This document shows, in pieces, positions 1-64,000 of a DNA stretch of 64,000 nucleotides. Both the position numbers and the translations under genes were made by a program. The stretch comes from Streptomyces sp. SCUT-3. GTDB lineage: Bacteria; Actinomycetota; Actinomycetes; Streptomycetales; Streptomycetaceae. The notes beneath the pieces are model-generated. The model worked only from the letters and a program-made list of their open reading frames with translations. It made no database searches and was not told the DNA's origin. Numbering within the stretch: position 1 is the stretch's first letter; each line of letters starts with the position of its first letter. The DNA is taken from contig NZ_CP046907.1 of NCBI RefSeq assembly GCF_014083985.1, positions 1,062,501 to 1,126,500 on the forward strand, read 5' to 3'.

Positions 1-684
1 GGCGCGGACCACATCGCCACGGTGGTCAAGCTGTACGGCGAGGCCCTGGCCGTGGCGAAGGACCCGGACCACCCGCTGCACGGCAAGGTGAAGGTCTTCC
101 GCAACGAGGACTTCGGCTACCAGCGGATCACGGTGGAACGCCCGCTGAAACTGCGGTTCGAGATCACGGAGGAGACGCTGGCGGCGTTGGAGGCCTCCAA
201 GGCCATCCAGAAACTTCCGCAGCGGCAGACCATGCTCATGTTCGACGCCTTCGACTCGATGGAGGTCAGGAGCTGGGCCACGAAGGAGGAGGCCTGGCTG
301 GCGTTGAAGGATGCCATGGTGCAGGCTGGCGGGACGTGGCCTACCGGTGCGCCTTTCAACAAGGCGTTGCGTGACGCGATCGGAGTGCGTCACCCCGAAG
401 GCGAGGTCCAGTTCGTGAAGGGACAGCCCGAGCCCGACCCGGAGCTTCGGGACTACGAGAACGTGCCCTTGGGCGAGGACATCGAGGAGTACCTGAAGCG
501 GGAGGTCCACCCGCACGTGCCGGATGCATGGATCGACCGCAGCAAGACGAAGATCGGGTACGAGATTCCGTTCACGCGACACTTCTATGTGTACGAGCCG
601 CCTCGGCCGCTGGCGGAGATCGACGCAGACCTGAGGGTACTGGAGGCTCGGATTCAGGAACTGCTGGCGGAGGTGACGGAATGA
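1..684 (+). CDS. hsdM: Type I restriction-modification DNA methyltransferase subunit HsdM (C-terminal part)
   Basis: The reading frame is open from base 1, so the gene starts left of the window and only about 227 C-terminal residues are seen. They contain the typical HsdM tail: a charged stretch (VKVFRNEDFGYQRITVERPL), the KLRFEITEET segment and a helical C-terminus ending EARIQELLAEVTE. The AdoMet-binding and NPPY motifs lie outside. HsdM methylates adenine within the bipartite target recognised by HsdS, protecting host DNA from the HsdR complex. Its stop overlaps the next start in an ATGA at 681-684, and hsdS and hsdR follow, so family assignment rests on both sequence and operon order. Confidence 0.93.
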   Translation, partial: GADHIATVVKLYGEALAVAKDPDHPLHGKVKVFRNEDFGYQRITVERPLKLRFEITEETLAALEASKAIQKLPQRQTMLMFDAFDSMEVRSWATKEEAWLALKDAMVQAGGTWPTGAPFNKALRDAIGVRHPEGEVQFVKGQPEPDPELRDYENVPLGEDIEEYLKREVHPHVPDAWIDRSKTKIGYEIPFTRHFYVYEPPRPLAEIDADLRVLEARIQELLAEVTE

Positions 685-1901
685 CCCGCAACATGATGCC
701 CATTCGTCGCGTCTTTCGCGTGGTGAACGGCGGGACACCCTCCTCCGAGCCAGAGAACTGGGGAGGGGACATCCCATGGGCCACACCGGCGGATTTCACC
801 GGCTGCCTAACCGAGATCACCACCACTCGTCGCACCCTGACCCCGGCAGGCGTTCGCTCCGGATCCGTCGTTGTGCCGCGGGGGTCACTCCTGGTGTCAA
901 CCCGCGCTCCAATTGGTTATGTCGGCATCACAGGTTCTGACATGGCCTTCAACCAAGGTTGCAGGGCCCTCGTCCCGCGGATGGCCGCGGATGTCAGATT
1001 CTTCGGTTACCAACTGGAGGCGCAACGGCTCGACCTTCAGGCGCAAGGCCTCGGGACGACCTTCCTCGAGCTGTCTTCGGACAAGTTGTCGTCCTTCACC
1101 GTTGTCACGCCCTCGCTGGACGATCAACACCGGATCGCGGACTTTCTTGACGCTGAAACGGCGCGCATCGACCAACTGATCGAACTCTACGGCCAACTTT
1201 CTCGATTGGCTGCCGAAAGATCACAGAGAGTAGTCGACAAAGCGGTGGAGGCGTGCACGGACATCGTTCCGCTCCGCTACATCGTCCGCTTCCGTGAAGG
1301 CCCAGGCATCATGGCCGTGGATTTTCACACCGCTGGAGTCCCGCTCATCCGTATCGCCGGTCTGAAGAAGGGCGAGGTCACCCTCAACGGATGCAATTTC
1401 CTAGACCCAGACAAGGTCGCTAGCCAGTGGTCCCAGTTCCGGCTCCGTCTCGACGACCGGCTGATCAGCGGAAGCGCCACAATGGGTGAGGTGTCGGTGG
1501 TACGGGACCCCGATGTCGTGGGCTCCGTGCCCTACACCGGCCTGATCATCCTGCGGCCGGCACAGGCGAACGTCGACATGAAGTACGTGGAGGCCTTCCT
1601 TAGGTCGTCCTTGTTCTCACGCCAAATCAACCTGCTCAAGACGGGGGCAACCATGCAGCACTTCGGACCTACTCACCTGTCCCAGGTGCGTGCACCGTTG
1701 CCGTCACCGGACCAGCAGCGCCGAGTTGCCGCAATCGCTCACGAGGCGCAGCGTCACGCCATGACGTGCGAAGAGTTGGCCACCCGGCAGGTCGCTTTGC
1801 TCAGCGAACGCCGTCACGCCCTGATTCACGCCGCCGTAACCGGCCAGTTCGACATCTCCAGTGCCAGCGGGCGCAACGTGACCGAAGGAGTCTCCGCATG
1901 A
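681..1901 (+). CDS. hsdS: Type I restriction-modification specificity subunit HsdS
   Basis: This 406-residue protein recognises the bipartite DNA target of the type I complex. It has the two-fold HsdS layout. Target-recognition domain 1 (about residues 5-140, opening RRVFRVVNGGTPSS) is followed by a conserved helix (LDDQHRIADFLDAETARID, from residue 146). Domain 2 (about 190-340) is followed by the second conserved helix (PDQQRRVAAIAHEAQ, about 343). The start at 681 is chosen because ATGA couples it to the hsdM stop; an upstream in-frame extension would read into hsdM in another frame. Its own stop overlaps the hsdR start in a second ATGA. The recognition sequence cannot be read from the protein. 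Confidence 0.95.
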   Translation: MTRNMMPIRRVFRVVNGGTPSSEPENWGGDIPWATPADFTGCLTEITTTRRTLTPAGVRSGSVVVPRGSLLVSTRAPIGYVGITGSDMAFNQGCRALVPRMAADVRFFGYQLEAQRLDLQAQGLGTTFLELSSDKLSSFTVVTPSLDDQHRIADFLDAETARIDQLIELYGQLSRLAAERSQRVVDKAVEACTDIVPLRYIVRFREGPGIMAVDFHTAGVPLIRIAGLKKGEVTLNGCNFLDPDKVASQWSQFRLRLDDRLISGSATMGEVSVVRDPDVVGSVPYTGLIILRPAQANVDMKYVEAFLRSSLFSRQINLLKTGATMQHFGPTHLSQVRAPLPSPDQQRRVAAIAHEAQRHAMTCEELATRQVALLSERRHALIHAAVTGQFDISSASGRNVTEGVSA

Positions 1902-4900
1902 GCCCCGTGCACGACGAGTCGTCCTTCGGCTCCGCCATCGTCGCCGCCCTCTGCGACCGCGGCTGGCGGGAGGCGAACCCGGAGGACTACCAAGCCGACC
2001 TCGGTCTGGACACCAACGAGCTATTCACCTTCATCGGCGCAACGCAGCCTGACGAGTGGGACGAACTGCTCACCGTCTACGGCGGCAACCCCAACGAGGC
2101 GCAGCGTGGTTTCGCGCAGCGCCTCGACCGGGCCATCGCCGACGACGGGCTGCTCCACGTTCTCCGCAACGGTGTGAAGGACCGCGGGGTCCGGCTCCGT
2201 GTCGCCTACTTCAAGCCCAACCTCATCTCCGCGGACTCCGTCCTCGACGGCTACCGGGCCAACCGTCTCACCGTCGTCCGCGAGCTCCCCTACGCCACCA
2301 AGCAGGCCGACTGGGGTCACCGCCTCGACCTGACCCTGTTCCTCAACGGCATCCCCGTCGCCACGGCCGAGCTGAAGAACCCGCTCACCGGTCAGGGCGT
2401 CGAGCAGGCCAAGGAGCAGTACCGGACCGACCGCGATCCGACCGAGCTGATCTTCACGCGTCGCGTGATCGCCAACTTCGCGGTCGACCCGGACCTGGTC
2501 TTCGTCACCACCCAACTGCGCGGCAAGAGCACCCGGTTCCTGCCGTTCAACACCGGTTCGAACGGCCCCGGTCAGCCCGGCGGGGCCGGCAACCCGGCGC
2601 CCACCGCCCACGGGAAGTACGCCACGTCCTACCTCTGGGAAGAGGTCTGGCAGCGGGACAACTGGCTGGACCTCCTCCAGCGTTTCGTGCACCAGCAGAA
2701 GCACAAGACGCCCGGCGGCGGCACCACCAAGTCGACGATCTTCCCCCGCTTCCACCAGTGGGACGTGGTCCGCAAGCTCACCGCGCACGCGTCCGTGCAC
2801 GGCGCCGACCAGAACTACCTGGTCATGGCGTCCGCCGGCTCCGGCAAGTCGAACACCATCGGCTGGCTGGCGCATCGCCTCAGCGACCTGCACGCCCGCC
2901 GCGATCCGCACGTCCTCCGGCCCGACGCCCTCGCCGACGGCCGCATCAAGCCGGGCGAGCCCGTCTTCGACAAGGTCATCGTCATCACCGACCGCCGCAA
3001 CCTGGACGCCCAGCTCTCGGCGACCGTCGGCAGCTTCTCGCAGACCGACGGCCTGGTCGTGAAGATCGACGAGAAGCACGGGGCGAAGGGCGAGCAGCTG
3101 GCCCGCGCGCTCTCCCGGGACACCGGGAAGATCGTCACAGTCACCCTGCACTCGTTCCCGGCGCTGCTGAACCACATCAAGAGCAACCCGGCCGAGATCA
3201 AGGGCACCCGCTTCGCGATCATCGTCGACGAGGCGCACTCCTCCCAGTCCGGCGACGCCGCCACCGCCGTGAAGTCCGCCCTGCGCGACCTCGGCCTGGA
3301 CGCCGACTCGGACGACGAGGGCGCGACCACGGTCACCGTGGAGGACAAGCTGAAGGCGAAGGCGGTCGAGCGCTCCCGGGCCGCCAACCTCTCCTACTTC
3401 GCCTTCACCGCCACCCCCAAGGCGAAGACGCTCGAACTCTTCGGCACGGAGGCCGTCGAGAACGGCAAGACCGTCTACCGGCCCTTCCACACCTACTCCA
3501 TGCGCCAGGCCATCGAGGAGGGCTTCATCCTCGACCCCCTGCGCAACTACGTCACCTACAACACCTACTGGAAGCTGGCGAACCTCAACCGCGACGAGAA
3601 GGAGGTCGACCCCTCCAAGGCGAACAGCCTGCTCGCCCGGTTCGCGCTCATGCACGAGCACACGGTGTCCCAGCACGCCCAGGTGATCGTCGAGCACTTC
3701 GTCGCCCACACCCGCGGCCGGCTCGGCGGACGGGCCAAGGCCATGGTGGTCACGGCGTCCCGCCACTCCGCCGTGCAGATGGCCCGTGCCATCCGCAGCT
3801 ACATCGCCGACCGCGAGTACGACACGAAGTACCCGGACCTCGGGGTCCTGGTCGCGTTCTCCGGCTCCCTCACCATCGACGGCGAGGAGACCACCGAGAG
3901 CAAGGAGAACGGCGGTCTGCCGGAGAGCGGGCTGCCCAAGGCGTTCGCCTACACCCGCGCCGACGACAAGGCCGCGAAGGCCGGCGGCAAGGGGCAGCAG
4001 GAGTACCGGATCCTGGTCGTCGCCGAGAAGTACCAGACCGGCTTCGACCAGCCGCTCCTCACCACGATGTACGTCAACAAGACGCTGACCGGCATCGCCG
4101 CCGTGCAGACGCTCTCGCGCCTCAACCGCACCGCCGACCGCAAGTCGCAGGCGGACCTGGCCGTCCTGGACTTCGTCAACGATGCCGAGGACATACAGGA
4201 CGCGTTCCGCCCGTACTTCGAGGAGGCGCACACCCTGCCCTCCGACCCGAATCTCCTGTACACGGCCCAGAGCCGCGTCATGTCCGCGCCGATCATCTCG
4301 GAGCAGGACATGGACGAGTTCGTCGCCGCGTACCTCGAGGCGCAGGAGAAGGCCGGCGGCTCCCAGGCCAAGTGGGAGAAGCTGCACGCCGAGCTGTACC
4401 GGCTCCTCTCCCCCGCCGTCACCCGCTTCAGCGCTCTCCTGGAGAGCGAGGAGGAGGACGACGTCGAGGCCGCCGAGGAGTTCCGCGCCCACCTCAACGA
4501 CTACGTCCGCAAGTACGGTTTCCTCGCGCAGATCGTCCCCTACCAGGACGCCGACCTGGAGCGGCTGTACCTGTACGGGCGTTACCTGCTCAACCGGCTG
4601 CCCCGCCTCGCGGACGGCGGCGTCGACATAGGCGAGGTCGACCTCAGCCACCTGCGCGTCGAGAAGACCGGCGAGCACGACAAGTCCCTGCTCCCCGAAG
4701 GCCCCGCCGAACTCAAGGGGTTCGGCGACGGGGTCGGCGGCGGGAAGGACGCCGAGAAGTCGCTGCTGTCCGAACTGATCGAGAAGTTCAACGCGAAGTT
4801 CGGCACGGAGTTCACCGAGGAGGACGTCCTCCCGGCCTTCAACGCCACGAAGAAGGACCCGAAGGTCCGGGCCGCCGCCCTCGTCAACGACGAGGAGAAC

Positions 4901-5080
4901 TTCGGCCTCGTCTTCGACAAGAAGTTCGAGGACAACATGATGGACCATGTCTCCACGATCGACACCCTCGGCAAGCGGTACTTCGGGACGGACCGGGACT
5001 TCAAGTCCAACCTCGACCGCAGCGCCCGCCGCGCGGCCTGGCGGATGATCCGCCAGGAGGAGGGGCTGGACGACTTCTGA
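1898..5080 (+). CDS. hsdR: Type I restriction endonuclease subunit HsdR
   Basis: This 1060-residue translocase-nuclease of the restriction complex is the usual length for the family. The N-terminal nuclease domain has a PD-(D/E)xK core: D144 in the DLTLFL strand, then E158-L-K160 in AELKNP. The SF2 motor follows with Walker A (SAGSGKS, about 311-317), DEAH (444-447), motif III (FTATP) and an arginine-finger motif VI near TLSRLNRTADR. The C-terminal helical domain binds the methyltransferase core. All catalytic motifs look intact, so the system is probably active. It starts at 1898 by ATGA overlap with hsdS. A strong hairpin begins within its stop codon and ends the operon. Confidence 0.96.
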   Translation: MSPVHDESSFGSAIVAALCDRGWREANPEDYQADLGLDTNELFTFIGATQPDEWDELLTVYGGNPNEAQRGFAQRLDRAIADDGLLHVLRNGVKDRGVRLRVAYFKPNLISADSVLDGYRANRLTVVRELPYATKQADWGHRLDLTLFLNGIPVATAELKNPLTGQGVEQAKEQYRTDRDPTELIFTRRVIANFAVDPDLVFVTTQLRGKSTRFLPFNTGSNGPGQPGGAGNPAPTAHGKYATSYLWEEVWQRDNWLDLLQRFVHQQKHKTPGGGTTKSTIFPRFHQWDVVRKLTAHASVHGADQNYLVMASAGSGKSNTIGWLAHRLSDLHARRDPHVLRPDALADGRIKPGEPVFDKVIVITDRRNLDAQLSATVGSFSQTDGLVVKIDEKHGAKGEQLARALSRDTGKIVTVTLHSFPALLNHIKSNPAEIKGTRFAIIVDEAHSSQSGDAATAVKSALRDLGLDADSDDEGATTVTVEDKLKAKAVERSRAANLSYFAFTATPKAKTLELFGTEAVENGKTVYRPFHTYSMRQAIEEGFILDPLRNYVTYNTYWKLANLNRDEKEVDPSKANSLLARFALMHEHTVSQHAQVIVEHFVAHTRGRLGGRAKAMVVTASRHSAVQMARAIRSYIADREYDTKYPDLGVLVAFSGSLTIDGEETTESKENGGLPESGLPKAFAYTRADDKAAKAGGKGQQEYRILVVAEKYQTGFDQPLLTTMYVNKTLTGIAAVQTLSRLNRTADRKSQADLAVLDFVNDAEDIQDAFRPYFEEAHTLPSDPNLLYTAQSRVMSAPIISEQDMDEFVAAYLEAQEKAGGSQAKWEKLHAELYRLLSPAVTRFSALLESEEEDDVEAAEEFRAHLNDYVRKYGFLAQIVPYQDADLERLYLYGRYLLNRLPRLADGGVDIGEVDLSHLRVEKTGEHDKSLLPEGPAELKGFGDGVGGGKDAEKSLLSELIEKFNAKFGTEFTEEDVLPAFNATKKDPKVRAAALVNDEENFGLVFDKKFEDNMMDHVSTIDTLGKRYFGTDRDFKSNLDRSARRAAWRMIRQEEGLDDF

Positions 5081-5118
5081 CAGAGGGGTCCTAGGTCCGC
5101 GCCTGGGGCCCCTGTCAG
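5077..5118 (+). terminator. Hairpin terminator after hsdMSR
   Basis: CTGACAGAGGGG (5077-5088) pairs with CCCCTGTCAG (5109-5118) with one bulged A. The left arm overlaps the hsdR stop codon. No T-run follows, as is common for actinomycete terminators. Confidence 0.6.
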
Positions 5119-5214
5119 GACATCTCCTACTACCAGGCATCCGGCTCGCGAGCCCCTCGCATCCTATGGCAGGCGAACGAGGACATGACGCCCTCGCTGC
5201 CAGGAAGGGACGCC

Positions 5215-5847
5215 ATGTTGTTCATATGTCCGCACTGCGCTCAGCCGGTTGAGCGCACTCGCGAGGGACTCGTGGCCCCTCACCAACTCACTGAGTTCAG
5301 TGCCATCCTCTGCAAAGGCGCGGGGCGTACACCGGCACACGAGGAGCGAGGGGCCGACCGCTGCAACGTGTCCTCCAAGGCGGAAAGACGGAATCCAGAA
5401 CTTCCTGCCCCCAGCTGGCTGCCGTCATGGCGTAAGCAACATCGTGCCTCAATTGCCCTTCCGGCCACTGATGCGCTTCGGATCTGGCTGCCAAATACTA
5501 CCGACTTGGGGCATATTGCATCCATCGGAACCATGATGTCTACAAGTACGCGGCCGATCTGGGATCCATTCAACCAGTGCTGGACGATCCCAAAGGGTCA
5601 TTTTCTGCCGATGGCCAACAAACTCGTTCGCCGCTACAGCAGCATCCTTCTGGGTCGCGAGTACAACCCTCGAGAGAAGTGCAACCATCGTTGCCAGAAC
5701 GCAAAGGGTCCGTATTGCACTTGCTCCTGCCTGGCGAAGAATCACGGACGCGGGCGGTGGATGAGAGGCTTTGCGCAGCTCGACGAGTTTGGGACCAGGT
5801 ACCGCGGTCAGTCCTGGCACTGGCAAGTCATGACCTTGGGGCGTTGA
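5215..5847 (+). CDS. Cys-rich hypothetical protein with two possible metal-binding motifs
   Basis: A 210-residue protein of unknown function. The N-terminus carries C-x2-C (C5, C8, in MLFICPHC). The C-terminal half has a dense cluster C156-x3-C160-x7-C168-x-C170-x-C172 followed by NHG, in the context QNAKGPYCTCSC. From memory, this type of motif is seen in proteins of actinobacterial plasmids and phages. The start at 5215 has a GGAAGGGA ribosome site 5 nt upstream; an in-frame ATG at 5185 lacks one. Base composition is clearly lower in GC than the neighbours (AT-rich around 5450-5700), pointing to recent transfer. It stands alone between the hsdR terminator and decayed DNA. Confidence 0.65.
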   Translation: MLFICPHCAQPVERTREGLVAPHQLTEFSAILCKGAGRTPAHEERGADRCNVSSKAERRNPELPAPSWLPSWRKQHRASIALPATDALRIWLPNTTDLGHIASIGTMMSTSTRPIWDPFNQCWTIPKGHFLPMANKLVRRYSSILLGREYNPREKCNHRCQNAKGPYCTCSCLAKNHGRGRWMRGFAQLDEFGTRYRGQSWHWQVMTLGR

Positions 5848-6117
5848 GGTGCCCAGTTCCCCTCACCACTATCCCCGGATGCTGCGTGGACTGGTTACCG
5901 GAGACATCCCCCGCCTGGGATCCTGCGTGGACTTCTGACGAGGGTGGGGGTCGGCACCGCTCAGTCCCGAACCCCAGGGGTTCCTGCCTGCTTCAGCCGC
6001 GCGCGGCCCGCTCCATGAACTCGGCCCAGGCCTTGAAGGGTCCATCGATTCCGGCTTTGTCCTCGTGGTCCAGTGGCATCGCTTGAATCTCTGCGCCCCG
6101 CCGACAGTCGACGAGCA
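5848..6117. other. Decayed intergenic DNA
   Basis: No intact gene is visible. On the minus strand, 5993-6115 reads as an open tail (QAMPLDHEDKAGIDGPFKAW, ending at a TGA at 5993-5995) closed upstream by an in-frame stop. It may be the 3' end of a lost gene, but the family is not recognisable. Confidence 0.3.
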
Positions 6118-6192
6118 GAGATGCTCAAGCCATCCCCACAGCACCACCTCGCCGCCCAGGAACTATGGCCCGCCTCCTGAGGCGTGCCCTAT

Positions 6193-7091
6193 GAGCTCGT
6201 AACACGATCTTGTTGAACTGCCCTGGTAGGCCGTGCCCGGTGTGACGATTCGGCCGTTCGAGAGGGTGTGACTACCCGGCCGTGGATCGTGGACGATGAC
6301 CTGTGGGCGCTGATCGAGCCGCTCCTGCCACCCTGGCCCGAGAAGGCTCCCGGTCCACGGCCCGTGCCGGACCGGCTGTGCCTGCAGGGCATCCTCTACG
6401 TCCTGTACAACGACATCGCCTGGCAACTGCTCCCCCTTGAGCTGGGGTTCGGCTCTGGTCAGACCTGCTGGCGGCGCCTCGAGCGCTGGCAACAGGCCGG
6501 AGTCTTCGACCAACTGCACCGCGTCCTGCTCGCCAGGCTGCACGCGGCCGGCGAGCTGGACTGGTCCAGAGCATGCGTCGACGGTTCCCACGTCCGCGCC
6601 AAAAAGGGGGAGCCGACACCGGTCCGTCGCCGGTCGACCGGCGGAAGACGGGCAGCAAACACCACCTGATCTGCGACGGACGCGGCACCCCGCTCAAGGT
6701 CATCACCACCGCGGCCAACGTCAACGACGTCACCCAGACCCTCGCCCTGGTCGACGGAGTCCCACCCGTCGCCGGCCGCCCGGGCCGACCCCGCCGGCGC
6801 CCCGAGGCCCTCCTCGGAGACAAGGGCTACGACTCCAACCCCAACCGCCGCGAACTGCGCAAACGCCGGATCCTGCCGGTCATCTCCCGCAAGGGCAGGC
6901 CTAACATCAAGGGCCTGGGCAAGCTCCGCTACGTCGTCGAGCAGACCTTCGCCCTCCTCCACCAGTTCAAGCGCCTCGCCGTCCGCTGGGAACGCCGCAC
7001 CGAGCTCCACGACGCCTTCGTCTCCCTCGCCTGCAGCCTCATCTGCTGGAGACGCCTCAAGAAGGCCAACTCATGATCGTGTTACGAGCTC
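6193..7091 (+). mobile_element. IS5-family insertion sequence, complete, with 3-bp target duplication
   Basis: An 899-bp element bounded by perfect 17-bp inverted repeats, GAGCTCGTAACACGATC at 6193-6209 and its complement at 7075-7091. It is flanked by TAT on both sides (6190-6192 and 7092-7094), the likely 3-bp target duplication. It carries one transposase in two overlapping frames, and its right repeat overlaps the transposase end. The intact repeats and duplication suggest a fairly recent insertion. It interrupts the RsbW-like pseudogene. Confidence 0.92.
6268..7076 (+). CDS. IS5-family DDE transposase made by -1 ribosomal frameshift
   Basis: The first frame (GTG start at 6268, running to about 6669) encodes the DUF4096-like N-terminus and the first catalytic Asp (CVDGSHV). 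The second frame (ending 7076) encodes the GGADTGPSPVDR, GDKGYDS (second Asp) and RYVVEQTFALL (catalytic Glu) segments. They join through a slippery A-AAG-GGG heptamer at 6603-6609. A -1 slip gives VRAKKGGADTG, which matches the uninterrupted family consensus. The fused product is about 269 residues, normal for the family. The second frame alone lacks the first Asp, so frameshifting should be needed for active enzyme. Confidence 0.88.
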
Positions 7092-7547
7092 TATGACAGC
7101 GAGAGGCACGGCGTGCTGAGCGAACTCGTTCCGCACCCGCCATCAATGCCGTCACCCACGGCTGCACGGTCGTCCGCGACTTCCCCATTCACTTCCTCGC
7201 CCTCTCCTCGCCCGCCGCTGCATCCCTCACCATCCGCGTGGAGGTCACCGACACGCGAGGTGACGAACTCCCCGCAACCGCTACCACCCCTGCAGCTGGC
7301 CCGCCCGTACCGGCGGACGCGGTCTGCTCCTGGCCGAGGCCCTCGCCGATCGCTGGGGCTGCGAACCGCGCCCGGACAGCCCCGGCAAGACGGTCCGGGC
7401 CGAGTACGCGGTGGCGCGATACGACCCGTCCGCCGTGCCCCCGTAGGGCAGGGCTGGACGCGGTGATCCCTTTGCGGGGAAACTGGCCGCGGCCAACGGG
7501 GCTCGGGGAACGGGCGAGCGCGAGTGCAGGACGCGGGGCGGGGACAA

Positions 7548-9140
7548 GTGCCGGACAGACCGATCGCGGGCCGCTACGAGCTGCTGGAGCGGCTCGGCAA
7601 CGGCGGCATGGGCGACGTGTGGCGGGGCTACGACGCGGTGCTCGACCGGCCCGTCGCCGTGAAGCGGATCCGGCCGCAGGCCGTCGCCGCCACGCCCCGG
7701 CTGGCCGAGGAGCTCGAGCGGCGCTTCCGTCGTGAGGCCCGGATCACCGCCCGCATCCAGCACCCGGGCGTGCCGCAGGTGTACGACGCCGTCCTCGACA
7801 GCACCTACGAGCACCTGTTCCTCGTCATGGAGCTGGTGGAGGGTGTCCCCCTCACCCGGTACGTGCAGGAGGAGCGGCCCCTCCCCGTCAGCTGGGCGGT
7901 GGCGGTCGCCGCGCAGGTCGCCACCGTGCTGTCGTACGCGCACGACGTGCCCGTGGTGCACCGCGACCTCAAGCCGTCCAACATCCTGGTCGCGCAGGAC
8001 GGCACGGTGAAGGTCCTCGACTTCGGCGTCGCGGCGATCCTGCAGACGGACGTCACGAGGCTGACCGCGACCGGCAGCCCCATCGGCACGCACCAGTACA
8101 TGTCCCCCGAGCAGGTGCGCGGCACCCGGGTCACCCCGCGCACCGACCTCTACGCCCTCGGCTGCGTGCTCCACGAACTCCTTTGCGGCAAGCAGCTGTT
8201 CAGTGCGAGCAGCGACTTCGAGCTGATGGACCAGCACGTCCGGGCCACGCCCACCCCGCTGCGGCGCCTGCGCGCCGACGTGCCGGAGGAACTGGAGGCG
8301 CTGGTCCTGCACCTGCTCCGCAAGACCCCGGAGAGCCGGCCGGTGGACGTGCAGGAAGTGTACGAGCGGCTGATGCCCTTCCTGCCCGCGCCCGGGGAGC
8401 CCTCCGCCCTCGGAGAGGCCGGGCCGCCCGGGGCGCCGGACCCGACCGGGCTCTACCGCCGCCCCTACGCGCCCCGCGCCCGGGCCGAGAGCCGTCCCCG
8501 TGTCGCCCCGGACACTGCGACGCCCGGCCGGGCCGCCGAGTACGTGGTCTCGCCGCCCGAGCGGGAGCTGCTGCGGGCCCAGTTGCGGGAGGTGGACGAG
8601 CACTACATCGCCCTCATGGAGGAGGAGCGCTACACGCAGGCCGCCGAGGTCGCGGGCGAGATGATCGAGCCGCTGGCGCGGGCCTTGGGCGCCGAGAACA
8701 AGGCCGTCCTGCGGCTGCGGCGCCGCCGGGCGGTCAGCCGGCAGCTGGCGGGCGACCACCGGGCGGCCCTGCCCGAGTTCGAGGCGCTGGCCGAGGCGTA
8801 CGGCCGCATCAACGGGCCGACCGGCGAGGCCGCCCGCGACTGCCGCGCCCAGGCCGCCCGCTGTCGCGGCGAACTCGGCCAGGTGACCGAGGCACTGGCG
8901 GAGCTGCAGGGCGTCCTCGAGGTGGAACGGGCCGTCGAGAGCGATGTCAGCGACGCGGCCGTGGAGCTGCGCCGTGACATCGGCATGCTGCTGCTCAGCC
9001 AGGGCAACCCGGTGGAGGCCCGGACGTGTCTGGAGGCCCTGTACGAGGACGTCGTGCTCGTCCACGGCCCGCGCCACGACGTGGCCGTCGAGGCCGCGGA
9101 GGTCCTGGCCATGCTCCGCCGCGAGCTCGACGGTGCGTGA
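7548..9140 (+). CDS. Cytosolic Ser/Thr protein kinase with a helical-repeat C-terminus
   Basis: This 530-residue protein has an N-terminal Hanks-type kinase domain. It has a glycine loop (LGNGGMG, 16-22), the ATP-binding lysine K39 in VAVKR, the catalytic loop HRDLKPSN (138-145) and DFG (158-160). An SPEQ activation segment follows. A Pro/Arg-rich linker (about 285-335) leads to a C-terminal helical region resembling tetratricopeptide repeats. No transmembrane segment or sensor domain is seen, so it probably acts in the cytosol. GTG 7548 has a GGGG site 8 nt upstream; GTG 7524 is an alternative start. It follows the remains of an RsbW-like ATPase, and its last 84 bases are duplicated at 13141. 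Confidence 0.88.
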   Translation: MPDRPIAGRYELLERLGNGGMGDVWRGYDAVLDRPVAVKRIRPQAVAATPRLAEELERRFRREARITARIQHPGVPQVYDAVLDSTYEHLFLVMELVEGVPLTRYVQEERPLPVSWAVAVAAQVATVLSYAHDVPVVHRDLKPSNILVAQDGTVKVLDFGVAAILQTDVTRLTATGSPIGTHQYMSPEQVRGTRVTPRTDLYALGCVLHELLCGKQLFSASSDFELMDQHVRATPTPLRRLRADVPEELEALVLHLLRKTPESRPVDVQEVYERLMPFLPAPGEPSALGEAGPPGAPDPTGLYRRPYAPRARAESRPRVAPDTATPGRAAEYVVSPPERELLRAQLREVDEHYIALMEEERYTQAAEVAGEMIEPLARALGAENKAVLRLRRRRAVSRQLAGDHRAALPEFEALAEAYGRINGPTGEAARDCRAQAARCRGELGQVTEALAELQGVLEVERAVESDVSDAAVELRRDIGMLLLSQGNPVEARTCLEALYEDVVLVHGPRHDVAVEAAEVLAMLRRELDGA

Positions 9141-9180
9141 CCGGCGCAGCACGGCCGGGAGAACCGGTGAACGGACGCCC
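9057..9180 (+). repeat. Duplicated kinase 3' end, left copy
   Basis: The last 84 coding bases of the kinase plus about 40 bp downstream recur at 13141-13263. The first 84 bases align without gaps with 4 mismatches; the downstream part aligns with a 1-nt gap and more differences. The two copies bracket the DUF262 and DUF6119 genes. Confidence 0.85.
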
Positions 9181-9341
9181 GCAGCCTGCCCCAGTTCGTC
9201 ACCTGCACCCGGACCTGAGGCCGGCTGTACTTCTCGTCGACGGGACAGCCCAGTCCGTTCCTGCGGAGGCCGACTGCGGGCAACAGCAGCCGCAAGGAGC
9301 CGGTGACAGGTCCACGCGGCTCCCTGCAGAACCTGCCGGTG

Positions 9342-11027
9342 TCAGCTCCGATCCGGTGTCGGCGCGTTCGTTTCCTCCGCGATCACTTCTTCGTCGGCCG
9401 GCGGCTCGTCGATCTCTCGGCGGACGGCCTGACCCGTGTAGTCGGGCAGGCCCAGCAACCGGTTGAGGGCGTTGGCCATCAGATGCCTCCGGGCAGCCAG
9501 GAATTCGGGGAAGCGGTCCAGGGACCGCAGCTCCGGGTCGCCGGGGATCCACTGCTCGGCCAGCCGCTCCGCCGCGATGCCGACCATGTACTCCGCAGGC
9601 AGCTTGGAGGAGATCATCTTGTTGGTCTGGCCCGTCACGAAGGCAAGGTTGGCCAGGCTGTTCCACTCTTCCTTGGGAAACGTCGACTGGACGCGCGCAC
9701 GAGGAAAGACATGATGGAACTCGATCTTGGCACGGGAGTTGACGGGCCGGTCGTTGATCGCGGTGTTGGTCGCCCAATCCTTGGCCCTCATCTCGAGTGC
9801 GGCGATGTAGAGGAGACGGAAGAAAGGATGGGTCGAGTACTTCTGCTCCAGGTCCCGCGGGTGGATCGGGCTGTCCACGGAGCGCGGGCCGAAAGCACGG
9901 CGGATGAGCTCGGTGAACAGATGCTCCCCTGCCCGCTCCTTGACCAGCCGCGCCTCGGCGTCGAGCTTGCCCTCCACCTGCAGGGAATAGTGGCTGAAGG
10001 CCATCGCGGTGTAGACCCACCGGCGCAGCAGTCCGACCTCTTCGGGCTGCAGCTTCCCCTGACGGTGATGCAGGAGCAGCGCAGGGACCACCACGACGTT
10101 CGGTGACGTGAGTACGTCCGAGCGGGGAATACCGCACTCTCCGCGAAGGAAGTCGACGGCGAGACGCAAGGCTGTTTCCGTGGCCTGCCACGCCTCCTTG
10201 AGGGCAGTCCCGTCCATGGTGGCACCGATCAGCTTGATGTGGCGGGCTGTCGTCCCCGCGAGCAGGCTCATGAGACGCAGGACCGCCTCCCGGTCGAGCC
10301 CAAAGCCGATGTCCCTCAACTCGTCGTGGAAGGCATCCATCGTCTGCAGGCCCTCCGCCCATCGGGCGGCGATCGCGCTGTAGACGAGGTCACCCTTGGA
10401 CAGCCGGCGCCCGCCCTTGTTGAGACGTGCGAAGACCTCGGCGACCTCCTCGTAGTCGTCGGAGCTGTAGGTGATCACCACGATCTGCTGCTTGCGGATG
10501 TCGTTGACCCGCTGAAGCCGCTTGGTCCACTCTCTGAAATCGGGGTGCCCCATTTCGACACCAGCGTCCATGAGGAGCTCGTAGAACTGGACCCCTTCTT
10601 GCAGGATCGTGGAAACGGGGATCAGGAGCGGGTCCTTGCGCTGCACCGCGCTCGGGTTGACGAACTCCTCGGTCCGTACATCGAACCGGAGGTCGATGAA
10701 ACGGCCGTCAGCCTTTGACTCGGGCCGATAGACCCATGCAAGCGAGGTGAGCCGCTGCTGCCCGTCCAGGAGGTACAACGGCTTCCGGGAAGACTTGGCG
10801 GACTGGACGACTGCCGCGGTCCGGAAGGGCACCTCCAGATTCGTCTCCCACAGAAGCAGCGCGCCCACGGGATAGCCCCGGTAGAGGGAGTCGAAGAGGT
10901 CACGTACATCGGTGCGCATCCAGACGAAGTCACGCTGGATGGACGGGATGACGATCTTGCCCTGCAGTAGATCTTCCACCGGAGAGACGACCGGCTCGTT
11001 GGACTGCTTCACACTCTCCCCCACCAA
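9342..11027 (-). CDS. GmrSD-like DUF262/DUF1524 protein (type IV restriction-like endonuclease)
   Basis: A 561-residue protein. The N-terminal DUF262 domain shows the ParB-like IPSIQRDFVW motif (27-36), LLDGQQRLTSL (86-96) and FARLNKGG, linked in this family to NTP binding or hydrolysis. The C-terminal DUF1524 domain has an HNH-type nuclease core: EFHHVFP (H438, H439) and a following NSLANLAFVTGQTN. The GmrS-GmrD pair and its single-chain relatives cut DNA with modified bases, so a phage-defence role is likely. The start is TTG at 11027, with GTG at 11024 as an alternative. It is transcribed divergently from the DUF6119 gene, and the pair lies between duplicated kinase fragments. Confidence 0.88.
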   Translation of the reverse strand: MVGESVKQSNEPVVSPVEDLLQGKIVIPSIQRDFVWMRTDVRDLFDSLYRGYPVGALLLWETNLEVPFRTAAVVQSAKSSRKPLYLLDGQQRLTSLAWVYRPESKADGRFIDLRFDVRTEEFVNPSAVQRKDPLLIPVSTILQEGVQFYELLMDAGVEMGHPDFREWTKRLQRVNDIRKQQIVVITYSSDDYEEVAEVFARLNKGGRRLSKGDLVYSAIAARWAEGLQTMDAFHDELRDIGFGLDREAVLRLMSLLAGTTARHIKLIGATMDGTALKEAWQATETALRLAVDFLRGECGIPRSDVLTSPNVVVVPALLLHHRQGKLQPEEVGLLRRWVYTAMAFSHYSLQVEGKLDAEARLVKERAGEHLFTELIRRAFGPRSVDSPIHPRDLEQKYSTHPFFRLLYIAALEMRAKDWATNTAINDRPVNSRAKIEFHHVFPRARVQSTFPKEEWNSLANLAFVTGQTNKMISSKLPAEYMVGIAAERLAEQWIPGDPELRSLDRFPEFLAARRHLMANALNRLLGLPDYTGQAVRREIDEPPADEEVIAEETNAPTPDRS

Positions 11028-11124
11028 TTTGTGTGTGTTGCAACCATGTTAGCCACCCCCCGACAACCGCCGGACACGACACATCCACCCCTCGTGCCAG
11101 CGACGGCACACCCCCACATCACAC

Positions 11125-11154
11125 TTGACGGCGCTTTCACTTTGATGAGAGATT
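11125..11154 (+). promoter_or_regulatory. Possible promoter for the DUF6119 gene
   Basis: TTGACG (11125-11130) lies 18 nt ahead of GAGATT (11149-11154) in an unusually AT-rich patch of the 281-bp divergent intergenic region. A start here would leave a 5' leader of about 145 nt. Tentative. Confidence 0.35.
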
Positions 11155-11308
11155 AATAACGCTTCCGCCATGAACGCTCTTCCGGGAGCAAGGATCTGCT
11201 CGGAGGAACGTGCCTCCGGTCGGCCAACAGTTGCCTGAGCTGGACGGTCCACAGGCTGATGGCCAACACGGACGAGTCCTGCTGTCATGCAGAGAGAAGG
11301 GGCCAGCC

Positions 11309-12979
11309 ATGAGCAACAGGAAGGCGACCCGGAAGTCGACTCTCTACCGGCTCACACTCCCGGACCGGAGCGAGACCGACCTTCGGACGTGTGTACGCGA
11401 CCGGTACCTGGAGAGCGACAACCACTCGGTCGCGACCTTCACCCGCGGCGACATCGACGGCTTGGTGGTCACCGGCGGTGTCCGGAAAGACCGCGCGGAC
11501 TGGTGTGACGCGGTCCAGATGATCACAGGGGTCGATGTGGATGTGGCCAGCCAGGCAGCGGCCGGACTCGTCATCACGCGAACCCCGACCGCTGTCTACG
11601 CCCTGACGTACGGCGTGGGCTACCACATGCTCGAATCGGACTACAAGGACGACGACTTCGGGCTGGAGTTCGCCACCCGGAGTCTGGACGAGGACGGCGT
11701 CATACGGATCCGAAACCTGATCATGGACGGTCGAGGGCGAGTGGATGAATCGTCCGTCTCCCGGGGAGACCGAATCGATGGGTTCGGCATCGATCGCTAC
11801 GGAGCCATCGTCAAGCGGTTGAGCGGCACGGTGAGCAACATCGCGCTGACTTCTGTCAGAGAAGGGCGGAAGAGCCAGATTCGTGTCGAGTGCGCGGGCA
11901 GTGCCATCAAGCTGCCACTCGCGACCCAGGTCGACGACTTCCTCAGCGATCTCAGGGCCATCGAGGGGGTCTGTGCAAGGCAGCCTCATCCGGACCTGCT
12001 TTTCATCGACCGGATCAGGGCTCTGCCCGCCTCCAGCCCGAAGGTCAAGGAGGCCCGGCAGGTCCTCGACGAGTTGCTGGCGAATCCGGCAGGTGAGCGG
12101 CTGGCCTTGGGCGTTCCGGAACAGTGCCTGGACAGCATCAACTCGGCTCAGTGCTTCCGGGTGAAGGGCCCCGGTCGTCCCCGCATGGATGTGGCGGACC
12201 TCGAACTCTCCGACCTGCTGGAGTACGTCCACCGCAAGCCAGCCGGCACCCGCCTGGAGGCCTTGGAACAAGTGCGTGTCACGCTCTTCAGTGATGAGGA
12301 CTGCCAGACCCCGGCCAGCAGCGCTGTCAAGGGGACGCACTGGCTTCTGGCTGATGTTCCGGTGGGATCCTCTCGCTTCTTCTACAGTCACGGACAGTGG
12401 TACGAGGTGGGTGCCATGTTCGTCGAGACACTCGAGGACGAGTTGCGGGAACTCCTGGGGAAGGCCCCGACGGTGTCTCTCCCGCCGTGGCCGAAGGGAC
12501 CGAAGGTCAAGAACCGGGACTCGCACGACGAGGACTGGTACAACAAGCAGATCGCCAAGCAGAAAGGCTTCACGCTTTTCGACAAGTCGAATCCGGTCAC
12601 CAAGAAGTTCAGAGGCGGCGGCCTGGAGATCTGTGACGTACTCGGCCCTGAGGGCCAGTTGATCTGTGTCAAGAAGGCGGACAGCAAGACGTCACCGCTG
12701 AACCACCTCTTCGCCCAGGCATCCGTGGCTGTCGAAGCCCTTCGGACCGATCCCGAGATGCGAGCGGCGTTCCAGCAGCAGGTTGCGGACCGCGCGGCCG
12801 ATGAACAGGCACCGGACGGCGGAACCTTTCATGTGATTCTGGGGATACTCCTCAAGGACGGGGAGGACATCACAGTCACCTCCCTCTTCGCGTTCGCCCA
12901 GGTCTCTCTCCTGCAGCACGTCAGGCGACTCCGCGCGATGAACGCCGAGGTGGAAGTGACCACCATCCGCCGGCAATAG
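11309..12979 (+). CDS. DUF6119 family (TIGR04141) protein
   Basis: A 556-residue protein that matches what I know of the sporadically distributed TIGR04141/DUF6119 family: N-terminal LYRLTLPDR, a YALTYGVGYHML segment, WLLADV and FFYSHGQWYEVG in the middle, and FDKSNP and ICDVLGPEGQLICVKKA near the end. The biochemical function is not established. The family is patchy and often turns up beside restriction and other defence genes. The start at 11309 has an AGAGAGAAGGGG ribosome site. Its neighbour, on the other strand, is the DUF262/DUF1524 endonuclease; duplicated kinase sequence flanks both, so they probably moved together. Confidence 0.82.
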   Translation: MSNRKATRKSTLYRLTLPDRSETDLRTCVRDRYLESDNHSVATFTRGDIDGLVVTGGVRKDRADWCDAVQMITGVDVDVASQAAAGLVITRTPTAVYALTYGVGYHMLESDYKDDDFGLEFATRSLDEDGVIRIRNLIMDGRGRVDESSVSRGDRIDGFGIDRYGAIVKRLSGTVSNIALTSVREGRKSQIRVECAGSAIKLPLATQVDDFLSDLRAIEGVCARQPHPDLLFIDRIRALPASSPKVKEARQVLDELLANPAGERLALGVPEQCLDSINSAQCFRVKGPGRPRMDVADLELSDLLEYVHRKPAGTRLEALEQVRVTLFSDEDCQTPASSAVKGTHWLLADVPVGSSRFFYSHGQWYEVGAMFVETLEDELRELLGKAPTVSLPPWPKGPKVKNRDSHDEDWYNKQIAKQKGFTLFDKSNPVTKKFRGGGLEICDVLGPEGQLICVKKADSKTSPLNHLFAQASVAVEALRTDPEMRAAFQQQVADRAADEQAPDGGTFHVILGILLKDGEDITVTSLFAFAQVSLLQHVRRLRAMNAEVEVTTIRRQ

Positions 12980-13140
12980 CAAGAACGCGCGGTCACTCCG
13001 CACATGGGCTCAGCGCGGCGCTGCTCAAGGGAGCCTGAACTCCGTCTACTGCGGCGAGTCGTGCCCTACCCTCTGGTGATGGCCGCTCTGCTGTCCCGTC
13101 GGCCCGTACATCACGGCCCTCACCGCCTGCTGACCACCAA
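12980..13140. other. Junction DNA between the DUF6119 gene and the duplicated kinase end
   Basis: No gene is seen. This 160-bp stretch separates the inserted gene pair from the right-hand copy of the kinase 3' end. Confidence 0.4.
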
Positions 13141-13263
13141 CTCGTCCACGGCCCACGCCACGACGTGGCCGTCGAGGCCGCGGAGGTCCTGGCCGTGCTC
13201 CGCCGCGAGCTCGACGGCGAGTGACTGGCGGAGCACGGCCGGAAAGCCGGTGGACGAACGCCG
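13141..13263 (+). repeat. Duplicated kinase 3' end, right copy
   Basis: An in-frame fragment reads LVHGPRHDVAVEAAEVLAVL and continues to a TGA at 13222-13224, matching the end of the kinase gene at 9057-9140. It has no start of its own and is a relic of the duplication. Confidence 0.85.
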
Positions 13264-13292
13264 GAACGGCCTGCGGCCGCACCGCGGCGGCC

Positions 13293-13298
13293 TAAAAT
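13293..13298 (+). promoter_or_regulatory. -10 element of a leaderless promoter
   Basis: TAAAAT lies exactly 6 nt before the ATG at 13305 and there is no ribosome-binding site, so transcription probably starts at the A of the start codon. A clear -35 box is not visible. The gene at 19313 has the same spacing. Confidence 0.5.
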
Positions 13299-13304
13299 CC
13301 CGTC

Positions 13305-15446
13305 ATGCCGCATCTTGCCCTCGACATCGCCTTCTGCCAGCAGCTGGAGAAGCTCGAGAAGCACGTCAGGAACGGCGTGTTCGACGCCTGGGAGAAGTTC
13401 GAGCGGCTCACCCTCGACCAGCTCTTCAAGGACCCGGGTCTGAAGCTGGAATCCCTCAAGGGCGCCAAGGACCGGCAGATCCGGACCGTCCGGATCACCC
13501 AGGGATACCGCGGTGTGGTCCTCGCGCCCGAGACGGGGGACACCTTCGTGCTGCTCCGGGTCGGCCCGCACGACGAGGCCACCGAGTGGGCGGTGAAGCA
13601 GAAGGCGACCATCAACGCCGTCACCGGCGCCGTGGAGCTCCGCGAGATCGCCACCCTGGAAGAGCTGGCCCCCGCCTACGAGCGCATCGCGCCCGCCGAG
13701 GAGCAGCGGCTGTTCGCAAAGGTCTCCGACGGGGAGATGGCCGCGCTCGGCATCGACGACACCACCCTCGCGCAGGCACGCGTGCTGACCAGCCTGGAAC
13801 AGCTCGACGTCTTCGGACGGTTCTTCCCGCCCGACCAGTACAAGGTCCTGGAGCACCTGGCCCTCGGTGCGAGTGTCGAGCAGACGTGGCAGGAGGTCGT
13901 CGTGCCGGCGCTGGCCGACGCGGCCTCCCAGGAACCCGTCGACACCACCGACTACGCGACTGCCATCGCGCACACCCGCACCAGGATCGCCGTCGTCACG
14001 GACGCCGACGAACTGCGCGACATCCTCGACAAGCCGTTCGCCGCCTGGCGGATCTTCCTGCACCCCGCCCAGCGCAAGGTCGCCTACCGTCCGTCGTACT
14101 CCGGCCCCGCGCAGGTGAGCGGCGGGCCCGGCACCGGGAAGTCCGTTGTAGCCCTCCACCGGGTGCGGCACCTGCTGCGGCACCTTCGCGACGGCGACCG
14201 CATCCTCCTCACCACCTTCACCAACGCCCTCGTGGACTCCCTCAGCGAAGGACTCTGCCTGCTCGTCGACGATCCGGACCTGCGCGACCGGGTCGACGTC
14301 ATGACCGTCGACGCCTTCGCCGGGCGCGTGGTCAGCACCTCGCGCCGGCCGCTCACCGGGTACGAGGAGACCGCCCGGTGGGAGCGGGCCGCGGAAGCCA
14401 CCGGCTTCACCGGAACCCCGCAGTTCCTCGCCCAGGAGTACAAGCACGTCGTCCTCGCCCAGGACATCCGCAGCCGGGAGGAGTACGAGCGCTGCGAGCG
14501 CCGGGGCCGCGGCAGCGCACTGCCGTCCTCCGTCCGGCCGCTGGTGTGGCGGACCGTGGAGGAGTTCGCCCGACGCCTGGCCGAGGACGGGCTGCGCACC
14601 TACCTCGGCACCTGCGTGGAGGCCACCGACCTGCTGACCGAGCAGGGGCCGTACTACCGGCACGTCGTCGTCGACGAGGCCCAGGACCTCCACCCCGCCC
14701 AGTGGCGGATGCTCCGCGCGGCCGCCCCGCGGCGCCCCGACGACCTGTTCATCGCCGGCGACCCGCACCAGCGGATCTACGACAACCGGGTGTCGCTGAA
14801 GTCCCTCGGCATCAACGTCGCCGGCCGTTCGACCAAGCTGCGCAAGAACTACCGCTCCACCCAGGAGATCCTCAGCTGGGCGACGGGACTCCTGCTCGGC
14901 CGCCCCTACGCCGAACTGGCCGACAGCGGGAGGCACGACACCCTGATCGGGTACAGCTCCGCCCTGCACGGCTCCGGACCACACGTCCACGCGGCCCGGA
15001 CGGAGGGGGCCGAACTCGACGCCTTGGTCGAGCAGGTGCGTGCATGGGTGGACGGCGGTGCCGCGTACGGGGAGATCGGGATCTGCGCCCGGTTCAACAA
15101 GACCTGCGAGAAGGCCAAGGCCCGCCTGATCGCGGCCGGCATCCCCGCCAGCCGGGTCCGCGCGGGAGCCGCCCGCACCGACGACGCGGTCAACGTGGGC
15201 ACCATGCACACCTTCAAGGGGCTCGAGTACCGCTACACCGCCGTCATCGGCGTCAACGACCGTGCTCTGCCGAACCCTTCGGCCATCACCCCGGAGGAGG
15301 TCGACCGGCTCCAGCACGAGGCCGACCTCGCCGCGGAACGCTGCCTGCTGTTCGTCGCCTGCACCCGGGCCCGGGACGGCCTGTACCTCTCGTGGACTGG
15401 GCAGCCGAGCCCGTTCCTGGTGGAAGCCGGCTGCGGGGCGGGATGA
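13305..15446 (+). CDS. UvrD-like helicase with RelE/ParE-like N-terminal domain (copy 1)
   Basis: A 713-residue protein. Residues 1-110 resemble the RelE/ParE toxin fold (KFERLTLDQL, IRTVRITQGYRGVVLAP, VLLRVGPHDEATEWA). An uncharacterised linker precedes an SF1A helicase: Walker A GGPGTGKS (273-280), DEAQD (457-461), GDPHQRIYDN, KNYRSTQEI, GTMHTFKGLEYR and a C-terminal VACTRAR motif VI. All helicase motifs look intact. It shares length, order and many motifs with the gene at 17036. The toxin-like domain may bind RNA or ribosomes or serve only as a structural module; this is unknown. The start is leaderless. DNA repair or defence roles are both possible. Confidence 0.85.
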   Translation: MPHLALDIAFCQQLEKLEKHVRNGVFDAWEKFERLTLDQLFKDPGLKLESLKGAKDRQIRTVRITQGYRGVVLAPETGDTFVLLRVGPHDEATEWAVKQKATINAVTGAVELREIATLEELAPAYERIAPAEEQRLFAKVSDGEMAALGIDDTTLAQARVLTSLEQLDVFGRFFPPDQYKVLEHLALGASVEQTWQEVVVPALADAASQEPVDTTDYATAIAHTRTRIAVVTDADELRDILDKPFAAWRIFLHPAQRKVAYRPSYSGPAQVSGGPGTGKSVVALHRVRHLLRHLRDGDRILLTTFTNALVDSLSEGLCLLVDDPDLRDRVDVMTVDAFAGRVVSTSRRPLTGYEETARWERAAEATGFTGTPQFLAQEYKHVVLAQDIRSREEYERCERRGRGSALPSSVRPLVWRTVEEFARRLAEDGLRTYLGTCVEATDLLTEQGPYYRHVVVDEAQDLHPAQWRMLRAAAPRRPDDLFIAGDPHQRIYDNRVSLKSLGINVAGRSTKLRKNYRSTQEILSWATGLLLGRPYAELADSGRHDTLIGYSSALHGSGPHVHAARTEGAELDALVEQVRAWVDGGAAYGEIGICARFNKTCEKAKARLIAAGIPASRVRAGAARTDDAVNVGTMHTFKGLEYRYTAVIGVNDRALPNPSAITPEEVDRLQHEADLAAERCLLFVACTRARDGLYLSWTGQPSPFLVEAGCGAG

Positions 15447-15723
15447 CCGGCACGGTCAACCCACCATCCCCGAGACGGGCAAATGCAAATACCAACAGGG
15501 AGTTTGACGATGCTTTCACTCCCATGGGAGAGTGGGGACGCTTCAGCTCGTGAAGGCGGCGCGGCGAAGGACGTCGCGGCGCGAAGGGGTGGACGGGCGG
15601 TGGCGAGGGGGACGTGGCTTCAACAGCCCACAGTCTTGCCGGGGGTCCCGGCGGCCGGAATCCTTCTCCTGCCCGCAGCAGTGCGGGACGCCCCCGGCGG
15701 GGCGCTCGCGGAAGGGGTGTGTG

Positions 15724-16470
15724 ATGGCCGACGAGAAGACTCCCGACGAGAAGATCTCCGACGAGGGAGCGGTCGAGAAGGCCGGGCGGTGGGTCGCCGA
15801 TCTCGCGGAGAAGATCATGGTGAACGGCGTGGGGCCGGTCACGGGGTCGGTGCCCTGGGCCGAGGACCGTCTTTCGCGTCGGCAGGGCGCCGACTACAGG
15901 GCGCCCGATGACGACGAGCGCCGTTCTCCCGAGGACATGAAAGACGACATCGATGCGGTCGTCGCCCGCCTCATCAAGGAGTCCGTGGCTGCTGCCGGGA
16001 CCCAGGGGTTCGTCACCGGGCTCGGAGGTCTGCTCACCGCAGGCGTGACGATCCCTGCGAATGTGGCCGCGTCCGTCGCCATCAACTTGCGGATGGCCGG
16101 TTCCATAGCGCACCTTCGGGGATGGGACATCCGTGATTCGCACGTGCGGACCGTCGTGATGATGCTCGCGATCGGGATGAGCACGCAGAAAGTCCTGGCA
16201 GCCTTCGGGGTGAAGATCGGTCAGAAGCTCGGCGAGCAGATGATCAAGAAGATCCCGATGGCGGTGCTCCATGCGATCAACAAGAAGGTCGGATTCTACC
16301 TCGTCTCGAAATATGGAACCCAGCGCGCTGCGGTCACGCTCGCCAAGGGGATCCCGATCCTGGGGGGCATTGTCGGAGGCGCTGTGGACGCAGGGGCGAC
16401 TGCTGTCATCGGACGGGCCACGGACAAGGCCTTGCGCGGCGACACCCTTCAGGCCGAGGAACCGAATTGA
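15724..16470 (+). CDS. EcsC family protein
   Basis: A 248-residue protein. After a charged, Asp/Glu-rich N-terminus (about 1-75), it has the EcsC-like body: AAGTQGFVTGLGGLLTAG and IPANVAASVAINLRMAGSIA (about 92-125), then VRTVVMMLAIG, KKIPMAVLHAINKKVGFYL, and a Gly-rich hydrophobic end (PILGGIVGGAVDAG). The hydrophobic stretches suggest membrane association. The family has no firm biochemical role; its name comes from a gene next to an ABC exporter in Bacillus. The ATG at 15724 follows a weak site. It lies between the two helicase paralogues, with 277 bp of featureless DNA upstream. Confidence 0.75.
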   Translation: MADEKTPDEKISDEGAVEKAGRWVADLAEKIMVNGVGPVTGSVPWAEDRLSRRQGADYRAPDDDERRSPEDMKDDIDAVVARLIKESVAAAGTQGFVTGLGGLLTAGVTIPANVAASVAINLRMAGSIAHLRGWDIRDSHVRTVVMMLAIGMSTQKVLAAFGVKIGQKLGEQMIKKIPMAVLHAINKKVGFYLVSKYGTQRAAVTLAKGIPILGGIVGGAVDAGATAVIGRATDKALRGDTLQAEEPN

Positions 16471-16860
16471 TTCCTCCTCGTGAACGAGGCCGGTCCCTGA
16501 CCTGCTCCGCCCGGCACCCAGCAGGTGGCAGGACCGACGGGATCAGCACCAGCCGGGGTGGGGCCGGCCCGGAGGAGCATCACGCGGGCGGGGTTCCTGT
16601 CCCGGGGTGAGACGGCTCCGCACGCGGTACACGCGTACGTTCGCCCGGGCATCGGGAGTGCGTGCTCGGCTCCCGCTCCGCACTGTGCGCAGTCCATGGT
16701 GGTGTGCGCGGGATGCGCCAGACACACAACCCGGCCGTGCTTGCGGCCCACCTCCACCAATGCCGCCTTGGTGGCGCCGGTCGCGGCCTCGGCCGCCTCG
16801 CGCGCCATCGTGGTCCTCGCCAGGAACTTCGACCGGAAGCCCCCACTGCGATCGCGCCGG
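16449..16860 (-). pseudogene. C-terminal remnant of an IS200/IS605-type TnpB
   Basis: The minus strand reads FRSKFLARTTMAREAAEAA, then VVCLAHPAHTTMDCAQCG, YACTACGAVSPRDRNPA and MLLRAG. These fit the end of the TnpB nuclease and its zinc ribbon (C-x2-C...C-x2-C). The RuvC catalytic region and the element ends are missing, so only about 110-130 residues remain. The tail overlaps the end of the EcsC gene by 22 bp. This is a decayed mobile element between the two helicase copies. Confidence 0.7.
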
Positions 16861-17035
16861 AGGCTCGGACCACGCGCTCGGCCCGGGCCCCTTCTCCTCC
16901 CCTTCCCCGGACCTCCGGGCGGGCAGGAGGCCGCGGCGACCGTCCGTCACACCTCGTACCCGTGCTCGCACCCGTGGTCAGTACAGTGATCACACCGCCG
17001 GGGCGGGCGGGCGGGCGGCGACGCGGAGGGGCGGC

Positions 17036-19177
17036 ATGGCGACACTGGGAATGCACCGGGACTTCCTGTTGGAGTTCGCGGCGCTCGACAAGCCGGTGCA
17101 GCGGCGGGTCGCCGAGGCGTTCGAGAAGTTCACCGCGGCCACCCACGCGGGCCTGCACCTGGAGAAGCTCACCCGCCAGCGGGACCCGCGGCTGCGCACC
17201 ATCCGCATCACCGACTTCTGGCGGGGCGTCGTCCTCAAGGCCGACAGCGGGGACAGCTACCTGCTGCTGAAGGTCCTCCCCCACGACAAGGCCAACGACT
17301 GGGCCTGCCGGCACCGGGCCTCGGTCAACGGGGCGACCCACGGCGTGGAGATCCGCAACGACGTCGCCCTGGAACGCGCCACCGCCACCCTGCGGGCCGC
17401 GGCCGCCGACGAGCCCGAGCGGCTGTTCGCCGCCCACCCCGACAAGGTCCTGCGCAGCCTCGGCATCGACGAGGAGATCCTGCCGGTCATCCGGCTCATC
17501 CCCGACGACGAGCACCTGGAGGCCCTGCACAAGGTGCTCCCCGAGCAGCAGTACGACGTCCTGCTGGGCCTGGCCTCGGGCATGTCGCCGGAGGAGGTCG
17601 ACCGCGAGATCGTGCAGGTGTACGCGCGCAACCCCGCGCCCGAGCCCGAGGGCACCGACGGTGACGGGCTGACCGCCGCGATGGCCAGGGCCCGCGGGCG
17701 CGTCGCCCTGGTGTCGGGCCCGGAGGAGCTGACGGGGATCCTCGCCCGCCCCTTCGACGCCTGGCGGGTCTTCCTCCACCCCAGCCAGCACCGGATCGCC
17801 TACGCGGACCGGTACGCCGGCCCGGCGCGCGTGACCGGCGGGCCGGGCACCGGCAAGACCGTCGTCGCCCTGCACCGCGCGTACCACCTGGCGCGCCGCC
17901 TGCCCGCCGACGCCCCCGACGGGTCGGTGCTGCTCACCACCTACACCAAGGACCTCGCCGCCGACCTGGAGCGCTCCCTGGAACTGCTGGTCACCGACGG
18001 GGCGGTGCGCGCGAAGGTGCGCGTGGTCACCGTCGACGCGCTCGCCAACGAGGTCGTGCGGCGCGAACGCGGCGGCGCGCCGCTGAGGATCATCACCGAC
18101 CAGAAGGACATCACCGCCCGCTGGGCCCGGATCGGCCGCCGCCTCGGCCTGGACTTCGCGGACGTCTTCCTCGACCAGGAGTGGCGGCACGTGATCCTCG
18201 CCCAGGCCCTGGAGAGCCCCGAGCAGTACCTCAAGGCCCCGCGGGCCGGGCGCGGCACCCCGCTCGGCCCGCTGAAGCGGGCCCAGCTGTGGCGCGCGGT
18301 CGCCGAGTTCGAGCAGCAGTTGCGCGGCGCCGGGGAGTGGACGTTCCTCCAGGTGTGCGCGGAGGCCGCGCGGCTCCTGGACCGGCGGGGCGAACGGCCG
18401 TTCCGGCACGTGGTGGTCGACGAGGCCCAGGACCTGCACCCCGCCCAGTGGCGCTTCGTGCGGGCCCTCGCCGCCCCGGGACCGGACGACCTGTTCCTGG
18501 CCGGCGACACCCACCAGCGGATCTACGGCAACAAGGTCTCGCTGCGCTCGCTCGGCATCCACGTCACCGGGCGCTCGCACCGGCTGCGCGTCAACTACCG
18601 CACCACGCAGGAGATCCTGGCCTGGTCCGCGGCGCTGCTGACCGGCGAGCAGCCGGACGACATGGACGGCGGCCGGGAGTCGCTGACCGGCTACCGCTCC
18701 ACCCTGCGCGGCGCGCATCCCGAGTCCCGCGGGTACGCGTCCCGGGCCGAGGAGATCGGCGCCCTGGTGGAGCAGGTCCGCGCCTGGACCGGGGCGGGCG
18801 TGGACCCGGAGGAGATCGGGGTGGCCGTGCGCTTCGTCCGGTTCGGCCGCGACATAGCCCAGCACCTGGAGCGGGCCGGCGTGCCCGCACACGTCCTGGG
18901 CACGGGGGGCCGCCCGGGGCCCGGGGTGCGGATCGGCACGATGCACCGCATGAAGGGGCTGGAGTTCCGCTGCGTCGCGGTCGCCGGGGTGGGCGACGGC
19001 ACGGTGCCGATGCGCAGCGCCGTCACCCCCGCGGAGGTCGACGCGCAGCAGCACCAGGAGGACATCGGCGCGGAACTGAGCCTGCTGTTCGTGGCCTGCA
19101 CCCGGGCCCGCGAAGCCCTGCGGGTGTCCTGGCACGGCGCCCCGAGCCCCTTCCTCGCCCCCGTCGTGGCGCACTGA
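17036..19177 (+). CDS. UvrD-like helicase with RelE/ParE-like N-terminal domain (copy 2)
   Basis: A second 713-residue fusion, clearly a paralogue of the one at 13305. The N-terminal RelE/ParE-like part has HLEKLTRQRDPRLRTIRITD, FWRGVVLKADSGDSYLLLK and VLPHDKANDWA. The helicase has GGPGTGKT (268-275), DEAQD (462-466), GDTHQRIYGN, VNYRTTQEI, GTMHRMKGLEFR and VACTRAREALRVSW. All ATPase motifs are intact. The start at 17036 has GGAGGG 5 nt upstream, unlike the leaderless copy 1. The copies differ along their whole length, so the duplication is old or they arrived separately. A hairpin follows. Confidence 0.86.
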   Translation: MATLGMHRDFLLEFAALDKPVQRRVAEAFEKFTAATHAGLHLEKLTRQRDPRLRTIRITDFWRGVVLKADSGDSYLLLKVLPHDKANDWACRHRASVNGATHGVEIRNDVALERATATLRAAAADEPERLFAAHPDKVLRSLGIDEEILPVIRLIPDDEHLEALHKVLPEQQYDVLLGLASGMSPEEVDREIVQVYARNPAPEPEGTDGDGLTAAMARARGRVALVSGPEELTGILARPFDAWRVFLHPSQHRIAYADRYAGPARVTGGPGTGKTVVALHRAYHLARRLPADAPDGSVLLTTYTKDLAADLERSLELLVTDGAVRAKVRVVTVDALANEVVRRERGGAPLRIITDQKDITARWARIGRRLGLDFADVFLDQEWRHVILAQALESPEQYLKAPRAGRGTPLGPLKRAQLWRAVAEFEQQLRGAGEWTFLQVCAEAARLLDRRGERPFRHVVVDEAQDLHPAQWRFVRALAAPGPDDLFLAGDTHQRIYGNKVSLRSLGIHVTGRSHRLRVNYRTTQEILAWSAALLTGEQPDDMDGGRESLTGYRSTLRGAHPESRGYASRAEEIGALVEQVRAWTGAGVDPEEIGVAVRFVRFGRDIAQHLERAGVPAHVLGTGGRPGPGVRIGTMHRMKGLEFRCVAVAGVGDGTVPMRSAVTPAEVDAQQHQEDIGAELSLLFVACTRAREALRVSWHGAPSPFLAPVVAH

Positions 19178-19183
19178 GGGGAT

Positions 19184-19217
19184 CCGGGGAACGAACACGA
19201 GCCGACGCGTTCCCGGG
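19184..19217 (+). terminator. Hairpin after helicase copy 2
   Basis: CCGGGGAACG (19184-19193) pairs with CGTTCCCGGG (19208-19217), with one mismatch and a 14-nt loop. No T-run is present. Confidence 0.45.
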
Positions 19218-19278
19218 CAGCCGTCCTCGCCCGCGTGAACTCGTCCGGTGCGGTCGGCCACCGGCTTGTCCGATGCGG

Positions 19279-19306
19279 TTGACGCCGGGGAGTGGTCTGG
19301 CAGAAT
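19279..19306 (+). promoter_or_regulatory. Leaderless promoter of the ATPase-HEPN operon
   Basis: TTGACG (19279-19284), a 16-nt spacer, then CAGAAT (19301-19306), with the ATG at 19313 six bases later. There is no ribosome-binding site. The spacing fits initiation on the start codon itself. Confidence 0.6.
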
Positions 19307-19312
19307 CCCGCC

Positions 19313-22300
19313 ATGGCAAGAGCGGGTGAGGACCTGAAGGTTTGGTTGACCGGGCTCGACGATGCGCAGCTCCGCGAACTCGTCTCCATACCGGGGCCCT
19401 TGCCCTATTGGGCGAAGCTGTCCTTTCGCAGCGCCGGGCCCCGGCTCGGGCGGCGCGAACTGCTCTCCGTCCGAGCCTGGCTGAGCCGCGCTCAGGTGCG
19501 TGACCTCAAGAAGATCGCTGACGATGCGGCCGACTCAGCCCGTCGCCTGCTGGCCCATCACGGTCATGGAGAGGAATCCCTCCGGGAACCGGATCTCGAA
19601 ACGCTCGAGTCGACGCTCGCTTCCCTCCCGCCGGTGCTGGCACGGCTGACGCTTCATTCCGTCGCCATGGAGAACGGCACCTCCCGGCAGAACCTGGTGG
19701 AGTCGCACTGGGCGCGGCTGCTGGAGGCTGCTGCGCTGCCGGCCACAGAGTGCGAATGCGGTCGGGGCGGTGACGCGCACATGGACGAGACCGATGCGGA
19801 AGCTGCCGCACGGGCCGAAGAAACGGGGGGCGTCCCGCAGCAACGGCAGCGCGGTGCCGGAGAAGCCGTGGCGGGGAAGGACACCTCGAACCCGACGGTC
19901 CCTTCGGGCCCGGCAGAGGCTCTGGCGGCGCTCCGCTCACGGGCCGCGGAGCTGACCGAGGCGCTGGACCGGGCGGCCGAACGGGTGGCCGGCGGATTCG
20001 CTCTCCCGCAGGGGCTGCTGGAACAGGCGGCCGACTGGGATGCGGAACGCTCGACCGTGGCGGGCACGGTCGAGCGGGCAGATCGGACGTGGCCCACCGA
20101 GGCGGGATTCGACGAGCTTCAGGAAATCGTCGACGAGTTGCTGGCCGAGGAGAAGCAGGAAGCGGACCGGGCCCAGCGTCTTGCCGCGTTTCTGGAGCAG
20201 CGGCAGTCACTGCTGTCCGTGCTCCGAATGGCCGAGCAAGGAGGCGGCGGCACCCACCTCGAGTCGCTCCAGGAGGCACTGCGGGATCTGGACGAGCAGA
20301 TCGCAGGCCTGAATCCCACCGCCGCGGCTCCGGACCGGTCCCGCAGCACCGCCGTTACGGCCCCGTGCCCGGGTGACAGCGGCGAGGCTCCGCAGCCGTC
20401 CCCGGAAACGGAGAGCCCCGCGGAGACCAGTGTGCCGATCGCCTCGACCACCCCGGCCGGCACGGCCGCCCCGCCCGGCACGCCGGTCTCCGACGGAGCA
20501 GTCGGCGACCCCGACCGGCAGGACGTGCCGCAGCGGGGTGACGGCTCCCAGGACGTCCCGCCCGGTGAGGCACGGGTGAGCGAGCCGCTCGCCGGTCCCT
20601 CCGAGACCGGTCCCTCCGAGACCGAACCGTCCGAGACCGAACCGTCCGAGACCGGGGCATCCGAGACCGGGGCATCCGAAGAAATCACGGAAGCCACGTC
20701 CCCGGCAGGGCCCGGGACGGCTGCGGCTCCCGTCGCGGAGGGGGCGGAAACCGCAGAGGACCGCCCTGCCGCGGGGAAGCTTCTCCCCTGGCGGCCCGCC
20801 GTCTGTGAGGGCGCCCCGTCGACCCCCGAGTCCTCCCCTGTGGAACGCCTGGTGGGCGAGGGCCGGTTCCAGGAGGCGTACTGGCTGACCGTCGGGTCCG
20901 ACGAGCCGGACCACCGTGCGGAGTGTCTTGCGTTCGCCGACGCGGCCTTCTCGTGCGCCACGCCCGAGGACACCACTCCGGTGATGACCCGTTTCGCCCC
21001 GGACCTGGATCTTCTCCAGAACGACCGGCCGGCGCTGGTCCTGGCCGCAGCGGCTTCCGTCCGCGCCGGGCTGGTGGTGGGCTGGCCCAACGACCTGCTG
21101 CTGCAGACGGATCCCTGTGCCTCCCTCTCCGGCCCCTGGCGCCGGCTTCTGGAGTGTGCGGTCGATGTCCTGAGGCGTTACCAGCGGGTGGACCCGGCCA
21201 CCGTGCAGGCTTCCGACGACGCGGGTCCGGTACTCACCCGGGAGCGTGTCGCCGAGGAGGCCGCGCGGCTCAAGTCCGACCTGCCGAAGCTCAGGATCGG
21301 CTATGCGCGCGCCACCCAGGTGCAGAACCTCCTGATACGTCCTGACCAGCCGCTGGGACGAGCCCTGGAGGCCGTGCAGAACTGGGCCTCCGGGAAGGCG
21401 GAGGCCACCGTGCTGGACGAGGCGGGGAAGGTATTCCGCAAGCGCGACTCGCCGGAACGGATCATCGAGGAGGCCGACGCGGCGATCCGTACCCCCAAGC
21501 AGGCCAAGGAGCCCATCGAAGCCAAGGCCCGGCGTTCGCTGCTCAACCGGATCGAGCAGGTGGTCACTCTGCTCTCCCAGGCCCGGGCGCTGGCCGCGCC
21601 CGGGGCGGAGGAGCGCAGCGACACGGTGACCGCGCTGAGCCACGCCCTGACCCGGGTGCGGGGGGAGGACCCCCTGCCCGGTGTGGAGGGCGCGGCGCTG
21701 CTCTGCCTGCGACGCTGGCTGGAAGGCGAGAGCCGCACGCCCGTCCCCGCGCCCGGGCACGGCGCCGTCGGCACCAGTGACGGCGACGCCGGCTCCGCCC
21801 CGCTCGGCGCCTCCGGTTTCCTGCCCGCCACCGAGGCACTGCTGGCGGCCCCGAACCTGCCGCGCACCCCGGGCGGTGCCCCCGCCCCCGCCGCTCCCGG
21901 CTTCGCGCAGGAGGTCGCGTCGCTGCTCGAGCCGGTGGACGTCCCCACCGTGGTGACGACCTATGCCGAGCGGGGCGACCTGCATCTGGTCGACGCCCTG
22001 GTCGAGGCGCTGGAGCAGGGACTGGTCCCGGCTGCCCCCGCCGGGGCGGAGGCGCTGCCCTCCGACTGGCGGGCACGGCGGGACGTCCAGTGGGCGCGCT
22101 GGTCCACCATCCGTTCCGAGACGCACCGGAACGCCTCCTCCCTGCTCGCCGAGCTCCGCACCCAGCAGAGTCTGGACGAGCTGACGGAACGCGACCTGGT
22201 CGGACGTCTGGAGCAGCTGGAACAGCCCGTCCCGGAGGGGGCGTTCCGCGGCACGGTGGAGGAGGTCCGCCGCCTCGAGGGCGACCTGCGGGACCGCGTC

Positions 22301-25159
22301 CGGGCATACGTGCAGCGTCTGCGCACCCAGCTGGACTCGCTGACGCTCTCCGAGAAGGACCGCAAGCGGATCACGGGCCTGCTGGAGGCCGGGGACACCG
22401 TCACCGCGGAGGAGTGCCTGGCACTGCTGCGCAAGGGGGATGCGCTGCCGGAGTGGAGCGGTGAGGCCCCGGGGGAGGACCTGGAACGCTTCGTCGCCGG
22501 GCTGGAGAGCGTCACCCCGGCCAAGGCGGGTCCGCAGGGCTTCTCGGCGCTTCCGTGGGCGGAGGCATACGCCGACGGGCAGCCGTTGACCGAGGGCGCG
22601 CTGGCGGGCCTGGAGTCCTGGGACGCCCTCAGCAGGCCGACCACGCGCGGCGCGGAGTGGCAGAAGCACGTGCCGACCGTGCTGCGCCTGCTGGGCCTGG
22701 AGGGCCGGCCGCCCGCCCGTGACGACAACCACCAGGTGCGCGGCACCCTTCGGCTGAGCGCCAGGCTGCGTGCCAGTGAGAGCGTCTCCGGCTACGTCGC
22801 GGACCTCGGCTCCGCGGCCACCACCTACACGGTTCTGGTGGTCTCCGACGAGCAGCGCGGACGCAGTCCTCTGGAGCTGCTCGACCGGAGCGACACCGGG
22901 GCGTGCATCATCCTCTACCTGTACCCGCTGGGGCTGGCGGGCCGCCGCAAGATGGCCATGCACGCGCGGGCGTCCGCGCAGCAGGCGCTGGTGGTGGATC
23001 CTGCCGTGCTCGGCTGGGTCGCGGCACGCTCACCGCGGTCGTTCCGTGCTCTGCAACGGGTGACACTGCCCTGGACCGGGTTCAACCCCTACACGCCGTT
23101 CGTGGCCGGGCTGGTGCCGCCGGAGGTCTTCTACGGCCGGACCCGCGAGATGGCCGAGGTCACCGACCCGTTGGGGGCCCTCTTCCTCTACGGCGGGCGC
23201 CAGTTGGGCAAGTCCGCGCTGTTGCGGAAGGTCGAGGCGGACTTCCCGTCGGCCCCGGACCGCAAGGCGGTCTACCTGGACCTCAAGGCGCGTGGCGTGG
23301 GCGAGGCGGAGCCCGCCGACCGTATCTGGCCGGTGCTCGCCGCAGAGCTGAAGCGGGTCGGCGTACTGGGGCCGAAGGTGTCGACGGCGGTGTCGCCGGA
23401 CGTGCTCCTGGAGCAGGTCCGGCGCTGGCTGGAGGACAACCGCGAACGACGGGTCCTGGTCCTCGCCGACGAGGCCGACGCCTTCCTGACCGCCGATTCC
23501 AAGGCCGTGCGCGGCAGCGGCGGAGAGGGCACTTTCGCCAACGTGGCGAAGCTGAAGGGGCTGATGGACAGCACCGACCGCCGTTTCAAGGTGGTCTTCG
23601 CCGGTCTGCACCAGGTGCAGCGCTTCAGCAAGCTGTCGAACGTCCCGCTGGCACACGGCGGGGAGGTGCTGATCGGCCCGCTGAAACCGGCCGAGGCGCA
23701 GCGTCTGGTCGTGGAGCCGATGGCGGCGTTCGGTTACCGGTTCGAGCGTCCGGAGCTGGTGTGGCGGGTGCTGGCGGCCACCAACTACCAGGCGTGCCTG
23801 GTGCAGATCTTCTGCGAGCGTCTGGTCACCGCGCTGCGGGAGAAGCCGGCAGGATCCGCGCACTGGCCGATCACCGTCACCGAGGAGGACATCCGGGCCG
23901 TCACGAGCTCGGCCGACGTGCACCGGCACATCGCCGAACGCCTGCGGCTGACCATCAACCTGGAGGACCGCTACCGGGTCCTCGCGCTGGTGATCGCCCT
24001 CCGCAGCCAGGCCGACGGCTTCCAGCGGGGCTACGACGCCGACGAACTCCTCCACGAGGCCAAGCGGAACTGGCCGGAGGGATTCCGCCGGCTGACCGCC
24101 AGCGACGTGAAGATCTACCTGGAGGAGATGGTGGGCCTCGGCCTCCTGATCCAGCAGGCCGACCGTCGCAGCTACGCGGTGCGGAGCCCCAACGTCGTAC
24201 ACATGCTGGGCACCCGTGAGGACCTCGAACTGGAGCTCAGACAGACCGAGTTCAGCTTGCCCTACGACTACAACCCACGGTTCTCGCGCCGGCTGGTGGG
24301 GACGGACCGCGAAGGCATAAACCGGTACAGCCCGCTCACCGAGCAGCAGCTGCACGAGGCGACCGGCCCCGGCCTGAGCCTGGTCTGCCTCACGAAGGCG
24401 CACGCGCCGAAACTGGCCGAGCAGGCCGTCCGGTCCTACGGCGACGCGCGCGGCCTGACCGTGCACACCACCGCCCCGGACACCCTGGTCGGTGTACTGA
24501 CGACGGCCACCCGGGACCGGGAGTCCAGCGTGGTCGTCGCCGATCTGCGCTACAGCGGCCTGGACACGCTCAACCAGTCGCTGGAACGACTGCACCAGCA
24601 CGTCGCGGGCGCCAAGGGCACGCAGAGCCGCTCGGCGATCGCCCTGGTCGACCCGCGGGCACAGGCGGTGCTCCAGGACGAGCGGGTCACCCGGGTGCTG
24701 CGCCCGGAACGGTGGAACACCGACAGCCTGAGGGCCTGGCCGGAGTGCCCGTTCGACACGCCGGACAAGCGGCGGCGTCTGATCGAGGCGACCGGCGGCT
24801 GGCCCGGGCTGGTCGAGCGCACCGTCGATCTCGCAACCCGCGGAGGCTCCACCCTGGAGGCTGCTCTCGAGAAGATCGGGGCCCAGCACGACCGGAAGGA
24901 TGTTGCCCTCGCCCACCTGGAACGGGTCGAGATCGACCCGCGCACGCGGGAGCTGCTGACCACGTGGGCCGAATACGTCGATCCGGGAGAGTGCTGCAAC
25001 CACGGTGACATCGCCGCGGTCACGGAGCTCACCCTGGACGAGGTCCGCGACTTCGCCGGCCGGCTCGCCGACCACGGCGTGCTGGACGACAGCGAGGACG
25101 GCTACGCGCTGGACCTGGTCACCTTCCGGGCACTCAACACCGTGAGGCAGCAAGGATGA
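19313..25159 (+). CDS. Very large P-loop ATPase of unknown function (1948 aa), first gene of a two-gene operon
   Basis: I recognise no named family. The N-terminal third is helical and Glu-rich with a low-complexity Ser/Pro/Glu linker (about 330-480). Long helical stretches follow to about 1250. The NTPase core has Walker A GGRQLGKS (1294-1301) and Walker B VLVLADEAD (D1386, E1387). The next segments (VVFAGLHQVQRF; ATNYQACLVQIFCERL) resemble ORC/STAND-type ATPases, and a probable winged helix lies near 1590-1640. The C-terminal 300 residues are unassigned (VVVADLRYSGLDTLNQSLE; ATGGWPGLVERTVDLA). The start at 19313 is set by the leaderless promoter. The stop overlaps the next ATG (ATGA). Context suggests a sensor or motor of a defence module; this is inference. 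Confidence 0.72.
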   Translation: MARAGEDLKVWLTGLDDAQLRELVSIPGPLPYWAKLSFRSAGPRLGRRELLSVRAWLSRAQVRDLKKIADDAADSARRLLAHHGHGEESLREPDLETLESTLASLPPVLARLTLHSVAMENGTSRQNLVESHWARLLEAAALPATECECGRGGDAHMDETDAEAAARAEETGGVPQQRQRGAGEAVAGKDTSNPTVPSGPAEALAALRSRAAELTEALDRAAERVAGGFALPQGLLEQAADWDAERSTVAGTVERADRTWPTEAGFDELQEIVDELLAEEKQEADRAQRLAAFLEQRQSLLSVLRMAEQGGGGTHLESLQEALRDLDEQIAGLNPTAAAPDRSRSTAVTAPCPGDSGEAPQPSPETESPAETSVPIASTTPAGTAAPPGTPVSDGAVGDPDRQDVPQRGDGSQDVPPGEARVSEPLAGPSETGPSETEPSETEPSETGASETGASEEITEATSPAGPGTAAAPVAEGAETAEDRPAAGKLLPWRPAVCEGAPSTPESSPVERLVGEGRFQEAYWLTVGSDEPDHRAECLAFADAAFSCATPEDTTPVMTRFAPDLDLLQNDRPALVLAAAASVRAGLVVGWPNDLLLQTDPCASLSGPWRRLLECAVDVLRRYQRVDPATVQASDDAGPVLTRERVAEEAARLKSDLPKLRIGYARATQVQNLLIRPDQPLGRALEAVQNWASGKAEATVLDEAGKVFRKRDSPERIIEEADAAIRTPKQAKEPIEAKARRSLLNRIEQVVTLLSQARALAAPGAEERSDTVTALSHALTRVRGEDPLPGVEGAALLCLRRWLEGESRTPVPAPGHGAVGTSDGDAGSAPLGASGFLPATEALLAAPNLPRTPGGAPAPAAPGFAQEVASLLEPVDVPTVVTTYAERGDLHLVDALVEALEQGLVPAAPAGAEALPSDWRARRDVQWARWSTIRSETHRNASSLLAELRTQQSLDELTERDLVGRLEQLEQPVPEGAFRGTVEEVRRLEGDLRDRVRAYVQRLRTQLDSLTLSEKDRKRITGLLEAGDTVTAEECLALLRKGDALPEWSGEAPGEDLERFVAGLESVTPAKAGPQGFSALPWAEAYADGQPLTEGALAGLESWDALSRPTTRGAEWQKHVPTVLRLLGLEGRPPARDDNHQVRGTLRLSARLRASESVSGYVADLGSAATTYTVLVVSDEQRGRSPLELLDRSDTGACIILYLYPLGLAGRRKMAMHARASAQQALVVDPAVLGWVAARSPRSFRALQRVTLPWTGFNPYTPFVAGLVPPEVFYGRTREMAEVTDPLGALFLYGGRQLGKSALLRKVEADFPSAPDRKAVYLDLKARGVGEAEPADRIWPVLAAELKRVGVLGPKVSTAVSPDVLLEQVRRWLEDNRERRVLVLADEADAFLTADSKAVRGSGGEGTFANVAKLKGLMDSTDRRFKVVFAGLHQVQRFSKLSNVPLAHGGEVLIGPLKPAEAQRLVVEPMAAFGYRFERPELVWRVLAATNYQACLVQIFCERLVTALREKPAGSAHWPITVTEEDIRAVTSSADVHRHIAERLRLTINLEDRYRVLALVIALRSQADGFQRGYDADELLHEAKRNWPEGFRRLTASDVKIYLEEMVGLGLLIQQADRRSYAVRSPNVVHMLGTREDLELELRQTEFSLPYDYNPRFSRRLVGTDREGINRYSPLTEQQLHEATGPGLSLVCLTKAHAPKLAEQAVRSYGDARGLTVHTTAPDTLVGVLTTATRDRESSVVVADLRYSGLDTLNQSLERLHQHVAGAKGTQSRSAIALVDPRAQAVLQDERVTRVLRPERWNTDSLRAWPECPFDTPDKRRRLIEATGGWPGLVERTVDLATRGGSTLEAALEKIGAQHDRKDVALAHLERVEIDPRTRELLTTWAEYVDPGECCNHGDIAAVTELTLDEVRDFAGRLADHGVLDDSEDGYALDLVTFRALNTVRQQG
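20594..20683 (+). repeat. 15-bp in-frame tandem repeat
   Basis: Six 15-bp units encode (G/E)PSET- or GASET-like pentapeptides within the linker of the large ATPase. Copy number could change without a frameshift. Confidence 0.8.
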
Positions 25160-26625
25160 TCGCCTCGGCCGTCGTCGGGGCGAGGGCCTTGCCGGGAGTC
25201 CGGATCCGGCTGAACCACCTGCTGACGGACCTGAACAGCGGACGCAGCTGCCTGTGGCTGCTGCCGAGAAAGATGCTGGAAGGGCCCGACTCCCCGGCGG
25301 ATCACCTTTTCGACGAGCTGCTGAACGAGCTCCACGACTTCGTGCTGCTGCCGTCGGACGACCCCGACGGACCGCCGCCCGTCCGGCCCCGGGCTCCCGC
25401 CCGGGTCGCAGTACCGGACTCCGGGCTGTGGTCGGGGCTGGCCCCGGCCCTCGACTACGACGACGGGCTGGCGGACCTCTTCTCCGCCGCCCCGGTGTCC
25501 GGACCCGCCGAGCCGGACACGGTGCCCGCCCCTCCGACCGAGGCGGAGGCGTTGGCGGACCTGCTGGAACGTCTGGCGAAGGAGCTGGGCCTCCAGTCCG
25601 ACGGCGCGCAGGAGAGCGACGACACGGCCGGTGACGTGCTCGCCCGCCTCGCGGGCGGCCGGAACGGGCCGACCGAGACCAGGCCCGTGATCGTACGGGC
25701 CTGGCGCGAAGCCGTGCCCTCCGCGACCGGCCATCTGCTGCGCCGCCTGGTGGCGACGGGCAAGGAGGCGGGTATCCCTCCCGCCCGGGGGCCGCGGGCT
25801 CTGGTGGTCGCCTCCACCGAGGACCTTCCTCCCGGACTGCCGGGTCAGCTTGCGCGGGAGAACATCGCGGTCCACTGGTGGTGGGGGGCGACCGGACGCC
25901 TGGACACCGCCACCGTCGTGGCCCTGGCGCGCCCCCCTCTGAAGTCGGTGCTGGACCGTCAGCATCTCTACGAGTCCATCGCCCAGGCCACCGTCACAGA
26001 GGTCTGCGGCCCCTTCCTCGACGTGGCAGCGGCCCTGGCCGCCCGCTGGCAGGACGGCCGCCCCGAGACGCTGCCCGATGCGCTCCACGACGTGCTCGCG
26101 GACAGCCCCGTTCCGGACGGCGGCCTGCCCGAAACCACGGAAGGGGCCCGCAACCCCGCGAGACGCCCCGCCGAGAGCCTGCTCCCTGCCTGGAACGCGG
26201 CGGCCGTGGACAGTTGGGAGGGCCGACTGCGCCACCACCCCGGCCACGACCTCCAGCGTGAGCATGCGGTGGCGTCCCGGGTCTGGCTGGCGCAGAACCA
26301 GGTTCTTCTCCCACTGCTCGACGAGGCCAGGGAACGCTTTGCCGCAACCGTGCGGTCGAGGGCTCGCATCCCGCTGCAGCAACTCGCCGAAGAGTACTGC
26401 TCCCGGCGCGGGACCGATGCCGTCGTCACCGAGTCCCCCGACTCCCTCATCGAGACCATGGAGCTCGGCGCCATGTGGGGTGCCCACCGCGACGGTGCCA
26501 CAGCCCTCACCCCCAAGGAACGCCGCCACTTGCGCATCCTGCGTGAGGCCCGCAACCTGCTCGCCCACCGGACCCCGCTCGACGGCGACCGGTTGCACCG
26601 GTTGATCATGGAGCTGTACCGGTGA
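25156..26625 (+). CDS. Putative HEPN-domain effector coupled to the large ATPase
   Basis: A 489-residue protein of no family I recognise as a whole. The N-terminus (VRIRLNHLLTDLNSGRSCL, about 15-35) is followed by an acidic Pro-rich linker (about 70-145) and a middle domain containing PVIVRAWREAVPSATGHLLRRL and VHWWWG. The C-terminal helical segment ends with REARNLLAHRTPL, giving R466-N467-x3-H471. This RN-x3-H signature is typical of HEPN RNases and toxins. A preceding acidic helix (ETMELGAMWGAH) also fits a HEPN bundle. ATGA at 25156-25159 couples it tightly to the ATPase, arguing for a shared complex, perhaps sensor plus RNase effector. The HEPN call rests on the motif and local helix pattern only. 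Confidence 0.6.
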   Translation: MIASAVVGARALPGVRIRLNHLLTDLNSGRSCLWLLPRKMLEGPDSPADHLFDELLNELHDFVLLPSDDPDGPPPVRPRAPARVAVPDSGLWSGLAPALDYDDGLADLFSAAPVSGPAEPDTVPAPPTEAEALADLLERLAKELGLQSDGAQESDDTAGDVLARLAGGRNGPTETRPVIVRAWREAVPSATGHLLRRLVATGKEAGIPPARGPRALVVASTEDLPPGLPGQLARENIAVHWWWGATGRLDTATVVALARPPLKSVLDRQHLYESIAQATVTEVCGPFLDVAAALAARWQDGRPETLPDALHDVLADSPVPDGGLPETTEGARNPARRPAESLLPAWNAAAVDSWEGRLRHHPGHDLQREHAVASRVWLAQNQVLLPLLDEARERFAATVRSRARIPLQQLAEEYCSRRGTDAVVTESPDSLIETMELGAMWGAHRDGATALTPKERRHLRILREARNLLAHRTPLDGDRLHRLIMELYR

Positions 26626-26823
26626 TCCAGGTTCTGGGCAGCCGCCCGCTGCAAGGGCGCCGAGCCGGTTCGCCTCGTCGGAGACCTCACCGCCACCCTC
26701 CTCGCGGTCGACGCCGGAAACGGAGCCGAAACACCCGTCACCGCCCGGGCTCCGCCTCTCCCGCACCCCGGAGGCAGGCCGTGCGGGCCGCACCCGCACC
26801 CGCACCCGCACCCGCACCAACGC
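26626..26823. other. Intergenic DNA between island and tRNA
   Basis: No intact gene is seen. It contains a hexamer repeat and ends at the tRNA terminator. This is where an attachment-site scar of the island would be expected. Confidence 0.4.
26788..26817. repeat. CCGCAC hexamer repeat
   Basis: Five perfect tandem copies of CCGCAC in the intergenic DNA left of the tRNA. Confidence 0.85.
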
Positions 26824-26855
26824 AAAAACCCCACGGCCTCGGCGAGACCGCGGGG
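26824..26855 (-). terminator. Rho-independent terminator of tRNA-Leu
   Basis: On the minus strand CCCCGCGGTCTCG pairs with CGAGGCCGTGGGG across a 2-nt loop with a few mismatches, followed directly by TTTTT. Confidence 0.85.
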
Positions 26856-26861
26856 AATGAC

Positions 26862-26949
26862 TGGTGTCCGAGGGGGGACTTGAACCCCCACGCCCGATAA
26901 AGGGCACTAGCACCTCAAGCTAGCGCGTCTGCCATTCCGCCACCCGGAC
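26862..26949 (-). tRNA. tRNA-Leu (anticodon GAG)
   Basis: The minus strand folds as a class II tRNA. Acceptor GTCCGGG pairs with CTCGGAC. The anticodon arm is CTAGC-TTGAGGT-GCTAG with anticodon GAG, followed by a long variable arm (GTGCCCTTTATCGGGC) and a T arm GGGGGTTCAAGTCCCCC. CCA is encoded (26862-26864). It reads codon CUC. The 3' end faces the defence-like island on the left, the usual geometry when tRNA 3' ends serve as integration sites. Confidence 0.95.
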
Positions 26950-27219
26950 AAGGTGATCGCCGTTGCGGTGACCCGCAGCGACGAACACAACGATACCAGG
27001 GGTTGGCCGGTGGTTTCACACGCGTATTCGCGCAGGTCAGTCCGGTCGCGGCCGGGGCTGCGCCCGGGCCCGGGCCAGGGCCGGAGGCGGGCCCGTCGGC
27101 CGACCCGCGCCCCGGTGGGAGGGCCGGCCGACGGAGGCCTTTGGCTAGGCTGATCGCAGTCTTGACGGGGGCCTGCCGCACGTGCGCGGTGCGGCGGGCA
27201 AGCAGTACGGGGGTACGGC

Positions 27220-27912
27220 ATGGCCGGTGGACCGGGCTGTTCCATCCGGAACGAGGGCGCGGGCAGGCAGGCCGGCGACCTCGACAAGGCCGCGGACGAC
27301 ATCGGGGACGCCAAGAAGGCCGTGGAGGACGGCGTCTGCTACGTGCCCGCCACCTTCGGGGGTACGGACTCCGGCGCCGCCTACAACGCCTTCTCCGCCG
27401 CCTGGCAGGCCGAGGCGCAGACCATCAAGGACGCGCTGCGCGAACAGGCGGACAAGATCCGCGCCTCCACCGCGAACTACAACGCCGCCGACAAGGGCGT
27501 CATCAGCTCCATGAACACCGCGGTCGGCGCGGCCGGCGCGGGCGCGGGGGCCATCGGCGCGGCCGGGACCGGCGGGGGCGGCGGGGACCTCGGCATGCCG
27601 GGAGTGAGCACCCGGCCGGTCCACGCCCAGCACCGCATGATCCGGTACGGGCTGTCCCTGGGGGGCGCGCACCGCACGGCCCTGTTCGGGGACGGCGCGG
27701 TGGCGGGCGCGGTCGCCGCCGACCGGCTGGGCGTGCAGCCCAGGTCGGTGGCCTTCCTCGCCGAGGTGGTGCGCAGCGGCGGCGCGGCGTACGCGGCCGC
27801 CCTGCCCGAGCCGCTGCCGGGCGGGGCGCCGTCCCGTCTGGCGGGTGAGTGGCTCGACGCGGCCTCGTCGGTGGTGCGGGACGTCGACGGCGACGAGACG
27901 GCCGCGCGCTGA
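27220..27912 (+). CDS. WXG100/ESX-like protein with uncharacterised C-terminal domain
   Basis: A 230-residue protein. The first 110 residues look like a WXG100-type helical hairpin: DLDKAADDIGDAKKAVEDG, then an FSAAWQAEAQTIKDAL turn and helix. Such proteins are substrates or adaptors of type VII secretion. A Gly/Ala-rich linker (about 100-125) leads to a C-terminal region I do not recognise (RPVHAQHRMIRYGLSLGG; VAFLAEVVRSGGAAYAAAL). Just past the TGA at 27910-27912, the same frame continues LEAVAEILDMRRRVRHEGA to a second TGA, so the ancestral protein may have been longer. The start has a GGGGG site. Confidence 0.6.
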   Translation: MAGGPGCSIRNEGAGRQAGDLDKAADDIGDAKKAVEDGVCYVPATFGGTDSGAAYNAFSAAWQAEAQTIKDALREQADKIRASTANYNAADKGVISSMNTAVGAAGAGAGAIGAAGTGGGGGDLGMPGVSTRPVHAQHRMIRYGLSLGGAHRTALFGDGAVAGAVAADRLGVQPRSVAFLAEVVRSGGAAYAAALPEPLPGGAPSRLAGEWLDAASSVVRDVDGDETAAR

Positions 27913-28318
27913 CTGGAGGCGGTCGCCGAGATCCTGGACATGCGCCGGCGGGTGCGGCACGAAGGGGCCTGACGGCCCGGCACCGGGCCCGCTGTCCACC
28001 GCCCGCCGCCTGCCGCCCACCTCCGCCGCCTGCCGTCGGGGGCAGTTGCCTGCGGCCCGTGGCGTCGCGCCGAACGACGATGCATTCGCGGACAACTCCA
28101 GTTCCTCAAAAAGGAATTGATACAGCGTCAAAAACGTCCCGGCATATGCCGGAGTGCAACTCTCTGAGCGCTAAGGCGTGTGCGTCATGCAATGCCCCGG
28201 AGGCAATGAGGGGCGCGTGATGCCCGATGACTCCCCCAATGCCTACAGATCGGGTACGTTACGGCACCGTCCGCATGCACCGTGCTGTGCGCGGCACGGC
28301 GCAGCGAGAGGAGCAGTG
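27913..28318. other. Upstream region of the first acyl-CoA ligase
   Basis: No convincing gene is seen. It holds the end of the possible read-through tail, an AT-rich patch (28095-28160) with a perfect palindrome, and a short 24-codon frame (28148-28222, MPECNSLSAKAC...) of doubtful meaning. Confidence 0.4.
28139..28152. promoter_or_regulatory. 14-bp palindromic operator candidate
   Basis: CCGGCATATGCCGG is a perfect palindrome. A TTGATA hexamer lies at 28117-28122, so the palindrome sits where the -10 would be. It could be a repressor site for the acyl-CoA ligase downstream. The regulator is unknown. Confidence 0.4.
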
Positions 28319-30190
28319 GTGCACGAGTTCTCCGGGCCGTTCCCCGACACCGACACCGCCGACACCGGCGCCGACACCGCCACCGCCGCCACCGCCGCCA
28401 CCCGGGTGGGCGGTCTTGCCGACTCCGTCTTCGAGAACGCCGCCGAGGCCCCGGGGTTCGTGCAGTTCGAGGTGGCGCGGGAGGGCGGGGCGCGGGAGCC
28501 GGTGACGGCGGCGCGGTTCCGCGACGAGGTGACCGCGCTCGCCAAGGGCCTGCTGGCCGAGGGCGTCCGCTTCGGCGACCGCGTGGGAATCATGTCGCGC
28601 ACCCGCTACGAGTGGACCCTGTTCGACTACGCGCTGTGGACGATCGGCGCCCAGCCGGTCCCGGTGTACCCGACCTCCTCGCCCGACCAGGTGCGGTGGA
28701 TCCTCGGGCACGCCGGGGCGGTGGCCTGCGTCGTCGAGAACGACGAGCACGCCATGACGGTGGGCTCGGTGATCGGGGAGCTTCCCGGTCTGGGCCACAT
28801 GTGGCAGATCGACGCCGGGGCGGTGGAGGCCCTGTGGGCGGCCGGTCTCCCTGTGGCGGACGAGACGGTGCACCGGCACCGTCTGGCGGTGACCCCCGGT
28901 TCGGTGGCGAGCGTCGTCTACACCTCCGGGACGACCGGGCGGCCCAAGGGCTGCGTGCTCACCCACGCCAACATGATGACGGAGGTGGACACCTTCCTGT
29001 CCGGCTGGGGGTCCGTGCTCGGCGGCCGGGGCGGCGAGCCGGCCGCGGCCCTGATGTTCCTGCCGCTGGCCCACGTGATGGGGCGGATGCTCCAGGTGGG
29101 GTGCGTGCGCGGGCGGGTGCGGGCGGCGCACCAGCCGAGCCTGACCTCCGAGGACCTGCTGCGGGACATGGCGTCCTTCCGGCCGACGATCGTCTTCGGG
29201 GTGCCGCACATCTTCGAGCGGGTGTTCAACGCGGTGCGGCGCGCGGCCCTGGAGTCGGGGCAGGAGGAGGCGTTCGACAAGGCGGTGGACACCGCGGTGC
29301 GCTGGGCCGAGGCGCAGGAGCGCCAGGCGTTCGGCGAGGGCCCCGGGCCGGGTGCGGCGCTGCGGGTGCAGCACCGGATGTACGACCGGGCGGTGTACGC
29401 GAAGGTGCGGGAGGTCTTCGGGGGACGGCTGCGCACCGCGATCTCGGGCGGGTCGGCCCTGCAGCGGCGGCTGGGCCTGTTCTTCGCCGGGGCCGGCGTA
29501 ACGGTCCACGAGGGGTACGGGCTGACCGAGACGTGCTCGGCCAGCACCTGCAACCCGCCCGGGCGGGTGCGGTTCGGCACGGTGGGGCCCCCGATGCCGG
29601 GCAGCTCGGTGCGGATCGCCGAGGACGGGGAGGTGCTGCTGCGGGGCGGGCACGTCTTCACCTCCTACCTCGACGACCCGGGGGCGACGGAGGAGGTGCT
29701 GCACGACGGCTGGCTGGCCACCGGCGACCTGGGCACGCTGGACCGGCACGGCTACCTGACGATCACCGGCCGCAAGAAGGAGGTGATCGTCACCAGCGGC
29801 GGCAAGAGCGTCTCCCCCATGCCGCTGGAGGACCGGGTGCGGGCGCACCCGCTGGTCGCGCAGTGCGTCGTGGTGGGCGAGAACCGCCCGTACATCGGGG
29901 CGCTGATCACCCTGGACCCGGAGGCGCTGGGGCACTGGCAGCGGATGCGGGGGCAGCGGGCGACGCCGCTGCGGGACGCGGCACGGGACCCGGCCGTGCG
30001 GGCGGAGGTGCAGCGCGCGGTGTCGGCGGCCAACGCCCTGGTGTCCAAGGCCGAGTCGATCCGCGAGTTCCGCATCGTGGGGCCGCCGTTCGCGGAGGAG
30101 GCGGGCCTGCTCACCCCGTCGCTGAAGCTGAGGCGCCACGCGGTGCTCAGGGCGTGCGCGGACGAGATCGAGTCGATCTACTCGGGCTGA
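28319..30190 (+). CDS. Long-chain fatty acid-CoA ligase (AMP-forming), copy 1
   Basis: A 623-residue adenylate-forming enzyme that activates fatty acids as acyl-AMP and then acyl-CoA. It has the phosphate-binding loop YTSGTTGRPKGC (about 201-212), the aromatic motif HEGYGLTETC, the ATP-binding GWLATGDLG motif and the hinge and catalytic segment ITGRKKEVIVTSGGKSVSP. These are FACS-type features of the FadD15-like family. GTG 28319 has GAGAGGAG upstream. An acidic Asp/Thr-rich stretch (about 8-25) precedes the family N-terminus. A close paralogue follows at 30507. Confidence 0.93.
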   Translation: MHEFSGPFPDTDTADTGADTATAATAATRVGGLADSVFENAAEAPGFVQFEVAREGGAREPVTAARFRDEVTALAKGLLAEGVRFGDRVGIMSRTRYEWTLFDYALWTIGAQPVPVYPTSSPDQVRWILGHAGAVACVVENDEHAMTVGSVIGELPGLGHMWQIDAGAVEALWAAGLPVADETVHRHRLAVTPGSVASVVYTSGTTGRPKGCVLTHANMMTEVDTFLSGWGSVLGGRGGEPAAALMFLPLAHVMGRMLQVGCVRGRVRAAHQPSLTSEDLLRDMASFRPTIVFGVPHIFERVFNAVRRAALESGQEEAFDKAVDTAVRWAEAQERQAFGEGPGPGAALRVQHRMYDRAVYAKVREVFGGRLRTAISGGSALQRRLGLFFAGAGVTVHEGYGLTETCSASTCNPPGRVRFGTVGPPMPGSSVRIAEDGEVLLRGGHVFTSYLDDPGATEEVLHDGWLATGDLGTLDRHGYLTITGRKKEVIVTSGGKSVSPMPLEDRVRAHPLVAQCVVVGENRPYIGALITLDPEALGHWQRMRGQRATPLRDAARDPAVRAEVQRAVSAANALVSKAESIREFRIVGPPFAEEAGLLTPSLKLRRHAVLRACADEIESIYSG

Positions 30191-30506
30191 GGGCCGGGGG
30201 CGCGGCGCGCTACTCGGGTTGAGGACCGGGGGCGGGACGCGGACGGACCAGGGGCGCGGACGCCGGGACCGGGATCACGGGCCGGACCCGCATGACCGGG
30301 CGTACCGTCGGTAATACTTCGGTGGACGCCGTGGACAGGGCGTACGGATCGCGTGCAGGTGTGGGAACACAGCCGTTCCCGGGCGGACGGGGAGGGCCCG
30401 GACGGCCGATCATGCGGGGGTCTCCCGTCGCGCACCGGTGCGCCGGTCCGCCGCGGGTCCGTCGGCCCCGCGTCCCGTGTCCCGTGTCCCACACCCGAGG
30501 AGCCGA
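30191..30506. other. Spacer between the two acyl-CoA ligase genes
   Basis: 316 bp with no gene. It begins with short direct repeats around the upstream stop (a CGGGCTGAGG / CGGGTTGAGG pair). A 316-bp gap makes a separate promoter for the second ligase likely. Confidence 0.4.
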
Positions 30507-32333
30507 ATGGTGCAGGAGTTCACCGTGCCGCCCGTGGCCGTGCAGCCGCAGGTGGGCGGGTTGGCGGACAGCGTGTTCCGCAACGCCGAGGAGGTCCCGG
30601 ACGCGGTGGTGCTCGCCCGCCGGTCGGGCGCCGGCTGGGAGGACGTCACGGCGGGGCGGTTCCGCGACGAGGTGACCGCGCTCGCCAAGGGCCTGCTCGC
30701 CGAGGGCGTCCGCTTCGGCGACCGCGTGGGGATCATGTCGCGCACCCGCTACGAATGGACCCTGTTCGACTACGCGCTGTGGACGGTCGGCGCCCAGCCG
30801 GTCCCGATCTACCCGACCTCCTCGCCGGACCAGGTGCGGTGGATGCTGCACGACTCGGGGGCGGTGGCCTGCGTCGTCGAGGGCGACGACCACACGATGA
30901 CGGTGGGTTCGGTGGTGGACCGGCTGCCCCGGCTGGTCCGGCTGTGGCAGCTCGACAAGGGCGCGGTCGACGAGATCGTCGCGGCGGGCAGGGGCGTCCG
31001 GGAGGAGGCGGTGCGGCGGCACCGGATGGCGGTGACCCCGGACTCGGTGGCCACCGTCATCTACACCTCCGGGACGACCGGGCGGCCCAAGGGCTGCGTG
31101 ATCACCCACTCCAACCTCATGACGGAGACGGACAACCTCCTCGGCCGCTGGGAGGCGGTCTTCCGCTCCCGCCCGGGCGACGAGGCGTCCACCCTGCTGT
31201 TCCTGCCCCTGGCCCACGTCTTCGGCCGGATGGTCGAGGTCGCCGCGGTCCGCGGGCGGGTGCGGCTGGGGCACCAGCCGAGCCTGGCCTCGGACGACCT
31301 GATCGGCGCCCTGGCGTCCTTCCGCCCCACCTTCGTCCTGGGCGTGCCCTACGTATTCGAGAAGGTCTTCCACGCGGCGCGGCGCAGGGCCGAGGCGGCG
31401 GGCCGGGTCAAGGTCTTCGACAAGGCCGCAGAGGTCGCGGTGCGGCACGCCGAGGCCCTGGAGGAGCAGGCGTTCGGCACCGGTCCCGGCCCCTCGGCGG
31501 CCCTGCGGGTGCAGCACGGGGTGTACGAGGCGCTGGTCTACCGCAAGGTCCGCGACGCGCTGGGCGGGCGGGTGCGGTACGGGATGTCCGGCGGCTCGGC
31601 GATGGAGCGGCGGCTGGGCCTGTTCTTCGCCGGCGCCGGGGTGACCGTCTACGAGGGCTACGGCCTGACCGAGACCACCGCCGCCGTGACCGCCAACCCT
31701 CCCGGGCGGACCCGTTTCGGCACCGTCGGGCAGCCGGTGCCGGGGACGAGCGTGTGGGTGGCCGACGACGGCGAGATCTGGATCAGGGGCGGCCAGGTCT
31801 TCTCCGGCTACCTCAACGACCCGCGCGCCACCGCCGAGGTCCTGCGGGACGGCTGGCTGGCCACCGGCGACCTGGGCTCGCTCGACGGGGACGGCTATCT
31901 GACGATCACCGGCCGCCGGAAGGAGATCCTGGTGACCTCCGGCGGGAAGAGCCTGTCCCCCACCCTGCTGGAGGAGAAGGTTCGCGCCCACCCCCTGGTC
32001 GCGCAGTGCGTGGTCGTCGGCAACGACCGCCCCTACGTCGCGGCCCTGATCACCCTGGACCCCGAGGCGGCCGAGCACTGGCAGGCCGTGCGGGGCCGGG
32101 CACGCCGGCCGCTGCGCGAGCTGGTGCGGGACGAGGCGCTGCAGGCGGAGGTGCGCCGCGCCGTGGCCGCCGCCAACACCGCCGTCTCCCGGACCGAGTC
32201 CATCCGCGCCTTCCGCGTCCTGCCCGCCGCGTTCACCGAGGAGCGCGGGCTGCTCACGCCCTCGCTCAAGCTCAAGCGCCGGATGATCGAGACCGTCTTC
32301 GCCGAGGAGATCGCGGCCCTGTACCGGCACTGA
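30507..32333 (+). CDS. Long-chain fatty acid-CoA ligase (AMP-forming), copy 2
   Basis: A 608-residue paralogue of the preceding gene, sharing most motifs and long identical stretches such as GDRVGIMSRTRYEWTLFDYA. It has YTSGTTGRPKGC, YEGYGLTETT, GWLATGDLGSLD and ITGRRKEILVTSGGKSLSP. Both copies look intact, so they probably differ in substrate or regulation. ATG 30507 has a GAGGAG site. It is not obviously linked to lipid-degradation genes. Confidence 0.94.
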   Translation: MVQEFTVPPVAVQPQVGGLADSVFRNAEEVPDAVVLARRSGAGWEDVTAGRFRDEVTALAKGLLAEGVRFGDRVGIMSRTRYEWTLFDYALWTVGAQPVPIYPTSSPDQVRWMLHDSGAVACVVEGDDHTMTVGSVVDRLPRLVRLWQLDKGAVDEIVAAGRGVREEAVRRHRMAVTPDSVATVIYTSGTTGRPKGCVITHSNLMTETDNLLGRWEAVFRSRPGDEASTLLFLPLAHVFGRMVEVAAVRGRVRLGHQPSLASDDLIGALASFRPTFVLGVPYVFEKVFHAARRRAEAAGRVKVFDKAAEVAVRHAEALEEQAFGTGPGPSAALRVQHGVYEALVYRKVRDALGGRVRYGMSGGSAMERRLGLFFAGAGVTVYEGYGLTETTAAVTANPPGRTRFGTVGQPVPGTSVWVADDGEIWIRGGQVFSGYLNDPRATAEVLRDGWLATGDLGSLDGDGYLTITGRRKEILVTSGGKSLSPTLLEEKVRAHPLVAQCVVVGNDRPYVAALITLDPEAAEHWQAVRGRARRPLRELVRDEALQAEVRRAVAAANTAVSRTESIRAFRVLPAAFTEERGLLTPSLKLKRRMIETVFAEEIAALYRH

Positions 32334-32464
32334 AGTGCACGAACCGGGCGGGAACGGGTAGGGGGACCGGGCGGGCACGGGGGCGTGAGCGGTCACCGGA
32401 GCGGCGGCCGCCGTGCCCGGGAGTCCCGAGATCCGTGTACGACGAGGAAAAGGAACGTGCTCCT

Positions 32465-33301
32465 GTGAGCAAGGTCCCCTTCATCACCCTGAACAACGGC
32501 GTGCGCATGCCCCAGCTGGGCTTCGGCGTCTGGCAGGTCGGCGACGACGAGGCCACCGAGGCGGTGGGCACCGCCCTGGAGGCCGGCTACCGCAGCGTCG
32601 ACACGGCCGCCGCGTACGGCAACGAGGCCGGCACCGGCAAGGCGCTGGCCGCCTCCGGGCTGCCCCGGGAGGAGCTCTTCGTCACGACGAAGGTGTGGAA
32701 CTCCGACCACGGGTACGACGCCGCCCTGCGGGCCTTCGACGAGTCCCTGCGCAGGCTGGGGCTCGAGTACGTCGACCTCTACCTGATCCACTGGCCGATG
32801 CCCGGCCGCGGCCTGTACGCGGACACCTGGCGGGCGCTGGAGAGGATCCACTCCGAGGGCCGGGCCAGGGCGATCGGCGTGTCCAACTTCCACGAGCCCC
32901 ACCTGCGGCGCCTGCTGGAGGAGGGCTCGGTGGTCCCGGCCGTCAACCAGATCGAGCTGCACCCGAACCTCGCCCAGGGCGCGCTGCGGGCCTTCCACAC
33001 CGAGCACGGCATCGCCACCGAGGCGTGGAGCCCCCTCGGCCAGGGCAAGGGGCTGCTCGAGGACCCGGTGATCGTCTCGGTGGCCGGGCGGCACGGGCGG
33101 ACCCCGGCGCAGGTGGTGCTGCGCTGGCACCTGCAACTGGGCAACGTGGTGATCCCGAAGTCGGTGACGCCCTCGCGCATCGCGGAGAACATCGACGTGT
33201 TCGACTTCGAGCTCGACGGCGCGGACATGACCGCGCTGGCCGGCCTGGACCGCGGCGAGCGGCTGGGCCCGGACCCGGAGACCTTCGACTTCACCGGCTG
33301 A
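32465..33301 (+). CDS. Aldo/keto reductase
   Basis: A 278-residue NADPH-dependent oxidoreductase with a TIM-barrel fold, the usual length for the family. The catalytic tetrad is visible: D46 and Y51 (VDTAAAYGNE), K76 (TTKVWN) and H109 (LIHWP). The cofactor-binding C-terminal segment IPKSVTPSRIAEN is present. It resembles bacterial 2,5-diketo-gluconate reductase-type enzymes, but the substrate cannot be told. The GTG start at 32465 has an AGGAAAAGGAA region upstream. A strong bidirectional hairpin follows. Confidence 0.92.
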   Translation: MSKVPFITLNNGVRMPQLGFGVWQVGDDEATEAVGTALEAGYRSVDTAAAYGNEAGTGKALAASGLPREELFVTTKVWNSDHGYDAALRAFDESLRRLGLEYVDLYLIHWPMPGRGLYADTWRALERIHSEGRARAIGVSNFHEPHLRRLLEEGSVVPAVNQIELHPNLAQGALRAFHTEHGIATEAWSPLGQGKGLLEDPVIVSVAGRHGRTPAQVVLRWHLQLGNVVIPKSVTPSRIAENIDVFDFELDGADMTALAGLDRGERLGPDPETFDFTG

Positions 33302-33324
33302 CGCCGGGACCCCGCCCGGCCTCC

Positions 33325-33369
33325 CCCGCCCCGCCCGCCACCGCCCCGCTCGGTGGCGGGCGGGGCGGG
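33325..33369. terminator. Bidirectional hairpin terminator
   Basis: A perfect 19-bp stem (33325-33343 with 33351-33369) and 7-nt loop lie between the convergent aldo/keto reductase and phosphodiesterase genes. Confidence 0.8.
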
Positions 33370-33409
33370 CCGGGCGGGTCGGGGGCGGGCGGGGCAACAG
33401 GCGGGCCGG

Positions 33410-35590
33410 TCAGGCGGCGGGGTTCCGTCGGGCCACCGGGACCTGGGGGCCCACGGACTCCTCCAGCCAGCCGCGCAGCACCGTGTGCACCGCCTCCGCA
33501 CCGGCCAGGGGCCGCGGCGGGGCGGGCAGGTCCGCCGGGTGCAGCAGGAACGCCCGGCTCTGCCCGCCGCCGAGCCCGCCGTGGGAACCGATCTGCGCCT
33601 CGAAGGCGTGCACCTCGCCGGTGAGCGGGTCGCAGGCGGAGTTGACCATGATGTCGGCGACGTGCGGGAAGGTGTCGGTGCGGCGCACCGCCTCGACCGC
33701 GCCCTCGCCGAAGGGGGCCAGCGGGTCCTTGCCGACGACCTCGCCGGTGGCGATCCAGTGCTCCGCGCCGCCCGCGCCCAGCACCACCGAGCCGCGCTCG
33801 TCCTCGGTGGCCACGAGCAGGAAGCCGATGCCGGGGTGCCCGGCGAGGACGCCGAGCAGCCCGGGGTGGGCGCGTTCGATCTGCTCGCGGGTGGCGCGGC
33901 CGGGGATGTCGGGGAAGGAGACCAGGCCGAGGTTGCCCGAGCCCAGGACGATCGGCCGGTCGGCGGGCGGGTGGACGGCCGGGGCGCGTTCGGGCCGGTG
34001 CAGGGCGGCGCGGGCGGCCTCGCGGGCCTCCGCGCCGGCGATCTCCTCGCGGGCCGCCTCCGCCTCGATCCCGTACTCGGTGCGGTCCCGGGCGGTCAGG
34101 CGCGCCGGGCGGTGCCGGCGGTGCCGGGCGCGGCGTCCCCCGGCCGGCAGGCCGCAGCAGGACAGGACCAGCTCGCGCAGCGACACCCCGTACCGGGCGG
34201 CGAAGGTCTCGCCGTGGCTCTGGCCGTGGTCGGAGAGCAGGACGAAGCGGTAGGGGCGCGGGGCGTGCTCGGCCGCGCGGGCGATCAGCCGGATCGAGCG
34301 GTCCAGCCGGGCCAGGACCTGCCCGGCGTCCTCGCTGTCCACCCCCGAGTGGTGGGCCACCTCGTCGTAGGCGACCAGGTCGGCGTAGACGGTGCTGCGC
34401 CCGGCGAGCATGTCGCCGAGGACGGCGGCGACGACCACGTCGCGCTCGACGACGGTGGCGAAGGCCCGCACCAGCGGGTAGAGGCCGCCGCGCGGCACCC
34501 GGGGGCGGTCCCCGCGCAGCCGGGCCCGGGTGGACTGCCGCACCTCGCGCACGACCTCCGCCAGGAACGACCCGGTGGTGCGGACGGCGTGCGCGGGGTC
34601 GGAGAAGTAGGCGAAGTAGCCGTGCCGGGAGCGGGTGCGGCGGTCGCGGCGCGCCGCCGCGCTGAGCACGAGCGCCAGTTGGGACGCACCGCCGCCGAAG
34701 AGGTTGCCGCGGCTGGCGCCGTCCTCCTCCAGCAGGCCCCGGGCGCCGGGGCGGGAACGGGCCCTGCGCTCCAGTTCGGCGGCGTCGGAGGGGCTGTTGC
34801 AGACCACGATCCGCCCGGTCTCCTTCTCGTACCAGCGGAAGGCGGGCACGTCGAAGTTGGAGCCGTGCAGGATGCCCAGTTGGCTGGCACCGGTCTGGCT
34901 GGACCAGTCGGTGCGCCAGGGCACCAGGCGGTGGGTGCCGCCGGCCAGCCAGGAGGCGACCGTCGGCATCAGCGGCGGGGTGTCGCGGTCGGCGCGCGCG
35001 GGACCGCGGACGGGAGTACGCGCGGGGTCGCGGACGGCCCGCAGCAGCACGTCGTGACCGACCCCGTCCAGTTGCAGGAAGACGGTGCCCGGCGGCTGCG
35101 GTGCGGCGGCGTCCGCGCCGCGCCGGGCGCGGCGGCCGGTCCGCCGGCCGGCGAGCCGGGCCAGGCGCCGCCGGTACGCCTCGTCGTCGCGCAGCGCCAG
35201 GGTGCCGGAGGCGGCGGAGCAGGCCGCCGAGACGACGGCCGCGATCAGCACCGCGGTGGGCGGGTCGATCTCCCCGCGCCAGTCGGGGACCAGCCGGACG
35301 GCGAGCAGCAGCATGACGCCGTTGAGCAGGTACACCAGCAGGGCCAGGACGATCGCCGGCACCAGCAGCAGGGCGCGCACCAGCAGTGGCCACACCAGGG
35401 CGTTGAGCAGGCCGAACGCCCCGGCCGCCAGGGCCGCGGCGGCGCCGATGCGGGTGAAGTCGTCGCCGTCGGCGGACTGCAGGCGGAAGTCGGGCAGGAT
35501 CCCGGCGAGCACCGCGATCGTGACGGTGCCGACCGCCCACACCACGAGCATGTGCAGGAGCGCGCGGCCCGCAGCCTGCCACCGTTCCAT
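33410..35590 (-). CDS. Membrane protein with phage-holin-like N-terminus and phosphodiesterase/alkaline phosphatase-like domain
   Basis: A 726-residue protein. Residues 8-125 contain four hydrophobic helices (LLHMLVVWAVGTVTIAVLAG; LVPAIVLALLVYLLNGVM; AVLIAAVVSAACSAASG), resembling the four-TM mycobacterial holin-like family. After a basic linker comes an alkaline-phosphatase superfamily domain: VFLQLDGVGHDVL (metal-binding Asp), the TGASQLGILHG nucleophile region, VAYDEVAHHSG and VLLSDHGQSHG (metal-binding Asp/His). It is therefore probably an anchored phospho- or phosphodiesterase facing the outside. The ATG at 35590 follows GAGGTGGGG. Substrate unknown. Confidence 0.85.
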   Translation of the reverse strand: MERWQAAGRALLHMLVVWAVGTVTIAVLAGILPDFRLQSADGDDFTRIGAAAALAAGAFGLLNALVWPLLVRALLLVPAIVLALLVYLLNGVMLLLAVRLVPDWRGEIDPPTAVLIAAVVSAACSAASGTLALRDDEAYRRRLARLAGRRTGRRARRGADAAAPQPPGTVFLQLDGVGHDVLLRAVRDPARTPVRGPARADRDTPPLMPTVASWLAGGTHRLVPWRTDWSSQTGASQLGILHGSNFDVPAFRWYEKETGRIVVCNSPSDAAELERRARSRPGARGLLEEDGASRGNLFGGGASQLALVLSAAARRDRRTRSRHGYFAYFSDPAHAVRTTGSFLAEVVREVRQSTRARLRGDRPRVPRGGLYPLVRAFATVVERDVVVAAVLGDMLAGRSTVYADLVAYDEVAHHSGVDSEDAGQVLARLDRSIRLIARAAEHAPRPYRFVLLSDHGQSHGETFAARYGVSLRELVLSCCGLPAGGRRARHRRHRPARLTARDRTEYGIEAEAAREEIAGAEAREAARAALHRPERAPAVHPPADRPIVLGSGNLGLVSFPDIPGRATREQIERAHPGLLGVLAGHPGIGFLLVATEDERGSVVLGAGGAEHWIATGEVVGKDPLAPFGEGAVEAVRRTDTFPHVADIMVNSACDPLTGEVHAFEAQIGSHGGLGGGQSRAFLLHPADLPAPPRPLAGAEAVHTVLRGWLEESVGPQVPVARRNPAA

Positions 35591-35885
35591 CGCCGGCCCC
35601 ACCTCTGACGTGCCAGTCGCGTACCCGGGTCCCGTACCCGGCCCGGTGCCGGAACCGTGATGTTTGCCACCGTTCCGTACCGGTCCGCACGGTCCCGTGC
35701 CGGTGTGCGCCGGTCCGCGGCCCTGCCCAATGGCCGCGTACCGGCACAGTTCCGGCCTCCACAGTGTCACACCGGGCCGCGGACCCGGGCGTCCCCCGGG
35801 GGGAGGAGATCCCCCGGGGCCGCGGTCGGGGCATGAACGGACGCGGGCCCGGATACGCTCGTATGCGGAACCGTGGGAGGTGCCC

Positions 35886-36674
35886 GTGCCGGAAGTGACG
35901 TGGTGGGGCCATGCCACCTGCACCGTGCAGGACTCGGGGGTGCGGGTGCTGACCGACCCGCTGCTGACGGGGCGCCTGGCCCACCTGCGGCGCAGGGGCG
36001 GCCCCGTGCCGCCGGCCGACGCCGCGCGGGAGGCGGACGTGGCGCTCGTCTCCCACCTGCACTCCGACCACCTGCACCTGCCCTCGCTGGCGCAGCTGGC
36101 GCCGGGCACGGCCGTGCTGCTGCCGCGCGGGGCCCTGCGGGCGGTGCCCGGGCTGCGGCGGCTGCCGGGGCTGGGGCTGGAACTGTTCGAGGTGGCCCCC
36201 GGCGACGAGGTGCGCGTCGGCCCGGTGACGGTGCGCGCGGTCCCCGCCGAGCACGACGGGCGGCGGCTGCCGTTCGGCTCGGAGCGGGCCCCGGCCCTGG
36301 GCTACGTGGTGTCCGGCGAGGGCGTGACCTACTTCGCCGGCGACACCTCGCTGTTCGACGGCATGGAGTCGGAGATCGGCCCGTGCGACATGGCGCTGCT
36401 GCCGGTGGGCGGCTGGGGGCCGTTCCTGGGGCCCGGCCACCTCAACCCGCACCGGGCCGCCGAGGCGGCCCGCCGGATCGCCCCGCGGCGCAGCGTGCCC
36501 ATCCACTACGGCACCTTCTGGCCCGTGGGGATGGGCCGGGTGCGCCGGCACGAGTTCCAGGACCCGGGGCGGGACTTCGTCCGGCACGCCGCCCGGACCG
36601 CGCCGGAGGTGGCGGTGGACCTGCTCCTGCACGGCGAGAGCGCGTCGGTGGACCGGAGGCGGGCCGGGCGGTGA
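35886..36674 (+). CDS. Metallo-beta-lactamase-fold hydrolase (UlaG/NAPE-PLD-like)
   Basis: A 262-residue protein. The metal-binding signature is H57-x-H59-x-D61-H62 (VSHLHSDHLHL). Further ligands are in VPAEHDG, YFAGDTSLFDG and the C-terminal PIHYGTF. This suits a cytosolic hydrolase binding two metal ions, similar to a second protein at 39943. GTG 35886 is preceded by GGGAGG. The stop overlaps the following DedA gene (GTGA at 36671-36674), so the two are co-translated. Confidence 0.88.
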   Translation: MPEVTWWGHATCTVQDSGVRVLTDPLLTGRLAHLRRRGGPVPPADAAREADVALVSHLHSDHLHLPSLAQLAPGTAVLLPRGALRAVPGLRRLPGLGLELFEVAPGDEVRVGPVTVRAVPAEHDGRRLPFGSERAPALGYVVSGEGVTYFAGDTSLFDGMESEIGPCDMALLPVGGWGPFLGPGHLNPHRAAEAARRIAPRRSVPIHYGTFWPVGMGRVRRHEFQDPGRDFVRHAARTAPEVAVDLLLHGESASVDRRRAGR

Positions 36675-37336
36675 CGGCTGCGGCGGCTGCGGGTCCGGCG
36701 GCTGCGGGGGCGGGGTCGGTGGCGCATCTCGCGCAGGCGGCCGTCGATCCCGCGGCCCAGGGGGCAGTGGCGTACCCGACGCTCTTCCTGCTGCTGCTGG
36801 CCGGATGCCTGGTGCCGCCGGTCCCCTCCGGGGCCCTGGTCAGCGGGGCGGCTGCGGTGGCCATGGTCCGCCCGGGGCCGTGGTGGACGCTGCTGCTGAT
36901 CTTCCTGGTGTCGTCCCTGGCGACCTTCCTGGGGGACTCCGCCCTGTACTGGCTGGGGCGGCGCGGCGCGAAGTCCCGCAACGGCTCGCGCTGGATGCGC
37001 CGGATACAGCGCCGCACGGACCCCCGGCGGCTGGAGCGGACCAGCCGCAAGCTGCACGAGCACGATGTGCTGATGCTGGTGGTGTCCCGGCTGCTGCCGG
37101 GCGGCCGGCTGCCGGTGGTGGCGGCCTGCCTGCTGGCGGAGATGCCGCTGCGGCGGTTCGCGCACGGCGCGCTGTTCGCCTCCCTGGCGTGGAGCGCCAC
37201 CTATCAGGCGATCGGCGTCCTCGGCGGGGTGCTGTTCCCCGAGCCCTGGCAGGGGGTGGCCGCGGCGATCGGCCTGACCCTGCTGATCGGCGCGGTCCCG
37301 CAGGTGTGGCGGAGGCTGCGGCGACAGGCCGACTGA
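36671..37336 (+). CDS. DedA family membrane protein
   Basis: A 221-residue integral membrane protein. It contains the DedA/SNARE-associated hallmarks: FLLLLAGCLVPPVPSGALVSGAAAVA, the ATFLGDSALYWLGRRG segment, and a conserved VSRLLPGGRLPVVAACLLAEMPLRRF stretch corresponding to the F/S-R-x2-P-x-x-R motif. The family is implicated in phospholipid flipping and envelope homeostasis. It overlaps the upstream hydrolase by 4 nt. Confidence 0.9.
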   Translation: MTAAAAAGPAAAGAGSVAHLAQAAVDPAAQGAVAYPTLFLLLLAGCLVPPVPSGALVSGAAAVAMVRPGPWWTLLLIFLVSSLATFLGDSALYWLGRRGAKSRNGSRWMRRIQRRTDPRRLERTSRKLHEHDVLMLVVSRLLPGGRLPVVAACLLAEMPLRRFAHGALFASLAWSATYQAIGVLGGVLFPEPWQGVAAAIGLTLLIGAVPQVWRRLRRQAD

Positions 37337-37444
37337 GGGGCGCCGGCGCCCGGCGGCGGACGGAGCCCGAATCCTGCCCGTTTTATCCGATTTACCGGAG
37401 GGGAGGCGCACGTCACCGGCAGGCCGGAGGAAGGCGGGCTTCCC

Positions 37445-38233
37445 ATGGAGCATTCGACCGAAGGACCGCGGACGGCGCCGAGCACCTCGCCCCCCGGGGG
37501 CGGGACGCCGACGGGCGGGGCGGGCGACGTGGCGCGGGCGGTGGGACGGGCGCTGGCGGCGGAGGGCGTGCACCTCGTACCGGCCGCCGCCGTACGGGCG
37601 CGGCTGGGCGCGGACGAGGACGCGTGGCACCGTTTCTCCGCCCACTGGGATTCACTGAGCACCGACGGCTACGCCTCCGCCCGGGGCACGCGCCGGCTGC
37701 GCCGCTACGGACGGTTCTCCGTGACCCCGGCGGCGGGGCGGATCGTCCTGCTGCCCCAGGAGCCCTTCGTGCAGCCGGAGAACAGCAACCCCCTCTACGT
37801 CGGGGTGGAGCGCACGTTCGATCCCCTGACGGACTCCTTCGTCGCCGACCCCGTCCTCCGGGCGCTGCTGCGCCTGCTGGGAGAGGTGGCCACGGCCCTG
37901 GACGACTCGGCGACGTGGAGCGCGAAGGTGCACCCCTTCCGCGTCGTCGCGTCGGCTGACGCGCACGGGCTGCCCACCCCGGAGGGCCGGCACCGCGACG
38001 GCGTCACCCTCGTCTCCTCGCTGCTGGTCGGCCGGAGCAACGTGGCCGGCGGCGAGAGCTCGGTGTCCGACCCGGACGGGAGGCCGCTGCTGACGACCAC
38101 GCTCGACGAGCCGGGAACGCTCCTGCTGGGGGACGACCGCCGCACGCTGCACGGCGTATCGCCGGTGCGTGCGGTGGACGCCGGCCGGCCGGCCCACCGC
38201 GACGTCCTGGTGGTGACGTTCACGCCGGACTGA
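37445..38233 (+). CDS. 2-oxoglutarate/Fe(II) dioxygenase (BsmA/IDO-like, 2OG-Fe_Oxy_2)
   Basis: A 262-residue enzyme. The iron triad is visible: H183-x-D185 (GRHRDGV) and H236 (RTLHGVSP), with R252 (AHRDVLVVTF) as the likely 2-oxoglutarate anchor. QPENSNPLYVGVERTFDPL is also typical of this group, which includes L-isoleucine dioxygenase and BsmA. Free amino-acid hydroxylation is the known activity in the family; the substrate here is unknown. The ATG at 37445 has GGAGGAAGG upstream. Confidence 0.88.
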   Translation: MEHSTEGPRTAPSTSPPGGGTPTGGAGDVARAVGRALAAEGVHLVPAAAVRARLGADEDAWHRFSAHWDSLSTDGYASARGTRRLRRYGRFSVTPAAGRIVLLPQEPFVQPENSNPLYVGVERTFDPLTDSFVADPVLRALLRLLGEVATALDDSATWSAKVHPFRVVASADAHGLPTPEGRHRDGVTLVSSLLVGRSNVAGGESSVSDPDGRPLLTTTLDEPGTLLLGDDRRTLHGVSPVRAVDAGRPAHRDVLVVTFTPD

Positions 38234-38248
38234 GGCCCCGGCCCGCAC

Positions 38249-38276
38249 CGGCCGCGGGTGCGGGTGCCCGCGGCCG
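38249..38276. terminator. Bidirectional hairpin
   Basis: CGGCCGCGGG (38249-38258) pairs perfectly with CCCGCGGCCG (38267-38276), between the convergent dioxygenase and MFS genes. Confidence 0.65.
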
Positions 38277-38279
38277 CGC

Positions 38280-39815
38280 CTACGCCTGCGGCTTCTCCCG
38301 GCGGGGCATCAGCCAGAAGACGGCCACCGCCATCAGGAGCGGCAGGACGCTGACCGTCAGCATGGTGAGCCGCAGCCCGTCGGTGAAGTCCACGTCGAGC
38401 TTCAGCCCGGACACCTGCCGGAGCAGGTTCGGGTCGTAACCGGAGCCGCCCGAGCCGACCGCCATGCTGCTGCGCGCGGTGCCCAGGGCCTGTTCGGCCT
38501 CGGTCACCGAGAGCCCGCGCGACTCGGCGTCCTTCAGCCACTCCTTCTGGAAGAAGACGTTGAAGAGCAGCAGGTAGACGGTGGGCCCGAACGCGTAGCC
38601 GGTCATCCCGAAGGCCTGCTGCACGGAGGCCACCGTGCCGGACTTCTCGGGCGGTGCGTGGGCGAGGACCGTCTCGGACACCGAGGTGGAGGTGGTCAGC
38701 GACCCCAGGTTGCACAGCCAGGTGGCCAGCACGAGCCACCACAGCACCATGGTGGGACTGGCGGTGAGCGCCATCAGCACCCCGCCGGCCGTCATCACCA
38801 GCAGGCCGGTGGTCATCACCGGCCGCGGGGTGTACTTGCTGATGAGCTTGCCCGCCAGGACCACGGCACCGGAGATCAGCAGCGTGCCGGGCAGGAACAG
38901 CAGGCCGATGGCCTGCGGCGACAGCGACAGCACCAGGCCGCCGAACTGTCCCAGGGCGAAGCCGAACCCGCCGATGATGAAGTTCAGGGTGAAGGTCGCC
39001 GCCAGGGCCGTGCTGAAGGCACGGCTGCGGAACAGCCCCAGGTCCAGGGCCGGCTCCGGGGTGCGGCGTTCGTGGTGGACGAACAGCACGGCGGCGGCCG
39101 CGCCGACCGCCAGCGGCACCAGGGTCTGCGGCCGGAGGACGCCGTTCTGCGCCGTGGCGATGCCGATGACGACGGCCAGCAGGGCCAGGCCGACCAGGGT
39201 GACACCGACCGCGTCGAGCCGGCGGCGCTCCAGGACGGGAGGCTCCGGGACGTACCGCGCCGTCAGCCAGAGCGACACCAGTGCCAGCAGCGGAGTGACC
39301 AGGAACAGCCACCGCCAGCCCGCGACGTCCACCACCCAGCCCCCGAACGCGGGAGTCACCCCGCACAGGACCATCTCGGTGGCCATGAAGACGCCGATGG
39401 CCATGGGCCGCTTCTCCGCCGGCACCGACATCTTCAGCAGGGCGAACGACACCCCCAGCAGCGCGGCCAGCGCCAGGCCGTCCAGGAACCGCATCACCAG
39501 CAGGTAGCGGTAGCCGGGGGAGAGCGTGGAGAACAGGTTGACGACCGTGACGCCGACGAGCCCCGTCATCAGCAGGCGCTTGAGCCCGAAGGTGTCCGCG
39601 ATGCTGCCGACGGCGAGGACCGCCGCGGCCATCACCAGCGTCGCCGCCCCGCTCAGGAACCCGACGAGCCCGGGCGGCACGCTCAGGGCCCGGCTCACCT
39701 GCGGCAGGTTGAGGCTGAACATCAGCGGGTCGGCGACCGTGACCGTGAAGGCGAGGGAGAGTCCGAGGATGATCAGCGGCATCCTCGGACCGGTCCGTGA
39801 CCGGTTCACCGGCAT
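38280..39815 (-). CDS. MFS drug-efflux-type transporter (DHA2-like)
   Basis: A 511-residue membrane protein with about 14 hydrophobic segments. The N-terminal half starts PLIILGLSLAFTVTVADPLM and has the loop IADTFGLKRLL (motif A type). A GVTPAFGGWVVDVAGWRWLF stretch (motif C type) follows, as in EmrB/QacA exporters. A periplasmic loop near residues 430-470 is long. The ATG at 39815 is preceded by a strong GGAGGTG site. The transported compound cannot be inferred. A GTG start further upstream is possible but has no ribosome site. Confidence 0.9.
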   Translation of the reverse strand: MPVNRSRTGPRMPLIILGLSLAFTVTVADPLMFSLNLPQVSRALSVPPGLVGFLSGAATLVMAAAVLAVGSIADTFGLKRLLMTGLVGVTVVNLFSTLSPGYRYLLVMRFLDGLALAALLGVSFALLKMSVPAEKRPMAIGVFMATEMVLCGVTPAFGGWVVDVAGWRWLFLVTPLLALVSLWLTARYVPEPPVLERRRLDAVGVTLVGLALLAVVIGIATAQNGVLRPQTLVPLAVGAAAAVLFVHHERRTPEPALDLGLFRSRAFSTALAATFTLNFIIGGFGFALGQFGGLVLSLSPQAIGLLFLPGTLLISGAVVLAGKLISKYTPRPVMTTGLLVMTAGGVLMALTASPTMVLWWLVLATWLCNLGSLTTSTSVSETVLAHAPPEKSGTVASVQQAFGMTGYAFGPTVYLLLFNVFFQKEWLKDAESRGLSVTEAEQALGTARSSMAVGSGGSGYDPNLLRQVSGLKLDVDFTDGLRLTMLTVSVLPLLMAVAVFWLMPRREKPQA

Positions 39816-39942
39816 CGCAGCACCTCCTGTGGTTCCGTCCGCGCCCGCGTACGGCGGTCGACGGTAGTCCGGCCCGCGTGCGCCGCCCGGTTGCCCGGGG
39901 CCGACACGCACGGGCAGCACGCTTTCGGGCCGGTCGGGCCGG

Positions 39943-41082
39943 TCAGGCCTCCAGGACGCGGGACTGCCCGATGCCCAGGTCCCACAGGTCCTCCCGGGGG
40001 CGGCCGGCCGCGGCCCAGGCGGCGCGGACCCGGGTCAGCGGTTCCAGCGGCGGCTCGGCCGAGAGCAGGAAGGTGCCCCAGTGCATGGGGGCCATGCGCC
40101 GCGCCCCGAGGTCGGCCGCGGCCCGGACCGCCTCCTCGGGGTCGGTGTGCACCGTCCGCAGCAGGCCGCGCGGCGCGTAGGCGCCGATGGGCATGAGGGT
40201 GACGTCGACGCCCGGCAGACGGCGGCCGATCTCCGCGAACCAGTGCCCGTAGCCGGTGTCGCCCGCGAAGTGGATCCGCCGCCCGTCGCGGTCGGTCAGC
40301 ACCCAGCCGCCCCACAGGGAGCGGCAGGTGTCGGTGAGGGTGCGCCGGCTCCAGTGGTGGGAGGGGACGAAGTCGAAGCGCACGCCGCCGAACTCGGCCG
40401 CCTCCCACCAGTCGAGCTCGGTCACCCGGGTGAAGCCGCGCCTGCGGCACCAGCGGGCCAGCCCGGCGGGCACGAACAGGGCGGTCTCCCGGGGCAGGCG
40501 GCGCAGGGTCGGGGCGTCGAGGTGGTCGTAGTGGTTGTGGCTGATCACGACCGCGTCGACGGGCGGCAGCTCCTTCCAGGGCACCCCCACGGGGGTGACC
40601 CGTTCGGGGGTGCCGAGGATCCTGCGGGACCAGACCGGGTCGGTCAGGACCGTCAGCCCGCCGATCCGCACGACCCAGCTGGCGTGCCCGGCCCAGGTCA
40701 GGCAGACGGTGTCGGTGCCGACGGGGGGCAGCGGGCCGGGCTCGACGGGGATGCGGGGGACGTCGGCGAGGTCGGCGGGCTGCGGGCGCAGCCCGCCCGC
40801 GTTGACGACGCCGAGGAGTTCGCGGGGGCCGGGCAGCGGATCGGTCAGGCGGTCGGCGAAGGAGCGGGGCCACGTGCGCACCTCGCCGAGCGGCCGCAGC
40901 CCCCCGGCCGGGGCGGGCGCGTCACGGGCCGGGGCGGACGGGGTCCGGCGGTTCGGGGCCGGGGCGGCGGGGGTCCGGTGGTTCGGGGCCGGGGCGGTCG
41001 GGGCGGAGGGGAGCCGTCCGGCGGGCCGCTCCCCCGCCGGGTACGGGCGGGTGCGCTCGTGCTGCTGGGTCTGCTCCGGCAT
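39943..41082 (-). CDS. Metallo-beta-lactamase-fold hydrolase with Pro/Ala-rich N-terminus
   Basis: A 379-residue protein. After about 60 residues of Pro/Ala-rich low complexity, it follows the NAPE-PLD-like family: LTWAGHASWVVRIGG, H182-x-H184-x-D186-H187 (ISHNHYDHLD), FVPSHHWSRRT, HFAGDTGYG and PMHWGTF. These supply a complete di-metal site. It probably hydrolyses a phosphodiester or lactone, but the substrate is unknown. It is distinct from the shorter paralogue at 35886. Confidence 0.88.
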   Translation of the reverse strand: MPEQTQQHERTRPYPAGERPAGRLPSAPTAPAPNHRTPAAPAPNRRTPSAPARDAPAPAGGLRPLGEVRTWPRSFADRLTDPLPGPRELLGVVNAGGLRPQPADLADVPRIPVEPGPLPPVGTDTVCLTWAGHASWVVRIGGLTVLTDPVWSRRILGTPERVTPVGVPWKELPPVDAVVISHNHYDHLDAPTLRRLPRETALFVPAGLARWCRRRGFTRVTELDWWEAAEFGGVRFDFVPSHHWSRRTLTDTCRSLWGGWVLTDRDGRRIHFAGDTGYGHWFAEIGRRLPGVDVTLMPIGAYAPRGLLRTVHTDPEEAVRAAADLGARRMAPMHWGTFLLSAEPPLEPLTRVRAAWAAAGRPREDLWDLGIGQSRVLEA

Positions 41083-41134
41083 GAGGGGCTCCGTTCTGAC
41101 GGGAGGAACCGTGCGGGTGGGAGGGAGGGGCCGC

Positions 41135-42607
41135 TCAACCGCCGTCCTCGCCCGCCTCGGGTGCGGATTCCCCGCCTCCCGCCCGGTACTCCCGGGGTGC
41201 GGGGGCGGCGGGGCCGGCCGGGGCCTCCTCCACCGGCCCCCCGGGGTCGGCCAGGCCCGGGACCCCCGGCACCGGTGCGTCGGCGGGCCCGCCCGGCCCC
41301 GTCCACTCGGCGGACGGCCCGCCCGGCGCGGGCGAACCGGGCGCGGGGGACGTCGGCGGGGGCGGGGGCGGCCCCGGCGGGGGCGCCGGGCCGGCCGCGA
41401 GGTCCGCCAGGGCGGCTCGCAGTCCGGCCAGGGCCCGGGCCACGTGCGGCAGGCCCAAGGGGTCGGAGGAGTCCAGGGACTCCTCCTGCTGCTGCTCGGT
41501 GGCGCCGTTGAACGGCCCGGTGGGGATCCTGGCGTGCAGGGCGGCGGGGTCGTCCCCGAAGTGGTGGCCGCCCAGGACGGGCAGGCCCGTGCGTTCGGCC
41601 AGGAGCCGTTCCAGGGACGCGGAGTCGCAGGCGCCCAGGCGGCCGAGGGCGGGGCGCAGCGAGGCGAAGTCGGGGTAGAGCTGGAAGCCTGCGCCGGGCG
41701 GCCTGCACATCGCGCCGGCCGCCACGAGTTCGTGGTGCACGGCCGAGGCGACGGCGGCGTGCAGCCGGTTGGCGGCGGCGGCGCGCTCGGTCAGGGAGCG
41801 GGGCTCGTCCAGGCCGAGGGCCGCGGCCGCCTGCACCGGGCCGGGCACGCAGGCCCGCAGCCGGGCCAGGACCTCCAGCGCCCGGTCCCGCAGCACGCGG
41901 CCGGGCTCGTCGTCGGTGAAGCGGGCGAAGCCGGCGTTCCATCCGGGGACGGCCAGCCACGGGCCCAGGTCGCCGATGCAGACGGTGCGGGCGGGCAGGA
42001 TCTCGGCCGGGCCGGGGAAGACCTCCCCCGGGTGGTGCAGGACGTCGCGGAAGGTCTCGTCGGAGACCACGAGCAGGTGCTCGTCCCAGGCGACCTCGCA
42101 CACCTCGTGCAGCAGCTCGGGCTCGGCGAGGGTGCCGGTGGGGTCGTCGGCCGGTGAGAGCACCAGGATCCGCGGGTCGCCGCCCTCGGCGCGCAGGCGG
42201 CGGACCGTCTCCAGCAGGGCGAACGGGTCGGGCACTCCCCCGCACTCGGCGGGCGCCGCGACGGTGTGCACGTCGCGACCCAGCAGGGCGGCCTGCGGCA
42301 GCACGTGCGGCCCGCACGGCCGGGGCACCAGCACGTTGCCCTCGGCCGCGGCCAGGACGGCGAACAGCACCGTGGCCGCGCCCGGCCCCAGCAGCACCTG
42401 CTCCGCGGTGCCGGGCAGGCCGCGGCGCTCGTAGTAGCCGGCGGCGGCCGTCCGCGCCGCGCGGCTCCCGCCGGGCGGCGCGGGGGCGCCGTCGTCCGCC
42501 GCGGCGGCCAGGCGCTCGGCGAGTTCCGCGGGGACGGGCAGGCCGGGGTCGGGGACGAATCGCGCCGCGCCCGGAGCGGGCCGGGGTGTCCGGTCGGTCT
42601 CCTGCAT
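41135..42607 (-). CDS. Class I/II aminotransferase-fold protein lacking the catalytic lysine
   Basis: A 490-residue protein with the fold-type I aminotransferase pattern: a LGPGAATVLFAVLAA cofactor loop, SPADDPTGTLAEPELL in place of NPTG, and D183 (VVSDETF), the Asp that normally binds the pyridine nitrogen. At the PLP-lysine position, the usual S-x-SK is GDLGP, so Lys is P216. The phosphate-binding Arg of PGWR is N224. It should not form a Schiff base and may be a non-catalytic binder. The C-terminal 85 residues are Pro/Gly-rich. The ATG at 42607 follows GGAGG. It lies divergent to a truncated decarboxylase gene. Confidence 0.8.
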   Translation of the reverse strand: MQETDRTPRPAPGAARFVPDPGLPVPAELAERLAAAADDGAPAPPGGSRAARTAAAGYYERRGLPGTAEQVLLGPGAATVLFAVLAAAEGNVLVPRPCGPHVLPQAALLGRDVHTVAAPAECGGVPDPFALLETVRRLRAEGGDPRILVLSPADDPTGTLAEPELLHEVCEVAWDEHLLVVSDETFRDVLHHPGEVFPGPAEILPARTVCIGDLGPWLAVPGWNAGFARFTDDEPGRVLRDRALEVLARLRACVPGPVQAAAALGLDEPRSLTERAAAANRLHAAVASAVHHELVAAGAMCRPPGAGFQLYPDFASLRPALGRLGACDSASLERLLAERTGLPVLGGHHFGDDPAALHARIPTGPFNGATEQQQEESLDSSDPLGLPHVARALAGLRAALADLAAGPAPPPGPPPPPPTSPAPGSPAPGGPSAEWTGPGGPADAPVPGVPGLADPGGPVEEAPAGPAAPAPREYRAGGGESAPEAGEDGG

Positions 42608-42818
42608 GCGTACCTCCGTGGGCCGCGCGTACCCGGGTGCCGCTCCCACCACCCTCACACTTCCCGCGCCGGGCGGCACGGCGGACGGCGCCGCCGGAAT
42701 GTTTCCGGGCACGGGGGCCGGAAAACCGAGCCACGGAGTGCCCCGTTCCCGCGAGGGGGCGGGGCGCCCGGCCCGCGGAGGCCGGGGACGGCCCGGACGG
42801 ACGGGAGGGCCGGGACCG

Positions 42819-42921
42819 GAACCGGACGGACATGGAACCGGACGGGCACGGAACCGGACGGGCACGGAACGGGAACGGCACGAAGACGGCACGAAGACGG
42901 CACGAAGACGGCACGAGAGAG
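42819..42921. repeat. Two adjacent tandem-repeat arrays
   Basis: Three copies of a 16-bp unit like GAACCGGACGGGCACG (42819-42866) are followed, after 11 bp, by three perfect copies and one variant copy of the 11-bp unit GCACGAAGACG (42878-42921). They lie directly upstream of the truncated decarboxylase start, in the 325-bp divergent region. Confidence 0.85.
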
Positions 42922-42933
42922 GCGGCACACTCC

Positions 42934-43299
42934 ATGGGCCACTCCAGGGCCCCGGTGCTGGACGCACTGGCCGCGCACGGCGGGAACAGCGACCTGACCT
43001 TCACCCCGCCGGGCCACGAGCAGGGCCGGGGGGCCGACCCCCGGGTGGTCGAAGTGCCGGGGAGGGACGTGTTCGCCTCCGACGTGCTCATCATGAACGG
43101 CCCGGACGACCGGCGGATGACCGGAGGGGTGCTGGAGCAGGCCCAGGAGCTGATGGCCGACGCGGTAGACGCCGAGCACGCCTTCTTCTCCACCTGCGGC
43201 AGCTCGCTGTCGGTCAAGAGCGCGATGCTGGCCGTCGCCGGGCCGCACGAGAAGCTGCTGGTCTCGCGCAACGCGCACAAGTCGGTGGTGGCCGAGTAG
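42934..43299 (+). pseudogene. Orn/Lys/Arg decarboxylase, truncated to its N-terminal 121 residues
   Basis: The frame begins MGHSRAPVLDALAAHGG and follows the family through FTPPGHEQG, DVLIMNGPDDRRM, AFFSTCGSSLSVKSAML and LLVSRNAHKSVV. It stops at GCCGAGTAG, immediately after the HKSV motif. Complete enzymes have several hundred more residues, including the PLP-binding Lys, so no decarboxylase activity is possible. No continuation is found in any frame before the hairpin at 43318. This looks like an old deletion, although a short stand-alone product cannot be excluded. Confidence 0.75.
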
Positions 43300-43317
43300 G
43301 CGCAGGCCTCGTCCCGG

Positions 43318-43365
43318 GACGGAAACGGGACGGTCCGGGGCCTTCCGGGCCGTCCCGTTTCCGTC
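43318..43365. terminator. Long inverted repeat, probable terminator
   Basis: GACGGAAACGGGACGG (43318-43333) is perfectly repeated in reverse at 43350-43365 with a 16-nt loop, just after the truncated decarboxylase. Confidence 0.7.
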
Positions 43366-43408
43366 GGCCGGTTACGACGGCCGTTTCCGTCGACCGGCCA
43401 CGAAGTAT

Positions 43409-43419
43409 TGGTACAGACC
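43409..43419. promoter_or_regulatory. DasR-responsive element-like site 1
   Basis: TGGTACAGACC is close to the DasR consensus core TGGTCTAGACCA known from Streptomyces chitin/GlcNAc genes. It directly abuts the -35 box at 43420. Confidence 0.65.
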
Positions 43420-43448
43420 TTGTTGGAGGGTCCCTGCTCCCCGATACT
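43420..43448 (+). promoter_or_regulatory. Promoter of the LPMO gene
   Basis: TTGTTG (43420-43425), a 17-nt spacer and GATACT (43443-43448), enclosed by the two DasR-like sites 40 bp apart. Confidence 0.6.
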
Positions 43449-43460
43449 TGGTCCAGACCA
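43449..43460. promoter_or_regulatory. DasR-responsive element-like site 2
   Basis: TGGTCCAGACCA differs from the palindromic DasR core at one base. It starts right after the -10 hexamer, where a bound repressor would block initiation. Confidence 0.75.
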
Positions 43461-43503
43461 CAGCGCGCGCTTCGGAACACCCCCACCTCCTCCAGGAGCA
43501 CCC

Positions 43504-44093
43504 ATGCGCAGAAGACTCGGAGCAGCCGCGCTCGGCCTCGGCCTGCTCGGCACCACCCTCGCCGCGGCGGGCAGTGCCGTCGGCCACGGCTACACCAGCA
43601 CCCGCCCAGCCGTGCGGCCCTGTGCGCCCAGCGCGTCGTCACCGGCTGCGGCGACATCCAGTGGGAGCCGCAGAGCGTCGAGGGCCCCAAGGGCTTCCCG
43701 TCCGCGGGCCCCGCGGACGGCAGGATCTGCAGCGGGGGCAACACCCGCTTCGCCGAGCTCGACGACCCCCGGGGCGGGAACTGGCCCGCCACACAACTGA
43801 CCGGCGGCCAGGGCTACGACTTCAAGTGGACCCTGACGGCCCGTCACGCCACCACCTCGTTCCGGTACTTCATCACCAGGGACGACTGGGACCCGACACG
43901 ACCCCTGACCCGCGCGGACCTGGAACCGGAACCGTTCATGACCGTCCACTACGGCGGGCGGCAGCCGGAGGCCGTCGCCGTGCACCGGGGGACCGTGCCG
44001 ACGCAGAAGACCGGCCGGCACCTGATCCTCGGGGTGTGGGACATCGCCGACACCCCGAACGCCTTCTACTCGTGCGCGGACGTGCGGTTCTGA
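43504..44093 (+). pseudogene. AA10 lytic polysaccharide monooxygenase, 1-nt frameshift
   Basis: The ATG at 43504 starts a Sec signal peptide (RRR, then GLGLLGTTLAAAGSAVG) followed by H28-GYTSTRP. The His would be the copper-binding N-terminus of the mature enzyme. At the Pro codon (43606-43607) one base is missing. The next frame carries the rest: SRAALCAQRVVTGCGDIQW, AGPADGRICSGG, TARHATTSFRYFITRDDWDP (second copper His) and VWDIADTPNAFYSCADVRF, to the stop at 44093. Repaired, it would be a normal single-domain enzyme of about 196 residues that oxidises chitin or cellulose. It is either a real loss or a sequencing error. Regulation by DasR is likely. Confidence 0.85.
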
Positions 44094-44231
44094 CCACGGA
44101 CGCCGCAGGAGCCGCAGGGACCGGAGGGGCCGCGCGCGCCGCCGCACCCGGGCGGCCCGCGGAACCCTGACGCCGGCCCCGCCCCGGGAACTTCCCCGCC
44201 CGGGGCTGCGAACGGTGTTGCAGGACGCGTG

Positions 44232-44280
44232 CTTCGGGCGCGGGGCGGCTGTGCCGCCCCGCGCCCGAAGTCCCCTTTTT
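44232..44280 (+). terminator. Rho-independent terminator
   Basis: An 18-bp perfect stem (CTTCGGGCGCGGGGCGGC, 44232-44249, with 44253-44270), a 3-nt loop and a TCCCCTTTTT tail, downstream of the LPMO gene. Confidence 0.9.
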
Positions 44281-44690
44281 CACTCCGCTCGACCCTTCGG
44301 CCAAGGAGCGGCTGCCCCGGCCCCTCCGGAGCAAACTCCTTCCGGAGGAAGACATTCCCGACCCCCGCGGGCCGGACGGGCCCCGGAGCGAGGAGGAGAC
44401 GAGGGGAGGGCGGGGGAGGGCGGGGGGAAGCGGCGGGAAAGCGCCGGGGCCGGCCCCCACCCGCACCGGCACCCGTGCCGGCATCCGCATCGACACTGCA
44501 CCGGCACCCGCGTCGGCATCCACGACGCCACCGGGGCGAAATCACGCGCAATCGGGCGCCGCGCCGATGATTCCCCGGCATCCCGCCGGGTAGCCGCCGG
44601 ATGCGGAGCCCCGCATTCCGCCGCAGCGCGCGGTCGCGGCGCACCGCAGCACAACGGAACGGAACCCGCCCGCGACAGTCTGGAGGGACC
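44281..44690. other. Non-coding GC-rich region upstream of the baeRF gene
   Basis: No gene is supported. It contains a purine-rich stretch (44380-44450) and imperfect CCGGCACCCG-type repeats (44460-44520), and presumably the promoter of the gene at 44691. Confidence 0.4.
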
Positions 44691-45824
44691 GTGGAACTCG
44701 GTTTTCTCAGCCCCCTCTTCCAGCAGCCCGGACCCTGGGCCTCGGTGTACCTGCCCCCCGCCACCGCGACGGAGGACGCGGTCAAGCAGCACGAGCTCAC
44801 CGTACGGTCCGTCTGCGACGACCTGGCCGCGCGGGGCGCGGACCGGGACACCTGCGAGGCCCTGCGCCAACGGCTCGCCGGCGCCCGGGCCGACCGGGCA
44901 CCGGGGGTGGCGGCCTTCGCCGCCGGAGGCCGGGTGGTGCTGGACCTGCCGCTCCCCACGGCGCCCGGACGGCCATCGGCCCACTGGGCCGCCCTGCCCC
45001 ACACCTCGCCCCTGCTGGAGCTGATGGACGACACCCCGCCCTGCCTGATCGCGCTGGTGGACCGCACCGGTGCCGACTTCCGGCTGGACGCGGGAACCGG
45101 CAGCCGGCCGGCCGGCAGCGTCGAGGGAGAGGACTGGCCGGTGCACCGCACCGCGTCCGCCTCCTGGTCCGAGCGCCACTTCCAGAACTCGGTCGAGAAC
45201 ACCTGGGAACAGAACGCCACCGGAATCGCCCGGGCCCTGCACGAGGCCTTCACCGACAGCGGGGCCGGGGCCGTCGTACTCGCCGGCGACCCGCGCGAGA
45301 GGCGCGAGGTGTACGACAAACTCCCGGAGGAGGTGCGCGCGGTCACGGTGGAGACCGAGCACGGCGGGCGCGCCCCCGGCTCCGGCACGCCCCGGCTGGA
45401 CGAGGAGGTCGAGCGGACCCGCCACCGGCTGCGCGGCCGGCGGACCGAGGAGATCCTCGACCGCTACCGGACGGGCCTGGGACTCCACGGCGAGCGGGCG
45501 GCCGCGGTGTCCGGGGTCCCGGCACTGGTGGAGGCCGCGCAGAGCCACCGCATCGCGGCCCTGCTGATCAGCCCGCACGGGTCCGACCTGGAGCGGGAGG
45601 TGTGGGTGGGCCCCGACCCGGACCAGCTGTCGACCCGCCGCAGCGACCTGCAGTACCTGGGCGAGACCTCGCCCAGCCCCGCCCCGGCCGGTGACGCGCT
45701 GCTGCGCTCGGCCGCGGTGACCGGCGCCGAGGTCCTGACCGTGCCGGAGGTGCGGGAGGCGCCGGAGGGCGGCCTCGGCGCGCTGCTGCGCGGCACGGCC
45801 CCGGTCTCCGCGCAGGCCCGTTGA
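44691..45824 (+). CDS. Bacterial archaeo-eukaryotic release-factor-like protein (baeRF2/Rv2629-like)
   Basis: A 377-residue protein resembling the actinobacterial Rv2629-type family, which shares the eRF1/Vms1 fold: QQPGPWASVYLPP at the N-terminus, CLIALVDRTGADFRLD, WEQNATGIARALHEAF, AVVLAGDPRERREVYDKLPEEV and IAALLISPHGSDLEREVWVG. A role in ribosome stress or rescue is proposed for such proteins but not proven. The GTG start at 44691 has a GGAGGG site, and a DUF2795 gene follows 84 bp downstream, perhaps in one transcript. Confidence 0.75.
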   Translation: MELGFLSPLFQQPGPWASVYLPPATATEDAVKQHELTVRSVCDDLAARGADRDTCEALRQRLAGARADRAPGVAAFAAGGRVVLDLPLPTAPGRPSAHWAALPHTSPLLELMDDTPPCLIALVDRTGADFRLDAGTGSRPAGSVEGEDWPVHRTASASWSERHFQNSVENTWEQNATGIARALHEAFTDSGAGAVVLAGDPRERREVYDKLPEEVRAVTVETEHGGRAPGSGTPRLDEEVERTRHRLRGRRTEEILDRYRTGLGLHGERAAAVSGVPALVEAAQSHRIAALLISPHGSDLEREVWVGPDPDQLSTRRSDLQYLGETSPSPAPAGDALLRSAAVTGAEVLTVPEVREAPEGGLGALLRGTAPVSAQAR

Positions 45825-45908
45825 CGGCCCGCCGGGGACGACCGCAGGACAGGGCCCGCGGGACCGGCAGGGCCGGCGGGGCGGGCAGACGAGGAAGGAC
45901 CGAAGGCC

Positions 45909-46280
45909 ATGCAACGAGGCAGTGACCGTCTGAGCGTCCACCGCGACGACGAGATGAAGCACGAACTGAAGGGGCTGCTGCAGTCCGGGCACCCGACCCG
46001 CGTCGAGGAGTGGAACGACCCCGAGCCGGCCGCCGACGACGACCCCGACGTGCTGCCGCCCGGGGCCCGCGCCCCCGAGGAGGACGAGCGCCTGCGGCTG
46101 GAACTCGCCCGGCACCTGGCCCGCACCGCGTTCCCCGGCAAGCGCTCCGACATGCTGCGGGTGCTGCGCGAGCGCCACGCCCCGGACCCGCTGGTCGAGC
46201 TGGTCGAACGCGCCCCCGAGGGCCGCACGTACGGCACCGTCCGGGAACTGGTCGACGCCCTCGGCGAGCAGCGCGGGTGA
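45909..46280 (+). CDS. DUF2795 family protein
   Basis: A small acidic protein of 123 residues. After a charged N-terminus (MKHELKGLLQSGHPTRVEEW) it carries the DUF2795-like helical part (LRLELARHLARTAFPGKRSD) and PEGRTYGTVRELVDAL, a segment thought to bind DNA or form a winged helix. Function unknown. The start has GAGGAAGGA upstream. Confidence 0.75.
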   Translation: MQRGSDRLSVHRDDEMKHELKGLLQSGHPTRVEEWNDPEPAADDDPDVLPPGARAPEEDERLRLELARHLARTAFPGKRSDMLRVLRERHAPDPLVELVERAPEGRTYGTVRELVDALGEQRG

Positions 46281-46298
46281 ACCGGGTCCGGAGGCTGC

Positions 46299-46350
46299 CC
46301 CCGGACCGGGAGCAGCCCCGGACCGGGAGCAGCCCCGGACCCGGGAGCAG
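46299..46350. repeat. 17-bp tandem repeat
   Basis: Three copies of CCCCGGACCGGGAGCAG (46299-46315, 46316-46332 and 46333-46350, the last with one extra C), each containing a CCGG...CCGG inverted core. They lie between the DUF2795 and PAP2 genes. Confidence 0.85.
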
Positions 46351-46503
46351 GGGCCGGGGCCGCCCGGACGCGCTGCAGGCGCGGATGCGGGTACGCCCGG
46401 GAGAGGGAATCGCGTGCCCCGTGTCCGGTCCCTGCTCCCCTCAGGGACCGGACATCCCGGGGATTCACGGTGATCCGCCGGAAGCCCGGGTAGTCGTCGG
46501 GTC

Positions 46504-48090
46504 ATGAGCCGTATCACCGACCGGCTGCACGCCGTGGACCGTGCGGTCTTCGACCAGGTGGCCGCGCGCAGCTGGCCCGGCGCCGAACCGGTGCTGCCGC
46601 GCCTGAGCCGCAGCGCCAACCGCGGGATGCTGTGGTTCGGCGTGGCCGCCGGGCTGGCCGTCTTCGGCGGCGCCCGGGGGCGGCGGGCCGCACTGCGCGG
46701 CCTGGGCTCCCTCGCGGCGGCCTCCCTGACCGTCAACACTGTGGGGAAGCGCACCGTGCGGCGCAGACGGCCGCTGCTGGTCGGCGTGCCGCCGTCCCGC
46801 CACCTGCACCGCCAGCCGTTCACCACCTCCTTCCCTTCCGGGCACTCCGCCTCGGCGGCGGCCTTCGCCGCCGGAGTGGCCCTGGAGTCCCGCAGGCTGG
46901 GAACCCTGGTGGCCCCGGCCGCGTGGTCGGTGGCCTTCTCCCGGATCTACACCGGCGTGCACTACCCGGGGGACGTCCTGGCCGGGCTGGCCCTGGGCGT
47001 CGGGGCCGCCCTGGCGGTGCGCGGGCTGGTCCCCTCCCGGGACGGCACCGCCGTCCCCGCCCGGCCGCGCGCCGACGCCCCCGCGCTGCCCGGGGGCGAG
47101 GGGCTGATCGCCGTCCTCAACCCCCTGTCCGGCCCCCCGCCCCTGATCACCGACCCGGCGCACCGGCTGCGCACCGCCCTGCCCAGGGCCGAGGTCGTGG
47201 TGCACGACGAGGACGACGACCTCGTGGAGGTGCTGGAGGACGCGGCCCGGCGGGCCGCGGAACGGGGCGGGGCGCTCGGCGTGCACGGGGGCGACGGCAG
47301 CGTCAACGCCGCCGCGGCGGCGGCCCTGCGCCACGGCGTGCCGCTCGCCGTCTTCTCCGGCGGCACCCGCAACCACTTCGCGGCCGACCTGGGCCTGGAG
47401 ACCGTCGAGGACACCGCGCGTGCGGTGCAGGCCGGCGACGCCGTCGCCGTCGACCTGGCACGCTGGTCCCCCGGCGCGCTGCCGCCACCGGCACCGGGAC
47501 GCGGCGCCCCCGCGGGGGGCGCCGCGGCCGCCGCAGCCACGGGCGGGGGCACCACGTCCGGGGCACCCGGTGGTACCGGGGCGTCCGGGGGGACCGTCTT
47601 CGTCAACACCTTCAGCATCGGCTCGTACCCGGAGCTGGTGCGGGTGCGCGAGCGGTGGTCCAGGCGGGTGGGCAGCCTGCCGGCCGGTGTCCTGGCAGCC
47701 GTGCACGTACTGCGCCACGAGCGGCCGGTGGAGATCCGGATGAACGGTGTGCGGCGCACCGTGTGGCTGGTCTTCGTCGGCAACTCCGCCTACCGCACCG
47801 TCGGGTTCGCCCCCGCGCGGCGCGGCGACCTGGCCGACGGCCTGCTGGACGTGCGGGTCGTGCACGGCGGGCGGTTCGCCAGGACGCGGCTGGTGGCCGC
47901 CGCCCTGACCGGGGCGCTGGGGCACTCCCCCGTGTACTCGGCGGCCCTGCTGCGCCGGGTGCGCATCGGCGGGCTGGCCCCGGGCACCCGGCTCGCCTTC
48001 GACGGGGAGGTGGTCCCCGCGCCCGGCGAACTGGTCGTCGACAAACTCCCCGCCTCCCTGGTGGTCTACCGGCCGGTCGCACGGCGCTGA
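46504..48090 (+). CDS. PAP2 phosphatase-diacylglycerol kinase fusion protein
   Basis: A 528-residue bifunctional membrane protein. The N-terminal PAP2 domain (about 1-185) has the KRTVRRRRP motif, PSGH (111-114) and SRIYTGVHYPGD. The C-terminal part (about 200-528) is a diacylglycerol kinase/sphingosine kinase-like catalytic domain with NPLSG, GVHGGDGSVNAAA (260-272), SGGTRNHFA and VFVGNSAY. The linker at about 325-360 is Gly/Ala-rich. The fusion presumably dephosphorylates and phosphorylates related lipids. The ATG at 46504 is closely preceded by GGGTC only, so the ribosome site is weak. Confidence 0.88.
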   Translation: MSRITDRLHAVDRAVFDQVAARSWPGAEPVLPRLSRSANRGMLWFGVAAGLAVFGGARGRRAALRGLGSLAAASLTVNTVGKRTVRRRRPLLVGVPPSRHLHRQPFTTSFPSGHSASAAAFAAGVALESRRLGTLVAPAAWSVAFSRIYTGVHYPGDVLAGLALGVGAALAVRGLVPSRDGTAVPARPRADAPALPGGEGLIAVLNPLSGPPPLITDPAHRLRTALPRAEVVVHDEDDDLVEVLEDAARRAAERGGALGVHGGDGSVNAAAAAALRHGVPLAVFSGGTRNHFAADLGLETVEDTARAVQAGDAVAVDLARWSPGALPPPAPGRGAPAGGAAAAAATGGGTTSGAPGGTGASGGTVFVNTFSIGSYPELVRVRERWSRRVGSLPAGVLAAVHVLRHERPVEIRMNGVRRTVWLVFVGNSAYRTVGFAPARRGDLADGLLDVRVVHGGRFARTRLVAAALTGALGHSPVYSAALLRRVRIGGLAPGTRLAFDGEVVPAPGELVVDKLPASLVVYRPVARR

Positions 48091-48140
48091 AGCCCCGCCA
48101 GGGCCGGGGGCCGCGTGTCGGGGCCCCGGCCGGAAGCCGC

Positions 48141-48182
48141 GGGCCGGAGGGCGCCGGGAGGGTTCCCGGTGTCCTCCGGCCC
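48141..48182. terminator. Bidirectional hairpin terminator
   Basis: GGGCCGGAGG (48141-48150) pairs with CCTCCGGCCC (48173-48182), and an inner CCGGGA/TCCCGG extends it. It lies between convergent genes. Confidence 0.75.
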
Positions 48183-48200
48183 GGGGCCGTCACGTGCCCG

Positions 48201-48612
48201 TCACGGCCGGTCGGTGATGTGCACCGCGTCCTCCTCGGCGGACAGGCCCCCGGTGTCGCCCTCCTTCGAGTAGGGGATCCGGTCGCGGGGCTGCTCCGGG
48301 CCGCCCTGCGCGGTCAGCAGCCCCGCCCGCGGCTCCTCCGCGCCCGGTCCGCCCTCCGGCTCGTCGACGTCCGGCAGGCGCTCGCCGTCCACGTCGACGT
48401 CCGGCTCCTCCTGGGCCAGCCGGTCGTCGAGGCTCTCGCCCTCGCGCAGTTCGTTCGCCGTGGGACGCGCCTGCGTGACGGCGGTCGGGGTCGCCGGGGA
48501 CCGGCTCCTGCTGCGGGTCCTCGGCACGCTGCTGCCGCGGGGTGTCGTCCTGGAGGTCGGGGATGCCCTCCGACTCGGGGTCGCGGCCCGGGTCGTGCGG
48601 TGCGGTGGTCAT
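48201..48612 (-). pseudogene. DUF5709-type protein gene with a +1 frameshift
   Basis: The ATG at 48612 opens with SEGIPDLQDDTPRQQRAEDP and QEPVPGD, the typical start of the family. The continuation TANELREGESLDDRLAQEEP and SAEEDAVHITDRP lies in the next frame, ending at 48201. The two frames meet near 48485-48500, at a CCCC/GGGG run, so an extra base is likely. Without the shift the protein would be about 136 residues, acidic and hydrophilic. Function unknown. It may be a real lesion or a homopolymer error. Confidence 0.7.
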
Positions 48613-48844
48613 GGCGGGAACCTCCTTGCGGGATCTTCCGGGTCGGCTTCCCGGGGCACGCCGGATCACACGCATGCCGGACGCGTGACCGGGCCCGCGG
48701 CGGGCAGGCGACGCACCGTCGCAGGGGCTCGCCGGACCGCCTTCCCGGGGAGGTTCCCGGCAACCCCGGTAGGATGGACCGGCCTTCGAGGGAGGCAGGC
48801 CTTCCCGCCCCCGGCAACGACGCCTCCAGGAGGGCCACGCGTAC

Positions 48845-50260
48845 ATGACCGTCACCGAGCAGGCCCTGGTACCCGCGGACGAGGAGCAGCGCCTGGCGGC
48901 CGTGCGCCGCTACGCCATACTCGACACCCCGCCGGACGGCGCCTTCGACCGGGTGACCGCGCTGGCCGCCCGCCTGTTCGGCACCCCGATCGCCACCGTG
49001 ACGATCGTGGACGAGAACCGCATCTGGTTCAAGGCGAAGAAGGGACTGCCGGACGGCGTCGAGCAGACCGGCCGCGTCCCCGGGCTGTGCGCCTCGGCGA
49101 TCCTCCACGACACCCTGTACGTCGTCGCCGACGCGCTGCGCGACCCGCGCACCGCCGCCAACCCCCTGGTCCACGGCGAACCGGGGGTGCGCTTCTACGC
49201 GGCCGCCCCGATCACCACCCGCGACGGCCACCGCCTGGGCACCGTCAACATCCTCGACACCCGCCCCCGCAGCTTCGAGGAGGCGGACCTGGCCGCGCTC
49301 GGCGACCTCGCCGCGATCGTGATGGACGAGCTGGAGATGCGGCGGTCGGCGATGCGCACCGTGGCGCTGGAGCGGGAACTGCGGGCCAGGGTGGAGGCGG
49401 AGCGGACGCGCCTGGCACGCCTGGCCAACACCCTGCAACGCACCCTCCTCCCGCCCGCCCTGCCCGAGGTGCCCGGCCTGGAGGTCGCCGCGCACTACCG
49501 GATCGCCTCCGCCGACCGGGTCGGCGGCGACTTCTACGACCTGTTCCCACTGGCCGACGGCCGCTGGGCGTTCTTCGTCGGGGACGTGTGCGGCAAGGGC
49601 TCCCGGGCCGCGGCGCTGACCTCGCTGACCCGCTACACCCTGCGGGCGGCCGCCACCTACGACCCGGACCCGCTCGAGGTCCTCAAGAACCTCAACACCG
49701 TGCTCCAGCACGAGTACCAGGACGGTGACGCCCGCTACTGCACCGCCCTGTTCGGCCTGCTGTCCGGCTGCGGCGGCCCGGAGGGGGTGGAGGTCACCCT
49801 GGCCGGCGGCGGCCACCCCCCGGCCTACGCGATCCGCGGCGACGGCACGGTCGAGTCGGTCCACCCGGCCGGCGGCCAGCTGATCGGCCTGCTGCCCGAC
49901 GCCCGGTTCGCCGTGACCCGGCTCCGGCTGTCCCCCGGCGACACCCTTCTGCTGTACACCGACGGCCTGAGCGAGGCCCGCACCCCCGACGGCGCGATGC
50001 TCGGCGAGGGCCACCTCCCCGACCTGCTGTCCGGGCTGGCCGGGGCGAGCGCCCCCGCCGTCGTGGCCTCCCTGCGGGACCTGCTCGCACAGACCGTGCA
50101 GAGCCAGTCCGACGACACGGCGCTGCTGGTCCTGGCCGTGCCCGCGGCGGGCGCCGCAACGACGACCACCGCGACGGCCGCCGCAGCGGCCGGCAGGAGT
50201 TCCGCGACCGACAGGAGTCCCGCGGCCGACAGGAGTCCCGATGAACCGAGCCCTTCCTGA
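48845..50260 (+). CDS. GAF-SpoIIE PP2C-type Ser phosphatase (RsbU-like)
   Basis: A 471-residue protein: GAF sensor domain (about 25-165), a short coiled linker (ALERELRARVEAERTRLARL, about 178-198), then a PP2C/SpoIIE domain (about 200-430). Metal-binding Asp residues are in RVGGDFYDLF, VGDVCGKGS and the C-terminal SDDTALLVL. Such phosphatases dephosphorylate anti-anti-sigma proteins. The last 40 residues are Ala/Thr/Ser repeats. The gene overlaps the STAS gene at 50241 by 20 bp, so phosphatase and likely substrate are encoded together. A TAGGAT hexamer at 48770-48775 is a possible -10. Confidence 0.92.
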   Translation: MTVTEQALVPADEEQRLAAVRRYAILDTPPDGAFDRVTALAARLFGTPIATVTIVDENRIWFKAKKGLPDGVEQTGRVPGLCASAILHDTLYVVADALRDPRTAANPLVHGEPGVRFYAAAPITTRDGHRLGTVNILDTRPRSFEEADLAALGDLAAIVMDELEMRRSAMRTVALERELRARVEAERTRLARLANTLQRTLLPPALPEVPGLEVAAHYRIASADRVGGDFYDLFPLADGRWAFFVGDVCGKGSRAAALTSLTRYTLRAAATYDPDPLEVLKNLNTVLQHEYQDGDARYCTALFGLLSGCGGPEGVEVTLAGGGHPPAYAIRGDGTVESVHPAGGQLIGLLPDARFAVTRLRLSPGDTLLLYTDGLSEARTPDGAMLGEGHLPDLLSGLAGASAPAVVASLRDLLAQTVQSQSDDTALLVLAVPAAGAATTTTATAAAAAGRSSATDRSPAADRSPDEPSPS

Positions 50261-50606
50261 ACTGACCGTCGCCGTGCACCGGGAGCGGGGGAACGCTGTC
50301 CGGGTGACCGTGGCGGGCGACCTGGACTACAACACCGCCCCCGAACTCCGCCGGGCACTGGACGACGTCCCCTTCACCCCGGGGGTGCACGTGGTGCTCG
50401 ACCTGTCGGCCCTGACCTTCTGCGACTCCAGCGGCATCACCGTCCTGGTCGCCGCCCACCGGCTGGCGACGGACGCGGGGGGATCGGTCTCCCTGGCCGC
50501 CGTTCCCCCGGCGGTCGCGCGGATCTTCGGCATCACCGGGCTGGACCAGGTCTTCACCCTCCACCCCACCGTCGAGGACGCCCTGTCCGCCGACCGGGAG
50601 CGCTGA
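50241..50606 (+). CDS. STAS-domain anti-anti-sigma factor
   Basis: A 121-residue single STAS domain (RsbV/SpoIIAA type). The phosphorylation loop FCDSSGITVL contains S63 and S64 after D62; the Ser in DSSG is the usual target of RsbW-like kinases. The upstream overlapping phosphatase would reactivate it. No RsbW kinase is intact next to it; the nearest RsbW-like gene in this window, at 6118-7446, is a pseudogene. Confidence 0.92.
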   Translation: MNRALPELTVAVHRERGNAVRVTVAGDLDYNTAPELRRALDDVPFTPGVHVVLDLSALTFCDSSGITVLVAAHRLATDAGGSVSLAAVPPAVARIFGITGLDQVFTLHPTVEDALSADRER

Positions 50607-50738
50607 CGGCCGCCTGCGGCGGGGGCCTCCGCCGGGTCAGGGCGGGCGGGGCAGGGCCCGGCGGGACGGGTCCGCCGGGTCGGGGCCGCCGGGGTGATTC
50701 CGCGCAGGGAACGCCCCCTCCCGCAAGATCACATGAGA

Positions 50739-50757
50739 TAAGGTAAGCCTTACTTCA
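50739..50757. promoter_or_regulatory. Iron box (IdeR/DmdR-type operator)
   Basis: TAAGGTAAGCCTTACTTCA matches 17 of 19 positions of the actinobacterial consensus TWAGGTWAGSCTWACCTWA. It lies 23 bp upstream of the siderophore esterase start, so iron should repress that gene. Confidence 0.85.
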
Positions 50758-50779
50758 CCCATGGTGCGACGGAGGTCCC

Positions 50780-52195
50780 ATGAGCACGGCGTCCCGGGCC
50801 CGCCCCCTCCCGGCTGCCCCGCGGAACACCCCCGCGCACCCGCCCCGCGTCCCCCGCCCCGCGCCGGTGGGGACCGCCCTGCCCCCGGAGGCGGTGACCG
50901 CCCTGCGCGGAGCGCCGCCCGCCTCGGTGGAGGCCTTCTGGGAACGCGTCCGGAACGAGGGCACCCCGCTGGTCCGCCCCCTGGCCCGCGGCGGCGGAAA
51001 CGGCAGCGGTGACGGCAGTGCCGGCAGCAGTGGTGGCGCCGGCGGTGACGGTGACGAGTACGCGGTCACCTTCCTGTGGCGGGGGACCCCGGACACCCGC
51101 GCGGTCCTGGTCGTGCCCAACAAGGTCCTCGACCCCCGCGACCCGGCGCGCAACCTGATGGAACGGGTGCCCGGCACCGACGTGTGGCACCTGACGCTGC
51201 GGATGCGCGGCGACTGGAGCGCCACCTACTCGCTGTGCGTGGACGAGGGCGACGGGCCGCCCGGCCCCACCTCCCCCGGCCCCACCTCCCCCGGGCCCGC
51301 CCACTGGCAGTGGCTGCGGGGGCGGGGACGGCCCGACCCGATGAACCGGCTGCCCCGGATGCCCCCCCGTTGGGGCGGCGGCGAACTGTCCGTGGTGCGC
51401 CTCCCCCACGCCCCGGCGCAGGAGGAGTGGGAGCCCCGGCCCGGCGCCCCGGCCGGCACCGTCACCGAGCACCTCGTGCGCAGCGAGCATCTGGGCAACG
51501 AGCGGCGCGTGTGGCTCTACACCCCGCCCGGCCTTTCCCGGCGGGAGGCGCAGGACACCGCGCCCCTGCCCCTGCTGGTGCTCCTGGACGGCGAGATGTG
51601 GGAGCCGGCGCTGCGGGTCTCGGCCCTGCTGGACAACCTCGTCGCGGACGGCCGCATCCCCCCGGTGGCCGCGGTGCTCCCGGAATCGGTCGACAACGGC
51701 CTGCGGTGGCGGGAACTGGCCTGCGACGAGAGGTTCGCGGCCTTCCTGACCGACGAACTCCTGCCCTGGGCGGGCGAGTCGGTGCCGATCACCGACGACC
51801 CGGCCCGCACCGTGGTGGCCGGGCAGAGCCTGGGCGGCCTCACCGCCGCGTTCGCCGCGCTGCGCGCCCCGCACCGGTTCGGCAACGTCCTCTCCCAGTC
51901 GGGGTCGTTCTGGTGGCCCACCGGCACCCCGGACGACACGGACGGCACGGGCGCCGAGTGGCTGACCGCCCGCGTCCGGGAGGGGGAGGCCGGGGACCTG
52001 CCGGTGCGCTTCGACCTGTCGGCCGGGCTGCAGGAGTGGGTCCTGCTGCCCGCCCACCGACGGCTGCGCGCAGCACTGGAGGCGCGCGGCTGCGAGGTCT
52101 CCTACGAGGAGTTCAACGGCGGCCACGACTACCTGTGCTGGCGCGCCCGCCTGACCGAGGGCCTGGTTCGCCTGCTGGGCCGCCCGCAACCCTGA
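50780..52195 (+). CDS. Siderophore (enterochelin-type) esterase
   Basis: A 471-residue alpha/beta hydrolase of the Fes/IroD type. An N-terminal early-set domain (about 100-250, AVTFLWRGTPDTRAVLVVPNK; NRLPRMPP) precedes the catalytic domain. The nucleophile is S350 in GQSLGG and the His is in FNGGHDYLCW. No signal peptide is seen, so it acts in the cytosol, opening ferric siderophores to release iron. A GGAGG site lies 4-5 nt upstream of the ATG, and the iron box precedes it. It encodes a PGPTSPGPTSPG duplication near residue 160 and a Gly/Ser-rich insert near 75-93. Confidence 0.9.
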   Translation: MSTASRARPLPAAPRNTPAHPPRVPRPAPVGTALPPEAVTALRGAPPASVEAFWERVRNEGTPLVRPLARGGGNGSGDGSAGSSGGAGGDGDEYAVTFLWRGTPDTRAVLVVPNKVLDPRDPARNLMERVPGTDVWHLTLRMRGDWSATYSLCVDEGDGPPGPTSPGPTSPGPAHWQWLRGRGRPDPMNRLPRMPPRWGGGELSVVRLPHAPAQEEWEPRPGAPAGTVTEHLVRSEHLGNERRVWLYTPPGLSRREAQDTAPLPLLVLLDGEMWEPALRVSALLDNLVADGRIPPVAAVLPESVDNGLRWRELACDERFAAFLTDELLPWAGESVPITDDPARTVVAGQSLGGLTAAFAALRAPHRFGNVLSQSGSFWWPTGTPDDTDGTGAEWLTARVREGEAGDLPVRFDLSAGLQEWVLLPAHRRLRAALEARGCEVSYEEFNGGHDYLCWRARLTEGLVRLLGRPQP

Positions 52196-52453
52196 CCCGC
52201 CACGCCGCCCGTGACCCTGGGACGCCCACGGTCCCGTGGCGCCCACGGTTCTGGAGCGCCCACGACTCAGGGCCACCCACCGCCCAGGGGTGCCCGCAGT
52301 TCCGGAGCGCCCCGGCACGATGCGTCCCCGGCGCGCCTCGGGGGCCGACGGCCCGTTCGCGGGGCACCCCCTTATGCCGCCTCCAGGTGCGCAGGGGCGG
52401 AAGGAGCGCCATAGCTTTGACCTACTGTGCCCGTTTCGTAACAGGAGGTCGCC

Positions 52454-53122
52454 GTGGGACTCTTCCGGAGCCCGTCGCCGTTGCTCGCCGCCGCTGTCCT
52501 CAGCAGCTCCGCCGGACTCGTCCTCGCCGCGGCCGCCCCGGCCGGGACGGCTCCGCTGGACGCCGCGCAACCGGCCCCGACTGCACCGGCGGCCCCGGCT
52601 GCACCGGCGCCGTCGCCCGGTACCGGCCACATCCACATGCCGATCAGCCGCACCGTCCGCCTCGAGGCGCACCTGAAGGTCGGCGAGGAGGTGGACCTGG
52701 GCAGGCCCGGACGCAGCGTCGGCGACCAGTTCGTCTTCAGCGGCGACCTGCGGCCGGTGGGCGCGCGGGGCAAGCAGGACGGCCACGCCTCCGGCCGGGT
52801 CGGCGGCCACTGCGTCATCACCGACACCGCGCTGAACGCGGGCCAGTGCTCGACGACCGCGGTCCTGAGAGAGGGCCAGATCACCGTCCAGGGCGAGCAG
52901 ACCGGAATTCCCACCCCGGCCCCGGTCGTCAACGCGGTCACCGGCGGCACCGGGGAGTTCCGCAACGCGACCGGCCAGGTGACCCAGAAGTTCCTGACCC
53001 CGTCGGTCTGGGAGTTCACCTTCCGGCTGACCCTTCACAACCCCGAGCCCGCTGCCCACCAGATGCCCAAGGGCCCGGTGGACGCCGGTTTCGGCTCCCG
53101 GACGGCCCCGCCCACCCGCTGA
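52454..53122 (+). CDS. Secreted allene oxide cyclase/dirigent-like barrel protein
   Basis: A 222-residue protein. It has a signal peptide (LLAAAVLSSSAGLVLAAAAPAG) and an Ala/Pro-rich spacer (about 35-58). A beta-barrel-like domain follows, resembling the allene oxide cyclase-barrel family: GDQFVFSGDLRP, GGHCVITDTALNAGQCSTTAVL, AVTGGTGEFRNATGQV and FTFRLTL. The role in Streptomyces is unknown; plant relatives cyclise or steer radical coupling. The GTG start at 52454 has an AGGAGG site. A TTTGAC hexamer is at 52416, but no good -10 is seen. Confidence 0.75.
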   Translation: MGLFRSPSPLLAAAVLSSSAGLVLAAAAPAGTAPLDAAQPAPTAPAAPAAPAPSPGTGHIHMPISRTVRLEAHLKVGEEVDLGRPGRSVGDQFVFSGDLRPVGARGKQDGHASGRVGGHCVITDTALNAGQCSTTAVLREGQITVQGEQTGIPTPAPVVNAVTGGTGEFRNATGQVTQKFLTPSVWEFTFRLTLHNPEPAAHQMPKGPVDAGFGSRTAPPTR

Positions 53123-53132
53123 CGGGCCGCCT

Positions 53133-53215
53133 CAGTACGCCACGCCGACCGTCTTCCCGGCCGCCGGGTCGTCCAGCACCACGAGCAGGGCGTGGGACAG
53201 GGCCGTCCGGGCTCC
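53133..53215 (-). pseudogene. Possible 3' remnant of a lost gene
   Basis: The minus strand reads ALSHALLVVLDDPAAGKTVG and ends at VAY plus a TGA (53133-53135). It has coding-like composition, but no start and no recognisable body upstream. Family unknown. Confidence 0.3.
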
Positions 53216-53293
53216 GCGAGGCGTATCGGGAGCGGGCCCGTGGGCAGCCTGCGGGACGCGTTCCGCGCCGGACATGCTCCCGGGCTCCCGGAG

Positions 53294-53875
53294 TCAGTCG
53301 CCGTAGGGCACCTTGGCGCGCGCGTCACGCAGCGCGTTCCCCCACCAGGCCAGCTGGTCGAGCAGTGTCTTCGCGGCCACCGCGCCGGACTCGTTCTTCA
53401 TCTGCCCGTCCTCGTCGAACTGCTCCCATGCCGTGTGGAGACTGACCACCTCGCGCACCGTCACGGTGTGCAGCTCGGCGAAGACGGGGCGGAGGTGCTC
53501 GACCGCGCGCAGCCCGCCGGACAGTCCGCCGTAGGACACGAACCCCACCGGCTTCGCCTGCCACTGGGCGTAGTGCCAGTCGATCAGGGTTTTCAGCGAC
53601 GCCGGATAGCTGTGGTTGTACTCGGGCGTCACCACGACGAAGGCGTCGGCCTCGTCGAGGCGCGGAGTCACCGCGGACAGGATCTCCTGCGCCTCCTCCG
53701 AGGGCGTGGCGGACAGCACCGGCGGCAGAGGGTGATCGGCCAGGTCCATCACGTCGACGACCATGTCGGCACGCTCCTTCGCGAGACCGGCGAACCAGGT
53801 GCCGACGGTCGGGCCGAGACGGCCTTCACGGATACTGCTGACGATCACCGCGAGGCGGAGTGGGGAACCAGACAT
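53294..53875 (-). CDS. NAD(P)H-dependent FMN reductase
   Basis: A 193-residue flavodoxin-fold protein. The FMN phosphate loop is VIVSSIREGRLG (about 9-20), the PEYNHSYPASLK motif is near 90-101, and SYGGLSGG follows. Such enzymes supply reduced FMN to two-component monooxygenases or reduce quinones. It is divergent from an SoxR gene (296 bp apart), so it is probably an SoxR target. The nearby polyketide cluster contains a flavin-dependent monooxygenase (56373) that needs a reduced flavin source. The ATG at 53875 has AAGGAA upstream. Confidence 0.9.
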   Translation of the reverse strand: MSGSPLRLAVIVSSIREGRLGPTVGTWFAGLAKERADMVVDVMDLADHPLPPVLSATPSEEAQEILSAVTPRLDEADAFVVVTPEYNHSYPASLKTLIDWHYAQWQAKPVGFVSYGGLSGGLRAVEHLRPVFAELHTVTVREVVSLHTAWEQFDEDGQMKNESGAVAAKTLLDQLAWWGNALRDARAKVPYGD

Positions 53876-53967
53876 CACATGTTCCTTGGTGTGGAGGACA
53901 ACTGGGTGCTGCAGGGCCGTACAGCGGAGTTGTGCTTGCGTCCGAGCCCGTGCCCGAACTCTCCACC

Positions 53968-53996
53968 TTGCACCTTGGTTCAAGTCAACCTTCCCC
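53968..53996. promoter_or_regulatory. Possible SoxR-type operator/promoter in the divergent region
   Basis: The minus strand carries TTGACT (53983-53988, a -35 candidate for the reductase) within AAGGTTGACTTGAACCAAGG, an imperfect inverted repeat of AAGGTT and AACC. MerR-family operators usually lie in a long spacer of this kind. A clear match to the CCTCAA...TTGAGG SoxR box is not present. Confidence 0.4.
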
Positions 53997-54171
53997 GCGC
54001 TTCCACGGGCCCGGCCGCCCGGCTCCTGCCCGGTGGCCGAGCGCGTCGGGCCCTGCCCGCGTGTCCGCGTCGAGGGCGACGGCGCCGTGGCTCACGGCGT
54101 GCGCGGGCACTCCGCGGTCCGTCGGGGAAACCGCCGGACCGTCACGAAAGATCGAGGCTAACGTAGGACAC

Positions 54172-54618
54172 ATGTCGCACCTCTCTTCCTCCGCTTCGGA
54201 ACTGACTGTAGGGGAACTGTCCAAGCGCAGCGGCGTTCCGGCTTCCGCACTGCGTTTCTACGAACGCCAAGGGCTCATCCACAGCCGTCGCACGAACGGA
54301 AATCAGCGGCGCTACAGCCGTGAAGTGCTGCGCCGCGTGGCATTCATCCGCGTCTCGCAGCGCCTGGGGATTTCGCTCGCCGCCATCAGGTGCGCGCTCA
54401 AACTCCTGCCCGACGGCCAGGCGCCCACCACCGAGGAATGGGCCTCCATTTCCCATTACTGGCAGGTCGACCTGAACGCCCGAATCGCGAAGCTCGAAGG
54501 GCTCCGCGACCGGCTCGCCGAGTGCATCGGCTGCGGCTGCATGTCCCTCGGCACGTGCGAGCTGGCCAACCCCGACGACGTCGCCGCCAAGCACGGGCCG
54601 GGAGCTTTCCGGCTGTGA
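54172..54618 (+). CDS. soxR: Redox-sensing MerR-family regulator SoxR
   Basis: A 148-residue protein. The MerR-type winged helix-turn-helix (LTVGELSKRSGVPASALRFYERQGLI, about 10-36) precedes the dimerisation helix. The [2Fe-2S] ligands are C118-x2-C121-x-C123-x5-C129 (CIGCGCMSLGTC), the full SoxR pattern, followed by ANPDD. In Streptomyces, SoxR responds to redox-active compounds such as the organism's own quinone antibiotics rather than superoxide in general. Its position between a divergent flavin reductase and an aromatic polyketide cluster fits that. No ribosome-binding site as clear as the neighbours' is seen. Confidence 0.94.
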   Translation: MSHLSSSASELTVGELSKRSGVPASALRFYERQGLIHSRRTNGNQRRYSREVLRRVAFIRVSQRLGISLAAIRCALKLLPDGQAPTTEEWASISHYWQVDLNARIAKLEGLRDRLAECIGCGCMSLGTCELANPDDVAAKHGPGAFRL

Positions 54619-55224
54619 CGCCGTCGGCCGGCGTGCCGGCCGGTGCGGCCGGGGACCGGGCACCGGCATGGCGCCGGACGCGCCGGACACGGACGAGCAC
54701 CGGGGGCGCGGAGGGCCAACCTTGGTTAGATCCGCTGGCCTCGCCGCGGGAAGCGTGCCAGGCTCGACGACGGGTTTCCGGACGGACGAAGCCGCTCGGC
54801 CGGGCTTCCCGAGGGACGTCGGACGACGAACGCCGCGCGTCGCCCGCGCATCGGCGCACGCGCCACAAAGGGGGAAGAGAGTGGCACCGACAACGCTGAT
54901 CGTCCGTAAACGACGAGGACGGTGACGGGGCGCCGGCCCACGGCATGCCGGCGGCCCTGCGCGCCGACGCGTCCGCCCTGCGGGCGCCGCTGCCGCCGGT
55001 CCCGCGGGCCTCTTGTGCCGGCCGGCCGTGCCCTGCCCGGTGCCCGCCCCCCGCTCCCCGCCTCCGCCCCCCACGAATGTTCCCCGCCGTCCCGGCATGC
55101 CGCCGTCCCGGCATGCCGCCCTCACCGGCCGGAACGTTGCATTCTTCCCTCTTCTCTTTTCCTTCGATTCGCTCTCCGGCACAGCACCCGGCATCCCGGG
55201 CACCAGTGATTCACAAGGAGATCA
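54619..55224. other. Long non-coding region at the edge of the polyketide cluster
   Basis: 606 bp with no supported gene. It contains AACCTTGGTT, a perfect palindrome, at 54718-54727. A 14-codon frame with a GGGGGAAG site (GTG 54881 to TGA 54925) is followed by a GC hairpin (54931-54937 with 54947-54953). A pyrimidine-rich tract (55138-55175) and an AAGGAG site ahead of 55225 follow. Confidence 0.5.
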
Positions 55225-56418
55225 ATGGACAGGCAAGAAGACAGCTTCAGACCCTCGCCCCATCATCGGCTCGGCCTTGAACAGTTGCTTTCTTCTCTGC
55301 CGAGGAGCGACCAGCGGCGCATTGCCGAGGCGTACGTGAGGGGACTGCTCCATGCCGAGGGGCGCAAGACGCTGCAGAACATCGCACGGCACGCCGGGGG
55401 GTCGGGGGCACAGAACATCCACCATTTCATCAGTGGTTCGTCCTGGCAGTGGGCTCCCGTCCGCGAGACCCTCGCACGCCGGGCGCAGCAACTGCTGCCA
55501 CAGGGAGCCTGGGTGATAAAGGACATCGTCATCCCCAAGTCCGGGCAGCAGTCCGTGGGCGTGGACCGGCATTTCCTCCCGCGGCTCGGCCGGACCGTGA
55601 CCGGCCAGCGCGCCTTCGGCGCCTGGCTGGTGTCGCAGGACGCCGCGGTCCCTGTCAACTGGTCGCTCTTCCTGTCCCGGAAGTGGCTGGGCGACCCGGA
55701 CCTGCGCCGGCGTGCCAACATCCCGGAAGGCCTCCGGGCGACGAGACCCGAGGAGGCCGCATGCCACGTGGCGGTGAGCACGGTCCGCGGCCAGGGGCTG
55801 CGTCCCCGGCCGGTCGTCGTCGACGTGGAGGGGTTCGATGCCTCGCTGTGCGCCTGGAAGCTGGCCCGGGCCGGGGTGCCGGTGGTGGTCCGCATCCCCC
55901 CCGACACCCCGCTGACGGTGGACACGTCCGTCCTGGGCGGATACAGCCCGGCCCCCACGCCGGCCTGTCAACTCGTCTCTTCCATGAGGTGGTTCCGCCA
56001 CAGGCCCGACGGTCACCGGATCGTTCGCATCGGCTTCGGCGGAACGGCCGTGACGACGGTGCCCGTCCTGATGCCGTCACCCGGCACCGGCGCCGCCCCC
56101 GCGGGGCCGGAGGCACTGCCGATGCTGCTGGTCGCGGAGTGGGGCGCCCACGGCACCGCCACGCGGTTGTGGCTGGTGGACAGCCGACGGGTTCCGTGGA
56201 CCTGCATGCCCGGGCTCGTGGCGCTGCCGACCGTGGTGGACCGCGACGGTGCCGCGGTGTCCGAGAGAGTGGGCATCCGCGACTTCGCCGGCCGGTCCTT
56301 CGACGGCTGGCATCGGCATGTCACCCTCGCCTCGGCCGCCCACCTCCTGGTCACGCTGCACGGACAGGAACCTCAGCCGGACGCCTGCCCGGCGGCACCG
56401 GTACGGGGCTGCGCCTGA
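55225..56418 (+). CDS. IS701-type transposase-derived protein with degenerate active site
   Basis: A 397-residue protein related to IS701-family DDE transposases: WVIKDIVIPKSGQQSVGV (first Asp D100, in a K-D context rather than the usual D-D), PVVVDVEGFD (second Asp) and RSFDGWHRHVTLASAAHLL. The catalytic Glu of the usual EGRSW-GWHHH motif is Ala here (A355 in DFAGRS). No inverted repeats or target duplication were found around it, and it has a good AAGGAG site. It is therefore probably a domesticated protein, not a mobile element. Similar proteins occur, from memory, at the borders of actinomycete antibiotic clusters. Its end overlaps the convergent gene by 46 bp. Confidence 0.75.
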   Translation: MDRQEDSFRPSPHHRLGLEQLLSSLPRSDQRRIAEAYVRGLLHAEGRKTLQNIARHAGGSGAQNIHHFISGSSWQWAPVRETLARRAQQLLPQGAWVIKDIVIPKSGQQSVGVDRHFLPRLGRTVTGQRAFGAWLVSQDAAVPVNWSLFLSRKWLGDPDLRRRANIPEGLRATRPEEAACHVAVSTVRGQGLRPRPVVVDVEGFDASLCAWKLARAGVPVVVRIPPDTPLTVDTSVLGGYSPAPTPACQLVSSMRWFRHRPDGHRIVRIGFGGTAVTTVPVLMPSPGTGAAPAGPEALPMLLVAEWGAHGTATRLWLVDSRRVPWTCMPGLVALPTVVDRDGAAVSERVGIRDFAGRSFDGWHRHVTLASAAHLLVTLHGQEPQPDACPAAPVRGCA

Positions 56419-57554
56419 TCGCGCGAGAAGGACCACGCCCGTGCCGCAGGAGCGAACTGCAGCGCCGCGTGTCCGGCGCCGCACACAAGGTCGCGCCACC
56501 GCCGCTGCAGCTCCTCTCCCTCGGCATGGGCACGGGTCCCCGCGCTGCGCAGCAACCGGTCCACCGCCGCCGTCAGATACTCCGCGGCCAGGGCGCAGTC
56601 GCGCGCGTTCCGCGCCGTGGCCGCCTCGTCCACCTCACCCTCGTCGGCCACCCGCCCCACCCGGGCGAGCAGGAGCGCGGCAGCGTCCGTCTCCCCCTCG
56701 CTGCGTGCCAGCGCCTGTTCGTACGTGCTCCGGTCGGGGGCACCGGACACTCCCGCGGGCGGGGCGGTGAGGCGTTCTCCGACCAGCTCGGTCCAACGCC
56801 GTACCGCCCCCCGCGCGGCCCCGAGGAGGGGAGCGGCCAGAGTGAGACCGTTGGCGGCTTTCAGAGGAACGGTGTGGCAGGGGGCGGCGCCCGGGAACGA
56901 CGCACCCGAGACCAGCGTGTCGAGGGGGACCGTGCGCTCCGCGGGGACCGTCACCGCCTCGGCGACGACGGTGTTGCTGCCCGTGCCGCGCATGCCGAGG
57001 GTGCGCCAGGTGTCCCGGACCGTGCAGTCGGCGGCGGGTACGGCGAACACCCGGACCTGTGTCCTCCCCCCGGCCTCCGTCCGGGCGGCGAGCAGCGTCC
57101 AGTCCGCGAAGCCGGACCCGCTGACGTAGGGCCAGGCGCCCGTCAGCCGCCAGCCTCCCGGTACGGGCACGGCAGTGCCGGCGGGTATCAGCCCCGCCGC
57201 CACGACGGTGCCGTCCCCCTTCGCCCACACCTCCTCCCGTCCCGCCCCGGGCAGCAGCCCCGTGAGCCGGCCGGCGCTTGCGCAGACGGACGCGATCCAG
57301 GCCGCCGAGGGGCAGCCGGTGCCCAGTTCCGCCGCGGCGGTGAGGAGATCGGCGAAGGTGCCCGGGGGGCCGCACGCCCCGGGAGGGGCGAAGTGCCGGG
57401 TGAAGCCCGCTGCCACGATCGCCTCGACGACGTCCGGGTGCAGGCTGCGGTCGGTGTCCGCCGCCGCGGCATGTGCCGCGGCCAGTGGCACCACCGCACG
57501 GGCGGCGGCGGTCAGCGGTGACGCGGGGGCGGTGTCCGGGTGCACGTCTGTCAA
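56373..57554 (-). CDS. Flavin-dependent monooxygenase of the acyl-CoA dehydrogenase fold
   Basis: A 393-residue protein. It fits the group D flavin monooxygenases (HpaB/NcnH/ActVA-ORF5 type) rather than a true dehydrogenase: ELGTGCPSAAWIASVCA, GWRLTGAWPYVSGSGFADWTLL, DTWRTLGMRGTGSNTVV, and a helical C-terminal part with APLLGAARGAVRRWTEL. No catalytic Glu typical of acyl-CoA dehydrogenases is obvious. Likely role: hydroxylation of a polyketide using reduced flavin from a separate reductase. The start is TTG 57554 (GGGAGAA site) with a GTG a few codons on as an alternative. It is the last gene of the leftward polyketide set. Confidence 0.82.
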   Translation of the reverse strand: MTDVHPDTAPASPLTAAARAVVPLAAAHAAAADTDRSLHPDVVEAIVAAGFTRHFAPPGACGPPGTFADLLTAAAELGTGCPSAAWIASVCASAGRLTGLLPGAGREEVWAKGDGTVVAAGLIPAGTAVPVPGGWRLTGAWPYVSGSGFADWTLLAARTEAGGRTQVRVFAVPAADCTVRDTWRTLGMRGTGSNTVVAEAVTVPAERTVPLDTLVSGASFPGAAPCHTVPLKAANGLTLAAPLLGAARGAVRRWTELVGERLTAPPAGVSGAPDRSTYEQALARSEGETDAAALLLARVGRVADEGEVDEAATARNARDCALAAEYLTAAVDRLLRSAGTRAHAEGEELQRRWRDLVCGAGHAALQFAPAARAWSFSRDQAQPRTGAAGQASG

Positions 57555-57628
57555 TGCGTTCTCCCTGCTGTGCTCGTCCTCGGGTGTGCGGGCAGTCCGG
57601 CGCGGGAGCCCCCGCGTCGTCCCGGACG

Positions 57629-58885
57629 TCATCCGGAGAGCCCCACTCGCCGGGCCGCGGCGAAGAACACGTCCGGGGTGTCCGGCAGGAGGTCCACGGC
57701 CCGCCGGAAGCCGGCCCGGCCCGCGGCGAGCGCATCGCGCGTGGCGGTGTCGTGGAGCACGGCTTCCAGGCCGGAGACCACGGCTTCCTCGTCGAACAGC
57801 TCGGTCCGCACGGCGGTGGCCGTGAAGGGATTGTCCTCCAGCAGTGGTCCGACAACCCTGTTCCACTGGAGGGGCCACATGTGGAACGGCGGTACCGTCC
57901 CCGGGAAGGCGGACAACCAGGAGCGGACGTCGGGCGTCAGCCCGTCCGGCAGGCCGGCCGCGTCCGCCGGGTCCAGCCGGTGGCTGTTGACGGTGAACAG
58001 GCCCGGTACGTCCGCGAGGATCGCCCGCTCCAGCGCGAAGGACGGCAGGAACAGCGCCAGTACGGCGTCCGACGCCCCGATCAGGCGGGTGTACTCCCCC
58101 GCGGTGCAGGACGGCCGGTGGCGGACCCGCTCCCGGGGCAACCGGTCGAAACCGTCGAACCAGGGGCCGAGGAACAGGAACCGTGTGTCGTCGGGCAGCT
58201 TCGCCAGGTATCCGGCGACCAGGTGGGGCACGCGGCGGGCCAGTTCGCGGGTGAGCGGCCCGGCCCGGGTCTGCATCAGGTGCTGCCACGGCAGGGTGGG
58301 AACGGTCAGCAGCCTGTGCCGGGCGTGGACGGACAGCCCGTCGCGCACCTCCTGCCTGGCGGCGGCGGACAGCGGGCGGACCGTGGGATCGGCACGGTAC
58401 GGAAACGCCGGGCCGTCCGGGGCCGCGTGGGGACGCACGCCCGGTACCGGCCACAGGTGCGCCTCCATGTGCAGGATGCGGTCGCTGACCCGCATCGTCC
58501 GGCCGAGGATCTCCACCTCCCGGCCGGTGCGGGTCAGGTCGTACAGATCGATCGGGATGACCGGCACGCCGAACCGTTCCACGTACCAGGGGTCCGTGTC
58601 GTAGCTGACGACATGGGTCATCCAGTGGGCGGTGTAGTCGCACAGGACGATGGCGTCCGGCGCGAAGTCCCGCACCACGCCGGCCACCACGTCCTCGACG
58701 CGCCTGCCCAGGGCCGAGGTGACAGTGGTGTACGCGTGCCGGCTGGAACGCAGCATGGCCTCGTTGCCGGCGTCGACGACGAAGTGGCTCTTCACACCCG
58801 CCGGGACCAGTTGGTCGGCGAGGTCCAGGCCCATGGTCGTCTCGTGCAGCGTCAGGGCCAGCGGAGACATGAACAGCAGCCGCAT
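57629..58885 (-). CDS. Glycosyltransferase-like protein (possibly DUF6365)
   Basis: A 418-residue protein. The overall pattern resembles GT-B enzymes: an N-terminal MRLLFMSPLALTLHETTMGLDLADQL with a Rossmann-type start, PDAIVLCDYT, a linker, and a C-terminal half with TRFLFLGPWFDGFDRLP and GASDAVLALFLPSFALERAI. The classic UDP-sugar PPi-binding motif is not seen. It could attach a sugar to the polyketide or be the related DUF6365 group found in such clusters. It lies 12 bp before the DegT gene's 3' end (58898), so they share a transcript. Confidence 0.6.
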   Translation of the reverse strand: MRLLFMSPLALTLHETTMGLDLADQLVPAGVKSHFVVDAGNEAMLRSSRHAYTTVTSALGRRVEDVVAGVVRDFAPDAIVLCDYTAHWMTHVVSYDTDPWYVERFGVPVIPIDLYDLTRTGREVEILGRTMRVSDRILHMEAHLWPVPGVRPHAAPDGPAFPYRADPTVRPLSAAARQEVRDGLSVHARHRLLTVPTLPWQHLMQTRAGPLTRELARRVPHLVAGYLAKLPDDTRFLFLGPWFDGFDRLPRERVRHRPSCTAGEYTRLIGASDAVLALFLPSFALERAILADVPGLFTVNSHRLDPADAAGLPDGLTPDVRSWLSAFPGTVPPFHMWPLQWNRVVGPLLEDNPFTATAVRTELFDEEAVVSGLEAVLHDTATRDALAAGRAGFRRAVDLLPDTPDVFFAAARRVGLSG

Positions 58886-58897
58886 CGGTCTCTCCTC

Positions 58898-60052
58898 CTA
58901 ACCGGCCTGCGGGGCCGCGGTCCGGGAAGTGACGGACTCGCGCAGGCAGGAGGCCACGGTGCGCACGTCGTCGTCACTGAGGCCGGGGTGGATCGGCAGG
59001 CACAGCGTCTCCTCGGACGCGCGCTCCGTGTTCGGCAGGATGCGCCCCGTCTGCCCGTATGCGGGGACCTTGTGCAGGGGGGCGTAGCGGAAGGTGGTGT
59101 ACACGTCCGCCTCCAGGAGGTCGGAGGCCACGCCGTCGCGGACGGCTCCGGGCATCTGCACCCAGTAGAAGTAGTGCGAGGCCTCCTGCCCGTCCGGCAG
59201 GGCGGGGGGCCGTTCCACTCCGCCGAGGCCGGCCAGCTCCTGGTCGTAGAGCCGCACGATCTCCCTGCGCCGGGCGAGGAACTCCGGCAGCCGGCGGAGC
59301 TGGACGCTGCCGATCGCGGCCGTCAGGTCGTTGCCGATCAGCCGCCGGCCCGGTTCGGGCACCTCCAGGTCCCACCAGCGGTGGGAGACCCGGGCGTATC
59401 CGAGCCCGGAGGACTGGACCAGGCCGTGGTAGGCCAGTCGCCTGGCTCGGACCGCCAGCTCGGGATCCCGGACGTAGAGCATGCCGCCGTCACCCGTGGT
59501 GAGGACCTTCGCCGCGTCCAGACTCCACATCGCCAGGTCGCCGAAGGTTCCGGTGCGCCGGCCGTCCACTGCCGAGCCCAGCGAGCAGGCGGAGTCCTCG
59601 ATCAGCGCGATCCCCCGCTCACGGCAGCGGAGGGCGATGGAGGCCGCCTCCCCCGGGTACCCCCCGTAATGCAGCAGCAGGACCGCCCGGGTGCGCGGGG
59701 TCAGCACCGCCTCTATGTCGGCCCACGACGGGTTCATGGTGCGGGCGTCCACGTCGCAGAACACCGGCCGGGCACCGCGGACCACAACGGCGTTGGCCGC
59801 GGCGAGGAAGCTCATGGATGGGAGGACGACCTCGTCCCCCTCGGACAGGCCGAGCACCTCTGCGGCCAGGAACAGTCCGGACGTACCGGAGTTGAGGAAG
59901 ACGACGTGCTCCGGCGGCACGCCGAGGTACTCGCCGAAGGCTGCCTCGAACGCCTTGGTGCGCGGTCCGTGTCCGAGCCACCGGTCCTTGAAGACCGCTT
60001 CGACGGCGGCGAGTTCCTCGTCACCCACCTGGGGCTGGAAGAGGTTGATCAC
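58898..60052 (-). CDS. DegT/DnrJ/EryC1/StrS-family PLP aminotransferase
   Basis: A 384-residue sugar-type aminotransferase. It has FLNSGTSGLFLAAE (cofactor phosphate), VLPSMSFLAAANAV, LIEDSACSLGSAVDGRR, and the PLP lysine K182 in WSLDAAKVLTTGDGG. ALHKVPAY-type and substrate-binding C-terminal motifs (FRYAPLHKVPAYGQ; TLCLPIHPGLSDDDV) follow. All key residues are present. It may aminate a deoxysugar or a polyketide aldehyde or ketone. It is co-directional with the KS genes and the glycosyltransferase-like gene. No other deoxysugar genes are in the window. Confidence 0.92.
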   Translation of the reverse strand: MINLFQPQVGDEELAAVEAVFKDRWLGHGPRTKAFEAAFGEYLGVPPEHVVFLNSGTSGLFLAAEVLGLSEGDEVVLPSMSFLAAANAVVVRGARPVFCDVDARTMNPSWADIEAVLTPRTRAVLLLHYGGYPGEAASIALRCRERGIALIEDSACSLGSAVDGRRTGTFGDLAMWSLDAAKVLTTGDGGMLYVRDPELAVRARRLAYHGLVQSSGLGYARVSHRWWDLEVPEPGRRLIGNDLTAAIGSVQLRRLPEFLARRREIVRLYDQELAGLGGVERPPALPDGQEASHYFYWVQMPGAVRDGVASDLLEADVYTTFRYAPLHKVPAYGQTGRILPNTERASEETLCLPIHPGLSDDDVRTVASCLRESVTSRTAAPQAG

Positions 60053-60086
60053 TGTTTTCCCCCTGGGATGGACACCGCAGCGCCGG

Positions 60087-60524
60087 TCAGAAGTGCTGGT
60101 CGTGGGTGATGCGGCGGGACCGCAGCAGCAGCCCGTCGGGGCCGTCGGTCAGGACGTCGTGGACCACACAGCTCGGTGCTGTCTCCGGCCTGCCCCCGGG
60201 GCGGACGGTCACCACCAGGGCGTACACCGTGGAGCGCAGGGCTCCGTCGTCCGCGGGTTCGAGGGCGATGTGGTTGAACCAGTGCCGCCGCTGTACGGGG
60301 TCGCCCTCGAACCGTCGGTGGAACTCCACGAGTTCCCGGACGATGCCGTCGCGCCCGCGCGCGGGCTCGGCGTCCGGAGAGTGCTGGAAGACGCCGTCCT
60401 CGGTGAAGGTGGCCGCGTACTCGTCGAAACGCAGGCCGTCGAGGTGCTGCATCTGGTGCGCGTAGAAGTGCTGGACCCGGGCGTACAGCTCGGGCGGGAC
60501 CACGTCGGGCTTGCTGGTGGGCAC
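60087..60524 (-). CDS. NTF2/SnoaL-like protein
   Basis: A 145-residue protein with the cone-shaped NTF2-like fold: ELYARVQHFYAHQMQHLDGL (helices), FDEYAATFTEDGVFQHSP, RGRDGIVRELVEFHRRF, and a beta-sheet end with RHWFNHIALEPADD and SRRITHDQHF. In aromatic polyketide clusters such proteins act as cyclases (SnoaL), hydroxylase partners or dehydratases. The exact reaction is not predictable. The GTG start at 60524 has a GGAGG site. It sits where an ACP gene is often found after the CLF gene. Confidence 0.8.
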   Translation of the reverse strand: MPTSKPDVVPPELYARVQHFYAHQMQHLDGLRFDEYAATFTEDGVFQHSPDAEPARGRDGIVRELVEFHRRFEGDPVQRRHWFNHIALEPADDGALRSTVYALVVTVRPGGRPETAPSCVVHDVLTDGPDGLLLRSRRITHDQHF

Positions 60525-60561
60525 AGGGAACCTCCGATGACGGTTGGGAAGGACGCGGGCC

Positions 60562-61785
60562 TCAGTCGCCCGCCGCGCGGACCACGACGGCCGAGTTGAA
60601 CCCGCGGCGGCCGCGGGCCAGCACCAGGGCGGTGCGGACCGGCCGCTCGCGCGGCTCGCCCCGCACGACGTCGAGGCCATAGGCGTCCGGTACCTCGGAC
60701 ACCCCGTGGGTGGGCGGGATGACGCCGTCGCGGATGGCCAGCAGGGCGCAGACGACGTCCAGGGGGCCGCCCCCTCCGTAGAGCCGTCCGGTCAGCGACT
60801 TGGGCGCGGTGACCGGAACGGCGCCGGCGCCGAACAGCGATCCGATGGCCTCGGCCTCGGCCGCGTCCAGGTGCGGCGTGCCCGCTCCGTCCGCGAAGAC
60901 CACGTCGATGTCGGCAGGCCCCAGGCCCGCGTCGGCGAGGGCGCCGGCCGCCGCCCGGCCCAGGGCCGGCGGGCGGCCGGAGTCCGGGGCCGGGTCGAAG
61001 GTCGCGGCATGGCCGGCCAGTTCGCCGTAAACCCGCCCGACCCCGCGGGCGCGGGCGCTGGAGGCGTCCTCCAGGACCAGCAGCGCACCGCCCTCGCCGG
61101 GGACGTGGCCGGATGCGGCGGCGTCGAAGGGCAGGTAGGCACGCAGCGGGTCGGTGGCGGTGGTCACCATGCCGCCGCTCAGCTGCGAGGCGTACCCCCA
61201 GGGATCGAGTGCCGAGTCCACTCCTCCGGCCACCACCAGCGGAGTGCCGCGCCGGACCGTGCGCCGGGCGTGCCCGAGGGCGTCCAGTCCGCCGGCCTGC
61301 TCGGCGACCAGGGCGGCGCTCGGGCCCCTCATCTTGTGGCGGATGGATATCTGACCGGTGTTGACCGCATAGAACCAGGCGAAGGACTCGTAGACGCTCA
61401 CGTACTCCGGCCCCCGGCTCCACAGCTTGCGGAACTCCCGGTGGGTGAAGTCGAAGCCGCCGAGGGCGTTGGCGGTGACCACGCCCATGTCGTAGTCCCT
61501 GAGGTCCCCGGCACCGACCTGTGCGTCGTCCAGCGCCCAGTCCGCGGCCGCATAGGCCAGCCGGGTGGAGTGGTCGGTCTGCGGCAGCAGGCGGCCCGGC
61601 AGGTGCTCGGACGGATCGAAGTCGTCGATCTGCCCGGCGAGCCGGGAGGGGTAGCGCGACACGTCGAAGCGCGTGACCCGTCCGATCCCGCTGTGGCCCG
61701 CGAGGACGGCCTTCCAGTAGGCGTCGCGTCCCAGGCCGTTGGGGGCTGCCACCCCCAGGCCGGTGACGACGGTCGTGACGGTCAT
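60562..61785 (-). CDS. Type II PKS ketosynthase chain-length factor (KS-beta)
   Basis: A 407-residue KS fold protein. The active-site Cys of KS-alpha is replaced by Gln: Q163 in [13 protein letters not shown], the hallmark of chain-length factors. It forms the heterodimer with KS-alpha and fixes polyketide length. The start ATG at 61785 overlaps the KS-alpha stop in an ATGA, giving translational coupling and 1:1 expression. The length class cannot be read safely by eye. Confidence 0.96.
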
Positions 61786-63050
61786 CGGTCCCCTCCTTCC
61801 GGGGCGCGGAGCACCATGGCGCTCTGGAATCCGCCGAAGCCGCTGCCGACCGTCAGAACGGTGTCCACGCGCTGTTCGCGGGCGGTCAGCGGAACGTAGT
61901 CGAGGTCGCACTCGGGGTCGGCGTGGTGCAGGTTGGCGGTGGGCGGTACCACGTTGTGCCGGATGGCGAGGGCGCTGGCGGCGATCTCGATGGAGCCGAT
62001 GGCCCCCAGCGAGTGCCCGACCATCGACTTGATGGAGCTGACCGGAACGGCGTAGGCGTGCTCCTTGAGACTGCGCTTGAACGCGGCCGTCTCGTGCCGG
62101 TCGTTCTGGCGGGTACCGGAGCCGTGGGCGTTGACGTAGTCGACTGTCTCCGGGGCGATCCGTGAGGCGTCCAGGGCGCTGCGAATGGCCTCGGCCATCT
62201 CCCTGCCGTCCTTCTTCAGGCCGGTCATGTGGTACGCGTTGCAGCGGGTGGCGTACCCGGTCACCTCGGCGTACACCTGTGCGCCGCGGGCCCGGGCGGC
62301 GGCGTACTCCTCCAGGACGAACATGGCCGCTCCCTCGGCGAGCACGAAGCCGTCGCGGGTGGCGTCGAAGGGGCGGGAGGCGTGTTCGGGGTCGTCGTTC
62401 CGCTTGGTCGTCGCCTTGATGGCGTCGAAGCAGGCCACCACGATGGGGGTGACGGGGGTGTCCGCAGCGCCCGCGACCACCACCTCCGCCCCGCCATCCT
62501 GGATGAGCTGCACGGCGTGGCCGACGGCGTCGATGCCGGAGGTGCAGCCGTCGGAGACCAGCGTCACCGGTCCTTCGGCCCCCGCGGCCCAGGCGACCTC
62601 GGCGGACATCGCACCGGGAGTGAGGTAGTCGAACATGTACGGCGACAGGTGCTCGGGGTCCACGAGCCACTCGCGGCCCCTGTCCGACATCACCAGGTAC
62701 TCGTTCTCCAGGCTGGTGGCGGCCGCGACCGCGCTGCCCAGGACCACGCCGATCCGGTGCGGGTCGACGTCGCCGAAGGCCAGTCCGCTGTCCGCGACCG
62801 CCTCCTGGGTGCAGGCCACCGCGAACTGGGTCGCACGGTCCATCCTGCGCACCTGTCGCGGCGTCAGCCCTTCGTCCTCCGGGCGGAAGTCGACTTCGCC
62901 GGCCACTCGGGACCGGAAGCCCGACGCGTCGAAGAACGACACCTCGCGGGTGGCGGTCCGGCCGTCGGTGAGCAGGCTCCAGAACTCCTTCGTGCCCTTC
63001 CCCCCGGGGGCGCGTACGCCGATTCCCGTTATCACCACTCGTCTGGTCAT
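61782..63050 (-). CDS. Type II PKS ketosynthase KS-alpha
   Basis: A 422-residue condensing enzyme. The catalytic triad is visible: C169 (SDGCTSGID), H309 (NAHGSGT) and H346 ([11 protein letters not shown]), with the nearby Lys in SSIKSM. It builds the poly-beta-ketone from malonyl units on an acyl carrier protein together with the CLF. The ATG at 63050 has an AAGGAG site on the minus strand. The 59-bp gap to the ketoreductase gene suggests one operon. Confidence 0.97.
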
Positions 63051-63109
63051 CGCTGGCTCCTTAAACCGTGGGTCACGCGGCCGCGTCCGCGGCCGCCGGT
63101 GTCGTGGGA

Positions 63110-63895
63110 TCAGTAATTGCCCAGTCCTCCGCACACGTTGAGCGCCTGGGCCGTCACGGAGGCCGCGGCGTCGCCGGCCAGGTAGCCGACCATCGCCGTC
63201 ACCTCGTCGACCTCGACATAGCGGCCGATCGGCACCCGGGCGGTGACCCGCTCCGCGGCCTCCTGCTCGGTGATGCCGTACGACTGCGCGTAGTGCGTGC
63301 GCACCCGCTCGGCCATCGGCGTCTCGACGAACCCGGGGCAGACGGCGTTGACCGTGATGCCGGTTTTGGCGAGGTCCAGCCCCAGGGCCTTGGTGAAGCC
63401 GACGACACCGTGCTTGGAGGCGGAGTACGGGGCGGCGGTGACCGCCCCCTGCTTGCCGGCCGTGGACGCGATGTTGATGATCCGGCCCCACTGCTTGTCC
63501 CGCATGCCGCCGACGGCGAGCGCGGCCCGGGTCACCAGGAACACGCTGTTGAGGTTGGTGTTGATCACGTCGTACCAGAGCTCGTCGGACATCTCGGCGA
63601 CCACGCCGCCTCCGCTGCGGCCCGCGTTGTTCACCAGGATGTCGAGGGGGCCGAAGCGCTCCACCGCCGCGCCGACCAACGCCTCGACGTCCGCCCGGTC
63701 GGTCACGTCGCAGGTCCTGCCGTCCACGTCCAGGCCCTGCTCCTGCAAGCTCTTGACGGTCTCGGCGAGCCGGTCGGCCGAGCGTCCGCACACGTACACC
63801 CGGGCTCCCTCGCGGGCCAGGTGGGTGGCGATCCCCAGACCGATACCGCTGGTGGCTCCGGTGACCAGGGCCACTCGTCCGCGGTGGGAAGACAT
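63110..63895 (-). CDS. Polyketide ketoreductase (ActIII-like)
   Basis: A 261-residue short-chain dehydrogenase, close to the actinorhodin C-9 ketoreductase. It has TGATSGIG (12-19), [13 protein letters not shown] residues with Y157 and K161 (PYSASKHG), [11 protein letters not shown] and the C-terminal [13 protein letters not shown], which is nearly diagnostic. It reduces the first-ring ketone of the nascent chain. The usual P-G-G motif next to NNAGR is S-G-G here. The ATG at 63895 has a GGAGG site. It is the first gene of the leftward set inside the window. Confidence 0.96.
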
Positions 63896-64000
63896 GGTTC
63901 CTCCAAGGAGAAGAGAAGCAAGGGACGGGCCGGGCAGGGCGGTGGACCGGCCTGCCCGCCCGTGGGAGTCTCGCGCCACGGGTTCGACTCCGGTTCGAAG

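What the first reader, a model, noticed from the sequence alone, without database searches (positions are those of the whole stretch)
9057..13263. Duplicated kinase 3' end brackets a DUF262/DUF6119 cassette
The last 84 coding bases of the kinase gene (9057-9140) recur at 13141-13224 with only 4 mismatches, and similarity fades downstream in both. Between them lie exactly two divergent genes. This is the footprint of insertion next to the kinase, with the 3' end rebuilt or carried from a donor. It gives a clear left and right edge for a mobile defence cassette.
Basis: partly seen in the sequence, partly recalled or inferred. Interest (0 to 1): 0.62.

Follow-up and report, generated by a model that had tools for sequence, protein, structure and literature searches.

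The report
Defence-gene insertion between kinase and helicase
Two likely antiviral genes were inserted between a kinase gene and a helicase gene of a Streptomyces defence island, leaving broken bits of both neighbours at the edges, and related bacteria keep different genes, or none, in the same slot.

Summary
The repeat is real: the last 84 kinase coding bases recur at 13141-13224 (80/84 identical) and the match runs about 50 bases further. The predicted empty site exists: kinase directly followed by helicase in 14 of 24 named loci, including 7 of the 10 nearest. S. somaliensis carries the same insertion with both junctions, S. prasinopilosus a decayed form; rpoB places neither beside this genome. 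DUF262 relatives elsewhere also lie near helicases or helicase tails (6 of 8 loci), so the tail probably came with DUF262. Over the coding part both kinase-end copies look native, favouring a local duplication made on insertion. The kinase-helicase junction holds different genes in other genomes. DUF6119 carries an operator-like element that this genome has at two other places, both in the island. Best reading: illegitimate or homology-facilitated insertion of a helicase-tail-DUF262-DUF6119 unit, later spread with the island; no integrase was recognised between the repeats. Moderately interesting; slot plus shared operator is the most novel part.

The parts
7524..9140 (+). Ser/Thr kinase gene with C-terminal TPR match; full copy, left flank of the insertion
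   Evidence: Pfam Pkinase 1.5e-50, TPR_12 4.1e-9; PADLOC PD-T4-6 and mad6 kinase models
9057..9189 (+). left copy of the direct repeat: kinase 3' end (84 coding nt) plus about 50 nt of the kinase-helicase spacer
9180..9280 (+). scrap of the helicase gene's 3' end (matches 15339-15437), joined to the spacer at GCCTGC
   Evidence: also in L037 (above shuffles). In L051 and L053 only parts align to the window scrap, and those parts are not above shuffles as helicase matches
9342..11027 (-). DUF262 protein, GmrSD/BrxU-like; DGQQR and HHVFP motifs
   Evidence: Pfam GmrSD_N 4.9e-29; profile of alignment A2 matches chain 7p9k_A at 2.2e-29, positions 7-521 of 532; motifs
11125..11168 (+). operator-like element TTGAC-N3-GCTTTCACT ... 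CGCTTC in the DUF262/DUF6119 divergent promoter
   Evidence: one of 2 exact 17-mer matches in the genome; second GCTTC 28 nt on
11309..12979 (+). DUF6119 / TIGR04141 protein, function unknown
   Evidence: Pfam 4.1e-106; TIGR04141 2e-97; conserved E-x-C-D ... V-K ... H-L-x-x-Q in 8 aligned proteins
13141..13274 (+). right copy of the direct repeat: 5'-truncated kinase 3' end plus spacer
13305..15446 (+). UvrD-like helicase gene, full copy, right flank of the insertion
   Evidence: Pfam UvrD-helicase 1.5e-21
15504..15547 (+). second copy of the operator-like element, between helicase and EcsC gene
15724..16470 (+). EcsC-like gene that follows the helicase in the nearest empty-site relatives too
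   Evidence: Pfam EcsC 4.6e-9; synteny in L031-L036 and L038

Best explanation
An ancestral island had hsdM-hsdS-hsdR-kinase-helicase-EcsC. A linear unit, [helicase 3' tail - DUF262(-) - operator - DUF6119], was joined into the kinase-helicase junction: its left end to the spacer at a 6-nt microhomology (GCCTGC), its right end about 130 bp upstream inside the kinase, so that the last 84 kinase coding bases plus spacer now stand on both sides. The kinase stayed whole on the left and the helicase on the right. Shown: both scraps, empty sites, the same two junctions in S. somaliensis, and DUF262 relatives near helicases or helicase tails elsewhere. Inferred: that the joining was illegitimate or homology-facilitated rather than enzyme-driven, and that the tail came in with DUF262. 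Functionally DUF262 most likely acts as a modification-dependent (type IV) nuclease and DUF6119 as an accessory effector under the island's own control; neither is tested.
For: Empty site in 14 of 24 named loci, gap 57-110 nt. Both junctions shared with S. somaliensis L037 (window 7097-11059 collinear at 91%; right junction read by eye). The scraps in the window, L037, L053 and L051 share a small insertion between CCTGC and TTCGTC, suggesting one origin (by eye). DUF262 relatives (76-80%): G289 has kinase-helicase-1.7 kb-DUF262(-); G311, G159 and G390 have a helicase tail of 64-70 codons (84-94% to the G289 helicase), 1.7 kb and DUF262 as one unit collinear with G289 over 3.65 kb at 85-86%, with only helicase fragments in the 20-kb stretch. 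Kinase-end copies about equally near to native relatives in the coding part and sharing base 9122. The two genes recognised in the interval are not mobility genes.
Against: Base 9122 is shared only by the two window copies although L037 has the same insertion; this needs gene conversion in this lineage or a separate event. In the non-coding part the right copy is nearer than the left to each of 8 empty-site sequences over the same 48-49 columns (by 1 to 6 bases; G248 42 against 37); loss of constraint explains this, but so would a donor left copy. As helicase matches, the scrap pieces in L051 and L053 do not exceed shuffles (17 against 18 and 15 against 18). G311, G159 and G390 are one shared locus, so tail-carrying is seen in about two independent cases; in G083 and G367 a kinase-like gene lies between helicase and DUF262. 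No donor of the right subtype was found, so microhomology at the right junction could not be examined. DUF262 and DUF6119 were not found paired outside the three insert-bearing species, so joint arrival in one step is inference.
Confidence: 0.55

Rival explanations
1. Merger of two kinase-helicase loci, or single crossover of a circular donor carrying kinase end, broken helicase, DUF262 and DUF6119, followed by loss: left copy lost the helicase interior, right copy lost the kinase body.
For: The order kinase - helicase tail - cargo - kinase tail - helicase is what a single crossover leaves; G289 shows a kinase-helicase-DUF262 locus that could be such a donor; the left helicase deletion has a 6-nt microhomology; the right spacer is slightly nearer to natives than the left.
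Against: Over the coding part neither kinase-end copy looks foreign. No complete second kinase or helicase was seen between kinase and helicase in the loci.
Confidence: 0.27
2. Local tandem duplication of kinase end and helicase first, cargo inserted between the two copies later.
For: Both kinase-end copies look native over the coding part; the scrap is nearer to helicases of this subgroup (80/101 to its own) than to that of G289 (74%).
Against: Needs one more event, and does not explain helicase tails near DUF262 in G311, G159, G390 and the helicase near DUF262 in G289.
Confidence: 0.12
3. Integrase-type site-specific integration at the 3' end of the kinase gene, the repeat being attL/attR.
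For: Integration at gene 3' ends that rebuilds the gene is a familiar pattern (own knowledge); empty sites exist.
Against: No integrase recognised in the interval; the repeat is imperfect (89%); a helicase scrap follows it; of 13 other inserted loci tested only S. somaliensis L037 shows the kinase-end repeat or helicase tail clearly above shuffles.
Confidence: 0.03

Closest known systems
BrxU / GmrSD type IV restriction enzymes (PMC8565348: search listing and passages seen)
   Same: DUF262 domain, DGQQR motif, an HNH-like H-h-x-F-P motif (BrxU has DHIYP), near full-length profile match to chain 7p9k; the paper's text holds the code 7P9K once (passage not shown). brxU too is a gene placed inside another defence locus, between brxC and pglX (passage).
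   Different: Distant in sequence; sits in a type I RM-kinase-helicase island, not BREX.
RptR-controlled type I RM island of enteropathogenic E. coli (PMC12255303: outline with abstract, and passages seen)
   Same: A type I RM island with embedded extra defence genes and repeats in the RM promoter.
   Different: The two elements in the window hold none of the four RptR site variants; the element here stands before separate accessory genes; its regulator is unknown.
Core defence hotspots of P. aeruginosa (PMC10250203: listing with start of abstract only)
   Same: Defence content that varies at a fixed place (general idea; details not read).
   Different: Here the flanks are themselves genes of one defence island and the slot is the space between kinase and helicase.
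Homology-facilitated illegitimate recombination (PMC3240628: listing with start of abstract only)
   Same: One homologous end, one illegitimate end.
   Different: Here only the footprint is seen; which end was homologous, if any, is not known.

Membership tests
GmrSD/BrxU type IV restriction enzyme (for the DUF262 protein) | DUF262 (GmrS) domain with DGQQR motif | tested here: met
   Pfam GmrSD_N 102.3 bits, cut-off 33.2; DGQQR invariant at residues 87-91 of 4 aligned proteins
GmrSD/BrxU type IV restriction enzyme (for the DUF262 protein) | DUF1524 HNH domain with DHIYP-like motif | tested here: inconclusive
   No Pfam DUF1524 hit, but HHVFP with later conserved N residues and profile match to 7p9k through the C-terminal part
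GmrSD/BrxU type IV restriction enzyme (for the DUF262 protein) | cleavage of modified DNA | not testable with these tools
   needs biochemistry
DUF6119 / TIGR04141 | profile score above curated cut-off | tested here: met
   356.1 bits against 27; 326.8 against 35
Site-specific integrative element | recombinase gene inside the element | tested here: not met
   only DUF262 and DUF6119 recognised; overlapping alternative frames were not scanned against families
Site-specific integrative element | empty site in relatives | tested here: met
   14 of 24 named loci
MADS (methylation-associated defence system) | MAD2 and MAD6 above NCBIfam cut-offs | tested here: not met
   HTH-methylase 19.9 against 720, kinase 146.6 against 460 bits
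RptR regulon | TAGCTA-type sites in the promoter | tested here: not met
   none of 4 variants in either window element; one site of another genome, G090, does hold TAGCTA. No search for an RptR protein was made

The most novel reading that the evidence does not exclude
The kinase-helicase junction is a plug-in slot of a Streptomyces type I RM-kinase-helicase island, and cargo genes arrive with, or are selected for, the island's own operator (GAC-N3-GCTTTCA, second GCTT about 28 nt on), so that one island regulator, perhaps the HTH-methylase at the head of the RM operon, controls the RM operon, DUF6119, EcsC and an OLD-type cargo gene together.
Probability: 0.3. Interest if true: 0.66.

Novelty: new variant of a known kind. 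Interest (0 to 1): 0.46.

Why it matters
It shows how a defence island can gain cargo without a visible recombinase: scraps of the neighbours record the joining, and a DUF262 gene seems to carry a helicase tail with it. If the shared operator is real, newly gained defence genes can be wired at once into an existing island's control, which would help explain how islands grow without harming the host. The slot and the operator give simple search handles for new defence genes in Streptomyces.

Tried and rejected
Integrase-type insertion: no recombinase recognised in the interval, imperfect repeat, no such repeat in other inserts. Insertion sequence: IS4/5-type transposase frames lie at 6268-7076, upstream of the kinase, not at either edge.

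Hope that other inserts in the same slot would show kinase-end or helicase-end repeats: of 14 inserted loci tested, the window included, only the window and L037 exceed their shuffles clearly. Three single comparisons (L042 and L097 kinase end, L100 helicase end) exceed the shuffle maximum by 1-2 points and are not counted; L051 and L053 do not exceed it. So the repeat is not the general mark of the slot.

Viral contigs held no relative of either protein by that search. DUF6119 has no convincing relative of known structure by sequence (only hit E 0.23). Paper searches: DUF6119 gave one plant paper, TIGR04141 none; a search on the MADS defence system listed 8 unrelated papers of 9,744.

The chance figure printed assumes independent hits; the genomes are related, so it is not used. 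On a first, longer element pattern, 3 of 9 hits in 121 genomes (G004, G030, G099) had none of the probe genes within the 10-kb stretch fetched.
Full report
OBSERVATION. The direct repeat is present as described: 80 of 84 coding bases agree between 9057-9140 and 13141-13224, and the match continues into the non-coding spacer to 9189 / 13274 (89%). Scores are far above block shuffles (90 against at most 19 of 30). The stretch 9057-9345 gave three matches in the own genome: itself, the right copy, and the 3' end of the helicase gene (40 of 212 first-look candidates were scored). The left side is therefore full kinase, part of the spacer, helicase scrap; the right side is kinase scrap, spacer, full helicase.

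EMPTY SITE. One scan of the named genome collection with the kinase gave 24 loci. In 14 of 24 the kinase is followed by the helicase after 57-110 nt. Among the 10 nearest (L031-L038, L051, L053) 7 are empty (L031-L036, L038). L037 (S. somaliensis) has the same insertion: window 7097-11059 is collinear with it at 91%, helicase scrap included, and the right junction is the same by eye, but DUF6119 and the helicase carry deletions. L053 (S. prasinopilosus) has DUF262 at 96.8% amino-acid identity, a DUF6119 fragment, and a 360-aa gene inside the scrap. L051 (Streptomyces sp. DH5) has about the first 35 nt of the scrap and that 360-aa gene but no DUF262. The scrap in L051 and L053 rests on alignment to the window scrap; as direct helicase matches these pieces do not exceed shuffles. 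Of the other 14 loci, 7 are empty, 3 (L040, L042, L045) have other inserts, 3 (L039, L041, L052) show no helicase in the locus held, and one (L054) is a distant clostridial kinase (29% identity).

ONE ORIGIN, MOVED SIDEWAYS. The scraps in the window, L037, L053 and L051 share a small insertion relative to the intact helicase, between CCTGC and TTCGTC (by eye), which points to one origin. On a tree of 1800 rpoB bases the window groups with empty-site species L031, L032 and L035 (support 99/99), and starred branches force at least 2 changes for the insertion label (shuffled labels do as well in 500 of 500, so the label is not clustered at all). DH5 was not held, and S. capoamus L034 was left out because its rpoB match is broken. 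Kinase, helicase and hsdR of the close group are 91-96% identical to this genome, in most pairs above the rpoB value of 90.6-92.9% (L036 is an exception for kinase and helicase), so the island itself seems to move. The kinase-helicase pair is swapped as a block: in G289, L042, L043 and L044 hsdR is 92-94.5% identical in amino acids while kinase and helicase are 67-74%.

WHICH COPY IS NATIVE. Over the coding part both copies are about equally similar to the 8 empty-site sequences (G248 77/84 each, L031 76/84 each; elsewhere they differ by at most 1), and both carry C at 9122, seen in none of the 8 nor in L037 (both copies), L051 or L053. In the non-coding part, over the same 48-49 columns, the right copy is nearer to all 8, by 1 to 6 bases (G248 42 against 37). 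That is expected if it still lies before the helicase while the left spacer drifts, but would also fit a foreign left spacer. On balance this favours a local duplication made on insertion; gene conversion between the copies is the alternative for base 9122.

WHERE THE HELICASE SCRAP COMES FROM. Of 394 family genomes, 11 hold a DUF262 relative at E<=1e-100: the window, 8 full-length ones at 76-80%, one at 52%, one partial at 78%. I fetched 20 kb around the 8 full-length ones. G289: kinase-helicase-1.7 kb-DUF262 on the opposite strand. G311, G159, G390 (one shared locus): the last 64-70 helicase codons (84-94% to the G289 helicase), 1.7 kb and DUF262, collinear with G289 over 3.65 kb at 85-86%, then a fragment of another helicase beginning at residue 552; no complete helicase in the stretch, though G311 has a kinase-helicase pair about 22 kb away. 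G083 and G367: a more distant UvrD-like helicase (36-37%) faces DUF262, with a kinase-like gene between. G098 and G360: no helicase found. So 6 of 8 have a helicase or its tail within about 2 kb. The scrap in the window fits this habit; it is nearer to helicases of its own subgroup (80/101 to its own) than to that of G289 (74%).

THE SLOT. Other loci hold at this junction: a gene of 720-758 aa (L045, L088, L089, L090, L096; AIPR/AbiU-like in the one tested, L088); a WD40/AAA protein plus an LCAT-like protein (L042); an OLD/GajA-like gene after the kinase (L041; the contig ends before any helicase); a protein with a NucA/NucB domain (L040).

OPERATOR-LIKE ELEMENT. TTGAC-N3-GCTTTCACT occurs twice in the own genome, both times in this island, with no hit of the reversed control. 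In 121 family genomes it gave 9 hits in 7 genomes; three of those genomes (G004, G030, G099) showed none of the probe genes nearby. The pattern GAC-N3-GCTTTCAC-N4-ATG gives 23 hits in 20 of 394 family genomes and, in the table, 1 hit of the reversed control; 19 of the 23 lie within 30 kb of a strong kinase match, and 4 (G064, G389, G357, G299) do not. In this genome the three sites are upstream of the HTH-methylase/hsdM operon, in the DUF262/DUF6119 promoter, and between helicase and EcsC gene. Of 29 distinct loose matches in the loci held, 16 have a second GCTTC/G exactly 28 nt on, 4 more at 27 or 29, and 9 none. A copy also precedes the OLD gene in L041. In L037 the stretch with the element is deleted while DUF262 is whole, which suggests that the element serves DUF6119 rather than DUF262.

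PROTEINS. DUF262: GmrSD_N domain, DGQQR and HHVFP, near full-length profile match to chain 7p9k. That 7p9k is BrxU rests on the paper's text holding that code once. DUF6119: TIGR04141 family. In 394 family genomes 9 hold it at E<=1e-100 (relatives 56-63%). In G002, G197, G081 and G178 it is divergent from an HTH-methylase followed by hsd genes and a kinase; in G101 and G090 it lies near such genes, broken in G090; in G209 none of the probe genes was found within the stretch. The G083 copy has the same coordinates as that on a Streptomyces plasmid, and on this and a second plasmid it stands beside annotated type I RM genes. It is thus a usual companion of this kind of island that here sits in the slot.

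VERDICT. Best reading: a helicase-tail-DUF262-DUF6119 unit was joined into the kinase-helicase junction with a short local duplication, then spread with the island.

Noticed in passing
window 11125-11168 and 15504-15547; G000:C1:1058855-1058875: Operator-like element found at three places of the island and nowhere else in the genome by the pattern; also near the same kinase in many relatives.
   Followed up: partly
L041 2128-2170; L040 3949: The same kind of element stands at the start of other inserts in the kinase-helicase slot (an OLD-type gene in L041; only the first half in L040).
   Followed up: partly
L181 (G289) 1-7408; L042, L043, L044: Kinase-helicase pair swapped as a block behind a conserved hsdR (hsdR 92-94.5%, kinase and helicase 67-74% amino-acid identity).
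   Followed up: no
L051 11855-12937; L053 about 8650-9730: A 360-aa gene without a Pfam family at the cut-off is inserted inside the helicase scrap in two species; a relative at 53% lies about 8.7 kb from DUF262 in L177.
   Followed up: partly
window 6268-7076: IS4/5-type transposase in two overlapping frames, upstream of the kinase gene.
   Followed up: no
window 17027-19177 and 19292-25159: A second UvrD-like helicase paralogue and a 1955-aa protein with a weak AAA match follow EcsC.
   Followed up: no
L134 14912-17188: N6-methylase with a weak N-terminal helix-turn-helix match at the head of the RM operon, right beside the operator-like element; candidate regulator.
   Followed up: partly
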